From Zanthoxylum bungeanum (lineage: Eukaryota > Streptophyta > Magnoliopsida > Sapindales > Rutaceae), in contig SKCR01031823.1 in NCBI GenBank assembly GCA_019454045.1, positions 62,001-126,000 on the forward strand: a DNA stretch of 64,000 bases, read 5' to 3'. The notes below the pieces were generated by a model. That model did no database searches. It worked only from the letters and a program-made list of their open reading frames with translations, and had not been told where the DNA came from. The position numbers were made by a program, and so were the translations under genes. Below, piece after piece: positions 1 through 64,000 of the stretch (within the stretch, counting starts at the first letter, position 1; each line of letters opens with the position of its first letter).

Positions 1-1442
1 AAATCACCACAGCCTGCCAAGCTGTCTTTTTCATGTCATAAGAACCGGTGGATACCAAAGAAGAAACCAGATGAAATTACCCGGTTCATTACGTTTAAGC
101 CACCATGACCATTTGGGTGGTTGCGTCTGGCTGAAGACGTTAAACTTAGCGCTAGCGGGGAGGCAACCCTTGCATTTATTTCATTATTATTTTCTTTATT
201 TTTAATTATTATTTTATTGTGTGCTATTTATTAATTTGCATGTTATTATGCAGGTAGCACGAGACACACAAAGCCCGCGCAACCAAATTCTAACCAGCAA
301 GAGCCTGATAAACTCCATGCACGGTAGTGTTGTTCCTTACTCTTGTTCTTTAATTTTTTATCTTACATTGAGGACAATGTAAGTTTTAAGTTTGGGGGTG
401 TGTGCATGCTGTTTAATTGCTATTTAGTTGTTTAAGTTTGAAAAAAAAAATTTGTTTTAGTCTTTGATAGTAAAGCATAAATCCTGTGATAATATTGTTT
501 GTTTATGGGTGAAATTTTAGAAATGATAAGTGCCCGATTTACTTTTATATGATGCCTTGAATAACTTATCTATGTTAGACTCGTAAGCACTTAATAATAG
601 GTTTCTAACAGTAAGAACTTAAGTAGTTGACAAGGTGACTAGTTGAAGAAATTGCATGTCGATGAATGACCGTTTGCTTAGATATCTATCTTGATTTGCT
701 AGTGTTATGAAGTATAGTATAGCTAAAAAGAAAAATGTCTCTAAAGAAAGAAAATAAACCACCTATAACCGATAAGCGTGAAGCTACCCATGGGCGAGTA
801 TTAGGACCACCATGAGGAGAATTGCTACCTTAAAGGGTAGGTGAGTTAAAAAAAATGGTGCAAAATGAGAAAAGCAAAAAGAGACAAGAAAAGAAAAGAA
901 AAATTATATCCTACTGAGCACGAAATAAAGCAATTACAGAGCATAATTGAGATATCTAGGTTGGTTTGACCCATCGATTCCAATTTTTAAACAAAATCAT
1001 TAAGTTGGCTTACTTAGGATCAAAGCTGTGACCGAACCTCTACACACACACACTGTGAGTCTGGCTTAGATGATTTACTAAAGAATTTGGATTCGAGTTA
1101 CAATTGTGTACTTTGAAGTTTCTCTAATTTCATTTATAAGCTTTCTTTGAGGAAAATTTTATGTGCAACTATCGGGACTATCTTTTCTTATTTTTTTTAT
1201 ATTTTTTTACATGATTGTGTGTGAATGACGTTTGTGGGTGTCGTCGCTGTAAGCCCTTACGAGACTATAACTCGTCCACTAGGGCCGCATGGGGTTTAAA
1301 GGCTTGTTGCATACGCTAAATGCAATCGTGAACCCTACGAAAGTGGCTTAGTTAGTTTAGTAATTTTTTATTTGTTAATTTGAATTTAGTTTTTATTTTA
1401 TCTTTTACTCGGGACTAGCAAAACCTTAAGTTTGGGGGTGTT
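1..1442 (+). mobile_element. Athila-1 internal 3' region (non-coding, after pol)
   Basis: This is the last internal part of a plus-strand Athila-like Ty3/gypsy element whose gag-pol lies upstream of the window. Positions 122-173 carry a block ending in GGGAGGCAACCC that is also found just after the integrase remnant of Athila-3 (42444-42495). A pyrimidine-rich stretch ending in CAG at 251-253 looks like a 3' splice site, but no env-like reading frame follows it. The rest is untranslated: a short palindrome and a PPT-like copy (366-401), a block shared with Nona-1 (about 480-1160), and a block shared with Athila-3 (1230-1352). The assignment to Athila rests on these shared blocks and the LTR that follows. 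Confidence 0.8.
1428..1441 (+). other. Athila-1 polypurine tract
   Basis: AAGTTTGGGGGTGT lies directly before the TGATAAG start of the 3' LTR, where plus-strand DNA synthesis would be primed. An exact second copy is at 388-401, about 1 kb upstream. Confidence 0.8.
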
Positions 1443-1873
1443 TGATAAGTGTGGTTTATACCCACTTATTCCGACATCCTTAGCCTATTATTTTGTTATG
1501 TTTCAAGCCATTTAATGTATTTTGTAGTATCTTTTATGTCTTATTTGTAGGAAGCATTAGAACATCGATAATGGAGCAACTACGTGTGTTTCATGACCTA
1601 TTGGGAGCATCAGACTCAAGAAGCAGTAAAAACCAGCATCAGCTGCGCACTGAAATTAAAAAGGCTATAACTTTTGATCTAGAAAGAGTTACGAGACCCA
1701 TAATATATCGATTTGTATCTACTCGAGGAAATCTAGTCATTTACATACATTTTACAGGTAGTTGGGCGCCGAAGAGCACACTGTTCAGTGCCGTAGCGCC
1801 CCCTGCGGAAGAAAACCTGCGCAAGCCAGGAAAGTGATTTTTAGGGTTTTCAACATGTATTATGACTCCCAGG
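1443..1873 (+). mobile_element. Athila-1 3' LTR, left fragment
   Basis: The LTR starts TGATAAGTG right after the purine tract. It is related to the Athila-2 LTR at about 30144-31345 (minus strand): both start TGATAAGTG, share the GGAAGCA and ATGGAGCAA neighbourhood, have a GC-rich TTGGGCGCC segment, and then a TGTATTATGACTCC-type stretch before the TATA box. It is broken at 1873 by Ogre-1 and resumes at 25108. Removing Ogre-1 restores a continuous U3 with TATA at 25114. Confidence 0.85.
1869..1873. repeat. Ogre-1 target site duplication, left
   Basis: CCAGG stands immediately left of the Ogre-1 LTR terminus TGTGGG and is repeated at 25103-25107. The perfect 5-bp match proves that Ogre-1 inserted into the Athila-1 LTR. 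Confidence 0.95.
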
Positions 1874-2699
1874 TGTGGGAACACAAACTGGGCGATGCAT
1901 GCTGTCCCGGGCTCGCGGCTCGGTTGGGAGTACGGAGAAGCCCACGGGGGACTAAACTGGAGAATAATGGAGTCGCCACCCGGTGTGAACCGGGACAAAG
2001 ATTTAAGGCCGCACTCACCCCTCGCAAGGGAAGACCTCAAACCGTTGGGTTCGGAATGGTCCCTTACTTATGCCACTTGTAATAAAATGATTTGTGCAAT
2101 AATCTTACCAAGCCTAAGCAACATATTTCCAAGAATAATTTACTCATAAGTTTGCATGCATAGGTACAAAGCTCATATCTAAGTTTACATATAACACATG
2201 TTTCATGTTTGCATACAACCTATTTGTATATAATCTATGTCTGAATTCATGCATAAAGACATATTGACATACGGAAGACATACAAAATCACATTGGTAGG
2301 CACAGAAGCGCAAACACATAGCGTTCATACAAGCATGCATATTAGGGAAAGACACTTAAGCGCATAATAGAAATAGATAACTAAAGAGGTAATACAAATG
2401 CATAAGGTAAAAAGAGATAACTATATGCTAAGATAGACATGTTACGATGTGATACAGGAGGACCTGTTTACCGTGGCCGTTCGTGCGGCGTTCGTATACG
2501 CGTTCGAACGGTAAACAGAAGGTTCGCGTTCGTATAGCGTTTGATAACGCGTTCGAACGGGACTAGACAGAAAACATGCATTCGTGTGGCGTTCTGAAAT
2601 GCGTTCGAACGGGGTTACAGCAACGACCTCTAAAATGTAGTAAACAACATGACACATACATGAACGGATGAATATATGACATCTAATAAATAATAACGG

Positions 2700-3325
2700 G
2701 CTAAAAGCGCGGCAAAGCATCGTGGTAAAGGATTTTAACCTCTCAAAATATAGGACCTTTAATCGCACTTACTAAGCCTATGCGCAATCAACACAACACA
2801 TATATAAAAAGTAAAGACAATGATATCGGACTTCGTATTCCCGATTGAACACATCTTACATTCAACCGAATATACATCAATCGGCGGGGTGAAGCATCGT
2901 GGTAAAGGGTTTTAACCCCTCAAAATAGGGGACCTTTAATCCAACTTACTAAGCCCATGCGCTCGATCACATCATGCATATAAAAATAAAGACAATAATA
3001 TTGGCTTCGTATATCCGATTGAATACATCTTACATTCAACCGAATATACGTCAATCGGCGCGGCAAAACATCGTGGTAAAGGATTTTAACCCCTCAAAAT
3101 AGGGAACCTTTAATCCAACTTACTAAGCTCATGCGCTCGATCACATCATACATATAAATAACAAAGACAATAATATCGGACTTCGTATACTCGATTGAAC
3201 ACATCTTACATTAAACCGAATATACATCAATCAGCGCGACAAAACATCGTGGTAAAGGATTTTAACCCCTCAAAATAGGGGACCTTTAATCCAACTTACT
3301 AAGCCCATGTGCTCGATCACGTCAT
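2700..3325. repeat. Four-unit ~175-bp tandem repeat in the Ogre-1 3' LTR
   Basis: The segment containing CATCGTGGTAAAGG recurs at 2719, 2895, 3069 and 3245, a period of 174-176 bp, each followed by a CTCAAAATAGGGGACCTTTAA-like core. The same four units are in the other LTR (22850-23475), so the amplification predates insertion. Confidence 0.9.
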
Positions 3326-4297
3326 TACATAAACAAATAACATGCGGAATTTAAATGACGAATAATAAATAAATCAAAGCAACATAAAACAAAAAAATGT
3401 GCTGTTTACTCAAGCGGTACGTGGAGTTGTATCCCGAGTACATATCATACTACCGTCCATTCGAAATCGCCTATGAAATTTATGTCCGGGTTTCCATCCG
3501 ATATACCACGAGTGTTGACACATCTTTCATTCTATTCCAAGGCCACAACATACAATATTTCGTAATGCATGCATATTTATCTACTCAAGGGCCACAACAT
3601 TCATTTTAACATAATAATCATGTGAACAGTACTCAATAAATAATAAAAATAAAACTGAAAACGAGTGTGAAAAATACCCTCAGGTCTAACCTTTTTTGCC
3701 GACTTTCGGACTTGCGTTTCACGGAGATCGGAAGGGTTAAAGCTCCTCAACTTCTCTGGTTCACTGGTTTAGCATCTTAGCTCACTGTTTTGCTATTTTG
3801 CTTGTTGTTTGACCTCTGTTTTGCTGCTGTTTGACCTCCGTTTTGCTGTTGTTTCCTCTGTATTTTCTGCTTACTGTTTCAGGTCTTCAAAGCTACTATT
3901 GTTTTTGTGTTTTTTAGGGGTTTTAGGTGTAGTTTTTTCTGATTATCTTAAGGATTAAAAGTGCAGTTTTTTGTTACTGGTTTAGGTGATTTAGGGGGGT
4001 GTTTTAAGGTGTTTTTGCTGCTGTTTGGGCGTGTACAACAGTGCAGTTTGGGCTTGTGAAACAATGCAGTTTTGGTGTAAATTTTGGTGATGCAACTGCT
4101 GTTTTTGGGGGAATTTTCGGTGATGTTTGGTGGGTGTATGGGGCTGGTTTTCAGTGGTGATTAGGGGCTGTTTTGATAGTTGTAGGGGCTGTGATATTTT
4201 CGGCAATGGAGGGAGGAGATGAAGAGAAATGTTTGCTATTTTTTCTTGTGATTTACGTGTGAGTTGTCCAGGGGGTGCATGTCTTGGTTAGGGGTTG

Positions 4298-4306
4298 TTT
4301 ATATAG
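4298..4306 (-). promoter_or_regulatory. TATA box in the Ogre-1 3' LTR
   Basis: The minus strand reads CTATATAAA. The equivalent site in the 5' LTR is 24413-24421. By position it is the U3 promoter; the transcription start would lie roughly 30 bp further along the minus strand. Confidence 0.6.
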
Positions 4307-4975
4307 AGAAGGGCTAGGGCTTCTTCTTATCTCACAAGGAAGGGATTTTGGCATTAAAGAGATGATTTGATTTGGTGTTAGACAAGGAAAGCAAGGGATT
4401 TGATGGGGGACAAATTTTGGTGAATTAGGAAGGTTGAATATTTGATTTGCTTGGTTTAGGAATACAATATTTTAATTGGTTAGGTTTGATTTTAATTAGG
4501 CATAACATCTCTTTAATTTAGTATATAATATTTTGGATTAGGAAGTTACAATATTTTAATTTGGTATAATTATATTTTATGTTTTATTTAATTTGGTAAA
4601 TGGTTTATTATTTTATTTAATTCAATTACATTATCTAATTAGTATTTGATTTAATTTGGATGTAAATTAGGGTGATATGGGCGTGTGGGCCTAGTTGTGG
4701 TGTGGGCTTGGTTTGGCTTGGTGTGTGGTGGCTTGGTCAGTGGGTTAAGTGTGTATGGGCTAGATTAAAAGGGTTTTGGGTTTTTTTTTTATGCCAAGGG
4801 TGCTCTAAAAGGAGGTCTAGCAAGTGAGCTTGACGCTAAACAAGTGAATAAAAAATATAATGAAATACCAACTCCCTTCCGACGACCGCTTCCCGCAACT
4901 TCCATGACTAAAAAAAGTAGTGCCTCCAACTGAGACTCATCATCGGGTATCACATGTAAAAATGCAATGCCTACA

Positions 4976-4989
4976 GTCGCCCCCACTTT
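4976..4989 (-). other. Ogre-1 polypurine tract
   Basis: The minus strand reads AAAGTGGGGGCGAC directly before the 3' LTR start. Nona-1 has the same sequence before its own 3' LTR (16544-16557). Confidence 0.85.
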
Positions 4990-5049
4990 GATGGGACTTG
5001 TGCAGTGTGTGACTTTGAACAATCCTATCAAATTTATGCAATGCATTTT

Positions 5050-5580
5050 TACTTACCTGGCTCGCCAGCTGCCACCTGACTTGCCTGCTGCTCCGCTAAC
5101 TGATGACGCAGTGGACCTCGATCCTGGGACGCATCCCCATAGCTACAACCGACAATGGGGGCCTCGACCCTGGGACGCATCCCAATACCGCTGACACCAA
5201 CGAGGGCTTCACCCTCGAACCGATGATGTAGTGGGCCCTCAACCCTGGGACGCATCCCAGAACTACAATTGATGATGCAGTGGGCCCTCGACCCTGGGAC
5301 GCATCCCGGAACTACAACTGACAACAGGGGCACCTCGACCTTGGGACGCATCCCAAAACTACTGATGATGTGGGCCTCGCCCTCAAGCTGATATGGGCCT
5401 CGCCCCCAAGTTGTCATGATGTGGGGCCTCGCCCCCAAGCTGACCTGATGTGGGGCCTCACCCCCAAGCTGATATGGGCATCGCCCCCAGCTGATATGGG
5501 CCTCACCCCCAAGCTGACCTGATGTGGGGTCTCACCCCCAAGCTGATATGGCCTCACCCCTTGGGACTCATCCCCAAAAC
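5050..5580. repeat. Ogre-1 3' UTR tandem repeats
   Basis: The segment has imperfect repeats of about 25-65 bp built on CTGGGACGCATCCC, CCTCGACC and GGCCTCGCCCCCAAGCTGA motifs. They are much more GC-rich than the surroundings. Reverse-complemented they match the unit type of the Nona-1 array (13590-16490), so the two elements share this 3' region. No gene is present; open frames here arise from repetition. Confidence 0.85.
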
Positions 5581-5695
5581 TGAAATTGCGATGATGCTGC
5601 TTGAATGATTTTACATGTATGCATGAATGATTTTCTTATTCCGTTAGGTTAGGTCTTCTGCCAATTCCCGTGGTGACTGCTCGGTCTTCTCTCCC

Positions 5696-6880
5696 TTAGG
5701 CAAAGTACTGCTTCAATCTGTCTACGTTGATCGGCTCGGTGAACTCGTTTCCTTCCAAGTCTGATAGCCTTCATGCTCTATTTCCCATTACTTTCTGCAC
5801 TATGTAAGGTCATTCCCAGTTAGGTCTGAACTTTCCTCTTGGATCTGTCGTCGACGGCCTTGATTGCTTAAGTACCAAATCACCCTTTCTGATCTTGGTG
5901 GGGCGTACTTTCTTGTTGAATGCTCGGGCTAATCTCTTCTGATACAACTGCATGTGATACAAAGACTTCGTTCTCTTCTCATCCAGCAGTGCTAACTGAT
6001 CAAACCTCTGTGCGGCCCATTCTTATTCCGGTAATTCTGCCTCTGCTAATACCCTCATAGACTATATTTCCACATCTACTGGCAATACTGCTTCCATTCC
6101 ATAGACCAAAGAATAAGGTGTGGCTCAAGTTGCTGTTCTCACAGATGTTCTGTACCCCGACAAGGCGTACGGTAATTTCTCAGCCCAATCTCTGCAGTTC
6201 TCTGTTATCTTGGCTAAAATCGTCTTTATAGTCTTGTTGGCTACCTCAACTGCCTCATTTGCCTGCGGCCTGTACGGTGATGACTTGTGGTGGCCTATCC
6301 CATACCTCTGTAACATTGCCTTCGTCTCTCCTTGAAACTGAACTCCGTTGTCTGTCACTACATGATGCGGCATACCATACCGACAAATGAGGTTCCGAGC
6401 TATAAACTTTGCCGTCTGTTTTGTTGTAACATTACGGAATGACTCAGCTTCCACCCACTTCGAGAAGTAGTCCACCGCCACTATTATGAAGTGATGCCCA
6501 TCTGTCGCATTCGGTCGAATCTCTCCAATCATATCAATTCCCCATGCTGAAAAAGGCCACGGCTCTGACAACCCGTGCAACTCTGTGTGCGGCAAGTGAT
6601 TCAAATTACCGTGTGCTTGACAATCATAACAGTGTTTTACCATCTTCGCGCAGTCTGTTTCCATGGTTGACCAATAAAAACCTTGTCTCACTATCTTGCG
6701 GGACAGATTCAACCCGTTCATGTGCGGACCACATACCCCGGCGTGTACTTCTTCCATTACATGCTGAGCTTCTTCTTTTCTCAAACACTTCAACTGAATA
6801 CCATTTGCTTGCCTCTTGTACAGTTCCCCTTTCAAAATCACATACTGGGAAGCTAACTTCTGAATGGCTATTCTGTCTTT
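5696..6880 (-). pseudogene. Ogre-1 integrase (broken)
   Basis: This is the C-terminal third of pol, in the same frame as RNase H and RT. Integrase would insert the cDNA into chromosomes. From the N side it shows an HHCC-type zinc finger (H and C residues around HAGVCGPH and CYDCQAHG). The DDE core follows: D in GIDMIGEI, D in VTDNGVQFQG, E in ANEAVEVANK. The C-terminal chromatin-facing part contains YGMEAVLPVDVEI, GKFRPNWE and NVDRLKQYF. In-frame stops at 6125, 6062, 6023, 5810 and 5771, plus the one at 6881, make it non-functional. The natural end is the TAA at 5696-5698. The start here is a domain boundary, since the protein would be cut from a polyprotein. Confidence 0.93.
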
Positions 6881-6883
6881 TCA

Positions 6884-7525
6884 GCCTGCCCCTTCCGGGA
6901 GTTCACCATGTTCCAGATACCTCTGAATGTCATAATACCAAGGTTTACCGTCGTCGACCTCAACTTCCAGAATTCTTTCTATCTCATAAACAGGTATGCT
7001 TGATGTTGTCAGTATCAATGGTCGCATCACTAACTTTTCTGGATTTTCCCAAGTTGCTGCAAGTGTAGCCAATGCATCTGCCATCTGATTCTCTTCTCTC
7101 GGTAAGTGCTGAAACTTACACTCGGGGATAACCTGTGCCAACTTTCTGAGGTAAAAAAGGTAAGGTTTCAACCGTTCTTCTTTCAATTCCCATTCTCCTC
7201 GCACCTGCTGGACTACCAACATATAATCTCCGCAGACTTCCACACTCCCGACCTTCAAGGCTATCAATGCTGTCAAACCAAAAGCACATGTTTCATACTC
7301 GGCCATGTTGTTAGTCACTCTGAATGTCAACCTCTTGGCCAAAGGCAAAGTCTCTTCCTCGGGGGTCACTATCACGATCCCAATTCTGGCTCCCTTGTAA
7401 TTCACTGCTCCGTCAAAATACATCTTCCATCTCTGAACTGTTATTGCTTGGATCTCTTCATCTGGAAATTCAAACTTATACTGATCACCCTCAACAGGTT
7501 GCAATGCCAGAAACTCTGCTACTGC
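6884..7525 (-). pseudogene. Ogre-1 RNase H domain (broken by stops)
   Basis: RNase H removes the RNA strand during reverse transcription. The open segment reads WKMYFDGAVN (first acidic residue), NNMAEYETCAFGL (second, in the helix carrying E) and VEVCGDYMLVVQQV (third D), the usual order in Ty3/gypsy. It lies in the same frame as RT upstream and integrase downstream. It is cut off from RT by a TGA at 7526-7528 and from integrase by a TGA at 6881-6883. Both probably arose from arginine CGA codons by C-to-T change, because the neighbouring residues are well conserved. There is no sign of a separate gene. Confidence 0.92.
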
Positions 7526-9470
7526 TCACCCTTTGATCACTTTGGTGGTGAGATACTCAATGTCGAACTCTGTCAGCAATACTAACCATCTGCCCAATTT
7601 TCCCACTAGTGAAGTCACTGAATGAAGATATTTCAGAGGATTCTCCTTTGCCGCTACCTGGATCCTGTAAGACTGGAAATAATGTCGCAACTTTATGGAA
7701 GCCCATACTACGGCAAGACAGATCTTCTCTACTTCTTGATACCGAGCCTTATACGTAAGCATCTTCTTACTCAGATAATAGACTGCATGTTCTACCCCTA
7801 TCTCATCTGCCTGTACCATCATTGCCCCCAGTGCTTCTGATTCTACAGCCAAATACAATATCAAAGGTCTGCCCGGTCTCAGAGGTTTCAATACAAGAGG
7901 CTTTACCAAGTACTCTCTGATTTTTTCGAAGGCTATCTGACACTGTTCATTCCATCTCAATGGCTGATCTTTTCTCAACAGTTTGAAGATAGGCTCACAT
8001 ACTGATGTCAACTTGGCGATGAACCGACTGATGTACTGAATCTTCCTCATGAATGCTTTGACTTCTTTCTCAGTCTTTGGTGCTCGTATTTCTGTGATTG
8101 CTTTGATCTTTTCAGAGTCTACCTCTATTCCTCCCATTCCCACTGTATGTCCCAGCAATTTTCCTGATGTCACCCCAAACACACATTTCTTGGGATTAAG
8201 CCGCAGGTTGTATTTGTCAACTCTCTGAAGGAACCTTTCCAGTGCTTCAATATGTCCAACTCTTGTCTCCGATTTCACCATCATGTCATCCACATACACT
8301 TCAATCTCTTTGTGCATCAAGTCGTGGAATAGTGTAGTGGCCATCCGTTGATAAGTAGCCCCCGCATTCTTGAGCCCAAATGGCATCACCTTGTAATAAT
8401 AAGTACCCCACTCGGTAACAAAAGCAGTCTTGTGCTTATCTTCCTCAGCCATAAGGACCTGATTGTAACCTGAAAACCCATCTGCAAATGAATACATAGC
8501 AGATAAAGCCGCACTATCAACCTGAACATCTATATGCGGCAGAGGAAAATCATCTTTCGGACAAGCCTTGTTGAGATCTCTGTAGTCCACAAACATTCTG
8601 ACCTTCCCGTCTTTCTTTGGCATCGGCACTATATTAGCCAACCACTCAGGATACTTTACTACTTCCAGGAACCCCACATCAATTTGTTTCTTAACTTCCT
8701 CTTTGAATTTCTCAGCCCATTCTGGTCTCATCCGTCGAAGTTTCTGTTTTACTGGCCTAATATTCGGATAAGTTGGTATTGTGTGATGGGCAATGTTTCT
8801 GTCTACCCCAAGCATGTCCTCATAGGACCAAGCAAACACTTTGGCATATCTGATCAATAATTCTTTTAATTTATCTCTTTCTTCAGAGGTAACTTCACTT
8901 GCAATCAGAATTTCCTTGGGGTTCTCAAGTGTACCCAAGTTAAATGCAGTAGTTCTAGCCGAACTGATATCAAATATGCTTGATTCGTGCAGGGTGAATG
9001 GAAATGACTCAGGCAAGTAAGCAAAAGAAATGTCTTTATTATTGGATAATACGGAAGTGCATTCAAACAAATCAGTAAGGTAAATGTGTTCATCATCTAT
9101 AGACACTTCTTCCTCTGCAACCAGGTTTTCCTCAGGCTTTTTGTCCTCTCCCAGAGTCAGGCTCTCCAACTTCATCAATTCTTCTTCCCAATTCTCTGCT
9201 TCCACAGCTTCTTTAGTCAGCGGTTTCTCACCCAAAAAATCCTGGAAGATCTCAAATCCAGGCACCACAATCCCATTAACTTCCACAGGTTCAGGCTCTC
9301 CTTGATACCCTGAAGCTTTCACAAAACATTCCAACAGTTTTAGGCCATTTTTTCTTGACCTTCGGCTTTTCTTCATCAGATGTGTATCTCAAACCCTTCC
9401 GAGTAGTCTGTCCTCTGAAATCTGGCAATTTTGAACCTTCACCCGGCTCAAACTTCATTTTTTTCATGAT
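7526..9470 (-). pseudogene. Ogre-1 reverse transcriptase, with protease-RT linker
   Basis: This is the longest open segment of the window, 616 codons from 9376, preceded in frame by further coding up to the Nona-1 junction at 9471. About 215 residues of acidic linker come first. The RT then shows MPKKDGKVRMFVDYRDLNKA, FADGFSGYNQ, VMPFGLKNAGATYQRM and the catalytic YVDD (EVYVDDMMV). The connection region follows with WNEQCQIAFEKI and LILYLAVESEALGAMM. It copies genomic RNA to cDNA. It is labelled a pseudogene because the polyprotein is interrupted by Nona-1 on one side and by a TGA at 7526 on the other. The domain itself looks intact. Confidence 0.95.
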
Positions 9471-9475
9471 CCTAG
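9471..9475. repeat. Nona-1 target site duplication, left
   Basis: CCTAG immediately precedes the LTR start TGTAGG and is repeated at 18672-18676 after the other LTR end. It marks the exact insertion point inside Ogre-1 pol, between protease and RT. Confidence 0.95.
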
Positions 9476-11586
9476 TGTAGGCATTGCATTTTTACACATT
9501 AGCCCAATGATGAGTCTCGTATGGAGGCAACTACCTCTTTAGTCATGAAATTCGCGGGAAACGGACGTTGGAAGGGTAAAGTTGGAAATTAGCATTTTGT
9601 CAGATTTAACTCGCTTGTTTCGCTTCGAGTTCGCTTGTTGGACCTCTGTTTTAAAACACACTAAAACCATTAAATCACTATCAAAAAAATTAAAACATTT
9701 AAAACACATCTCACAAATTAAATAATTAAAACATTTAAAACACATCTCACAAATTAAATAATTAAAACAAAATTAAATTAAATTAAAACACATTTCACAA
9801 ATAAATCACCTTCCTAAATTAAATTAAATCTCTTTCCTAAAATACATAAATCACATTCCTAGTTTAATTAAATCACCTACCAATTTAAATAAATCATATC
9901 ATTAACTAAAAAGAATAAATCAAATCACTTCCCTTAATTAAAAGAATTTCCCTATCATATACTAAATTAAAAATATCTCCTAATTAACACACAAATCATA
10001 TTCCTTCTCTAACAAGGTAAACTCACCCCTTTGCCTATAAAAATAACCCTTCTCCACACAATTCAAACCCTGGCAGATTCACACAAGAAACACACATTAA
10101 AGCCCTCATTATTCACGCCACAAACACTTCATGCACAGCCCTATATTCACACCCACACCACCTTCCAACACCAACGCATCTACCTTCCTTCACAGCCGAG
10201 AACTGCCCTGTGAATTTCCCCTTCACGCCTCACGCATAGCCACGCCACACTGCCCCTATATTTGCTAATTCACGCCTGCCTTCACCTACCTCTCATCCTT
10301 CACTTTCCAGCCACGTTCACGCTTCAGTCTCTCTCCACTCACGTCATAAAAGCCACATGCCTACTGCCCATTTACACAGCAAGCATCTCAGCCATAAACC
10401 CTTCATGCCTGCCCCCACCGCTTTGACCAAACAAGCCCATAAAACAGCCAACACTCATCCAATTGATGACGCATTAACGCACACAGTAATGACCAATACA
10501 TAGCCATTAACGCCTATTTTCACTGCACGCAAACAGCCCCACTTCACTGCCAGTAATTGCCGCAAAACACCCTCAAATTGCCGTGAAAACTGTCCCAAAC
10601 ATCACCAAAAATTCTGCCCCTAAAACAGTAGCCCAATACCCCTCCAAACGCGCCAAAACAGTCCCCTAAATTACCAAGAAACAGTAACCATAAAATACAA
10701 CACAAACAGAAGGGAAACGGAGTGAAAATAGTAGCCCAAACAGCAAAACAACGAGAAAATGTGTTAAGTTGGTGAACAAAAAGAGTTGCGGATCATTCAC
10801 CCTTCCAACAGACGTGTAACGCCCTTTCTTGAGACAACAAAAGAGGTTAGACCTGAGGGCACCCTTTTATTTATTATCTTTCGTTTATTTTATTTATTTT
10901 AGAAATATTATCGCATGAGAGTCGTTTGAGGCATGATGTGATTGTTGGATGAGCGGAATATGTGTTCCCTTTTGTGGTATATAGGATGGAAACCCAGACA
11001 TAAATTCTGTAGCCGACTCCGAATGGACGGTAGTGCGGTTTGTACTCGGGATACAACGCCACGTACCACTTAAGAGACACGTATTTCGTCTCATCCAAAC
11101 TTGTATTTGAGCATGTCATAGTTCTAGGCCGTTTATTTTAAGCATGAGTTAATTTAGTCTTGTTATTTAATTTTCAAAGCATGATTATGTTATTTAGGCA
11201 TGTTGTTTCTTCATTCTTTTTGCATGATGTTTCGTTTAGTTTATGTTTATATTTAATTAGTTATTTGTTTACTTTGGTTTAATGGTTCAATATGCTCGTT
11301 GTGTTATATCGCGTGGAGTTATTTGGATGAAAGCATGTTAGATCTAAGTACCCTTGAGCATGAATGTTGAATAAATTCGGTTAGTTTATTGCACAAATCA
11401 TATCATCATAAGTGGCATAAGTAAGGGACCATTCTGAACCCAACGGTTTGAGGTTTTCCCTTACGAGGGGTGAGTCCGGCCTTAAATCTTTGTCCCGGTT
11501 CACACCGGGTGGCGACTCCATGTTATTTCGTACTCCCAACTAGGCCGCGAGCCTAGAACAGTGTCGCCCAGGTTCTGTTGTCTACA
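9476..11586 (+). repeat. Nona-1 5' LTR
   Basis: It begins TGTAGGCATTGC and ends TTGTCTACA. It is nearly identical to 16558-18671 apart from scattered substitutions and short indels. The first ~100 bp and the last ~250 bp resemble the Ogre-1 LTR. The middle is different: AT-rich AATTAAA repeats (about 9690-9990) and then a C-rich transcribed part (10050-10700). Confidence 0.94.
10036..10045 (+). promoter_or_regulatory. TATA box of the Nona-1 5' LTR
   Basis: TATAAAAATA follows a long AT-rich U3 and precedes a C-rich segment with few TATA-like motifs. The same box is in the 3' LTR at 17124-17130. Transcription would start near 10070. Confidence 0.65.
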
Positions 11587-11608
11587 ATCTAGCGACTCCA
11601 CTGGGGAT
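11587..11608 (+). other. Nona-1 primer-binding site
   Basis: The site starts right after the LTR end CTACA. Its core AGCGACTCCACTGGGGAT is the same as in Ogre-1 except for a few bases. The priming tRNA was not determined; Arg-type priming is what I recall for Ogre elements. Confidence 0.75.
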
Positions 11609-12340
11609 ATTTTGAATCGGCCCCGAAATCATGTCTTGTGATGTTTATGATTTGTGTTTCAGTTAATTGTTTCTATGGTAGGTTGAAAGGGGTTAATCAA
11701 AGGCTTTGTTGGAGCTAGGTGATGGTTGGGTGTCTTCCTTCACTCACTACCTTTTCATAAGGAAAAGCTGTGAATACACCGAGATAATCATTACTTGTAG
11801 CTCGTTGTGACAGACTAGTTTGGAGGACTCGTTGTTTATCCCTAACAACAAGCGATAAGAGCCTATGGGGCTTGGGTACTTAAGAGAGCCTCGCTCCACC
11901 CTCCCTATGGGGAATCTACAATGAGAAATCCATTTGATAGTTAGTCACACACCGTAACTCGTTGGCACGTACCGTAAGGTATAAAAAAGGTGCACTCACG
12001 TGGTCGCTTGAACCCTTGAGTGGGGAGTCCTAGTTGTGTGTAATCCTTCATCAAACGAGAGCCTTTGTCCACACTCCCGTAAACCCACATGTGAACCATA
12101 GTTGTATGACCTATTGGGGCCACCCTTTATGCTTTTGATAACCCCATGCATATTATGTCTCATACATCCCATGCATCTCATGCATACATGCTTCATGTTA
12201 AACCTCGTGTCTTAAAAGCCATCATAGATATCCGTTGGGTTAGAAAAAAGAAAGACTTGTCAAATGAGAGTTTAGCAAACATTGACAACGGGAAAAAGAA
12301 ATCGAGAAACAGAGAACTTTACTGCAAGGATAGAAAGACC
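11609..12340 (+). other. Nona-1 leader, with trace of gag start
   Basis: The stretch matches the reverse complement of about 20930-22000 in Ogre-1 (for example GAATCGGCCCC, ACTCGTTG, CACACCGTAACTCGTTGGCA-like stretches). The match carries into the first codons of the Ogre-1 gag around 12200-12240 (CATGTTAA...ATCCGTTGGGTTAG) and then ends. Nona-1 therefore lost its coding region just after the gag start. Confidence 0.75.
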
Positions 12341-12475
12341 ATGGGGGGCCTTCAAAAAAAAGAAAAAAAAAAAAAAAGAAAAAAAAAAAGAAAAAAAAAG
12401 GGAAAAAAAAGTGAAGAAAAAAAAAGAAAAAAAACAAAAAGAAAGAAAAAGAGAAAAAAAAAGAAAAGAATTGTT
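12340..12475 (+). repeat. Purine-only low-complexity tract
   Basis: About 125 bases are almost entirely A and G (AAAAAAG-type), marking the border between the Ogre-type leader and the Athila-type block. Lysine-rich open frames over it are composition artefacts. Confidence 0.85.
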
Positions 12476-12479
12476 TGTT

Positions 12480-13225
12480 CTTAGTCCTTAATAGTTAGAC
12501 ATAAGTCCAATGATGAAATCGTTTGCTTTAGGATGAAATCTTAGAAACGATAAACCCTTGATGTGCTTTTATCTGATAATTTGAGTGATTGATCTATGTT
12601 AGACTCGTAAGCACTTCACTATAGGTTCTTAACGGTGAAAACCTGAGTAGTTGGCAAGGTGACTAGTTGAAGAAATTGTAGGTCGGTGAATGACCGTTTG
12701 CTTAGATGTCTATCTTGATTTGCTTATGTTATGATGTGTGTATGGTTGAAAATGAAAGAAAAGTCTCTAAAGAAAAGAATTGAACCACCTATAACCGATA
12801 AGCGTGAAGCTTCCCATGGGCGAGTATTAGGACCACCATGAGGAGAAATGCTACCTTAAAGGGTAGGTGTGTTGAAAAAAAAAAAGAGAAAAGAAAAAAA
12901 AAGAAGTTCAAAATGAAAAGAAAAAAAGAGAGAGATAAAAAAGAAAGAAAACCATACCACATTGAGCACGAAAAAGCAATTGCGGAGTATAACTGAGACA
13001 TCTAGGTTGGTTTGACCCATCGATCCCGATTTTTGAAACGAAATCATTGAGTTGGCCCTTAAGAATCAAGCTGTAAAATAACCTTTGCACACACACACCT
13101 TGAGTCTGGCTTAGATCATTTATTCAAAGACTTGGATTTGAGTCGCATTGAGTGTTTTGAAGGTTCTCTGGTTTCATTACTGAGCATTCTTTGAGGACAA
13201 TGATATGTATAACTATTGGGACTAT
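12480..13225 (+). mobile_element. Athila 3' UTR segment captured inside Nona-1
   Basis: The block is colinear with Athila-1 at about 480-1170. Shared landmarks in order are CTATGTTAGACTCGTAAGCA, GGCAAGGTGACTAGTTGAAG-type, ATGACCGTTTGCTTAGAT, ACCTATAACCGATAAGCGTG, CCATGGGCGAGTATTAGGAC, GGTTTGACCCATCGAT, CTTTGAGGA and GGGACTAT. The orientation relative to the host element is the same as in Athila-1. This is not an insertion with target duplication; it replaces the Nona-1 coding part, which suggests template switching. Confidence 0.88.
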
Positions 13226-13589
13226 TTCATAGAATGTGATATAGAATGATGATATGGAAGGCCCCACCATATGGTTCATCATGACCAAATACAAACAGCG
13301 GAGAGCAGAAAGCTAAACCAAGACTGGGGGCGACCAGTCTACCACATCGTAAATCAGAGACATAACAAGATATTGAGTCATGAGACCAGAGAGAAGACTG
13401 AGCAATCATATGGAGAACTGGTGGAAGACCTAACCCAACGAAATAGGAAATTCATTCATGTATGCATGCATACACGTAACGTATTTGCATTCTTTTTGTG
13501 TTTGTTTAGTTTTGTATTCACAGGTTTCAAAGAAGAAAAAGAGAAAGCGGGAAAGACAAGACAACCAGAATCAGCAACCTATGAGTAAT

Positions 13590-14290
13590 AGTTTTGGGGA
13601 TGAGTCCCAGGGTTGAGGCCCATATCAGTATCAGTTTTAGGGCGAGGCCCACTTCAGTATCAGTCTGGGGGCGAGGCCCATATCAATGTCTGTATGAGGG
13701 TGAGGCCCACATTAGTTTCATTTTGGGGTCGAGGCCCATATCAGTATTCGTTTGGGGATGAATCTCGGGGTTGAGGCCCACATCAGTATCAGTTTGGGGC
13801 GAGGCCCACATCAGTTTCAGTTTAGGGGTCGAGGCCCATATCAGTATTCGTTTGGGGATGAGTCTCGGGGTTGAGGCCCACATCAGTATCAGTTTTGGGG
13901 CAAGGCCCACATCAGTTTCAGTCTGGGGGCGAGGCCCACATCAGTATCAGTTTGGGGCGAGGCCCACATCAGTATCAACTCAAGGTCGAGGCCCACCTTA
14001 TCAGCAGTTTGGGGAATGAATCCCAAGGTCGAAGCCCACATCGTCAGAGTTTCGGGAATAAATCTCAGGGGAATGAATCCCACATCGCTAGAGTTTTGGA
14101 GTGAATCCAGGGAATGAATCCCAGGGCCGAGGCCCATGTCGTCAGAATTTGGAATGAATCTGGGAATAGATCCCAGGGTCGAGGCCCACCTTGTCAGCAG
14201 TTTCGGGAATGAGTCCCAGGGTCGAAGCCCACATCAGACATCAGCATCAGTCTGGGGCGAGGCCCATATAAGCATCAGTATCAATCTTGC
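13590..14290 (+). repeat. Nona-1 tandem array 1
   Basis: Units of about 30-40 bp are built from GGGGCGAGGCCCACATCAG and TATCAGTTTGGGG, with variants containing GATGAGTCCCAGGGTCGAGG. The block corresponds to the Ogre-1 3' repeat (5050-5580) in reverse orientation. Any long frame here is a consequence of the repeat. Confidence 0.88.
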
Positions 14291-14830
14291 CGGGTATGGC
14301 ACTCTGGGGGTGAGGCCCACATCATTATCAGCATCAGTTTTGCCGGGTATGGCACTCTGGGTATGGAGACATCAGTATCAGTTTTGCCAGGTACGGTACT
14401 CCGAGTATGAAGACATCAGATCAGTTCTGCCGAGAATGGCACTCCGAGAATGGAGATATAGTCCGGGAATGGACAGCTCGAGAATGAGCACGCCGGGAAT
14501 GGCACTCCGAGAATGGAGATTTAGTCCGGGAATGGATAGCTCGGGAATGAGCACGCCGAGAATGGCACGTCGGGAATGGCACTCCGAGAATGGAGATTTA
14601 GTCCGAGAATGGACAGTCCGGGAATGGAGATCGGTTCGGGAATGGACCACATCCGGTGACGGTTCAGGAATGGACCTCATCACACCATATCACAGTCATA
14701 CTCTGGGAATGGAGATCGGTTCGGGAATGAACCTCATTACACCATATCACAGTCACACTCCGGGAATGGAGATCGGTTCGGGAATGGACCACATCCGGTG
14801 ACGGTTCGGGAATGGACCTCATCACACCAC
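14290..14830 (+). repeat. Nona-1 tandem array 2 (GGGAATGG family)
   Basis: Repeats are based on GAATGGCACTCCGAGAATGG and GGGAATGGACC, with units of roughly 50-90 bp, including two ~75-bp units ending in CACAGTCATACTC / CACAGTCACACTC (14640-14765). Confidence 0.85.
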
Positions 14831-16490
14831 ATCAGTATCAGTTTGCGGGCGAGGTCCCTATTGTCAGCGGTATTGGGTCGAGATGCGTGCCCGGGGTCGA
14901 GGTGCCCCCGTTGTCGGTTGTAGTTCCGGGTCAAGATGTGTGCCCAGGGTCGAGGTGCCCACTACATCATCATATTCAGGGTGAAGTCCCTATTGTCAGC
15001 GGTATTGGGTCGAGATACGTGCCCAGGGTCAAGGTGCCCCCGTTGTCGGTTGTAGTTCCGGGTCGAGATGCGTGCCCAAGGTCGAGGTGCCCACTACATC
15101 ATCATATTTCAGGCGAGATCCCTATTGTCAGTGGTATTGGGTCGAGATGCGTGCCCAATGTCGAGGTGCCCAAGTTGTTGGTTGTAGTTCCGGGTCGAGA
15201 TGCGTGCCCAGGGTCGAGGTGCCCACTACATCATCATATTCATGGCGAGGTCCCTATTGTCAGCAGTATTGGGTCGAGATGCGTGCCCAAGGTCGAGGTA
15301 CCCTCGTTGTCGGTTGTAGTTCCGGGTCGAGATGCGTGCCCAGGGTCGAGGTGCGTGCCCACTACATCATCATATTCAGGGCGAGATGCGTGCCCAGGGT
15401 CGAGGTGCGTGCCCAGGGTCGAGGTGCGTGCCCAGGGTCGAGATGCGTGCCCAGGGTCGAGGTGTGTGCCCAGGGTCGAGATGCGTGCCCAGGGTCGAGG
15501 TGCGTGCCCAGGGTCGAGATGCGTGCCCAGGGTCGAGGTGCGTGCCCAGGATCGAGATGCGTGCCCAGGGTCGAGGTGCCCACTACATCATCATATTCAG
15601 GGCGAGGTCCCTATTGTCAGCGGTATTGGGTCGAGATGCGTGCCCAGGGTCGAGGTGCCCCCGTTGTCGGTTGTAGTTCCGGGTCGAGATGCGTGCCCAG
15701 GGTCGAGGTGCCCACTACATCATCATATTCAGGGCGAAGTCCCTATTGTTAGCGGTATTGGGTCGAGATGCGTGCCCAGGGTCGAGGTGCCCCCGTTGTC
15801 GGTTGTAGTTCCGGGTTGAGATGCGTGCCCAGTGTCGAGGTGCCCACTACATCATCATATTCAGGGCGAGGTCCCTATTGTCAGTGGTATTGGGTCGAGA
15901 TGCATGCCCAGGGTTGAGGTGCCCACTACATCATCATATTCAGGGCAAGGTCCATATTGTCAGGGGTATTGGGTCGAGATACGTGCCCAGGGTTGAGGTG
16001 CCCCCGTTGTCGGTTGTAGTTCCGGGTCGAGATGCGTGCCCAGGGTCGAGGTGCCCACTACATCATCAGTTCGAGGGTCGAGGTGCCCCCGTTGTCATTA
16101 GCAGTTCCGGGATGCGTCCTAGGGTCGAGGGCCCACTGCATCTTCATCACAGTTCAAATTCGGTGATTCGGGAACAAAGCCTAGAGGTCGAGGCACCTCG
16201 CCATCATATCAATTCAGTTCAAAACAGCAGGCAAGTATGGTGGCAGCTGGCAAGCCAAGAATTCATTCATCATCACTTTTAGGATGTGTCCCAGGGTCGA
16301 GGGCCCACACATCAGTTGCAGTTCCGGGATACGTCCCAGGGTCGAGGGCCCACTGCATCATCAGCACAGTTCACATTCGGTGGTTCGGGAACAAAGCCCA
16401 GGGGTCGAGGCACCTCGCCACCATATCAACTCAGTTCAAAGCAGCAGGCAGACCAGGTGACAGCTGGCGAGCCAGGTAAGTAAAAATGTT
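14830..16490 (+). repeat. Nona-1 tandem array 3 (~132-bp units with 19-bp subarray)
   Basis: The higher-order unit carries TTGTAGTTCCGGGTCGAGA and ACTACATCATCATATTCAGG. TTCCGGG recurs at 14924, 15056, 15189 and 15320, a period near 132 bp. Inside it, 15320-15575 is a pure 19-bp array of GTCGAGATGCGTGCCCAGG (starts at 15437, 15456, 15475, 15494). The block is GC- and CpG-rich. It ends close to the element's purine tract. Confidence 0.93.
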
Positions 16491-16543
16491 ATTGCACGTA
16501 CTTTGATAGGATTGTCATTGTCACACACTGCACAAGTCCCATC

Positions 16544-16557
16544 AAAGTGGGGGCGAC
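16544..16557 (+). other. Nona-1 polypurine tract
   Basis: AAAGTGGGGGCGAC directly precedes the 3' LTR and is identical to the Ogre-1 tract at 4976-4989, a further sign that the two use the same replication machinery. Confidence 0.88.
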
Positions 16558-18671
16558 TGTAGGCATTGCATTTTTACACATTATCCCAATGATGAGTCTC
16601 GTATGGAGGAAACTACCTCTTTAGTCATGAAAGTCGCGGGAAACGGACGTTGGAAGGGTAAAGTTGGAAATTAGCATTTTGTCAGAGTTAACTCGCTTGT
16701 TTCGCTTCAGGTTCGCTTGTTGGACCTCTGTTTTAAAACACACCAAACCCATTAAATCACATCCAAAAATAATTAAAACATTTAAAACACATCTCACAAA
16801 TTAAATAATTAAAACATTTAAAACACATCTCACAAATTAAATAATTAAAACAAAATTAAATTAAATTAAATTAAAACACATTTCACAAATTAAATCACAT
16901 TCCTAAATTAAATTAAATCTCTTCCTAAAATACATAAATCACATTCCTAATTTAATTAAATCACCTACCAATTTAAATAAATCATATCTTTAACTAAAAA
17001 GAATAAATCAAATCACTTCCCTTAATTAAAAGATTTTCCCTATCACATACTAAATTAAAAATATCTCCTAATTAACACACAAATCATATTCCTTCTCCAA
17101 CAAGGTAAACTCTCCCCTTTGCCTATAAAAATAACCCTTCTCCACACAATTCAAACCCTGGCAGATTCACACAAGAAACACACATTAAAGCCCTCATTAT
17201 TCATGCCACAAACACTTCCTGCACAGCCCTCATATTCACACCCACACCACCTTCCAACACCAACGCATCTACCTTCCTTCACAGCCGAGAACTGCCCTGT
17301 GAATTCCCCATTCACGCCTCACGCATAGCCACGCCACACTGCCCCTATCTTTACTAATTCACGCCTGCCTTCACCTGCCCCTCATCCTTCACTTTCCAGC
17401 CACGTTCACGCTTCAGTCTCTCTCCACTCACGTCACAAAAGCCACATGCCTACTTCCCATTTACACAGCAAGCATCTCAGCCATAAACCCTTCACGCCTG
17501 CCCCCACCGCTTTGACCAAACAAGCCCACAAAACACCAACACTCATCCAATTGACGACGCATTAACGCACACAGCAACGACCAATACATAGCCATTCATG
17601 CCTATTTTCACTACACGCAAATAGCCCCACTTCACTGCCAGTAATTACCGCAAAACACCCTCAAATTGTCGTGAAAACTGTCCCAAACATCACCAAAAAT
17701 ACTGCCCATAAAACAGCAGCCCAATACCCCTCCAAACGTGCCAAAACAGTCCCCTAAATTACCAAGAAACAGTAACCAGAAAATACAACACAAACAGCAG
17801 CGAAATGGAGTGGAAATAGTAGCCCGAACAGCAAAATAGCGAGAAAAGACGTTAAGTTGGTGAACCTAAAGAGTTGCGGATCATTCACCCTTCCAACGGA
17901 CGTGTAACGCCTTTCTTGAGACAACAAAAGAGGTTAGACCTGAGGGCACCCTTTATTTATTATCTTTCATTTATTTTATTTATTTTAGAAATATTATCGC
18001 ATGAGAGTCTTTTGATGCATGTTGTGATTGTTGGATGAGCGGAATATGTGTTCCCTTTTGTGGTATTTAGGATGGAAACCCGGATATAATTTCGTAGCCG
18101 ACTCCGAATGGACAGTAGTGCGGTTTGTACTCGGGATACAACGCCACATACCACTTAAGAGACACGTATTTCGTCTCATCCAAACTTGTATTTGAGCATG
18201 TCATAGTTCTAGGCCGTTTATTTTAAGCATGAGTTAATTTAGTCTTGTTATTTAATTTTCAAAGCATGATTGTGTTATTTAGGCATGTTGTTTCTTCATT
18301 CTTTATGCATGATGTTTCGTTTAGTTTATGTTTATGTTTAATTAGTTATTTGTTTACTTTGGTTTAATGGTTCAGTATGCTCGTTGTGTTATATCGCGTG
18401 GAGTTATTTGGATGAAAGCATGTTAGATCTAAGTACCCTTGAGCATGAATGTTGAATAAATTCGGTTAGTTTATTGCACAAATCATATCATCATAAGTAG
18501 CATAAGTAAGGGTCCATTCCGAACCCAACGGTTTGAGGTCTTCCCTTGCAAGGGGTGAATACGGCCTTAAATCTTTGTCCCGGTTCACACCGGGTGGCGA
18601 CTCCATGTTATTTCGTACTCCCAACTAGTCCGCGAGCCTAGAACAGCGTCGTCCAGGTTCTGTTGTCTACA
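16558..18671 (+). repeat. Nona-1 3' LTR
   Basis: The sequence matches 9476-11586, begins TGTAGGCATTGC and ends GTCTACA. It is followed by CCTAG (18672-18676), the right copy of the target duplication. The small number of differences between the two LTRs makes it the youngest insertion of the left stack, as its nested position also shows. Confidence 0.94.
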
Positions 18672-18676
18672 CCTAG

Positions 18677-19623
18677 CCACCCTAGGATCCACCCACTCCT
18701 CAAAAGTAGCTGACACCTGAAACCTCGTGAAAGGTTGTATCTCCAAGGCATCCACGACATTATCTACCTCAGCCCGAATAGTAACAACTTCTCCCTCATA
18801 CGGGAACTTGATCATCTGATGTAAAGTGGAAGGCACGCCCCCAACTTTGTGAAACCAAGGCCTTCCCAACAACAAGGCAAAAATGGCTGGGATGTCCAAC
18901 ACTGTAAACTCAACTTCATCTTCAATCGGGCCTACCTTGACCATAGCCACAAAAGTACTCTCAACTCCCCTTTTACTGTCATCATAAGCCTTAATAGTCA
19001 TGCTGGAGGGGTCCAAGTCCATCGCTTTCATACCCAATCTCGCCAGAATTTTCAGCGGGCATACATTGATGGACGAACCGTCATCCACCATCACACATGA
19101 AGTTCTCTTGCCTTTTACCTCGGCCCTGATGAACAAAGGTCTATTATGGTTTCTCCCTTCAGCCGGGAGTTCTTCTTCAGAAAAAAGTGATTGCCTGCAA
19201 AGCCTCCTTTTGCACTGACCCAACAAACATTACGGGGTTGGCATCTTCCGTTACCACTATCTTAATCAAGGCCTCAACCATGGCCCACTTGTGCTCCTGA
19301 GACGCACACAACAAATCCCAGATACTCACTTGTGCTCGGGTCTTCTTCAACTGTCTCAGCACTGTATCTCCTTCAGTAACTTCTGTATTCTCAACCACTT
19401 CTCTGCCATCTGTCAAAACTTCCTTACCTTTTTCTGCCATATCATTGTAAAAACGACCGATGCGCGTCATTCCCCTCACTTCTTCCTCATCACTGCTAGA
19501 GAAATCAAGCCAAAAGTTCTTCCCCTGCTCAGTCTCATCTTCACTATCCCAGATTCCCAGGCAAAAGGCTTGAGGGTGAAAGGATTTTAGGACAAGGTCT
19601 TCTGGGAGGCCAGAATTGATCAT
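18677..19623 (-). pseudogene. Ogre-1 protease and gag-protease linker (frameshifted)
   Basis: The aspartic protease would cut the polyprotein. Its active-site segment is VMVDDGSSINVCP, and the conserved LLGRPWFH and GGVPSTLHQMIKF stretches follow, in the order normal for Tat/Ogre. The acidic linker upstream (DSEDETEQGKNFW, SSSDEEEV) joins it to gag. A one-base shift near 19190 separates linker and protease frames. The frame runs to the Nona-1 insertion at 18672 and resumes beyond 9471 with MKKMKFEPGEGS in RT-linker sequence. This junction confirms that the protease and the RT segment were one gene. Confidence 0.9.
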
Positions 19624-19773
19624 ATAGGTTGGTGGTGGTACGGCACGGTAGTTGGGTAAGGGGTTTTTATGTGTGTCAGGCTGTTCTGTTTCTGAGTCAG
19701 GTATTTTCTTGGAGTCTATTAGGTCTTGGATTTCATGGCGGAGTCGGGCGCAATTGTCGGTGTCATGGCCCTT

Positions 19774-21017
19774 TTATTGGTGAAAGTGATAGTAAAGGCT
19801 TAGGTTATAATGTGATGGTGGGGGATTGGGTAATGGTTTGGCTTCTATGGGTGTCAGAAGTCCTTGTCTCTTCAACATTTCCAATACTTTGGACAAGGGT
19901 CTACCCAAGTTGGAGAATCTCCAGTTCCGGATAGCGGCAATCTCAGTAGAAATGGGCTTTGTTCCTGACGTCCCCCCAATGGGCCTTCTGTTCAGACCAT
20001 AGAATTTTCTATTCTTGGCCTCTTCTTCCTCAATATCCATGACAGTTTCCCTCAACTGCCGAAAATCAGTAATCATGGAGGTCATCCTCTTTAGCTTCCC
20101 ATAGATGGAGGGCTTGGTGCCTTGATGATAATTTTAATTTGGTCCTTCTCCGATGGCCTAGTCTGCATTTTCAACAACTGACCTCTCCATCGGTCCACAT
20201 ACACCTTAAAACTCTCCTCCGATTTTTGCTTAACATTCTCCAGATCGCGGAGTGACAGATCGATCTCTAGGTCAGTGACATACTGCTTCAGGAAGGCATC
20301 AGCCAACTCCCTCCAATATTCCTTCACTTTCTTCTCCAAACTGTGGTACCACACCACGGGAGCTCCCTCGAGTGACATTCCAAACATCTTCTGCACTTGG
20401 CGCTGAGATAGGCCAAATGAACTCATGACTGATACAACCTGTCGGAGATGCACCCTTGGATCCCCATTCCTGTCAAACTTAGCCATATTAGGCATCTTGA
20501 ACTGTGCCGGCAACTGTTCTTCGAAAGTCAGCGTGTCATAATCCAGCAAATCCTCATTTTTACCCCTCATCTTGCGGGTAACTGACTCAACCTGATCCCG
20601 GAGCTTCTGTAACTCTGCCTGAGACCCAGATACTCTGCCTGCTGCATACTCTGCCATATCATCATCAAAATTAGGGATATCATCCTCCAATCTATTCGGA
20701 GGTTCCTCTTGCCTCACATCCCCAGAACTACCCCCAGCACGAGACCCGGCTATACCAGCCACAGTAGTAGTCAAAGCTTGCAACTGTTCAGTGATCTTGG
20801 AGAGACCATTCTCTAATTGATCCATACGGGATACCTCGTTATCGGATTCACTCATTCTTGTTACTGTTCTTTTAGTGAGCCTTGTTCCTTCTCTAACCCA
20901 AACGGTATCTCTGATGTCTTTTTTAGACATAGAGGGTGTTAACATGATGTATGTATGCATGAGGTGTATGAGATGCATGTAACATATAGAACATACTAAA
21001 TCAATTAAAATTTTCAA
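19774..21017 (-). pseudogene. Ogre-1 gag (frameshifted)
   Basis: Capsid polyprotein of Ogre-1. A retrotransposon gag domain is recognisable: FKMPNMAKFDRNGDPRVHL, MFGMSLEGAPVVWYHSLEKK, WRELADAFLKQY, and KQKSEESFKVYVDRWR. A coiled-coil-like stretch with repeated leucines precedes it (LENGLSKITEQLQAL). A one-base shift near 20110 moves the frame, and a TAA at 19774-19776 falls inside the zinc-knuckle-like part (YYHFHQ, then KGHDTDNC). The likely start is one of the methionines between 20860 and 20930; the longer open frame to 21017 enters the leader. Confidence 0.9.
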
Positions 21018-22003
21018 ACAAATCGGCCCATTATCATTTTAGAAGCTTTTGGGCTAACTGTCGTAGGAGTGAACTCGTCCCAGTTTAAATGGCCCAACGA
21101 CTTCACATCTCATGGCAAGGAGTCCAACTAAATCCAAATGGTAACGTTTCGAACACAAGCACAACATGGCCCATCCATATTTAGAAGCCTTTGGCCTAAT
21201 CGTCATAGGATATGTTCTTGTCCCAAATTAAATGGCCCAACAAGCCCACATCCCATGACAAATGGTCCAAATGGATCCAAACGACGATGTTCCCAAACAC
21301 AAGCACACAAAAAAAGGTAATGCAAATATAAATAATAATTTCTATAGAGTGGCCCATCGATATTTCAGAAGCTTTTGGCCCAATTGTCATAGGATACGAA
21401 CTCGTCCCAGTTTAAAAGGCCCAACAAGTTCGCATTTCTGACAAGAAGTCCAACTGCGTCCAAATGAGGATGGCTCACAAACACAAGGAAATAGTTGCTA
21501 TAGGTCATACAACCCCGGTCTACGTGTGGGTTCGTAAGAGTGTAGACAAAGGCTCTCACCGACGAATGATGGCCCACAACTAGGTCTCCCCAATCAAGGG
21601 TTCGAGCGACCAAGTGAGCGCACCCTTTTTTATACGCTAAGGTACGTGCCAACGAGCTATGGTGTGTGACTGACTGTCAAATGGACTTCCCGTTGTAGAT
21701 TCCCCAGAGGGAAGGTGGAGCGAGGCTCACTTAAATACCCAAGCCTCTTAGGCTCTTATCACTTGGTGTCAGGAATAAACAACGAGTCCTCCAAATTAGT
21801 CCATCACAATAGACTACGAGTAGATGGCTATATAGGTGCCTTCACAGCTATTCCTTCTAGAAAGGTAGTGAGTGAAGGAAGACACCAAACCATTACCTAG
21901 CCGCAAAATGCATTTGATTAAACCCATTTTCACCCATGGTAGACACGGTCAATTAAAGCACAAATCATAATATTACAAGACATTTCTGCGGGGCCGATTC
22001 TCT
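21018..22003 (-). other. Ogre-1 leader (5' UTR)
   Basis: This lies between gag and the primer site. It contains three imperfect direct repeats with TTTAGAAGC(C/T)TTTGG and GGCCCAACAA-type elements (about 21020-21480, spacing near 150-190 bp). It then matches the Nona-1 leader to the primer site. No gene is seen. Confidence 0.75.
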
Positions 22004-22025
22004 ATCCCCAGTGGAGTCACCAGAC
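22004..22025 (-). other. Ogre-1 primer-binding site
   Basis: The minus strand reads CTGGTGACTCCACTGGGGAT next to the 5' LTR terminus ...CCCACA, and differs in a few positions from Nona-1 11587-11608. Confidence 0.75.
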
Positions 22026-25000
22026 TGTGGGAAAACAAACTAGGCGACGCATGCTGTCCCGGGCTCGCGGCTCGGTTGGGAGTATGGAATAGCCCACGGG
22101 GGACTAAACCGGAGAATAATGAAGTCGCCACCCGGTGTGAACTGAGATAAAGTTTTAAGGTCGCACTCACCCCTCGTAAAGGAAGACCTCAAACCGTTGG
22201 GTTCGGAATGGTCTCTTACTTATGCCACTTGTAATAAAATGATTTGTGCAATAATCTTACCAAGCCTAAGCAACATATTTCCAAGGATAATTTACTCATA
22301 AGTTTGCATGCATAGGTACAAAGCTCATATCTAAGTTTACATATAACACATGTTTCATGTTTGCATACAACCTATTTGTATATAATTTATGTCTGAATTC
22401 ATGCATAAAGATATATTGACATACGGAAGACATACAATATCACATTGGTAGGCACAGAAGTGCAAACACATAGCGTTCATACAAGCATGCATCTTAGGGA
22501 AAGACACTTAAGCGCATAATAGAAATAGATAACTAAAGAGGTAATACAAATGCATAAGGTAAAAAGAGATAATTATATGCTAAGATAGACATGTCGCGAT
22601 GTGATGCAGGAGGACCTATTTACCGTGGGCGTTCGTGCGGTGTTCATATACGTGTTCAAACGGTAAACAGAAGGTTCGCGTTCGTATAGCGTTTGATAAC
22701 GCGTTCGAACGAGACCAGACAGAAAACATGCGTTCGTGTGGCGTTCTGAAATGCGTTCGAACGGGGTTACATCAACGACCTCTAAAATGCAGTAAACAAC
22801 ATGACACATACATGAACGGATGAATATATGACATCTAATAAATAATAACGGGCTAAAATCACGGCAAAGCATCATGGTAAAGGATTTTAACCTCTCAAAA
22901 TAGAGGACCTTTAATCGCACTTACTAAGCCCATGCGCAATCAACACAACACATATATAAAAAGTAAATACAATGATATCGAACTTCGTATACCTGATTGA
23001 ACACATCTTACATTCAACCGAATATACATCAATCGGCGCGGCGAAGCATCGTGGTAAAGGGTTTTAACCCCTCAAAATAGGGAACCTTTAATCCAATTTA
23101 CTAAGCCCATGCGCTCGATCACATCATACATATAAAAATAAAGACAATAATATTGGCTTCGTATATCTGATTGAACACATCTTACATTCAACCGAATATA
23201 CGTCAATCGGCGCGGCAAAGCATCGTGGTAAAGGATTTTAACCCCTCAAAATAGGGGACCATTAATCCAACTTACTAAGCCCATGCGCTCGATCACATCA
23301 TACATATAAACAACAAAGACAATAATATCGGACTTCATATACTCGATAGAACACATCTTACATTCAACCGAATATACATCAATTGGCGCGGCAAAGCATC
23401 GTGGTAAAGGATTTTAACCCCTCAAAATAGGGGACCTTTAATCCAACTTACTAAGCCTATGCGCTCTATCACGTCATTACATAAACAAATAACATGCGGA
23501 ATTTAAATGACGAATAATAAATAAATCAAAGCAACATAAAACAAAAGAATGTGCCATTTACTCAAGTGGTACGTGGAGTTGTATCCCGAGTACAGACCAT
23601 ACTACCGTCCATTCGAAATCGGCTATGAAATTTATGTCCGGGTTTCCATCCGATATACCGCGAGAGTTGACACATCTTTCATTCTATTCCAAGGCCACAA
23701 CATACAATATTTCGTAATGCATGCATATTTATCTACTCAAGGGCCACAACATGCATTTTAACATAATAATCATGTGAACAGTACTCAATAAATAATAAAA
23801 ATAAAACTGAAAACGAGTGTGAAAAATACCCTCAGGTCTAACCTTTTTTGCCGACTTTCGGACTTGAGTTTCACGGAGATCGGAAGGGTTAAAGCTCCTC
23901 AACTTCTCCGGTTCACTGGTTTAGCGTCTTAGCTCACATTTTTACTTGCTGTTTGACCTCCGTTTTGCTGCTCTGTATTTTCTGCTTACTGTTTCAGGTC
24001 TTCAAAGCTACTATTTTTTTGTGTTTTTTAGGGGTTTTAGGTGCAGTTTTTTGTGATTATCTTAAGGATTAAAAGTGCAGTTTTTTGTTACTGGTTTAGG
24101 TGATTTAGGGGGGTGTTTTAAGGTGTTTTTGTTGCTATTTGGGTGTGTACAACAGTGCAGTTTGGGCGTGTGAAACAGTGCAGTTTTTTGTGTAAATTTC
24201 AGTGATGCAACTGCTGTTTTTGGGGGAATTTTCGGTGATGTTTGGTGGGTGTATGGGGCTGGTTTTTAGTGGTGATTAGGGGTTGTTTTGATGGTTGTAG
24301 GGGCGGTGATATTTTCGCCAATGGAGGGAGGAGATGAAGAGAAATGTTTGCTATTTTTTCTTGTGATTTGCGTGTGAGTTGTCCAGGGGGTGCATGTCTT
24401 GGTTAGGGGTTGTTTATATAGAGAAGGGCTATGGCTTCTTCTTGTCTCACAAGGAATGGATTTTGGCATTAAAGAGAGGATTTGATTTGGTGTTAGACAA
24501 GGAAAGCAAGGGATTTGATGGGGGACAAATTTTGGTGAATTAGGAAGGTTGAATATTTGATTTGATTGGTTTAGGAATACAATGTTTTAATTGGTTATGA
24601 TTGATTTTAATTAGGCATAACATCTCTTTAATTTAGTATATAATATTTTGGATTAGGAAGTTACAATATTTTAATTTGGTATAATTATATTTTATGTTTT
24701 ATTTAATTTGGTAAATGGTTTAATTATTTTATTTAATTCAATTACATTATCTAATTAGTATTTAATTTAATATTTGATTTAATTTGGATGTAATTTAGGG
24801 TGATATGGGCGTGTGGGCCTAGTTGTGGTGTGGGCTTGGTTTGGCTTGGTGTGTGGTGGCTTGGTGAGTGGGTTAAGTGTGTATGAGCTAGATTAAAAGG
24901 GTTTTGGGTTTTTTTTTAGGCCAAGGGTGCTCTAAACGGAGGTCTAGAAAGTGAGCTTGATGCTAAACAAGTGAATAAAAAATATAACGAAATACCAACT

Positions 25001-25102
25001 CCTTTCCGACGATCGCTTCCCGCAACTTCCATGACTAAAAAAAATAGTGCCTCCAACTGAGACTCATCATCGGGTATCATATGTAAAAATGAAATGCCTA
25101 CA
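22026..25102 (-). repeat. Ogre-1 5' LTR
   Basis: The partner of 1874-4975 (3077 against 3102 bp), with the same internal repeats: CGTTCGAACG palindromes at 22702 and 22754 (the first of three is mutated) and the four ~175-bp units at 22869, 23046, 23220 and 23397. The TATA on the minus strand is at 24413-24421. The CCAGG duplication follows at 25103-25107. Confidence 0.93.
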
Positions 25103-26019
25103 CCAGGCTCTACTATAAATATATCAGTTCGTCCAAAACTAGAGGGGGAGGCTAATACACTGCACAAAACACATAAATAAATATTTTTAGAGAACCAATG
25201 AGAGGATTGAAGAGCGACAAGATGAGACAAAGGCGGTGATGTCCGAGGAAGAAGAGATTCAATTTGGATTTTATCTTCTTATTTCTTTCTTATAACTCTA
25301 ATGATTTCCATTAGATTCACGACTTATTTATCATTGTTTTTATCTATTGTCATGAACTAAACTCCTTAATTTTGGAGAATGATTGTAACTGATGCTTGAA
25401 CCTTGTATTGTGTTTATCAATTTTGTTATGAAGTTTTATTAATTTATTTATATTCTTTTGAGTTTAATGCTTCTTGTTTGCTGGCCACAAATATGATGAT
25501 ATAAGTTTAGAATCTATCACTCGAGAGAGGGGATTTTGAATGGATCTAGAGAATATGACCTATGGTTTTATAGAGTTCGAGAGAATCTGTAGTCCTTTGA
25601 AGTCGTTAATATAGAATCACAAATCGTAATGAGTTGTTAACTATTGGATTTTTATAGAGATATCGAAGTCTATAGTTGATGATCTTTTCACTCAGCACTC
25701 GAGAGAGGGAGTGGATATTTTAGGAGTCTTGACTTATAAACAATATAACTGAACATGGATTAATTTATATGACAAATACATAGGTGACAGCTAGGTGAAA
25801 TTGGGATCCAGAATCTCTATCGTATTAGTTCCTCCTATTTTATTATTTTTATATTTTATTTATGTAATTAAATCTTTGTTAAATATTGTCTAAATAAAGT
25901 TAGGATTATCAATTGTAGTACTTAGTGCGAGTTAACGCAATCCCTGTGGGTTCGACACTCTTAACTCATTTATACTAAAACTTGACACCGTACACTTGCG
26001 GTACGATATAAAAATATCA
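25103..26019 (+). mobile_element. Athila-1 3' LTR, right fragment
   Basis: The LTR resumes after the second CCAGG copy with a TATA box at 25114-25121 (TATAAATA). It runs through R-U5 with two CTCGAGAGAGGG-containing stretches (about 25520 and 25690) and ends ...GCGGTACGATATAAAAATATCA at 26019. The last part, with GGGTTCGACACTC and ACACTTGCGGTA, is typical of Athila U5 ends. With 1443-1873 the LTR is about 1.34 kb. The 5' LTR lies outside the window, so the element's target duplication cannot be checked. Confidence 0.82.
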
Positions 26020-27502
26020 CAACAACACGCTTAATATTTGATTGAGGGTTTTTCGTGTAAATTGGCAACCAATTTGTTATCTTTAATTAGGTCTCATCAT
26101 ACACCCTTAAGCATGCATTCTAAAAGCATAATAAGACGCGATAAAATAATAATGATATACGGATGAATATACAACAAATTTTGTTCCTAGAACAAATCTC
26201 TCCATTTCCTCTCTCCCGCTAGCACTATTCATACTTCTACCCAATTACATAATACTTCTAAAGAAACCTCATTTACATTGAGGGGAATAGGTGAGAAGAG
26301 AAATACAATGAGAAAAGAGGTAATAGGCTGGACACGCAGGTCCAATTTAATAAATTCTAAATTTATTACAACAATTTCCAAAATTGCCCTCACCCTTCTA
26401 ATATCCATCTGATATACATTATTCATACATACATCCAAGTATGCACACAAAGCATGTTATCAATCAATCTAATCCAATTAATTAATCTTTGATTAATGAT
26501 CATCCAATGTTCAAACAACGATTTGATTTGCGCTAGTCCAACTCGTTTAAGAATAAATACTCAAAGTAAGTATTCTTGAATTATATCGAACTACAATTTT
26601 AAATCCAATTTAAATTATATTCAATACTAATTCATATTTAATTCCAAATTAAATAATTACACTTTCAATAGTGCCTTTTAGACTTGGATTCCAAATCCAA
26701 TCTTTATGGGTCTCAATGGCCCAATTAGTATCCAATAATATTCAATTAAAGTCCAATGGGCTTTCAATTAATTCTTAAGGCATGGGCTTTGGCAATTATG
26801 GGTCAAACCCAAGATGCCAAGGCCCAATTAGGAATCACTCTATGCCAAAAATCAATTTAGGCCCATTAGGCCCAATTAAAATTTTAAAGGCCCAATTATC
26901 ATATTTGGACTTTATGGAAATGGTTTTAGGCCCAATTGGATCCAATCAATTATCCTAAACCAAACTTGGCCCAACCAAGCCTATTAAGCCTAAATACAAC
27001 AATTAAATTAATTCATTATTCCAAATTACAAATTAATTCAATTCAATTGTAATGACCATAATTAATTAATTAATCTAATGATTCCAAAACACTAATTAAT
27101 TCAATTAATCATGCTCATCATTTTCAATTCATGTTCAACACAAATTGAAGCAAAATCAATTCTAAAACATGCTTCAAACTCACGGAAAAGGCATACAAAA
27201 ATCATTCAATTTGATTTCAATCCAATTTAAATCAACATTCAATATTTCTATCATGCCAACAACACATCCAATATGTCAAATTTCAAAAATTCTCATGAGC
27301 TTATTCTAGGGTATATATTCGGCCAAGCTTAGGATTTGGGGACTTTTGATCTAATCAATATTTCACAAATCCAACAATGCACAAATCCAATTCAACATCA
27401 TATAAACTCAACCAAACCATCAATTTAAGAAAATCAAGCTCCAAACACAAAATTCCCAAATTAAAGTTTAAGAACCCTAGAATTCCAAATCAAACTTAGG
27501 AC
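26020..27502 (-). mobile_element. Copia-1 leader (5' internal region, truncated)
   Basis: Read on the minus strand from the primer site, this matches the leaders of Copia-2 (47398-48930) and Copia-3 (56979-58510): an AT-rich stretch, then many GGGCC/TTGGGC motifs (26700-27000), then TTGGTTGCCAATT near the end. It stops at 26020 where Athila-1 ends, so Athila-1 sits inside it and the rest of Copia-1 would be upstream of the window. No coding sequence is visible. Confidence 0.8.
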
Positions 27503-27514
27503 GCTCTGATACCA
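27503..27514 (-). other. Copia-1 primer-binding site
   Basis: The minus strand reads TGGTATCAGAGC, the standard Ty1/copia site complementary to initiator methionine tRNA, one base from the LTR end CTTACA. Confidence 0.9.
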
Positions 27515-27515
27515 T

Positions 27516-29465
27516 TGTAAGTGTTCCTAGAACATGCCAAGATCGTCAAATAGTGATTCGTGTGTGAATTATCAAGAGAGTTGCGGAATACTCACATTGA
27601 TTGGTTGAGGAGATTTCAAAAAATCCTTCTTTGTTGGATGCGTTGGAAGCTTCGGAGCTTGAGATCGAGTTCCAAACTCTCGGGTGAGTCTCCATATCAC
27701 CTTCTTTTGACTCCTTATGTGCTAGCAAGAACAAATTTTGAAGAACAAAAATGTCTTCCATGGAGAGAAGCTCACGGTTTTGTGAGGTAGAAGAGAGAGG
27801 AATAGTTGTTTTCAATTTCCAAAATTGGTGTGTTATATTTTCCAAAAACTAGGTTGGTGTAAATTAAAAAGAATTCATTAAATACAAGCCAACTACTCAC
27901 ATCAAGCTTAAGACATTTGATGTAAGTTGTGGGTCCCACCACAATTAAATACCAAATTTAAGTTGGCTTCTCCAACACACTTTGGGCCTGGGTTCGTTTA
28001 ATCCGATTAAACGAACTTTCCGTCGCGACGTAATTAAATCTAATTTAATTAAATAATAATGTCTCGCAAAATTATTATGGAAGTCACTAACGAATTAATT
28101 CTAAATTAATTTGTTCGCATGAATTAAAATTAAATTTTAATTCCGCGTTGAAATCTAATTTCAATTAATATATCTAATATATTATTTTAGCCCAATTAAA
28201 TAAATTAAATAGTAAAATCTAATTTCACTATTAAATTTACTTTACCAATTAATTCTAAATTAATCGCGTTCTCTCTCTTCTCGACGAATTTAATCCCATA
28301 TAATTTCTCGTCGCAATTAATACTAGATTAATTCTTTCTCTGTTAATTAATCCCAGATTAATTCTTGCCGTAATTAATCCCAGATTAATTTTATCTCTCT
28401 CACAATTAATCCCAGATTAATTCTGTTCGAGTCAAACATCATCGGTGAATCTTTGGGAGGCGACCCTAGAGATCCCTGGATATGTTGGCAGTAAATACGG
28501 TCATCGGACTATCCGAATACGTGCGTACCCAGTACCACGTTCTTACCGATTTACAAGACATGGTTGGCTTCTAGCAAAGCACCGTGCCTACCCAATTCTC
28601 CAAAAATATTCTTTAAAGGAATATATAATCTTTGTCAGACGTAGTATACGTAGTATTGCGTATTACGATCCAGTATCGATATCACATGCTTGGCCTAGGG
28701 CTGGAATTATGTCTGCCCCGTACGAAGCATATATCGGATCTCTAGTAACTAGTCTCTATAATCAGATAATCATGACCTAGTCATATTATCCCGATGATTG
28801 CAGTACTTAAGAGTACTAGTTCCGTATCCTGCGTGATCATCATCTCCATATGACTGGAGTGATACTTCTATCTTGACATGACACCCAATACACTATGATT
28901 CTCAGTATACCTAGAAGAGGTGTACACAGAACCTGTTAAAGCCCCAGACGACCAAAACCAAAGTATATTGATTGTCGCATGTATTAGCGATGCAATTCTC
29001 AGGTTAAGACCAAATACACCTACCCTGATTCGGATTCCCATAGACACATAGTCATACTACCAATGGGATTCCGAGGGGTCTATCCAGAGTGAAGCTGTTT
29101 CCGTACCATTGGTAAACAGAACATCATATTACACTTGCATAAGTATCCAATACTTAAATATATGAGAACTATGTTGTTATGCTCCCACAATGCGCACAAG
29201 TGCAATACTAATCTATTCCGCATTATCGATGTCCAGTCTCGATAATACTACGACTAGGGATATTTAATGATTAAACCTTACGTGGATTAATATTGTCTCA
29301 TATCTTATTAATCTGGTACTAATCATATGGACTTTTATCATTTATATATCCCGGTAATCCAATTACAAATGATAAAAGAGCAATTTCCTTTGTCACATAG
29401 TTTATTTGTACAACAACACCATGCTCTGTACAAATAGTGATGTTATGGGTCATAATTGTCCAACA
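27516..29465 (-). repeat. Copia-1 5' LTR
   Basis: A 1.95-kb LTR, minus orientation, starting TGTTGGACAATTATGACCC at 29465 and ending CTTACA at 27516. Its first 1.1 kb matches 53332-54400 and 62828-63860. It contains several AATTAATCCCAGATTAATT-type repeats (28310-28425) and the palindrome GTCGCGAC (28022-28029). It interrupts the Athila-2 gag, so it is younger than Athila-2. Confidence 0.9.
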
Positions 29466-29796
29466 TCATCTCGCCCGATGATCCTATTGAACGAGGTCGT
29501 AAAGAGTACAACCAGCTCTTAGCCTTAAGGGCAAAAGGGAAGAACTTAAGTCTAATTGTGTCGGTAGTTCCAAACCGGTCATGGAAGGTTGCTACGACCT
29601 CCTCAAATTCTCTAATGTGCACATAAGGATTTTCGCTCTCTAAACCGTGAAAAGTTGGGAGATATTGTATCATCCCAGGTTTAAAATCTATGTATATTGC
29701 ATTAGGAGGAAATATTATGCATGAAGGTGTAGTTATGCGAGTTGGGTGGAGGTACTCTTCAAGAGTCCTCATGGGTAGTCTCTCGTATTCACTCAT
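29466..29796 (-). pseudogene. Athila-2 gag, N-terminal fragment
   Basis: The open frame encodes the beginning of an Athila-type gag: MRTLEEYLHPTR, the PPNAIYIDFKPGMIQYLPTF stretch, then ENPYVHIREFEEVVATF and FPFALKAKSWLYSLRPRSIG, which is the start of the retrotransposon gag domain. The frame is cut after about 110 codons by the Copia-1 LTR at 29465. The upstream part of the element (leader, 29797-30120) is AT-rich, with AAATAAATAAATA runs. The remaining gag and pol would be upstream of the window on the far side of Copia-1. Confidence 0.88.
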
Positions 29797-30121
29797 ATTA
29801 TGTGCACTAGATACGGATGGTGTGGTAAAAAGATTATCAAATATGTGTTCTGAATCTGAACTTGAATCTTCATATTATATTCTAGCAAATCTACCCAACT
29901 GATCCCTAAGTCTAGGCATGCAATTAAACTCAAGTAAAACAAGAAACAAAAATAAACAAAAATAAATAAATAAATAAATAAAAAGAGTAAACTAAAAATT
30001 AAAATCTAACTAAAACTAAAATTAAAATAAAATAAAGAAGCAAATAATAAAAATAAGATGGAATGGAGTTACCGCTTCGTGGTTAACCAAACAAACCTGC
30101 TCCTTTAGATTGTAAACAGTC
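29797..30121 (-). other. Athila-2 leader
   Basis: AT-rich untranslated sequence between primer site and gag with simple (AAAT)n-like tracts at 29945-30060. No gene is seen. Confidence 0.7.
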
Positions 30122-30139
30122 TCCCCAACAACGGCGCCA
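30122..30139 (-). other. Athila-2 primer-binding site
   Basis: The minus strand reads TGGCGCCGTTGTTGGGGA, close to the 3' end complement of aspartate tRNA used by Athila elements. Confidence 0.85.
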
Positions 30140-30143
30140 AATT

Positions 30144-31345
30144 TTTTATTACGCCCAAAAAGTACTTGTTGCTATCGCAGTATAGTTGGGGTGTCGATTC
30201 CTTAGAGAGATGGTTACAAAGAACTGGTTTCCTTAAACAAAAACGTTCAGCAATAACTTATTTAAAGAAAAGATTGAATGATAATGAAAAGTAAAAACTA
30301 TAAGAAAATATTTAGGAATATCAACAGAGATAAATAACAAAGCATCAGAAATCCCTCTTGTATCAACTTCCAATATTCAGTTATTGATTCATGTTATTAC
30401 TCAATTGAAGGTTTCACATCCTAAACCATTAATCGGAAGGTATTCAATTCTACACATATTAATTTCTAAGGTAATTAATGATTATTTTCTCTATGTTAAC
30501 ATCATACAAAAGTTATCGTTACGAGCTATCTAACGTCGATAATATACCATCAAGCAATACTGTAGCAGAAGACCAACACATAAAATAACATTACCAGTCA
30601 CAATTGGGTTCGCAAATCACACATAGAAGAAGCATGACTGGATCTATATGGGAGTTGAAAAAACATAGTTTTTGGATTCAGAAATCGTAAAATAATAAAG
30701 AACAACAACCATCAATTTTATTAAACGTTAAAAGTACTATAGGAATCAATCAACATAAATATAAGAAATCAAAAAGAAGAGTTCATCCTTATCTTTTCAT
30801 AGGAGATTAGCTCTCCATGCATAGTAGAGAGATAGCCTGAATAGATCGGAGAGACGACATGTTCGTCTTTGAAGCTCTTCGTTCTTATCTCTCAATCTTG
30901 TGTTTGTGGCTCTTTGTGTCCTCTGTTTCTCTCTGATTTTCTCCTTTTTCTTCTTTTCCTTGGGGTTTGGATGAAGTTGGCTTTATATAAGGAGGCCTCG
31001 GAATCATAATACGCATCAAAGACATCAAAAATTAAGGTTTTGGGGTGTCCGCGGTGCCGCGGCGCTGGTATTTGGGCGCCGCAGCGCCCAACTCACAGGA
31101 ATTTTGGTTGGGCGTGAATCCAATGCAGGTGCCGAGGCGCCAATAAAGTTCCTTTTCGCTAGCTCGCGCGTCTTGCATCCTGCTTCTTCCCGCGTGCGTC
31201 CGATGCTTCTGTTAGGTCCCGAAACATGCATAATTGCTCCATTGCTTCCTAATAACAAAGCACAAAATGACTCTAGTTAAGATTAAAATATATGATAGAT
31301 AAGCCGAGTTAGTGATGTTCAAAGTACACTTTCATGCACTTATCA
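30144..31345 (-). repeat. Athila-2 5' LTR
   Basis: In minus orientation it starts TGATAAGTG at 31345 and ends near the primer site (exact end uncertain, 30141-30153). TATA on the minus strand is at 30982-30990. A GC-rich hairpin with arms TTGGGCGC / GCGCCCAA lies at 31072-31091 in U3. It is related to the Athila-1 LTR. The 5 bp outside are CTGGG (31346-31350); the partner would be outside the window. Confidence 0.85.
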
Positions 31346-32371
31346 CTGGGGGATAGATGTTAATCATGGCTTTTTACCTCGAGAAAGTTTGAATATCGAA
31401 GAAGGGTCGTTTGGGGTTTATAATTTACCAGAAGATTCAGATGAAGGACCTGAGCCCATAGAGCATGAGAGTTACCGAGGATAGTATTGTCTGATTAAAC
31501 GGAGTAGAGTTACCGACCGACTTGAGGAAACACTAAGTTCGATAATATTTGAACACTCGTAGAAACTGACCCGATGGGACTTACCGACCCGACCATGTTG
31601 AGGAATTTGAAAGAGGTATGACCAAGCACAACTCACCTCGGCACACCGACCCAAGGAGCAGAGCTGAGACATGATATTTTGCACTTGGGAGCGTATGACG
31701 TATGTCCTACTTGGAAGTTTAGACTTTTAGAAGGCTGATGTGACAGGAGTAGGTCAACGACTTCCCCTAGGGAATGGCTCTATCTGGGGGAACATTATTG
31801 GAGTAATTGAACCACTGGTTGTCACGTCGACAGAACGTGTAGCAGTAGACAAAAGTTAGGAATGATGGGTTTCTGGTGACAGTTAGTGGTTGAGTCAGAT
31901 CTTAGAGCAACTGTTTGCAGAGTGGTTGGGGAAAAGATCATGGGCAATGATGACATAGTGAAATGAGATGACGTCATGGGTTGATGGAATAATGGATTTG
32001 GAAGCCTATATGAAGGGGTTGAAGTCACAGATTCAAGGGTTAGAAATTTGGATACTTCACTACTTGTAAAAAAGCTGTGACAGCTTAGAGAGAGAGAGAG
32101 AGAGAGAGAGCTGGTCCATACCAGACCCCTGAGAGATTTGTAAACCCGTTTGTTTTCTGACCACAAGGGTAATACAAACACATTCCCTCATTTCTCTCGT
32201 GAACGTAAGTTGGAGCCACTCTCCGCCGAACCACGTAAATCTCTGTGATTTACTTTTTTATTTGCCATGTTTGTTTTGGGTTCCCTACTAACCAAATAAA
32301 TTCGTTGTTTAGAAGAGATTTATTCGAGCGGTAGGTTTCCAAAATTACCCTTGGAACGAAAAACAGTCATC
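31346..32371 (+). mobile_element. Decayed LTR-retroelement-like stretch (target of Athila-2)
   Basis: A short open segment ending in TAG near 31482 reads acidic protein (PEDSDEGPEPIEHES), which could be the end of a gypsy polyprotein. It is followed by GA-rich sequence with GGGGGAACATTATTGG, an (AG)12 tract and a terminus-like end AACAGTCATCAACA. No matching second LTR or primer site is in the window. The call is weak; it may simply be unannotated repeat DNA. Confidence 0.35.
32087..32110. repeat. (AG)12 microsatellite
   Basis: Twelve uninterrupted AG dinucleotides. Confidence 0.98.
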
Positions 32372-32910
32372 AACACAAACCCTAAGTAAATGTTGGGAAA
32401 ATAGCTTTTGAAGTAAAATTAAAAGTATTTAGCGAGCATTTTAGCAACTTTGTAGAGCTCTGGAATAGTTGTATGTTATAAAAATCACATTTTAAATACA
32501 TAGGGTAATGATATTCATATAAAAAAATTATACTAATAAACTTAAAGAAAAAATCACTATAAAATAAAAATAATTTCAATACTGGATTTTTTTTTTTTTT
32601 TTTTTTTTTATCTTTAGTGTTTTGTATAAATTTTTGTAAGTTTGGTCATTTTTGTAAATACTTGACTTTTAAAGTGAGGGTTTCGCAAATGTATTTTCCA
32701 TATATTAAAATTGAAACTCGAATAATTAAATTTGAAAAAATTATTAAATAAATTCGAAATATTTCATCTTCAATTCTAAAAATTTCAAGTTCAATACCCT
32801 ATATTTCAAACTCAATAACCATTATTTCAAATTTTCAATTTTAATAATCCTGGTACCAGTAAAAAGTAACATAGACGTGGCCAGCAAAATAAAAGTTTTA
32901 TAATTGTTGT
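32372..32910. other. AT-rich intergenic spacer
   Basis: No gene is seen. It contains a run of 23 T at 32587-32609 and several TTCAAATT-like degenerate repeats. Confidence 0.7.
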
Positions 32911-33373
32911 AACATATTTGGCAAAATGAGTCACAACGTTTGCCATTTGTATTTCTAATTATAATTTTCGAAATGTACATTAGAGAATATGAATTCTCCG
33001 AAGCACACACCGAAATTGGTGTAACATTATCTAATTTCTCCACGAACCCTTCACTGTAAAAAGTTAGAGATATTTGTTATATTTTAGAGTAAGGAGAATA
33101 AAATACTAAGTTTTTGTAGTAAGAACAAATGAGAAATATCCGATTTTATAAAAAAAATTCAAACTTCGGACATTCGATAAATACTTTGAAGATCCGAATA
33201 ATACTTTAGATATCAAAAATTTTGAATAAAAAAAAATTAAAAACTTTGGAGATCTGAAGTTTTGATTTTGGATCTCTAAATCTTACACCAACTTCATTAT
33301 TTCTTCAAAGTATATTTCGAAAATTGTGACTGGAAATACAAATAACAAACGTTGTGTTTTATTGGATATTGTT
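32911..33373. mobile_element. Probable foldback MITE upstream of the DUF506 gene
   Basis: The left arm (32911-33027) and right arm (33282-33373) are inverted imperfect copies. CACAACGTTTG and ATTTGTATTTC on the left match CAAACGTTGTG and GAAATACAAAT on the right, then AATTTTCGAAAT against ATTTCGAAAATT, then ATTGGTGTAA against TTACACCAA. Total length is about 460 bp with no coding capacity. The exact ends and target duplication are not resolved. It ends about 190 bp before the TATA box of the downstream gene. Confidence 0.65.
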
Positions 33374-33564
33374 TTTTAGTTAATTTTACTAATTTTCCTT
33401 AAAAGAATTAGGATTTTATACTCGAGGCTTGATTAATGGTTAAAGAGATCAATAATCATGAAGCAATTAAAGAGCATATAAAATTGTAACATGATTACTA
33501 CATCCATCCAATACTGGATAATGGACATTAATTATTTTTATGATATATCATCATTATTCTGACA

Positions 33565-33572
33565 TATAAATA
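33565..33572 (+). promoter_or_regulatory. TATA box of the DUF506 gene
   Basis: TATAAATA lies 152 bp upstream of the ATG, a normal distance for a plant 5' UTR of about 120 nt. It is a prediction from position and sequence only. Confidence 0.6.
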
Positions 33573-33723
33573 GAAACTGACATCATAAAACAAGTCCACA
33601 TCAATCACTTGATATAACTTTATTCAGGCTTAGATTTTGTTGACAAAATGGAACTCATCTGAAGACTTTTTCCAACACCATTAATCCTAATCCTAACAGT
33701 GTAAGAATCAGAAAAAGAAAAAA

Positions 33724-34605
33724 ATGGGGAGCATAGGAGAAGAAGAGCTTGTTAAAATGGTCAGAGACTACATTGAATCTGCAGACTCTTCATCTTCATC
33801 TTCAACTTCAAAACCTTCTTCTCTTCATCATCAATCAACGCATCACACTTTACAGGTTTAGCTAGCTAGCTCTCTTGTGTTTCTTTCATTTTTTTTTTCT
33901 TTTTTGTTATCTATATAAAGCTGATCATTTATTGGGTATAGGAAGTTATTGGTGAACAAACAAATGATGAATTTGAAATTCATGAGAAAATATCCATGTA
34001 CTTGAGGAACAATATAGGGGAGAGTACTGAAAGAAATCAAAAGAAATGGCTTGTGATGAAATTAAAAATAGATGGCTATGAAGCTTCTCTTTGCAAAACT
34101 TCTTGGGATTCCACTATTAGCTGCTCTAAAGGTTTTTCACTCTCTCTTTATCCTGTCTCTCACTCAAATGAAATGCCTTTATATATATATTTACAATTTT
34201 TTTTTGGGTGGTATTCAAGTTTTCCAATTTACAGAAAATTATGAGTACATTGAAGTCTTGAAAATGGACAAACCAAGGTTGATAGTGGATATGGATTTTA
34301 AGTCGCAGTTTGAAGTGGCAAGACCAACAAAAGCTTACAAAGAGCTTATTGACGCTCTTCCTTTAATCTTTATCGGTACTGAGGAGAAGGTCAAAAAGAT
34401 GTTGTCTTTGCTTTGCCCTGCTGGTAAAAAATCACTTAAAGAGAAGGGTCTACACATTCCTCCATGGAGAAGTGCTAGTTACATGCAGTCAAAATGGCTC
34501 TCAACAAACCGCAAGAAAGTTACATTCGCATCGAACAATGAATTGGGTATGGACCAAACTGAAGAAAAAAGCACTTCTACATGTTGCCCTTTTACGTTTA
34601 GCTGA
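33724..34605 (+). CDS. DUF506 / PDDEXK-like family protein (three exons)
   Basis: The gene model is join(33724-33855, 33942-34131, 34235-34605), with GT-AG introns of 86 and 103 bp and a 230-residue product. Residues 1-44 are variable and serine-rich. The conserved domain runs from about residue 60 to 205: WLVMKLKIDGYEASLCKTSW, then NYEYIEVLK, LIVDMDFKSQFEVARPTKAY, LPLIFIGTEEKVKKML, and the family signature KGLHIPPWRSASYMQSKWL. This pattern is the plant DUF506 family, distantly related to PD-(D/E)XK nucleases. D and E in DMDFKSQFE sit where the nuclease core acidic residues would be, but catalysis has not been established. Family members are often longer (250-390 residues). The frame is intact and the splice sites are canonical, so it is probably a live gene, the only host gene in the window. 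Confidence 0.9.
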
Positions 34606-37438
34606 GGGGAAAAAGTGAACTTTTTACAGTATTTTCGGAATGATGATTTTGGCTTTGTTTTGAACCATCAATTTTGAGATATATCCTGAGGCCATAGAGA
34701 AGTCTTGCTACAGTTTCCTAGTGGTGATGGACATTAGGCTTGTTTCAGCCAAATTTTCAATACAGAGAAGTTTATAGCTATAATGATGACGGCGGTTTCG
34801 GCGTGTTTTTGCCCAATTTTGCTTGAAAAAATTATAACAGTTTTGGGTTAATTACTTATTTTGTTCATGTAACTAGACCCCTAGTTTTGAATTTCGATCG
34901 ATCTTATCCAATACATACCGCCTTTCTTTTTTCATCCAGATTCTTGGTTATGGCTATGAGCTAAATTATATCAATTGAATTTAGATCCAGGGTTGGGGTG
35001 AGTTATTAATAAGTTTTTCATAATTATTATGTTATACGATTTTTTTAATAATATATAATTAAAATTGAGATATATTTTCATTAGCAACCAATCATAAATT
35101 ATGAAAAAAAAAATGAGTAAAAAATTCAAATCATCATCGAATTCAAGTCCATATACATTCACAGAATTTGGTATATCTTTTTTTTTTTTGAATTTTTTGT
35201 AGTATTTATATAAATGCCAAATTTTCAAGGAATGAAATACACTAAAAAGATTATAAAAATATTTTACCTACAAAATAATACTTTCTGAGTTTTTTATAAT
35301 ACTTGAAAATTGAGTACAAAGATGACAACATGAGGAATAATTTAGGCAGTTTTAATATTATTACACATAAGTTTCCAAGTCTTCTATTTCTTTCCTTGCG
35401 CCATTGTTTTGCATATAATATTTCATTTTAATCAAGAGTTTAATCCAATGGCTACCTATTGTTAAAAGAACAATCTTAGAATGCAATAAATATATATGGT
35501 ATATATTTTGAAACTTATCAAATAAATAAATCGAAATTGAAACTTACAAACAAAAAAAACCAGAAACTTGAGACTTACAATGTAAGTAATACAAAATAAT
35601 AACAAATAATAAAACACATGACTTGTATTCGCCCCTATTTTTGGGCTTGTGGTTCATTGGATGTCTGTCACCAGGATTAATTACTTAAACACTCTGCAAG
35701 TCGAAAATATGCCCTCAATATTTTGACCATTGGCGAATTTACTAAATATATGATTTTTCATTTTTCAAAGATCAATAAGGTTTTTTTTTTGTATATCTAT
35801 ATCAATATATGTATAAATTAATTAATCATAATGCCAAGTCAACAACCCAATCACACACATTCAAACCCAAACCCAAATCTTGCTTTTCCAATTTGATATG
35901 AGTGTTTAGTGTTCACTTATAAACTCTCTACTTTCCATTTATTCCTCCAATGTGGGACTACTCTCTATTCCCACTATTGGCTATACAAACTTCTTACACC
36001 TATTTCAAACTGTGAAGTCATTCCGGTGTATGGAAAAAACCAAATTGGAAGGATTAAGGGGAAAAAACTAGGACTATTATCAAAGGCAATTAATTGGAAT
36101 TTTAGATAAACGAATAGATGGTAATTGAGATATTTCTTTTCAAACCGTTTTTGTCTCGTTCCGATTTGATTGTTATTAAGAATGAAAACCATCTCAAATT
36201 TCATCTGATTTTTTAAATTGGAAAGAAAAATCATTTCGAATCCCGCATTAAATGATACGAGATTCTGAATATCGATTGAGATTTAAGATTTGGAATTAGA
36301 TTATAATTTTTATTCATGATAATTTTTTATTTGATATCTTGTAGGGTTCGATACGGGATATAGAATCTTAGGATTTTTTGGACATGTGGGCTCCACACAC
36401 ACAAAGTCAACGAGAAAAAGACCCGAAGCACGAGAAGACAAATTTGATGTCACTTATGTGAAGGCTTTCATTCAGATTCTTCAGTCTCTTGGATTCCAAA
36501 TATATTTATCATTTTATAGTGTCCAGCTCTTTTGGGAAGTTTATGTGAACTGAAAACTAGTGCTTGCAATTGTAAATGAAAACACTTGATGGGGCGACGT
36601 ATTGGTATTACACATATTTGGTTTTTTTCCCGGCTACGTATTAGTATTACACATATTTAATTTATTTTTTTTCCGGCTAAAATTTGAATAATTTTGTCAA
36701 TTTGTAATATAATTTTTTTTTAAAAAAAAATCATATTTCACAACAATTATTATAAAAAAATAATTCATCTTAACTTGTTTCTCTTTATTTCTAATGTTTT
36801 AAGTATTATTCATTTTTAATATTTTTTATTCTAGTAAGAGGTTTGACTTAATCTTTTTTTTTTTTTTTATTTATCCATTTTACCCTTATAAATATCACAT
36901 TGGCGTCCCTCATGCACATTGTGCATTGTCATATTTATGACCTCAGTCACATTATGAGTGTGTATTTATTTGTACATTTATCACAAAATAACTGTCAGTT
37001 AAGCGTGTTGTTGAGTGTGTAATTTTGTAGGTACAGCTATAATGTAACTGTAAGTGGTTTCATTTGACTAAAAAAACAAAAGAAGAATTAATATAATGTA
37101 TATTTAAAATAAAAATAAATGCTTTTAAAATGCAGTTAAGAATAATAGTTAAGAATAAATCTTTCATTAGTAGAGAATCAATAATACTTAAGGTAAAAAT
37201 AATTATAGGGGCATAACAGATATTATGACCGGGTTCTAATTATGAGATACTCGTGAAGGGCCAATCCGTATGTAATGACTATATCTATGGACACTGACGT
37301 AGTTAGGCTTATATTATTTATCTATGGCAATGAGAGTGCAACTTGGGGTTTTTAGTGAAATAACTTGAAGTTAATAATTCAGAATATTTAATTAAAGAGT
37401 TTAATTTATTCCGGGATTATTGAAGCTCAGAACTATAG
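34606..37438. other. Intergenic spacer
   Basis: AT-rich DNA without a recognisable gene. It holds several poly-T runs (for example around 36855-36869), a snRNA-promoter-like motif pair on the minus strand (35916-35959), and near 37160-37438 a stretch that continues across the Athila-3 insertion into a copia LTR end. The part 37160-37438 could be the left piece of the Copia-2 5' LTR, but it does not clearly match the other LTRs of that family. Confidence 0.6.
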
Positions 37439-37443
37439 GTAAT
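37439..37443. repeat. Athila-3 target site duplication, left
   Basis: GTAAT directly before the LTR terminus TGATGAG, repeated at 47095-47099 after the terminus GGTCA. Confidence 0.96.
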
Positions 37444-37680
37444 TGATGAGTGGTAAATCTATCACTATTTCCCAATTATTTAACTTAATATTTTGTATAG
37501 GTTCTTGAGTTTGTGAATATTTTGATGTGTTTTATGTTATTTTGTAGATAAATAAAGTTTCAGGACACTCTGGAGGTGATTTGGGCCAAAATAGTGAAAA
37601 TTGGACGAAAATGGCATTTTGGTAATTTTCCGCGTCGCGACGCCTAACATGCGCCGAACAGTGCTAACAAGCTCCGAGTC

Positions 37681-38069
37681 CACGTGTCAGAATCTGAGAA
37701 AAGTTTGACTTTACTAACGTGCGTCGTGCCACGTGTCACCATCACAGCCGATCTACTAACATGCGTCGTGCCACGTGCCATCATCCTACGGTGCCGACAT
37801 TCACCATCGCCACGTGTCACTCCACCTGTCAGCCACGTCATTGTCCACATCATCAGTTGACCGAGTCAACATGCCACCTCACCGCCACGTCATCATCAAC
37901 CAATCAGGAAGTGCCCCGAGTCACCGCCACATCACCACCACGTCAGCGCCATGTCAGCATCAATTATTGGCTCTCTTATCCCTATATGACATGTGGCGGA
38001 TAAGAATCAAGCCGACCATCAGAAGCCGCCACGTGTCACATAATTGAGCCCCAACCACCTTGCCACGTG
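37681..38069 (+). promoter_or_regulatory. Cluster of nine ACGT-core (G-box and C/UPRE-type) sites in the Athila-3 U3
   Basis: CACGTG occurs at 37681, 37730, 37772, 37811, 38030 and 38064, mostly as GCCACGTGTCA. CACGTCA occurs at 37834, 37886 and 37939. These are binding sites for plant bZIP factors: CACGTG with flanking GCC/GTC is the abscisic-acid response type, while CCACGTCA is the type used in stress and unfolded-protein responses. TTGACC (W-box core) at 37857 is also present. They lie 120-510 bp upstream of the TATA box. The sites are seen directly; responsiveness is inferred. Confidence 0.8.
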
Positions 38070-38188
38070 TCACCTTATCACCTTATCCAGAATCTGCAAC
38101 CGACGAACCAGAGCGTGCCACATCGAGAGAAGCTGGCGTAGCGAGGCCAAAGGCCTTGGCGTCGCGACGCTAGAACCCCACCGAGGCC

Positions 38189-38195
38189 TATAAAT
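38189..38195 (+). promoter_or_regulatory. TATA box of the Athila-3 5' LTR
   Basis: TATAAAT lies in GAGGCCTATAAATTGAGC; the start would be near 38220 in the CT-rich stretch. The corresponding sequence is deleted from the 3' LTR. Confidence 0.75.
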
Positions 38196-39597
38196 TGAGC
38201 TCGAGATTTCAGTTTCAGTTGTACCACTCTCTCTCATCTCTTTGATGTAAAGAGGGAGTTTCTCTCTCTAGTTTCTTTTAGTTTTTAGTTTTTAGTTTTG
38301 TAATTAATTTTAATTACGTTTTGTAATAATAGTAATTTACTTTTTTACTTTTTACAGTTTTTACTATTCACCATGAGGAGGTAACTTCCCCAGCTAGGGT
38401 GAAAGGTAATTCTTTTACTATTGCTATTTAAATTAATCTCCCTTAAATATAATATATTCATTATTTAAAATATTGACTTAAAAAGGATACCGCCAGATGG
38501 TCGGGTTGGTAATTCATTTTAATCTGGTTTAAACCTGAATAATCAAGGATACCACCAGATTGGTCGGTTGGTAATTAAACTTTCTTACCGCCTATATGGC
38601 AGGTTCATGGACAAATCTTTTTACCGCCTTAATGGCTGGTTGGACTTAATTTGACTTTATCAGGATACCGCCATATTGCTGGTTGGTAATGTTATCACAA
38701 GTTTTATATTATATTAGGAGATATCTAATTTAGTATTAGTAAAAGCAATTCCTTTTACCTTAGCATTTTTTTATTGTAATTTACTTTTCAGTATTTACTT
38801 TACCGCATTTTTACTTTATGTATTTTATTTTCAAGTTTTACTAGCCCTAGTTATGTGTTGACAAAACTTAGTTATCTGGGGTTGTGATGACTTTTAATAT
38901 CCGGTTTATAAGGGGTTAGATATTAGTTTGGGTATTATAAAGATTTATTTATTGAGTCTTAATCTTAATGCTTTTTCATTAACTGACCATAATAATAAAA
39001 TTGATCTGGTAAATCTAAAATGAACTAGACATAGGGATTTTAGGTTTCAGCCTTAGACTCAATAGCCCACGATCTTCCTTGAGGATAGATAACCCTTTAA
39101 TAGATTTCCTTACAGGATAGACATATACCTGTTGGGCGGGGGTGGGGTAGCCATAATTGAAACTTAAACTTAATGAATCCAGATAATTTGGTTGACATAG
39201 ACATATGGTTCAATTGGGTTACACCTGATATTTGTGTCTGACCATCGACAGAGGCTTACACATAATTTAGTGTTCTAAGTTAATAAATCAATATATTACC
39301 CAACTTTAAGATAACCACTTCATCTTTAAAATGATATGGAAGAAATCACAACCCTAGATAGTTTTTAATATTGAATTTTCTTAAAACCTACTTTCGAATA
39401 ATTTTATTTTCTTGTTTTTAAATTTAGAATCGTCACCATTTCAAATCAATCAAACAACCTGTTAGATACTAGTAATCATTTGACCTCATAAAATTAAGAG
39501 ATTAGATATTAAGTCCTCATGGGATCGATATTTTTATACTACTTGAATGATACGCGCGCTTGCGTTATACGCGTGTGATTACGCACCGGTCAAGTTT

Positions 39598-39616
39598 TTG
39601 CGCCGTTGCCAGGGAC
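39598..39616 (+). other. Athila-3 primer-binding site
   Basis: TTGCGCCGTTGCCAGGGAC, a few bases after the LTR end, matches the aspartate-tRNA type with small changes (compare Athila-2 at 30122-30139). Confidence 0.85.
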
Positions 39617-39703
39617 TTATTTATCTTTCACTATTAGTTTTGGGTTAGATACGTTACTTGTATCTATTTTCTTTTTACTTATTGTTTTTGTTTTCTTGTG
39701 TTT

Positions 39704-39706
39704 CAG
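39704..39706 (+). other. Putative 3' splice site before gag
   Basis: A pyrimidine-rich tract (39664-39703) ends in CAG, followed by G, 15 nt before the gag ATG at 39722. The same arrangement precedes both cargo genes (42551 and 43314). Confidence 0.4.
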
Positions 39707-39721
39707 GTTCTCAGAAACTTC

Positions 39722-41300
39722 ATGAGACGAACCAGAAGCTTTGAACTTCGACCGCTTGACCCGGAAATTGAAAGAACCATCAGAAAGTTGAGAAGGGAAA
39801 GACGAGAAGGCCAAGAAGCTTTAGTCAACATGGAACCTGAACCGTTGGAGGTTGCACCACCAATTCCCATTCGAGACAGAACCATTCCGGTGGTTGACAG
39901 ACTCATTTCCTGTATTGTACTTCCTCTTTTACCAGCAAATGCGTGTGATATCAAAACATGCATTCAAATGATTCAGCAGTCAGTTCAGTTCAGTTCAGGG
40001 GGAATGCAACTGAAGATCCTAATGCCCACATCAGTAACTTCCTGGAAGTTTACGGAACTTTCAACTACAACAGAGCATCAAAAAGAAGCAATGAGACTGC
40101 GAGTTTTCCATATTCCTTGAAAGACAGAGCAAAAGCTTGGCTACATTCACTACCAACAGGTTCTATCACAACTTGGAACACTTTAGCCACCAAATTTATT
40201 GCAAAGTACTTTCCACCAGCCAGAACCGGAAAGCTGAGGAATGACATCACATCCTTTGTACAACAAGATTCAGAATCCCTCTGCGAAGCTTGGGAAAGAT
40301 TCAAAGATTTACTCCGGAAATGTCCTCACCATGAAATTCCAAAATGGCTTCAAGTCCAAACATTCTATAATGGACTTTCTGGAATAATGAGAACCACAAT
40401 CGATGCTGCTGCTGGAGGAGCTTTAATGGAAAAATGAGAAGATCAAGCCTGGGACATAATCGAAGAAATGGCCAACAACAATTCCTTGTGGCCAACAGAA
40501 ATGAGCATGATCCAAAGAATTGCAATAATTTATGAAAGTGGAGCCAATACAGCAGTCAATGCCAAGCTAGATCAGATATGCAAATTCATGGAGACTCTTA
40601 CCACTGGATCCACAAGTTCACCATATAGAGGAGCACCAGAGTCGAACCAACTTGAAGAGATGGTGAATTATGTCAACAATTTCAACAGACAGAGGAACAA
40701 TCCATATTCCAACACCTACAACCCAGGGTGGAGGAATCATCCCAATTTTTCATGGAGCAACAATTCAGGCCTACAGCAGAACTATCCACCACCTGAATTC
40801 CAGCAACAGAACAAAGGCAAGTAGCAGGAAAATGAACCAGGAATAACAGAAGTGTTGACCCACTTGAAAAATATAGAAGCAAAACACGACTCTCAAGCAG
40901 CAAAATATGATGCTATGTTTCAATCTCAAGCAGCAAGATATGATACTATGTTTCAATCCCAAGCAGCATTAATTCAAAGTCAATCTGCTTCTATTAAAGC
41001 ACTGGAGAATCAAATTGGACAACTGGCAAATGCTCAGAGTTACAGACCGCCATGTACCCTTCCTAGCAACACAGAGCCAAATCCAAGGAACATGGGGAAT
41101 GAGCAATGTCATGCCATCATATTAAAAAGTGGTACTGAAATCAACAAAGATGTTGGAGCCAAAACAGCTGTTGAAGAAGTTCCAAAAGACACAAAGCAAC
41201 AGATGGAGGAAAAAGAAGCAAAGGAAAAAGAACAGATCATTCCACCTCCACCTTTTCCTCAACGTCTTCAGAAGAAAAAATTGGACAAGCAGTTTTCTCG
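39722..41300 (+). pseudogene. Athila-3 gag (frameshifted, with stops)
   Basis: Capsid protein of an Athila-type element. The first frame starts at ATG 39722. A shift near 39990 moves to the frame reading EDPNAHISNFLEVYGTFNYN, SLKDRAKAWLHSLPTGSITT, FPPARTGKLRNDITSFVQQ, CEAWERFKDLLRKCPHHEIP and FYNGLSGIMRTTIDAAAGG, a clear retrotransposon gag domain. An in-frame TGA at 40435 and TAG at 40822 follow. The C-terminal part has three short repeats around SQAAKYD / SQAARYD / SQAALIQ and the segment ALENQIGQLANAQ common in Athila. No standard CCHC knuckle is visible. The true protein would start at 39722; the upstream GTG is not a start. Confidence 0.92.
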
Positions 41301-42075
41301 GTTCCTGGAGATCTTCAAAAAGCTGCATATCAACATTCCATTTGCAGAAGCGTTGGAACAAATGCCCAGCTATGCCAAATTTATGAAAGACATTCTTTCA
41401 CGAAAGCGGAGATTGGGAGATTACGAGACAGTAGCATTATCAGAAGAATGCAGCGCTATCATTCAGAGGAAACTTCCCCCAATGTTGAAAGATCCTGGCA
41501 GTTTCATTGTTCCTTGCACCATAAGAGAACATGACTTCGGTAAGGCTCTGTGTGATTTAGGGGCGAATGTTAACTTGATGCCTTTTTTCTATTTTCAGGA
41601 AATTACAGATTGGAGAAACAATGCCCACCTCAGTCTCTCTACAACTTGCTGATAGAACGCTCGTATTTTCGAGAGGTGTAGTTGAAGATGTGATAGTCAA
41701 GGTTGACAAATTCATTTTCCCAGCAGATTTTATTATCCTTGATATGGAGGAAGACGTAGACGTGCCAATTATCCTCGGGAGACCATTCTTGGCTACAGTT
41801 CTGACCATTATTGATGTACAAAAAAGAGAATTAACCATGAGGGTACATGACCAAGAAGTAACATTCAATGTTTTCAAGGCCATGAATTTCCCAGATGATG
41901 AAAAGAATGAGGAATGTTTCAAACTTGATGTGATACACAGTACCATTCAGAACTCCAATGCAATGAAAAGTTCTATTGACAAACTTAAAACATGTCAATC
42001 GCCTGTGGAGCCTGAAGATAAAACATCTTTTGCACTGAAAAAGCCAATTCTTGCATTACAAGCAACCGAAGAGAA
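41301..42075 (+). pseudogene. Athila-3 aspartic protease region (frameshifted)
   Basis: The segment leading in reads INIPFAEALEQMPSYAKFMK and LPPMLKDPGSFIVPCTI, both typical of Athila before the protease. The active-site motif is CDLGANVNLMP, the Athila variant in which DLGA replaces the usual D-S/T-G triad. The flap and second half follow as SLQLADRTLVFSRGVVEDV, FILDMEEDVDVPIILGRPFL and KRELTMRVHDQEVTFNVFKA. A shift near 41590 separates the two halves. The polyprotein would normally continue into RT; here it runs straight into an integrase tail. Confidence 0.9.
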
Positions 42076-42430
42076 AAAGATCCACCAACTCAACGAATTG
42101 GAGGAATTTTACAATCATCCTTTTGAGAATGCCAAATTGTATAAAGAAAAGGGCAAGAAGAGACATGATAAGAAGTTAGTGCGCATACAACTGGAACCAG
42201 GGAAGAAGGTACTGTTAAACAAATCAAGGGTGAAATTCTTCCCATGGAAGCCAAAATCACGGTGGTCAGGTCCATTTGTGATCACCAAAGTTTTACCAGA
42301 CAGAGCCGTTGAGATACATGATCCTGACTCCAACAAAACTTTCAAGGTTAAAAACAAACGTGTCAAGCACTACTGGGGAGAATCATTTGAGCGACAAAAA
42401 GAAAGTGTTACACTTTCAGATCCAGCTTAA
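42076..42430 (+). pseudogene. Integrase C-terminal tail fused in frame to protease
   Basis: After the protease the same frame reads QLNELEEFYNHPFENAKLYK, then PGKKVLLNKSRVKFFPWKPK and SRWSGPFVITKVLPDRAVEI, then KTFKVKNKRVKHYWGE, ending at TAA 42428-42430. This is the GPY/F-type C-terminal part of Athila integrase (the GPF triplet is present). RT, RNase H, the zinc finger and the DDE core are absent. Because the join stays in frame it looks like an old structural deletion in the lineage rather than random decay of this copy. The remaining product would be gag-protease plus a DNA-binding tail. Confidence 0.9.
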
Positions 42431-42443
42431 CATTCGAGAAGTC

Positions 42444-42495
42444 ACGTCTAGCTAACGACGTTTAAAATTAGCGCTCGCAGGGAGGCAACCCATGC
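42444..42495 (+). other. Conserved Athila post-pol block
   Basis: The block (ACGTTTAAAATTAGCGCT, then GGGAGGCAACCCATGC) is conserved with Athila-1 122-173. It stands between the integrase stop and the following splice-site-like CAG. Function unknown; an RNA processing signal is plausible. Confidence 0.7.
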
Positions 42496-42550
42496 AATTT
42501 GTGTATATATTATGATCTGGTGTGTTTTATTTTTGTGTGTTTAATTTTTG

Positions 42551-42553
42551 CAG
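42551..42553 (+). other. Putative 3' splice site before the NABP-like frame
   Basis: A T-rich tract (42518-42550) ends in CAG, followed by G, 16 nt before ATG 42570. In Athila elements env-like genes are thought to be expressed from spliced RNA, so the position fits, but no donor was identified. Confidence 0.45.
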
Positions 42554-42569
42554 GTTTAGTCATTTCAAG

Positions 42570-43118
42570 ATGGAAGAAGCTCTCGCAAATCTTCGCAAGC
42601 AATTTTCTTCCCTTCCTCAAAAATCTCTGATGAAAGTCTACAAATCTCGCTTGGAACCGATGAGATGACTGATGATCAAAGGTATTCCTACTGACATTTG
42701 TTGGTTAATTGAAGCACGGGTTCGATTGGCAGGTGAGTCTTCTGACTCTTTTATATCACATCTGCCTAGTTTAGGAAAGATCACATATGCTAAAAAGAGA
42801 AGAGCCAAAAGAATGTGTGTTTGTTATAAATGTGCTCGCATGTTTTGTAATACTCGTTGTTGTTCTTTAGGAATGGTGTCCGATAATCGCGAAGATAAGA
42901 TTAACTTCATTTGGGATGGCTTGAGTAAGGAGTCTTTGGATGACATATCTAAAACTCTTGAGACGCATCCCAGTGGATGTGTGTATCATGAAATTCGCAT
43001 GTTATATGCACAATTATAAAAGGAAAGACAAATGTTAAGTCTCGGGAATCTGACTCAAAAAGACCATGTTTGCCAATTTATAAGAAAATTGGATAGGAAG
43101 CTTGTCCCTGACGCATAG
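42570..43118 (+). pseudogene. Cysteine-rich basic protein resembling plant-virus NABP (carlavirus-like), with two stops
   Basis: A single frame of 182 codons, broken by TGA at 42666-42668 and TAA at 43017-43019. The part after the second ATG (42672, 115 residues) has an N-terminal helix-like segment, then a basic cluster at residues 41-47 (KKRRAKR) preceded by TY. Cysteines follow at 49, 51, 54, 59, 63 and 64, then a glycine/asparagine turn and an INFIW segment. A hydrophobic helix, an arginine/lysine cluster next to a compact cysteine finger, and a C-terminal hydrophobic strand, in that order and size, are how I know the nucleic-acid-binding proteins of carlaviruses and relatives (Pfam Viral_NABP). 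Those proteins bind nucleic acid and in several viruses affect RNA silencing. The match is by pattern recognition only. The alternative is an unknown plant or env-like protein. Confidence 0.6.
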
Positions 43119-43313
43119 ACGTCAATCAAGCCGTTACTTTTCTTGTAAATATTATATCTCTTTGTCTTTTCTTAATAATTGCGATTTGTTTTGTTGTTTT
43201 CTTTTATTTTCTCCGACATGATCCAGACCTTTTTTATTATCATGATATTATTTTATTATTTTTCTACTAATCGTCCTTTGGAAGATACTTGTGCTATTTT
43301 TACTCACCCTTTT

Positions 43314-43316
43314 CAG
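43314..43316 (+). other. Putative 3' splice site before the LOG-like frame
   Basis: A very T-rich stretch (43140-43313) ends in TTTTCAG, followed by G, 53 nt before the LOG-like ATG. It may allow a second spliced RNA from the LTR promoter. Confidence 0.45.
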
Positions 43317-43368
43317 GTATTATAAATTCAACTCATCATTGCACTTTTGAAGACATCTAGAGTAAAAC

Positions 43369-44009
43369 ATGGAATCCACTTCAAGAGGACGAGTTGAAAA
43401 CATCTGTGTGTTTTGCGGTAGTAGTGTTGGTACTAAACCACAATACTTAGAAGCAGCACAAGAATTGGGTCGAGTTTTAGCTGTAAGAAATATGCACTTA
43501 GTATATGGCGGAGGCAATCTTGGACTTATGGGGATCGTTTCAAAGGCCCTACAAGAAGGAGGCAGTCACATTTTGGGAATCATCCCAAAACCCTTGGCAG
43601 AGGCAAATCTTATTGAACCATCAAACAGAGAGGAACTGATCGTGCCAGGTATGTCTGAACGACTGGTAGAAATGATTAACCGTGCTGATGCTTTTATTGC
43701 TTTGCTAGGTGGCTTGGGTACACTGGAGGAAATTTTTATTGTGCTATCTTGGGCGAAACTAAACATACACCAGAAACCAATTGGGCTGTTTAACGTTGAT
43801 GGATTTTATGATTTTCTTTGTGTGTTTCTTGATGATGCCTGGAGAAATGGGTTCGTGTCTAAACCTTTGAAACCAATTGGGTTGCTCCGGATCTAATAGA
43901 CCAACTCTTAGCCTATGAACCACAAGTTGACCATATCCTTTCAAAGATAAATTGGTCTGAGGACGATCATGGTAAGAGGCGTCAGATTAATCTGGATCTT
44001 AACCTTTAA
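43369..44009 (+). pseudogene. LOG-like cytokinin riboside 5'-monophosphate phosphoribohydrolase, frameshifted
   Basis: LOG enzymes cleave ribose 5-phosphate from cytokinin nucleotides, giving the active free base. The frame is open for 175 residues. It shows ENICVFCGSSVGTKPQY (nucleotide-binding start), LVYGGGNLGLMGIVSKAL (residues 44-61), LGIIPKPL, R98 in MSERLVEM, and the LOG motif at residues 113-121 (LGGLGTLEE, with E121). IHQKPIGLFNVDGFYD follows. The first residue of the usual PGGxGTxxE motif is Leu (codon CTA 43705-43707), one C-to-T step from Pro. A one-base shift near 43880 moves the last ~43 codons (WVAPDLIDQLLAYEP, then LSKINWS) to another frame ending at TAA 44007-44009. The C-terminus is LDLNL. 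Full length (about 213 codons) fits LOG. There are no introns, unlike plant LOG genes, so it is probably a retro-copied host gene. Confidence 0.92.
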
Positions 44010-44548
44010 TTTCCTGTATAATTTCAGCTAACCAGGTACTATCTTCTAAACTCTTCTTCTACTGTTTAAGACATTGGGGACAATGTCTCATTTAGGTTTG
44101 GGAGAGGGAATTAGTTGATCAGTACCTTGTTTTTAGTCTGTGTGATATTTTTTTTTTTTTATTCCTAAATTTTTCGAAAAATACAAAAAAAAAAAATTTT
44201 GAAAAATTTTCAAAAATTACAAAAAATAAATTTGTGTTTTTGTGTTTTTATTTTGACTAAAAATGGTGAAATTGGTGAGAGATAGCTGAGTAAGGAGTTC
44301 TCACTCCTGATACGTATCTCAAACCTATTTCGGAACAAGTTAATTTTTGTTTATTTCCTTTTGAATTATTTAATTTGTGAATTCTCCATAATACGGACTA
44401 AAATGGATCTTCATATCTTCAGTTAGCAGATATTATCAACATACATAGAAACATACGGACATGAGCTAAAATTGAAAAGTTTGTAATATTCAGTGCTCTA
44501 GTTTAATTGGAGGAAGCATCTCAAAAAGCAATAGAGTAAAAAAAAAAA

Positions 44549-44795
44549 TCTGAGATCCGAGTTATTAAGTCTGTAAGGGTGTTTTAACACCTAGTGCCCT
44601 AAAACCAACTAGTTTGGGAGTCACTGGCCCAAAGCTCGTTACATGGATCAAAGATGCTGCAAAAATATATATATCTGAAGTCTGAGTAATTAAGTCTGTA
44701 GGGGTTTCTTAACACCTGGTGCCCTAAAGCCAACTGGTTTGGGAGTCACCGACCGAACACTCGCTACATAGATGGAAGATATTGTATATAAATAA
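44549..44795 (+). repeat. Two-unit ~123-bp direct repeat in the Athila-3 3' UTR
   Basis: Both units contain TTAAGTCTGTA(A/G)GGGT, TTAACACCT, GTGCCCTAAA, CCAACT(A/G)GTTTGGGAGTC and CTCG(T/C)TACAT(G/A)GAT. Unit 1 is 44549-44671, unit 2 44672-44795. Role unknown. Confidence 0.85.
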
Positions 44796-45140
44796 AAAAT
44801 AGAGAAAAAAAAAATCAGAAAAATGAGAAAAATTATTCCATTGCTACAAAAGGTGTGAAATCTGATAGAACTTTAGGACAAAAATATTACTCTCTTATCA
44901 ACTGCACTTATGACTGTTGTGGGCAAAAATGAGTTGTTTAATATTTTGTTGACTGTATATATGGAGAATGGTAAATATAATCTGAGAATTTACTTATTCA
45001 GTAATTTAGAAAGAAAGAAAACAACTAGAAACTTGGAGTAGAAGTTTCACCTGATTAGTCACTAACTTCTTTATTCTATTTTCTCTTGTCTTTTTGCTTT
45101 TCTGTGCATTAGTTTCACTACCTTTTTACTTTTGTAAAAT

Positions 45141-45267
45141 GTTTGTGGGTATCATTGTTGTAAACCCTCACGAGACTATCACTCGTCCACTAGGGACAAC
45201 TAGGGGTTTAAAGGCTTGTTGCATACGCTAAATGCAACCGTGATCCCTATGAAAGTGGCTTAGTTAA
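45141..45267 (+). other. Conserved 3' UTR block shared with Athila-1
   Basis: It matches 1230-1352: GTTTGTGGGT, CACGAGACTAT, CTCGTCCACTAGGG, GGGGTTTAAAGGCTTGTTGC, ATACGCTAAATGCAA and GAAAGTGGCTTAGTTA. The two elements otherwise share little 3' UTR, so this block appears to be under constraint. Confidence 0.8.
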
Positions 45268-45319
45268 ATTTTATAATGATATTTTATTTTGTGTTTTGCT
45301 CGAGGACTAGCAAAATGTT

Positions 45320-45332
45320 AGGTTTGGGGGTG
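45320..45332 (+). other. Athila-3 polypurine tract
   Basis: AGGTTTGGGGGTG lies directly before the 3' LTR start TGATGAG. A weaker copy lies upstream at about 44093. Confidence 0.8.
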
Positions 45333-47094
45333 TGATGAGTGGTAAATCTATCACTATTTCTCAATCATTTAACTTAATATTTTGTATAGTTTCTTGAGTT
45401 TTGTGAATATTTTGATGTGTTTTGTGTTATTTTGTAGATAAATAAAGTTTCAAGACACTCTGGAGGTGATTTGGGCCAAAACAGTGAAAATTGGACGAAA
45501 ATGGCATTTTGGTAATTTTCCGCGTCGCGACGCCAAGACCTTCAGAGTCGCGACACCTAACGTACGCCGAACAGTGCTAACGTGCGCCGGGTCTACGTGT
45601 CAGAATCTGAGAAAAGTTTGACTTTGCTAATGTGCACCGTGCCACGTGTCACCATCACAGCCGATCTACTAACATGCGTTGTGCCACGTGTCATCATCAT
45701 ACAGTGCCGACAGTCACCATCGCCACGTGTCGCCACATGTCACTCCACCTTTCGGCCACGTCATCGTCCACATCATCAGTTGACCGAGTCAACATGCCAC
45801 CTCACCGCCACGTCATCATCAGCCAATCAGGAAGTGCCACGTCAACATGCCACGACCAATTTTTACTATTCAACATGAGAAGGTAACTTCCCCAGCTAGG
45901 GTGAAAGGTAATTCTTTTACTATTGCTATTTAGATTAATCTCCCTTAAATATAATATATTCACTATTTAAAATATTGACTTAAAAAGGATACCGCTAGAT
46001 TGGTCGGTTGGTAATTTATTTTAATCTGGTCTAAACCTGACTAATCAAGGATACCGCCAGATTGGTCGGTTGGTAATTAAAATTTCTTACCGCCTATATG
46101 GCAGGTTCATGGACAAATCTTTTTACCACCTTAATGGCTGGTTGGATTTAATTTGACTTAATCAGGAAACCGCCTATATGGCTGGTTGGTAATGTTATCA
46201 CAAGTTTATATATTATATTATAGGAGATATCTAAATTAGTAGTAATAAAAGTAATTCCTTTTACCTTAGCATTTTATTTTATTGTAATTTACTTTTCAGT
46301 ATTTACTTTACCGTATTTTTACTTTATGTCTTTTATTCAAGTTTTTACTAGCCCTAGTTATGTGTTGTAACTAAATTAGTTATCTGGGGTTGTGATGACT
46401 TTTAATATCACCGGTTTATAGGGGTTAGATTATAGTTTGGGTATTATAAAGATTTATTTATTGAGTCTTAATCTTAATGTTTTTTTCATTAACTGACCAT
46501 TAATAAAATTGATCTGGTAAATCTAAAATGAACTAGACATAGGGATTTTAGGTTTCAGCCTTAGACTCAATAGCCCACGATCTCCTTGAGGATAGATAAC
46601 CCTTTAATAGATTTCCTTACGGATAGAGACATATACCTGTCGGGTGGGGGTAGCCATAATTGGAACTTAAACTTAATGAATCCAGATAATTTGGTTGACA
46701 TAGACATATGGTTCAATTGGGTTAAACTGGATATTTGTGTCTGACCATCGACAGAGGCTTACACATAATTTAGTGTTCTAGGTAATAAATCAATTTATTA
46801 CCCAATTTTACGATAACCACTTCATCTTTAAAATGATATTGGAAGAATCACAACCCTAAATAGTTTTTAATATTGAATTTTCTTAAAATCTACTTTCGAA
46901 TAATTTTATTTTCTTGTTTTTAAATTTAGAATCATCACCATTTCAAATCAATCAAACAACCTGTTAGATACTAGTAATCATTTGACCTCATAAAATTAAT
47001 AGATTAGATATCAAGTCCTCGTGGGATCGATATTTTTATACTACTTGAACGATACGTGCGCTTGCGTTATACGCGTGTGATTACGCACCGGTCA
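45333..47094 (+). repeat. Athila-3 3' LTR (1762 bp, promoter deleted)
   Basis: It matches the 5' LTR from both ends, but 37916-38355 of the 5' LTR is replaced by about 20 bp (45839-45858). This removes the TATA box, transcription start and two of the G-boxes. Scattered single differences elsewhere show that the insertion is not recent. Ends ACCGGTCA; GTAAT follows at 47095. Confidence 0.93.
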
Positions 47095-47099
47095 GTAAT

Positions 47100-47395
47100 T
47101 TTTATGGCAAAAATTACTAAGAGCTAGCACTCTAAAGGGTCATCCTAAGGTGATAGGGAACTAATTTCATAAGCATGGAATCACCATATAAAGCTTGGAG
47201 CTTGGAGCATCAATGGAGGACATCCATGGAGCTCAAAACCTGCCCAAAGCCGAGAGCTTCATCACCTTGGAGGAAAAGATTTTTCTTCATCGCATCCAAA
47301 TCGATCAATGTAAGTATGTTTCCGCCGTACTTCTTGAGTATTCACATGAGTTTCATTGCTTGATTTGATTCCGGTTAGACCGTAGAAACCCAACA
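47100..47395 (+). repeat. Copia-2 5' LTR, right end
   Basis: It matches the ends of the family's other LTRs: GCTAGCAC, GGTGATAGGGAA, AAGCTTGGAGCTTGG, TCGATCAATGTAAGTAT, GTATTCACATGAGTTTCAT. It ends CCAACA before the primer site. The left part should lie before 37439, on the other side of Athila-3, but only a short stretch there fits. Confidence 0.75.
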
Positions 47396-48949
47396 ATGGT
47401 AACAGAGCGAGGTTGAGCATGAAACTTGAACTTAGGGTTAAAATTGGGTAAATTGAATTTGAGCATGATTTGATAAAATTCTTTGATTAAGTATGCTTGA
47501 ATGATGTTCAATTGAAGTTGGATGTGATCAATTTCATGAAAATTGATTTGGAACAATTTTCCCCAAATTGGGTTGGCTTGGCCGAATCTAATTGTTGCCC
47601 TAAGTCATGGTATTTTTTGTTTATTTGATCATTGGATGACTTGAAACAATTGGGAAATGTTAATTTGAGATTTAATTGGATTGAATTTGAAATTGGACAT
47701 AAATTCCCTAAAATGCCGTGAGTGTAGTAGCATGGAAAATGGGTTTGATTTTTGATTAAAATGTGTTGGACATGTTTTGATGTTAATGAGCATAATTAAT
47801 TGTACAAACTTGTGTTTTGGAAATGTTAATTTGGGTAATTAATTATGGCATACACTTTAATTAATTAATTGTGAAATTTTGAATTTTGTAAGTTAATTAA
47901 TTGAGCTTATTTTGGAATTGGGTCTTAAAAGTTGTAATTGGGCTTTAATGGGCTTGGTTGTACCAAGATGGGTTTAGGCTAAATTGGTTGGATCCAATTG
48001 GGCCCAAAACCAAATCCATAAAGTCCAATTATGACTAATGGACCTTTAACTTTAATTGGGCCTAATGGGCCTAAATTGGTTTCTTGGCATATAAGGGTGA
48101 TTCCTTAAATGGGCTTTGGTATTTGGGTTTGACCCATATTGACCAAAAGTCAATGCCTTAAAAATTAATTAAAATCCCATTGGACTTTAATTAAATTAAC
48201 ATTGGATGTTAATCGGGCTTTGAGACCCGTAACGATTAGATTTAGAATCTAAGTCGAAAAGGTTCGTTAATAAAGTGTAATATTTAATTTGGAATTAAAT
48301 AATGAATTAGTAGTAAATGCAAATTAAATTGGATTTAATGTTGTAGTTTAATATAATTCAAGAATTCGTACTTTGAGTACTTATTCGCAAAATGAGTTTG
48401 ACTCGCGCAAAATCAAATCGTTGTTTGAACATTGGATGGTCATTAATATTCAGATTAATTATTGGATTAGATTGATTGATAACATGCTTGTGTGAATACA
48501 TGGTTGCGATGCATGAATAATGTATATCGGATGGATATTAGATGGTGGGGACAATTTTGGAAATTGTTGTAATAAATTTAGAATTTATTAATTGGACCTG
48601 CGTGTCCAGCCTATTACCTCCTTTCTCATTGTATTTCTCTTCTCAGCTATTCCCCTCAATGTAAATGAGGTTTCTTTAGAAGTGTTGTGTTGTGTAACAG
48701 GTAGAAGCAATACTTGTGCTAGCAGGAGAGAGGAAAAGAGAGAGAGATTGTTCTAGGACCAATGTGTTAAGTATCCATCCGCATATCATTATTATATTTA
48801 TTTACTTACGCGCCTTATTATGTGTTTAGAATGCATGTTTAAGGGTGTATGATGATGAGACCTTAACAAAGATAATTAATTGGTTGCCAATTGCACGCGA
48901 AAAAGCCTCAACATCATATTAAGCGTTTTTCCTTCCATTGAGTGATTCT

Positions 48950-49360
48950 TACTCAAGATCTAAGACTGGCATTGGTTTGTTGGCCAAAGTCAAGACCTTT
49001 GTCCGTCGAGGATGTGTTTGAATCATGAAGGCTTTGTTCCATATTGGTGTCTTGTCCAAGTTGTGATTTGTTGGCCAAAGTCAAGATCATTTCTTGTCCA
49101 TCGACATTGATTACAAAGCTTTCCAAGGTCAATGTGTTCCGCTTAACTGAGATCACTAAGTTTGTTGTGCCAAAGCCAAGCTTAGTTGATTCAGAGGAAA
49201 AAGGTTAGGCAATATATTGGATATATTGGCATATATAAGATATATGTTTCGGACTTGGATGTCCATCTACTGGATCTAGGAATTGGATGGGATCCAATTG
49301 ATCTTAGAGATCTACCTAGTTAATTATCATACAATTTGTTGGCAAAGTCAAGATTGTGTG
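48950..49360 (+). repeat. TTGGCCAAAGTCAAG repeats in the Copia-2 leader
   Basis: TTTGTTGGCCAAAGTCAAG occurs near 48975 and 49065. Altered copies lie near 49160 (TTGTGCCAAAGCCAAG) and 49335 (TTGGCAAAGTCAAG). Copia-3 has the same arrangement at 58555-58935. Open frames on the opposite strand are not supported as genes. Confidence 0.75.
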
Positions 49361-49439
49361 TTATTTAACGGGATCCTAGCCCACTAGGAAACAAGGTTTC
49401 CCGAGTACTCAACAGAGGGTTAGAGGCTCGCCGAAAAAT

Positions 49440-50460
49440 AGTGGAAGGCAAGTATTAAATTTGCAATATTTGTTTAGTTACTTGCCATACGCGCTCATTC
49501 AAATATTCATCGTCAAATAATATATTAGTTGGACTAATATTTAATTGTTATTTTAAAACAGTTGGACTGTATTCAAACTATTTCATTTATAGTTGATTAT
49601 ATAATTGGATTATAGTAATCAATATATTTGAATTAACTAATTTCAATTAATAGTTGATTTATAATTGGATTATAGTAATCAATATAATTGAATTTAACTA
49701 ATTTAAATTATAGTTGATTATATATGGGACTATAGTAATCATTATATTAAATAGTACCTAAAATCGTTGATTAAATAGTTGGACTATTAGAATCAAGATA
49801 AATTGAAAGATTAGTGTTTAAAACATAATCTTGGGTGAAAATGTATTTAAACGACTTTAATTTTCAAATTGGGAATAAAACTTCAGGATAGTCCTGAAAA
49901 CTAAGAAGTCACTTTATTGGATAAAATAACATCTTAGGCCTAAGCCGGAGTTAAGCAAATAGTAGAACATAATCTTTGGAAGATTCATGTGATGATAACT
50001 TTAGTGCTTAATCCAATAAACTTGCCAAATAGACTCCTTAATTTCTTAATCAGAACTAAGGATTAGATCATTATAAGATGATAATGAAATTGAAGGATCT
50101 TCATAGATCTATCTCTAGATCTTAGAAGTACTAATTGCAATAGTAAACTCTTGGAGAGTTAATGGTTATACTCAAGCAGACAAAGCCAAAGTTTGCAATA
50201 AGGCAAGAAGCGCAAGGCGCACCTTATTTCGACATTCTAGAAGGCCAAGGCTTGGCCAAAGGCTTCTGGGGTACCGAAAAGGGCAAAGGCAAAATCATTA
50301 GAATCTTTTGGGAAGACAAAGGACATATCCCAAAATGTCTGCCTAAATTGTGGCAAACGGGGACACGGAAGCGTGACTGCCGTATGGACAAGGAAGACAT
50401 GAAGGAATTGAAGACGGTGTAAGACTCTGACTTCAAATATGTTTGTCATAAATATGTTCA
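49440..50460 (+). pseudogene. Copia-2 gag remnant
   Basis: Coding traces only. The best is the zinc knuckle around 50338-50375: one frame reads CLNCGKRGH, and the neighbouring frame continues with KRDC, so the CX2CX4HX4C knuckle is split by a base change of frame. The sequence upstream is AT-rich with many stops. The role would have been the nucleocapsid of the copia particle. The left limit is uncertain. Confidence 0.65.
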
Positions 50461-51029
50461 CTACTAGTACTAAAATTGGATTTTAGATACTGGATGTGGT
50501 ACATAAATATGTACTGATGTGCAGAATCTGCTGAGAGCAGGATACTGACTTCAGTTGTGATTAATCTACGAATTGGAAACGAGACGAAAGTCGCTGTTTT
50601 AACTGTAGATACCTAAGTTTAGGAACTACCCTTCGGGTGTGTACTTAAATTAGGAATCTGTTACAATGTAACTAGTTTGACTAGATACATTATCTATATG
50701 TCAGGGTTTAACCCGTTGCGGGTATACCTTTATATTCTAGAACACTAAAGTGTTTTATTTTATAAAGATGATATTGAGATAAACCATTAGATGTGAATAA
50801 CATTATTATATTTTGAATATAAATAAATCTCAAACATATAATGTGACAAACAAATAGCTCAAACTGAATTAATCAGTTGAGACTTATAAGTGGCATTGTT
50901 GTCTGGGACACAATTAAACAAGACTCGTATATCAACACTTTTGAAGAATGGGTACTAGGACAAATTTGATTCCATTCAAATAATGTCTACGAATCTAGTT
51001 TATTGGGCAAAGTGCCTAAAACACTATTT

Positions 51030-51600
51030 ACTTGGTAAAAGTGTAATTGCCACCAATCTGTTAGCCCTGGTTCATAGTGACGTAGGTGGGCCCATATCTA
51101 GCTAGGCTAGATGTGGATATGAATATTTCGTGACCTTTATGGATGTGGCATCACATTATGGTTATATGTTTCTTAATGAAACACAAATCGGAAACTTTTA
51201 GAGTTTCGACACGAAGTAAACAAACAGATCGGCTAAAGTATTAAACCTTCACGGTTAGACCATGATGAAAATACTTAAGCAATAAGTTTCTCAAATACTT
51301 GAAAGAGTATAGTATTCTTTCAATGAGGACTCCTCCCGGAACACGTCAGTTTGACGGTGTTTCCGAATGGAGAAACCGAATTTTGTTGGACATGATAAGG
51401 TTAATCATGAGTCGCTCTGAGCTACCATTTCCTTCAACGGCTATGCATAAAGTGCAGAACTTATTTAGAATAAGGTTCCATAAAAATCTGTTTGACAGAC
51501 TTCATATTCGATATGAACAGGAAAGAAACCGGGTTTTCTCATTCCTGAAGATTCGGGTATGCTAGGCATATGTTTGGATGATACCAAACTAGAACCCAAA
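51030..51600 (+). pseudogene. Copia-2 integrase remnant
   Basis: The integrase core is recognisable by GYEYFVTFMDVASHYGYM (51117-51170, containing the first acidic position). After frame changes comes the segment LKEYSILSMRTPPGTRQF with GVSEWRNRILLDMIRLIMSR (51299-51420), which holds the third catalytic Glu in VSE. Stops between these include TAA at 51234-51236, also present in Copia-3. It is not functional. Confidence 0.8.
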
Positions 51601-51889
51601 TTGGATAAGTGCCTAAGTTGTGGGTTATCCTAGGGATACCAAAGTATAGTACTTATACAACTCACTAGAGAACAATGTAATTGTTGCTCATCATGCGGTT
51701 TTCCTAAGAGGAATACCTATATGTAGTGGTAAGTGGGAGGAACGTAAAACTCGATGAAAATCGGAGTAATAATATTCCAGGCACTGATTCTTTAATGGAA
51801 CATAAATAGTTCATCAAGGATGTAACTCTACCAATAATCTTCGAATACACAAGAACCACGTAAGTCAGAGAGAGTCAGAAAAAAACCTG

Positions 51890-52760
51890 AGGTATGGGTT
51901 TCTGATCTCACCTCGTAAAGATGTCAATCTTATTGAGGAATACGAACTGACTACGTATGAGGAAGTGATACAAGGTATCGACTCCGTATTATGGCAAAGT
52001 GCCATGAAGTCCGAAATGGATTCCATGTATATCAACTATGTTTGGATACTAGTTGATGTACCAAAAGGCATTGTGCCTATTGGTACTATATAAGTCTTCA
52101 AGGAAGACATACATGGAAGGCAACATACCAACGTATTAAGCTAGGCTTGTAACGAAAAGGTATCGTTATCAACATTGTGTCGATTACGACGAAACCTTTT
52201 ACATGTTGCCATGGTAAATCCATTTAGATAATGCTTGCTTTTGTTGCATGTTTCACTTATGAAATATGGCAGCTGGAATGCCAAAATCGTTTTCCTTAAC
52301 GGAAAACTTTAGGAGGATGTTTACAACATCCTGACGGTTTTTATCGTACCAAAACTATCAAACAAGGTCTGCAGGTTATTCGATCCATGGATGGATTGAA
52401 GCAATCACAGAGTTCTTGGAACTATCGTTTTGATGTAATCATAATAGTATATGATTTAATTCAAAAACGAAACTGATTCTTATGTATATATGAGGGTTAG
52501 TGGGAGCGCACTGACAGTGAATGTCGTGTATAATAATGACATGTCATTTCTTGGAAATGACATTCCCATAATACAATCGGTGAAAGCTTGGCTTTCATGA
52601 AAATTCTCCGTAGAATTATTGGGAGAAACAACCTTTATTCTAGGAATAAAGATCTACTGGGATAGATTTAAAATTGTTCATACTCTCCGAGAACTCGTAC
52701 ATTGAAATAAATATACGTGACCTGGTGTCTCATACGCTTTGAACATATGGAGTCATAATC
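51890..52760 (+). pseudogene. Copia-2 reverse transcriptase remnant
   Basis: Traces in several frames: ELTTYEEVIQGIDS near 51950 (N-terminal region), HCVDYDETF near 52175, and GNDIPIIQSVKAWL with ELLGETTFILGIKIYWDR (about 52550-52670), which follow the YVDD box in copia RT. The YVDD itself is not readable. Frameshifts and stops are frequent. Confidence 0.75.
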
Positions 52761-52979
52761 AGGCCAATCCTAGTGATAGTCACTGGATTGATGTTAAGAA
52801 CATCCTTAAATATCTTAGAGATATAAGGATGATGTCTTAAACTATGAAGAATGAGAACTTGAAGTGACTGGGATCACTACTGCAAGTTTCCAAACTGACA
52901 AAAACGACTGTAAGTCGTAACAATGGTACTATAAAGTTTGAATAACGGAACAGTGAGCTGGAAATCTTCCAAGCAAGAT

Positions 52980-53320
52980 ATTGTTACCGAATAAACAACA
53001 AAAGTGGATTATTGCTGCAGCTGAGGCAGCAATAGAAGCCTTCTGGATTGATAATAATCTAATTAGATTAGATGTAATTCAGTTAGCAACTGAGCTAGGC
53101 TACAGCGCAGGCTAAAGATTAATGGTCTCATCAACGATCCAGATATATACTTCGACTATTCATCTGATTCGTTCGGGTCATACATCGTGGTGATGTGATG
53201 ATTGAATAAATCACATCAGATGATAATCATGCAAATCCGCTGACGAAAGTCTTTTCTCAGTAATTTGAGCGAACCGTACATAGTTCGGGTGTAGGACACT
53301 CGAGTGACTGGCTATAGGCC
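52980..53320 (+). pseudogene. Copia-2 RNase H remnant
   Basis: AAEAAIEAFWID near 53020-53055 and the C-terminal segment around HANPLTK (53228-53250), just before the purine tract, correspond to the end of copia pol. Stops are in between. Confidence 0.65.
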
Positions 53321-53331
53321 AAGTGGGAGAT

Positions 53332-54928
53332 TGTTGGATAGTTATGACCCATAGCGTCACTATTTGTACAGATCATGGTGTTGTTGTACAAATTAACTAT
53401 GTGACAAAGGAAATTGCTCTTTTATCATTTGTGATTAGATCACCAAGATGTATAAATGATGAAAGGTCCATATGATTAGTGTTGAGATGATATGATGGTG
53501 AAAGGTCAAGGAAATTGCTCTTTTATCATGGTGTTGAGATGATATGAGACAGTATCAATCCATGAAATTTTAATCATTAAATATCCATAGTCAGAGTATT
53601 ATCGAGATTGGACATCTATAATGCGAAAAAGACTAGTATTACACTTGTGCGCGTTGTGAGGGCATAACGACATAGTTCTCATATATTTGGGTATAGGATA
53701 CTCATGCAAGTGTATTAGGAGGTTGTGTTTTACCGATGGATAGACCCCTCGGAATTCCATTTGTAGTATGACTATGTGTCTATGGAAGTCCGAATCTTGG
53801 TATGTGTATTTGGTCTTAACCTGAGACTGGCACCGCTAATACTTGCGACAATCAATGTACTTTGGTTTTGGTCGTCCAGGGCTTTAACAGGTTCTGTGTA
53901 CGCCTCTTCCGGGTATATTGAGAATCTTAGTGTATTGGGTGTGATGTCGAGATGGAAGTATCACTCCAGTCATAGTGGAGATGATGATCACGTAGGATAC
54001 GAAAATTGTTCTCTTATGTACTGCAGTCATCGGGATAAAATGACTAGTTCATGTTTATCCGATATAGAGACCACTACCAGACATCCGATATGTACTTCGT
54101 ACGGGGCAGACACATTTCCAGCCCCAGGCCTTGCACGTGACATCCGATACTGGATCGAAATACGCAATACTACATATACTACGCCTGATATAGATCACAT
54201 ATTCCAGTAAGAATATTTCTGGAGAATTGGGCAGGCATGACGCTTTGCTAGAAGCCAACCTTGTCTTATAAATCGGTAAAAACGTAGTACTAGGTACTTA
54301 CGTCTTCGGATAGTCCGACGACCGTATTTACTGTCAACATATCCGGGTATCTCATGGGTCACTTCCCGAAGATTCACCGATGACGTATGACTCGCACTTT
54401 ATTAATCTAGGATTAATTAATGATGAGAGAGAAAATTAATCTGGGATTAATTGCGGAAATATTTTATCTGGGATAAAATATTATTTAAAGAGAGAGAACG
54501 ATTAATTTGGAATCAATCAATAAAATAATATATTTGATATATTATACGAAATTGGATTTCGACGCGGAATTGAAATTAGATTTTAATTCGGGCAAACTCC
54601 AAGCTTAATTATGTCGCAACGGAAAATTTGTTAATTTGGAATTAGCGAACCCGAGCCCGGGAGTGTTTGCGGGCGCCTCGCATTGTGAATTTAAGTGCGG
54701 CCTGAAAGTCACATCTAGCGTCAAATCACTAGTTAATCAAGTGATGGAAGTCACATCACTTTGAGTGAAGTGATGTTTGTCATCATTGATTGATGTGAGT
54801 AGTGATGTGAGTGGTTGATAGCATGTAATGCCATTTTGGAGCCAAATTTTGTTGACCTTTTTGAAAGGCTTTTTACAAAATTTTGGTATATATTTTTAAT
54901 TGAATTTAGAAATTAAACATAGTCTATT
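53332..54928 (+). repeat. Copia-2 3' LTR (also the left part of the LTR shared with Copia-3)
   Basis: It starts TGTTGGATAGTTATGACCC after AAGTGGGAGAT. It matches Copia-1 (minus) and Copia-3 LTRs for its first 1.1 kb, with a local duplication near 53440-53540. It stops before its own 3' end at the start of the inverted LTR. The missing end may be 56728-56977. Confidence 0.85.
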
Positions 54929-56727
54929 AGATGTTGGAGTTTTAAGCCTCCCAAGATCATTAAACAAGCATGAAACAAGTGTGAATACAATGAGGGAGTT
55001 GCGTAATACTCACATCGAGCGGTTGAGCGACGCTAGAGGCAACAAAAATCAAATTATGCTCACTATTTTTGCTCGACAGTCCACTGGTTTCCCTCTCCAA
55101 GATTTGGCCATGGTGGTCTTTCTCCAAGCTCCAAGCTTCGTCAAACGATTCCAAGCTCATGGGTGTATTTCCCTATCACCTTCGCATGACTTCGTAGTGT
55201 GCTAGCACTCCCGATTTTGCCACAAAATCACGACTCTAAGCTTCCCTTAGCTCACGGTAGTGAGCTGTGAAAGAAGAGAGAAAGAACTGCCCTAGGCGTG
55301 AATGAAAGAGAGAAGAGAGAGGAATGTTGTATGGTTTGATTCTAATTTGTGTATCTAATACAAAAAATGTGAATTTCAAATTCATTTACCATGAATTTGG
55401 CTTTCAAAAAGTCAAGCCTTAATGGCTCCAACCACACACATCACTCCATCAATCCATCAATCAATGAATAGTGACTGGCGTCAATCACTCAAAGTGAAAG
55501 ACATCTATCACTTGATTGACGAATGATGTGACGCTAGAGGCGACTAGCGATTTGACGCTTGATTTGACTTACGTGCCGCATTCGAATTCGAAATGTGAAT
55601 GCGCTCGCAAATAATCTCGGGCTCAGGTTCGCTAATTCCAAATTAACGAATTTTCTATTGCGACGTAATTAAATCTAATTTAATTACATAATCATGCCAA
55701 GCATAATTATTATTCACATTACTAACGAATTAAAATCTAATTTTAATTCCGTGTCGAAATCCAATTTCGTTTAATATATCGAATATATTAATTTATCGAT
55801 TAATTCCAAATTAATCGTTATCTCTCTTTTAAATGATATTTTATCCCTGATAAAATATCTCCGTAATTAATCCCAGATTAATTTTCTCTCTCTTCTAATT
55901 AATCCCAGATTAATTTAGAGTGCGAGTCATACGTCATCGGTGAATCTTTGGGAAGCGACCCATGAGATCCCCGTATATGTTGGCAGTAAATTTGGTCGTC
56001 AGCCTATCCAAACACGTAAGTACCTAGTACTATGTTTTACCGATTTACAAGACAAGGTTGGCTTCTAGCAAAGCGCCATGCCTACCCAATTCTCCAGAAA
56101 TATCCATAGAGGAATAAAGGATCTATATTCAGGCGTAGTATACGTAGTATTGCGTATGTCGATCCAGTATCAGATGATCACATGTTAGGCCTGGGGCTGG
56201 AATTGTGTCTGCCCCGTACGAAGCACATGTCGGATGTTTGGTAACTAGTCTCTATAATCAGATAAACATGACCTTGTCATTTTATCCCGATGATTGCAGT
56301 ACTTAAGAGTACTAGTACCGTATCCTACGTGACCATCATCTCCATATGACTGAAGTGATACTTCCGTCTTGACATCACACCCAAAACACTACGATTCTCG
56401 ATATACCCAGAAGAGGCGTACACAGAAACCAGTTAAAGCCCTGGATGACTAAAACCAAAGTATATTGATTGTCGCAAGTATTAGCGGTGCAAGTCTCAAG
56501 TAAAGACCAAATACACCTACCATGATTTCGGACTTCCATTGACACATAATCATACTACCAATGAAATTCCGAGGGGGTATATCCAGAGCGAAGCTGTTTC
56601 CCGTACCATCGGTAAAACACAACCTCCTATTACACTTACATGAGTATCCTATACCCAAATATATGAGAACTATGCCGTTATGCCCTCACAACGCGCACAA
56701 GTGTAATACAAGTCTTTTACGTATTTA
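54929..56727 (-). repeat. Inverted LTR of the same copia family
   Basis: Read on the minus strand, this ends with GGCTTAAAACTCCAACA at 54929, a proper LTR end. It runs backward through the same sequence as 53332-54900, but lacks about the first 240 bp; it stops at 56727 after ATAAATACGTAAAAGACT. No primer site or internal region follows at 54929, so it is a solo or rearranged LTR. Together with the neighbouring LTR it forms a large palindrome. Confidence 0.82.
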
Positions 56728-56977
56728 TGATAGGGAAGTCCACCCATGAGCCGGGAATCGTTTCGCAAAGCTTGGAGCTTGATTCTTGGTGATCAAAACC
56801 GAAACCAGTGAGCTGTGACAGTGCTCACTGCCGAGCAGTCCAATGGGCAGAAGTTCAAGTTTTGTTCATTGCCGCGTCGCTCAACCGATCGATGTAAGTA
56901 TTCCGTGACTTCCTCGAATGTATTCACTTATGTTTCATGCTTGTTTATTGATCTTGGGATGCTTAGAATCTCCAACA
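56728..56977 (+). repeat. Copia-3 5' LTR, right end
   Basis: It begins within GATAGGGAAGTCCACCCATG, which corresponds to GATAGGGAA in the other LTRs. It then reads AAGCTTGGAGCTTG and ends TCTCCAACA before the primer site. The main part of the LTR may be 53332-54928, making it an LTR common to Copia-2 and Copia-3. Confidence 0.8.
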
Positions 56978-59900
56978 ATGGTATCAGAGCGATTGAAAAG
57001 CATGAAATTTGATTAAGGCTTAAAATTTGGGTAAAATGAATTTGAGCATGATTTAATGAAATTGGATGAATTAGTATGCTTAAATGTGTTTTAATTAAGT
57101 GTTGATTGGATCAATTTGATGAAATTGTGTTTGGAACAAATTTCCCCAAATTTCTTGTGTTGGCCGAATGGTTGAGAGCCCTATTTGTCTTGGAATTTTT
57201 TGATTTTGATCATTAGATGTGTTGGAAATCATTCGGCAATATGATTTAATGTCGATTGTGGAATTAATTGGATTGAAACCAAATCGGATATAATTTCCCC
57301 ACAAATGCCGAGACTTTGAGCATGTATATGGTTTTGATTTTTGATAAAATGTGTTGGACATGTTATATTGTTGAAGAGCATGATTAATTAGGCTAATTGG
57401 TGTTTTGGAAATGTTAATTGGGTAATTAATTGTGTAATACACTTTAGAATTAATTAGATTGTAAAATTGGATTTTTATGATTTAATTAAATTGGGCCTAT
57501 TTTGTGAAATTGGGCTTAAGTGTTGTAATTGGGCTTATTGGGCTTGGTTGTACCAAGTTGGGTTTAGGCTAAAATGGTTGGATCCAATTGGGCCCAAAAC
57601 CGCCTCCATAAAGCCCAAATGCGACTTAATGGACCTTTAAAGTTTAATTGGGCCTAATGGGCAAAATTGATTTCTGAGCTTATGGGGTAATTCCCGGATT
57701 GGATTTGGTTATTCGGTTTGACCCGAGTTGACCAATAGTCCACGCCTTAAAGAAATTAATTAAAAGCCCATTGGACTTTAATTAAATTGACGTTGGATGT
57801 TAATCGGGCTTTAAGACCCGTAACGATTAAATTTGGAATTTAAGTCGTAAAAGGTTTATTATTAAAGTGTAATGTTTAATTTGGAATTAAATAGTGAATT
57901 AGAATTAAATACATATTAAATTGGATTTAATGTTGTAGTTTAATTTAATTCGAGAATTCGTACTTTGAGTACTTATTCGCAAAACGAGTTTGACTCGAGC
58001 AAAATCAAATCGTTGTTTGAACATTGGATGATCACTAATTATCAGATTAATTAATTTGATTAGATTGATTGATAATATACTTGTGTGAATACATGGTTGC
58101 GATGCATGAATAATGTATATCAGATGGATATTAGATGGGTGAGACAATTTTAGAAATTGTTGTAATAAATTTGATTTATTAAATTGGACATGCGTGTCCA
58201 GCCTTATTACCTCCTTATTCTTTGTATTCTCTTCTCACCTATTCCCCTCAATGTAAATGAGGTTTCTTTAAAAGTGTAGTGTAACGGGTAGAAGTAAATA
58301 CATGTGCTAGCAGGAAAGAGAAATGGAGAGATTTGATCTAGGATCAATGTGTAAAGTATCCATTCGCATATCATTATTATTTTATTATATGCGCTTTATT
58401 ATGTGTTTAGAATGCATGTTTAAGGGTGTATGAAGATGAGACCTTAACAAAGATAATAAATTGGTTGCCAATTTGCATTCGAAAAACCCTCGCAAAATAT
58501 TAAGAGTTTTTCCTTCCATTGAGTGATTCTCACTCAAGATCTAAGACGACATTGGTTTGTTGGCCAAAGTCAAGGCCTTTGTCCGTCGAGGATGTGTTTG
58601 AATCACGAGAGTTTTGTTCCATATTGGTGTCTTGTCCAAGTTGTGGTTTGTTGGCCAAAGTCAAGACCACTTCTTGTCCATCGACATTGATTACGAAGCT
58701 TTCCATGGTCAATAGGTCGCGCTTGACTGGGATCACTAAGTTTGTTATGCCAAAGCCAAGGCTTAGTTGATTCAGAGGAAAAGGTTAGGTAATACATTGG
58801 ATGTATTGACATATATAAGATATATGTTTCGGACTTGGATGTCCCCCTACTGGATCTAGGAATTGGATTGGATCCAATTGATCTTAGAGATCTACCTAGT
58901 TAATTATCATACAATTTGTTGGCCAAAGTCAAGATTGTGTGATATTTAAAGGGATCCTAGCCCACTAGGAAACACGATTTCCCGAGTACTCGACAGAGGG
59001 TTAGAGGCTCGCCGAAAAATAGTGGGAGGCAAGAATTAAATTTCAATATTCGTTTAATTACTTGCCATACGCGCTCATTCATAAAAATCATTCGTCAATT
59101 AAATGTTAGTTGGACTAATATTTAAAACGTTGTTTTAAAACAGTTGGACTGTATTCAAACTATTCATTTATAGTTGATTATATAATTGGATTATAATAAT
59201 CAATATATTTGATCTAATTAATTATAGTTGATTAAATAGTTGGACTGTTATAATCATTATAATAAATAGTACCTAAATCGTTGATTAAATAGTTGGACTA
59301 TTAAAATCAAGATATAATTGAAAAATTGACGTTTAATACATAATCCTAAGGAAAATGTATTTAAATGGTTTAATTTTCAAAATTGGGAATAAAGTTTCAG
59401 GATAGTCCTGAAAACTTATAAGTTACTTTATTTGATAAAATAACATATTAGGCCTAAAGCCCGGAGTTAAGCAAATTGTAGAGCATAATCTTTGGAAGAT
59501 TTATGTGATGATAACTTTAGTGCTTAATCCATTACACTTGTCAATTAGACTCCTTAATTTCTGAATCAGAACTAAGGATTAGATCCTTAAAGTATGATAT
59601 TGAAATTGAAGGATCTTCTTAGATCTATACTAAGATTTTAGAAGTAAAATTGCAATACTTAACTCTTGGAGAATTAATGACTATTCTTAAGGAGACAAAG
59701 TCAAAGTTTGCAATATGGCAAGAAGCGCAAGGCGCACCTGATTTCGATATTCTAGAAATTTGAGGCTTGGCCAAAGGCTACTGGGATGTGAAAAGGGCAA
59801 TGGCAAAATCATTATAATCTTCTGGGAAGATAAAAGGACATATCCCAAAATGTCTGCCTAAATTATGGCAAACGGGATCGCGGAAGCGTGACTGCCGTTT

Positions 59901-62827
59901 ATACAAGGCAGACATGAAGGAATTGAAGACGAGCAAGGCTCTGACTTCAGATATGTTTGTAATAATTATGTTCATTACTAGTATTGAAATTAGATTTTAA
60001 ATACTTAGTGTGATACATAGATATGTACTGATGTACAGAATCTGCTATGAGCAGGATACTGACTTCAGATTGAGATTTAATCTGCGAATTGGAAACGGGA
60101 CGAAAGTCGCTGTTTTAACCGTAGATACCTAAGTTTAAGAACTACCCTTCGGGTGTGTACTTAAATTAGGAAAATGTTACAATGTAACTAGGTTGACTAG
60201 ATACATTATCTCTATATCAGTGTTTAATCCGTTGCGGATTGACCTTTTATATTCTAGAACACTAAAGTGTTTTATTATATAAAGATGATATTGAGATAAA
60301 CACATTAGATGTGAATAACAACATTTATATTTTGAAAATAAATCTCAAAAAAATATAACATGACAAACAAATAGCTCAAACTGATTTGATCAGAAGAAAC
60401 TAATTAGTGGCATTGTTGTCTGGGACACAATTAAACAAGACTCTTATATCCACACTTTTGAAGAGTGGGTACCAGGAAAATTTTGATTCTTATCAAATAA
60501 AGTCTACGAATCTAGTTTATTGGGCAAAATGCCTAAAACACTATTTACTTGGTAAAAGTGTAAATGCCACTGATCTGTTAGCCCTATTTACTTGGGGCCA
60601 TGTCTAGCTAGACTAGAGGTGGATATGAATATTTCGTGACCTTTACGGATGTGGCATCTCGTTATGGTTATGTGTTTCTTTAGAAACAAAAATCGGAAAC
60701 TTTTATAGTTTCGACACGAAATAGACAAACAGATCGGCTAAAGTATTAAACCATCATGGTTATACCATGATGAAATACTTAAGCAATAAGTTTATAATAT
60801 ACTTGAAAGAGTATAGTATTCTTTCAATGAGGACTCCTCCCGGAACACGTCATTTTGATGATGTGTCCAAACAGAGAAACCGAATTTTGTTAGACATGAT
60901 AAGGTTAATCATGAGTCGCTCTGAGCTACAATTTCCTTCAACGGATAAGCATTAGAAGTGCAGAACTTATTTAGAATATGGTTCCATAAAATCTGTTTGA
61001 CAGAATTCATATTAGATATGAACAGGAAAGAAACTGGGTTTTCTCATTCCTGATAATTTGGGATGCTAGGCATATGTTTGGATGATACCAAACTAAAACC
61101 CAAATTGGATAAGTTCCAATTGTAGGTTATCCTAGGGATACCAAAGTATAGTACTTATACATCTCACAAGAGAACAATGTTATTGTTGCTCACCATGCGG
61201 TTTTCCTAAGAAGAATACCGATATGCAGTGGTAAATGGGAGGATAGTATAACTCGATGAAAATCAAAGTGATACTGTTCCAGGCACCAATCCTAAATAGA
61301 ACACAAATAGTTCATCAATGATGAAACTATTACTAATAATCTTCGAATACACAAGAACCGCGTAGGTCGGAGAGAATCAGAAAACAACCTGGGAGGTAAG
61401 GGTTTCTGATCTCACCTCATAAAGATGTCTATCTTATTGAGGTATACGAACTGACTACGTATGAGGAAGTGATACAAGATATCGACTCCCTATTATGGCA
61501 AAGTGCCATGAATCCGAAATGGATTCCATGTATATCAACTATGTTTAGACACTAGTTGATGTACCGCAAGTCATTGTGCCTACTGGTACTATAAGTCTTC
61601 AAGGAAGACATACATGAATGGCAACATACCAACGTATAAAGCTAGGCTTTTAGCGGAAAGGTATCGTTATCAACATTGTGTCGATTACGACGAAACCTTT
61701 TACCTGTTGCCATGGTAAATCGATTTGGATAATGCTTGCTAAAGCTGTGTGTTTCATTTATGAAATATGACAGCTTTACGGGAAAATCACTTTCCTGAAA
61801 AGGAAACCTTTTGGAGGATGTTTACAACATCCTGTCGGTTTTGTCGCGACCATAACAAGCAAACAAGGTTTGCAGGTTATTCGATCCATGTTTGGATTGA
61901 AGCAATCATAGGTTCTTAGAATTATCGTTTTGATGTAATCATAATGGTATATGATTTAATTCAAAACGAAATGATTCTTATGTATATAAAGAGGTTAGTG
62001 GGGGCGCACTGACAGTGGCTGTCCTATAAATAATGATGACATGTTATTTCTTGGAAATGATATTCCCAATATATAATCGGTGAAATCTTGGCTTTCGAGA
62101 AAATTCTCCATAGAATTCTTGGGAGAAACAACATTTATTCTAGGAATAAAGATCTACTGAGATAGATTTAAAGTTGTTAAGACTCTCCGATAACTCGTAC
62201 ATTGAAAAATGTACGTGACCTGATGTCTCATACGCTTTGAGCATATGGATTCACAAACAGGCCAATCCAAGTGATAGTCACTGGATTAAAGTTAAGAACA
62301 TCCATTAGTATCTTAGAGAACTAATGATGCTGTCTTAAACTATGGAGATGGAGAACCTGAAGTGACTGGGATCACTGTAGCAAGTTTCCTAACCGATAAA
62401 ATGACTATAAGTCGCAAACGGTACTATACAGTTTGAATAACGGAACAGTGAGCTGGAAATCTTCCAAGCAAGATATTGTTACCGAATAAACAACAAATGC
62501 GGGTTATTGCTACAACTGAGGTAGCAATAGAAGCCATTTGAGAAGATAAAAATCTAATTAGATTAGATATAGTTCTGTTAGCTGTTGAGCTAGGCGTCAG
62601 CACAAGCTAAAGAATTAATGGTCTCATCAACGATCCAGATACATACTTCGATATTCATCTGATTCGTTCGGATCATACATCGTGGCGATGTGATGATCGA
62701 ATAAATCGCGTCAGACGATAATCATGGAAATCCGCTGACGAAAGCCTTTTTCTCAGCAGTTTGAGCCAACCGTATATAGTTCGAGTGTTAGACACTTGAG
62801 TGACTGGCTATAGGCCAAGTGGGAGAT
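56978..62827 (+). mobile_element. Copia-3 internal region (decayed Ty1/copia)
   Basis: The primer site TGGTATCAGAGC (56979-56990) is perfect. The leader holds a TGGGCC/GGGCCC cluster at 57480-57830. TTGGCCAAAGTCAAG repeats follow at 58555-58935. Gag and pol traces run at 58990-62800, and AAGTGGGAGA leads into the 3' LTR at 62828. It lines up with Copia-2 block for block (5850 against 5935 bp). Confidence 0.88.
58990..62800 (+). pseudogene. Copia-3 gag-pol remnant
   Basis: The zinc-knuckle region is at 59850-59900 in the same broken state as in Copia-2. The integrase core shows GGYEYFVTFTDVASRYGYVF (60610-60670), closer to the intact form than Copia-2, then LKEYSILSMRTPPGTRHF with QRNRILLDMIRLIMSR (60800-60920). 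The TAA at 60739-60741 is shared with Copia-2. RT traces are HCVDYDETF near 61680 and the GND/LLGETTFI type segment near 62050-62160. RNase H traces lie near 62500-62760. There are many stops and frameshifts; it is not functional. Confidence 0.8.
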
Positions 62828-64000
62828 TGTTGGACAATTATGACCCATAGCGCCACTATTTGTACAAATCATGGTGTTGTTGTACAAATTAACCATGTGA
62901 CAAAGGAGATTACACTATTATCATTTGTGATTAGATCACCTAGATATATAAATGATAGGAGGTCCCTGTGATTTGTTCCTGGATTGAGAATGATATGAGA
63001 CAATATTAGTCCACGAAGGATAAATCATTAAATATCCCTAGTCAGAGCATTATCGAGATTGGACATCGATGAATGCGTAAAAGACTAGTATTACACTTGT
63101 GCGCGTTGTGAGGGCACAACGACATAGTTATCATATATTTGGGTATAGATACTCATGCAAGTGTAATAGGAGGTTGTGTTTTACCGATGGTACGGGAAAC
63201 AGCTTCACTCTGGATAGACCCCCTCGGAATTACATTGGTAGTATGACTATATGTCTATGGAAGTCCGAAATCAGGGTAGGTGTATTTGGTCTTAACCTGA
63301 GACTTGCACCGCTAATACTTGCGACAATCAATATACTTTGGTTGCGATCGTCCAGAACTTTAAAAGGTTCTGTGTACGCCAATACTGGTTATATTGAGAA
63401 TCGTAGTGTGTTGGGTGTGATGTCGAGACAAAAGTGTCAGTCCAGTCATATGGAGTTGATGATCGCGCAGGGATACAAAACTAGTTCTCTAAAAAGGTTG
63501 CAACCGTCGGGATAATATGACTTGGTCATGATTATCCGATAATAAAGAGACTAGTTGCTCGTCATTCAATATATGCTTCATACGGGGCAGACACTGTACC
63601 AGCCCCAGGCCTTGCATGTTATCATTCGATACTGGATCAAAATACGCAGTACTATGTATACTACGCCTGATATAGATCTTATATTCCTGTAAGGATATTT
63701 CTGGAGAATTGGGTAGGCATGCCGCTTTGCTAGAAGCCAACATTGTCTTGTAAATCGGTATAAACGTAGTACTAGGTACTTACGTGTTCGGATAGTCAGA
63801 CGACCGAATTTACTGCCAACATATCCGGGGATCTCTTGGGTTGCTTCCCGAAGATTCACCGATGACGTATGACTCGCACTTTTAATTAATCTGGGATTAA
63901 TTAGATGAGTGAGAAAATTAATATGGGATTAATTGCAGATATATTTTATCTGGGATAAAATATCATTTAAAGAGAGATAACGATTAATTTGGAATTAATC
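62828..64000 (+). repeat. Copia-3 3' LTR (runs off the window)
   Basis: It starts TGTTGGACAATTATGACCC, identical to the start of the Copia-1 LTR (minus strand at 29465). It matches 53332-54540 with indels. AATTAATC(T/C)-type repeats begin at 63890. The end is outside the window. Confidence 0.88.

Follow-up and report, generated by a model that had tools for sequence, protein, structure and literature searches.

A dead LTR retrotransposon of Zanthoxylum bungeanum with broken virus-type NABP and LOG-like frames, and an altered pocket and EAR-like tail in the LOG relatives

In the window, the stretch of 64,000 nucleotides of Zanthoxylum bungeanum DNA that was analysed, two reading frames follow one another in sense orientation between the integrase tail and the 3' LTR of an LTR retrotransposon, one of them resembling the nucleic-acid-binding proteins (NABPs) of plant viruses and the other the cytokinin-activating LOG enzymes (Table 1). 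A sequence-only reading had placed this pair at 42570-44009 within one LTR element, and this is where the two frames lie. The element is bounded by two LTRs with 95.4% identity over 1714 aligned bases (K2P 0.047) and by a 5-bp target-site duplication, GTAAT, that is perfect on both flanks; it thus has the paired LTRs and the target-site duplication of an LTR retrotransposon, and both frames are enclosed in this single bracket. Approximately 390 bp of the 5' LTR, between 37915 and 38346, are missing in the 3' LTR, and the alignment of the two contains several gaps. We take the primer-binding-site-like stretch to be of the tRNA-Asp type.

The gag region, although broken into several frames, matches Retrotrans_gag (PF03732, E 7.1e-25). 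Where a protease-like end is fused to the integrase tail, the former reaches 18.6 bits against RVP_2, under the cut-off of 20.3, and the latter has 43.5% amino-acid identity to its counterpart in a second plant contig, L001, which is described below. Reverse transcriptase, RNase H and integrase core gave no match in the eight window stretches scanned; since these domains are missing and gag is broken, the copy was incapable of autonomous transposition. The window copy is a dead, internally deleted LTR retrotransposon, and it probably belongs to the Athila lineage of Ty3/gypsy elements.

Table 1. Features of the retrotransposon and its two additional frames, in window coordinates
Feature	Position	Strand	Basis or remark
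Target-site duplication GTAAT, left copy	37439..37443	.	same letters as 47095-47099
5' LTR (TG...CA)	37444..39592	+	95.4% identity to 3' LTR
Primer-binding-site-like stretch, directly inside 5' LTR	39597..39616	+	read from sequence
Acceptor-like CAG, first base after	39707	+	rank 2 of 390 AG sites; 15 nt 5' of first gag-region ATG (39722)
gag region, several broken frames	39722..41652	+	Retrotrans_gag match within 39958-40437
Protease-like end fused in frame to integrase C-terminal tail	41621..42430	+	profile scan, L001 comparison
Acceptor-like CAG, first base after	42554	+	rank 7 of 390 AG sites; 16 nt 5' of NABP start
NABP-like frame, 182 codons + stop	42570..43118	+	Pfam, alignment, frame analysis
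Acceptor-like CAG, first base after	43317	+	rank 3 of 390 AG sites; 52 nt 5' of LOG start
LOG-like frame, intronless, family residues 1-170	43369..43896	+	Pfam, structure-sequence search, frame analysis
Remainder of LOG coding, another frame, ends ...INLDLNL then TAA	43884..44009	+	78% identity to P0122 residues 177-217
3' noncoding segment, counterpart L001 2526-2606	44023..44102	+	L001 comparison
Purine-rich, polypurine-tract-like stretch 5' of 3' LTR	45312..45332	+	read from sequence
3' LTR (TG...CA)	45333..47094	+	LTR alignment
Target-site duplication GTAAT, right copy	47095..47099	.	same letters as left copy

The NABP frame opens with an ATG at 42570 and has its family-length end at a TAG (43116-43118), and it is interrupted in frame by a TGA at 42666 and a TAA at 43017, so that its longest open piece is 42672-43019. 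This piece alone exceeds the Pfam cut-offs for both Viral_NABP (E 1.4e-5, 25.6 bits, cut-off 23) and Carla_C4 (E 4e-5, 23.9 bits, cut-off 20.9), which confirms the earlier designation of the frame as a virus-type NABP. In the alignment, a zinc-finger-like Cys cluster adjoins a run of basic residues; the structure model of the protein is poor (pLDDT 55.6).

The first and longer part of the LOG frame (43369-43896) has profile matches to Lysine_decarbox (E 3.9e-32) and LDcluster4 (E 1.1e-16), and among solved structures the closest to it in sequence is that of the Arabidopsis protein At2g37210 (2a33, E 2e-50). The frame breaks near 43880 and the coding continues in another frame to a stop at 44007-44009, which explains why the sequence-only reading had drawn its end at 44009. 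The window LOG keeps the catalytic Arg and Glu, its loop reads LGGLGTLEE in place of PGGxGTxxE, and in its pocket Ser, Leu and Ile stand where His, Lys and Glu would be expected; the LxLxL motif, of EAR type, is present but out of frame. That the window LOG is intronless suggests its derivation from a spliced host mRNA. A tblastn search of the whole window (E up to 1e-3) found no NABP or LOG copy beyond these two frames. Both NABP and LOG are broken in the window copy, and the idea that the element gains from the two frames therefore does not hold for this copy. An independent insertion of LOG with its own target duplication was also considered, on the strength of an imperfect 43-bp repeat on either side of it, with copies starting at 43314 and 44033; scores at least as high were, however, reached by 6 of 469 random pairs, and this weak candidate was not used.

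Acceptor-like sites lie just 5' of both frames and of the first gag-region ATG. They were ranked among the 390 AG sites of the internal region by a simple score for a pyrimidine-rich CAG|G that was devised after the sequence had been viewed, and two random positions matched the ranks of the NABP and LOG sites with P 0.007; the sites of rank 1, 4 and 5 (41599, 43709 and 42871) fall within coding frames. Their position hints at subgenomic RNAs made by splicing, of the kind described for the env-like transcripts of Bagy2 (PMC7264820), and provides a lead. In our proposal, the two accessory proteins would be made from such RNAs.

Relatives of the NABP frame number 324 in the protein database at E up to 0.001, and the best 120 of these were used in our analyses. 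Their most frequent length is 182 aa (45/120), the Cys pattern is found in 105 of the 120, and one cluster among the relatives listed comprises 566 sequences. Carla_C4 was matched by all 33 aligned rows (32 from the 120, plus the window) and Viral_NABP by 30 of the 33, at E up to 0.01. Organism names among those listed include Populus, Xanthoceras, Acer and Rhamnella, and the named relatives of both NABP and LOG presumably all come from rosid plants.

A search of genome contigs for NABP returned one locus, L001 (DAIEQH010000041.1), a plant LTR-element contig of 3330 bp. It is filed publicly under a Candidatus Nomurabacteria MAG, evidently through contamination. Its order is integrase core (rve, E 2.4e-16), integrase tail, intact NABP and 3' noncoding segment, with no chromodomain match on the integrase frame; the NABP passes the cut-off for Viral_NABP (34.2) and falls short of that for Carla_C4 (19.8 versus 20.9). 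It is thus not general that related elements are empty or env-bearing at this place, as L001 has an NABP there. LOG, in contrast, has no match anywhere in L001, whose counterpart of the 3' noncoding segment (2526-2606) follows soon after its NABP; we conclude that L001 is without LOG and that at least one lineage can do without it. The expectation that both frames recur in relatives is accordingly borne out by L001 for an intact NABP after the integrase and not for LOG.

Amino-acid identity between the window and L001 is 67% for NABP and 43.5% for the integrase tail. Over 182 codons the two NABP sequences differ at 55 first, 32 second and 71 third positions, which gives dN 0.255, dS 0.966 and a dN/dS of 0.26 (Nei-Gojobori, with the two window stop codons excluded), a ratio that is rough since dS is high. 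On this single pair of sequences the NABP evolved under purifying selection. In the NABP tree, which is midpoint-rooted and has several weak branches, L001 groups with the window branch (92/84), and two database relatives, P0076 and P0047, lie outside.

We propose that the Cys cluster of the NABP serves to bind nucleic acid and, by analogy, that the protein perhaps shields the RNA of the element from silencing. The best-placed alternative is that the NABP serves the particle or RNA of the element itself, as a packaging factor or chaperone, rather than silencing, a role compatible with any reading of LOG. This is quite possible, somewhat short of an even chance: a Cys cluster adjoining a basic stretch suits general RNA binding, whereas the Pfam families matched are viral, and for one virus cysteine-rich protein of related type suppression of silencing has been shown (PMC12172455). 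The viral cysteine-rich proteins that the NABP resembles have a nuclear signal and a zinc finger (PMC12172455). The Viral_NABP and Carla_C4 proteins of carla-, allexi- and mandariviruses share with the window NABP the Pfam match, the basic stretch and the Cys cluster, but the window NABP is encoded by an LTR element and not by a plant RNA virus, and the similarity is weak (E about 1e-5); two scans of viral contigs returned no virus relatives of it.

For LOG, the window sequence has 2808 matches in the protein database, and by "element-type" we mean the best 120 of these, a label to be read with the fact that the surrounding element is seen for the window copy only. As "canonical" LOGs we used the best 120 matches of Arabidopsis LOG3 (LOG1/LOG3-like, some of them partial) together with two solved Arabidopsis LOGs; these controls represent the LOG1/LOG3-like branch of host LOGs. 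Nearly half of the element-type set, 59 of 120, is 217 aa long, and sequence clusters of up to 81 occur among the listed matches. The model of one element-type protein, P0125 (pLDDT 84.6, pTM 0.82), has the LOG fold, with 2a33 as the nearest solved structure (TMt 0.93), and its residues 204-217 have pLDDT below 50, the tail being predicted as disordered. Three element-type poplar proteins (P0158, P0166 and P0167) carry LOGL10 gene names in public databases.

The two sets differ in the pocket and at the C terminus. Among the 120 best relatives the catalytic Arg (110/120) and Glu (116/120), the Met (114/120) and the Trp (116/120) are largely kept, and the exact PGGxGTxxE motif is found in 96 of 120, fragments counted; the pocket His, Lys and second Glu are found in 23, 12 and 12 of 120, versus 120/120 each in the canonical LOGs. 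These positions can be read against CgLOG, for which PMC4979012 gives Arg99 and Glu122 as catalytic residues, Met96, Lys100 and Glu121 as the adenine site, and Met96, His97, Lys100, Glu125 and Trp129 as the proposed prenyl site. A terminal LxLxL, within two residues of the end, is present in 72 of the 120 element-type LOGs and in 0 of the 120 canonical ones, and no canonical LOG (0/120) has this motif anywhere in its last 15 residues. According to a review, LxLxL is the commoner EAR consensus and EAR motifs lie mostly in the C-terminal quarter of proteins (PMC9956375).

In the tail, a stretch of basic residues precedes leucines that alternate with other residues. Among the 59 sequences with a length of 217 aa, which were chosen without reference to the tail, Leu occupies position -1 in 56, -3 in 57, -5 in 55 and -7 in 51, and Lys occupies -11 in 58 and -10 in 57, while the residues between the leucines vary (Ser, Arg, Asn or His at -2; Ser, Asp, Asn or Thr at -4). 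Tail and pocket were counted against each other after the 120 element-type rows had been filtered for a length of at least 200 aa and a Trp or Cys close to the C terminus, which left 90. Of 74 tailed rows, 64 lack His, Lys and Glu, nine have His only and one, P0169, has all three; of 16 tailless rows, ten have all three, four none and two His only. A tree was built from the window LOG, 93 element-type sequences of 195 aa or more, and 30 canonical ones, taken as every fourth canonical sequence of 205 aa or more; in it the canonical sequences split off as one side with a branch support of 100/100, and the window, P0190 and P0222 occupy three separate branches of the tailed group.

The designation of the frame as a gene for cytokinin activation thus stands as far as the LOG likeness goes, given the Lysine_decarbox match, and not for a plain activator, given how seldom the pocket Lys and Glu are retained and how common the tail is. 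The loss of these two residues together with an EAR-like tail makes the label of cytokinin activator doubtful, and a putative nuclear, corepressor-binding LOG derivative would fit the sequences better. Such a derivative would enter the nucleus and bind corepressors of the TOPLESS type by its tail, and would have an altered nucleotide activity in place of ordinary cytokinin activation.

The opposing reading, in which the LOG of an intact copy is a working cytokinin activator and the element profits from cytokinin through cell division and S phase, is unlikely. It draws on the fold, the phosphate loop and the catalytic Arg and Glu, all of which most of the 120 relatives retain, and on the 10 of 90 rows with a full pocket and no tail. 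Against this, the pocket Lys and Glu are both lost in 73 of the 74 tailed rows, Leu replaces the loop proline in the window copy and in 11 of the 120 listed relatives, and alanine mutants of CgLOG at the tested AMP-binding and catalytic residues, S19A excepted, lost nearly all activity (PMC4979012).

Whether NABP and LOG travel together beyond the window was approached through the sizes of the contigs from which their relatives come, using the longest contig for each listed relative (119 of 120 for NABP, 120 of 120 for LOG). Six sizes were common to both sets: 650, 905, 1018, 1022, 4511 and 8723. The first four were taken as chance since contigs of this size could not accommodate both frames in full. 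When the comparison is confined to contigs of 4 to 100 kb (17 for NABP, 12 for LOG), two exact sizes, 4511 and 8723, are shared, with P 0.0008 and 0.0002 in two runs under random 10% perturbation of sizes; from 1.7 kb up (42 and 36 contigs) the sharing has a P of about 0.04. The same-size partners are P0047 with P0222 and P0076 with P0190. Probably, then, two further contigs hold both NABP and LOG, a circumstantial conclusion based on identical contig sizes. As P0076 and P0047 lie outside the branch that joins L001 and the window, a loss of LOG in L001 is the likelier history, and our first reading of L001, that NABP is older than LOG, is disfavoured by the NABP tree.

Taken as a whole, our account is that the window holds a dead copy of an old Ty3/gypsy family with two accessory genes in its 3' half that function as proposed, and we regard it as evenly balanced between right and wrong. 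Its most specific form is a rosid LTR lineage with a two-protein kit for host manipulation, comprising an NABP that shields from silencing and an EAR-tailed nuclear LOG that hijacks TOPLESS and has a pocket for a different nucleotide; taken together, this form is rather unlikely.

It is highly unlikely that the window LOG alone sits in an element, its relatives elsewhere being for the most part genes of the host plants from a LOG branch of their own. Some relatives are indeed named as LOGL10 genes of Populus, and the protein records come without genomic context, but the clusters among the listed LOG matches are large, up to 81 sequences, the two contigs just described probably also carry NABP, and the domain is reported from Gypsy consensuses of Citrus and Populus (PMC9289625). 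Least likely of all is an accidental capture that left NABP and LOG as functionless passengers of one or a few copies, for although both frames are broken in the window, L001 is without LOG and capture of host genes by LTR elements has been reported, for example in sorghum and for maize Bs1 (PMC7264820), the relatives run to hundreds, many of full length, NABP has a dN/dS of 0.26 and an identical position in L001, and the catalytic residues are retained across divergent LOGs.

LOG in Gypsy elements is already known. PMC9289625, citing Steinbauerova 2011, independently lists the YgdH/LOG domain for Gypsy consensus sequences from two species of Citrus and, once its filter is lifted, from P. trichocarpa; the likeness to our element is a LOG domain in Ty3/gypsy LTR elements, and the text on this domain describes no NABP, pocket change, tail or position. 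The claim that no LTR retrotransposon with this pair had been described thus survives for the pair and not for LOG taken alone. The open-access papers searched yielded no report of NABP in LTR elements, of the NABP-LOG pair or of the LOG tail, although an earlier mention in the data behind PMC9289625 or in Steinbauerova 2011 is possible. What is new here is the pocket change and the EAR-like tail of the LOG relatives.

Other known systems resemble the proposed one in part. Plant LOG1/LOG3 (2a33, At2g37210) share the fold and the catalytic Arg and Glu with the element-type LOGs, as well as PGGxGTxxE with 96 of these 120, whereas the latter mostly have replaced pocket Lys and Glu and add the LxLxL tail. 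Two parasite effectors reported to interact with TOPLESS, in papers that use EAR-motif terms (HaRxL21, PMC7446885; PMC8126959), offer a hypothetical likeness, that of a parasite protein with an EAR-type motif; the LOG derivative is element-encoded, sits on an enzyme fold and is a candidate corepressor binder. Athila/OTA elements can be compared as well: additional ORFs and sizeable non-coding regions occur in most OTA elements, and the domains named as most prominent there are PMD, Transposase_28 and Athila ORF-1 rather than NABP or LOG (PMC6317226). Orchid Gypsy elements have an RNA demethylase ORF, likewise a case of an LTR family retaining an enzyme as an accessory; it is a different enzyme, whose activity was shown (PMC9289625).

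If our account is true, an LTR retrotransposon took up one gene of viral and one of host type and remodelled the latter, as pathogens do with effectors. In the most specific form, the joint occurrence of tail and pocket change across three separated branches would make the kit a transposon-encoded counterpart of pathogen effectors. This bears on the role of extra ORFs in plant Gypsy elements and on whether transposons steer host transcription or silencing by proteins of their own. Element LOGs may also be annotated as host LOGs, as with LOGL10 in poplar, and could distort surveys of cytokinin genes.

Elsewhere in the window, the LTR-like repeat pairs 1874-4975/22026-25102 and 9476-11593/16558-18677, each with approximately 95% identity, are nested one inside the other. 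Large duplicated stretches with 86-88% identity link 47299-53477 with 56883-62973, and these have inverted relatives, for example 28350-29472 versus 62823-63956. The 2-kb interval with the highest G+C (0.56) is 14001-16000, which contains many internal tandem-like repeats.
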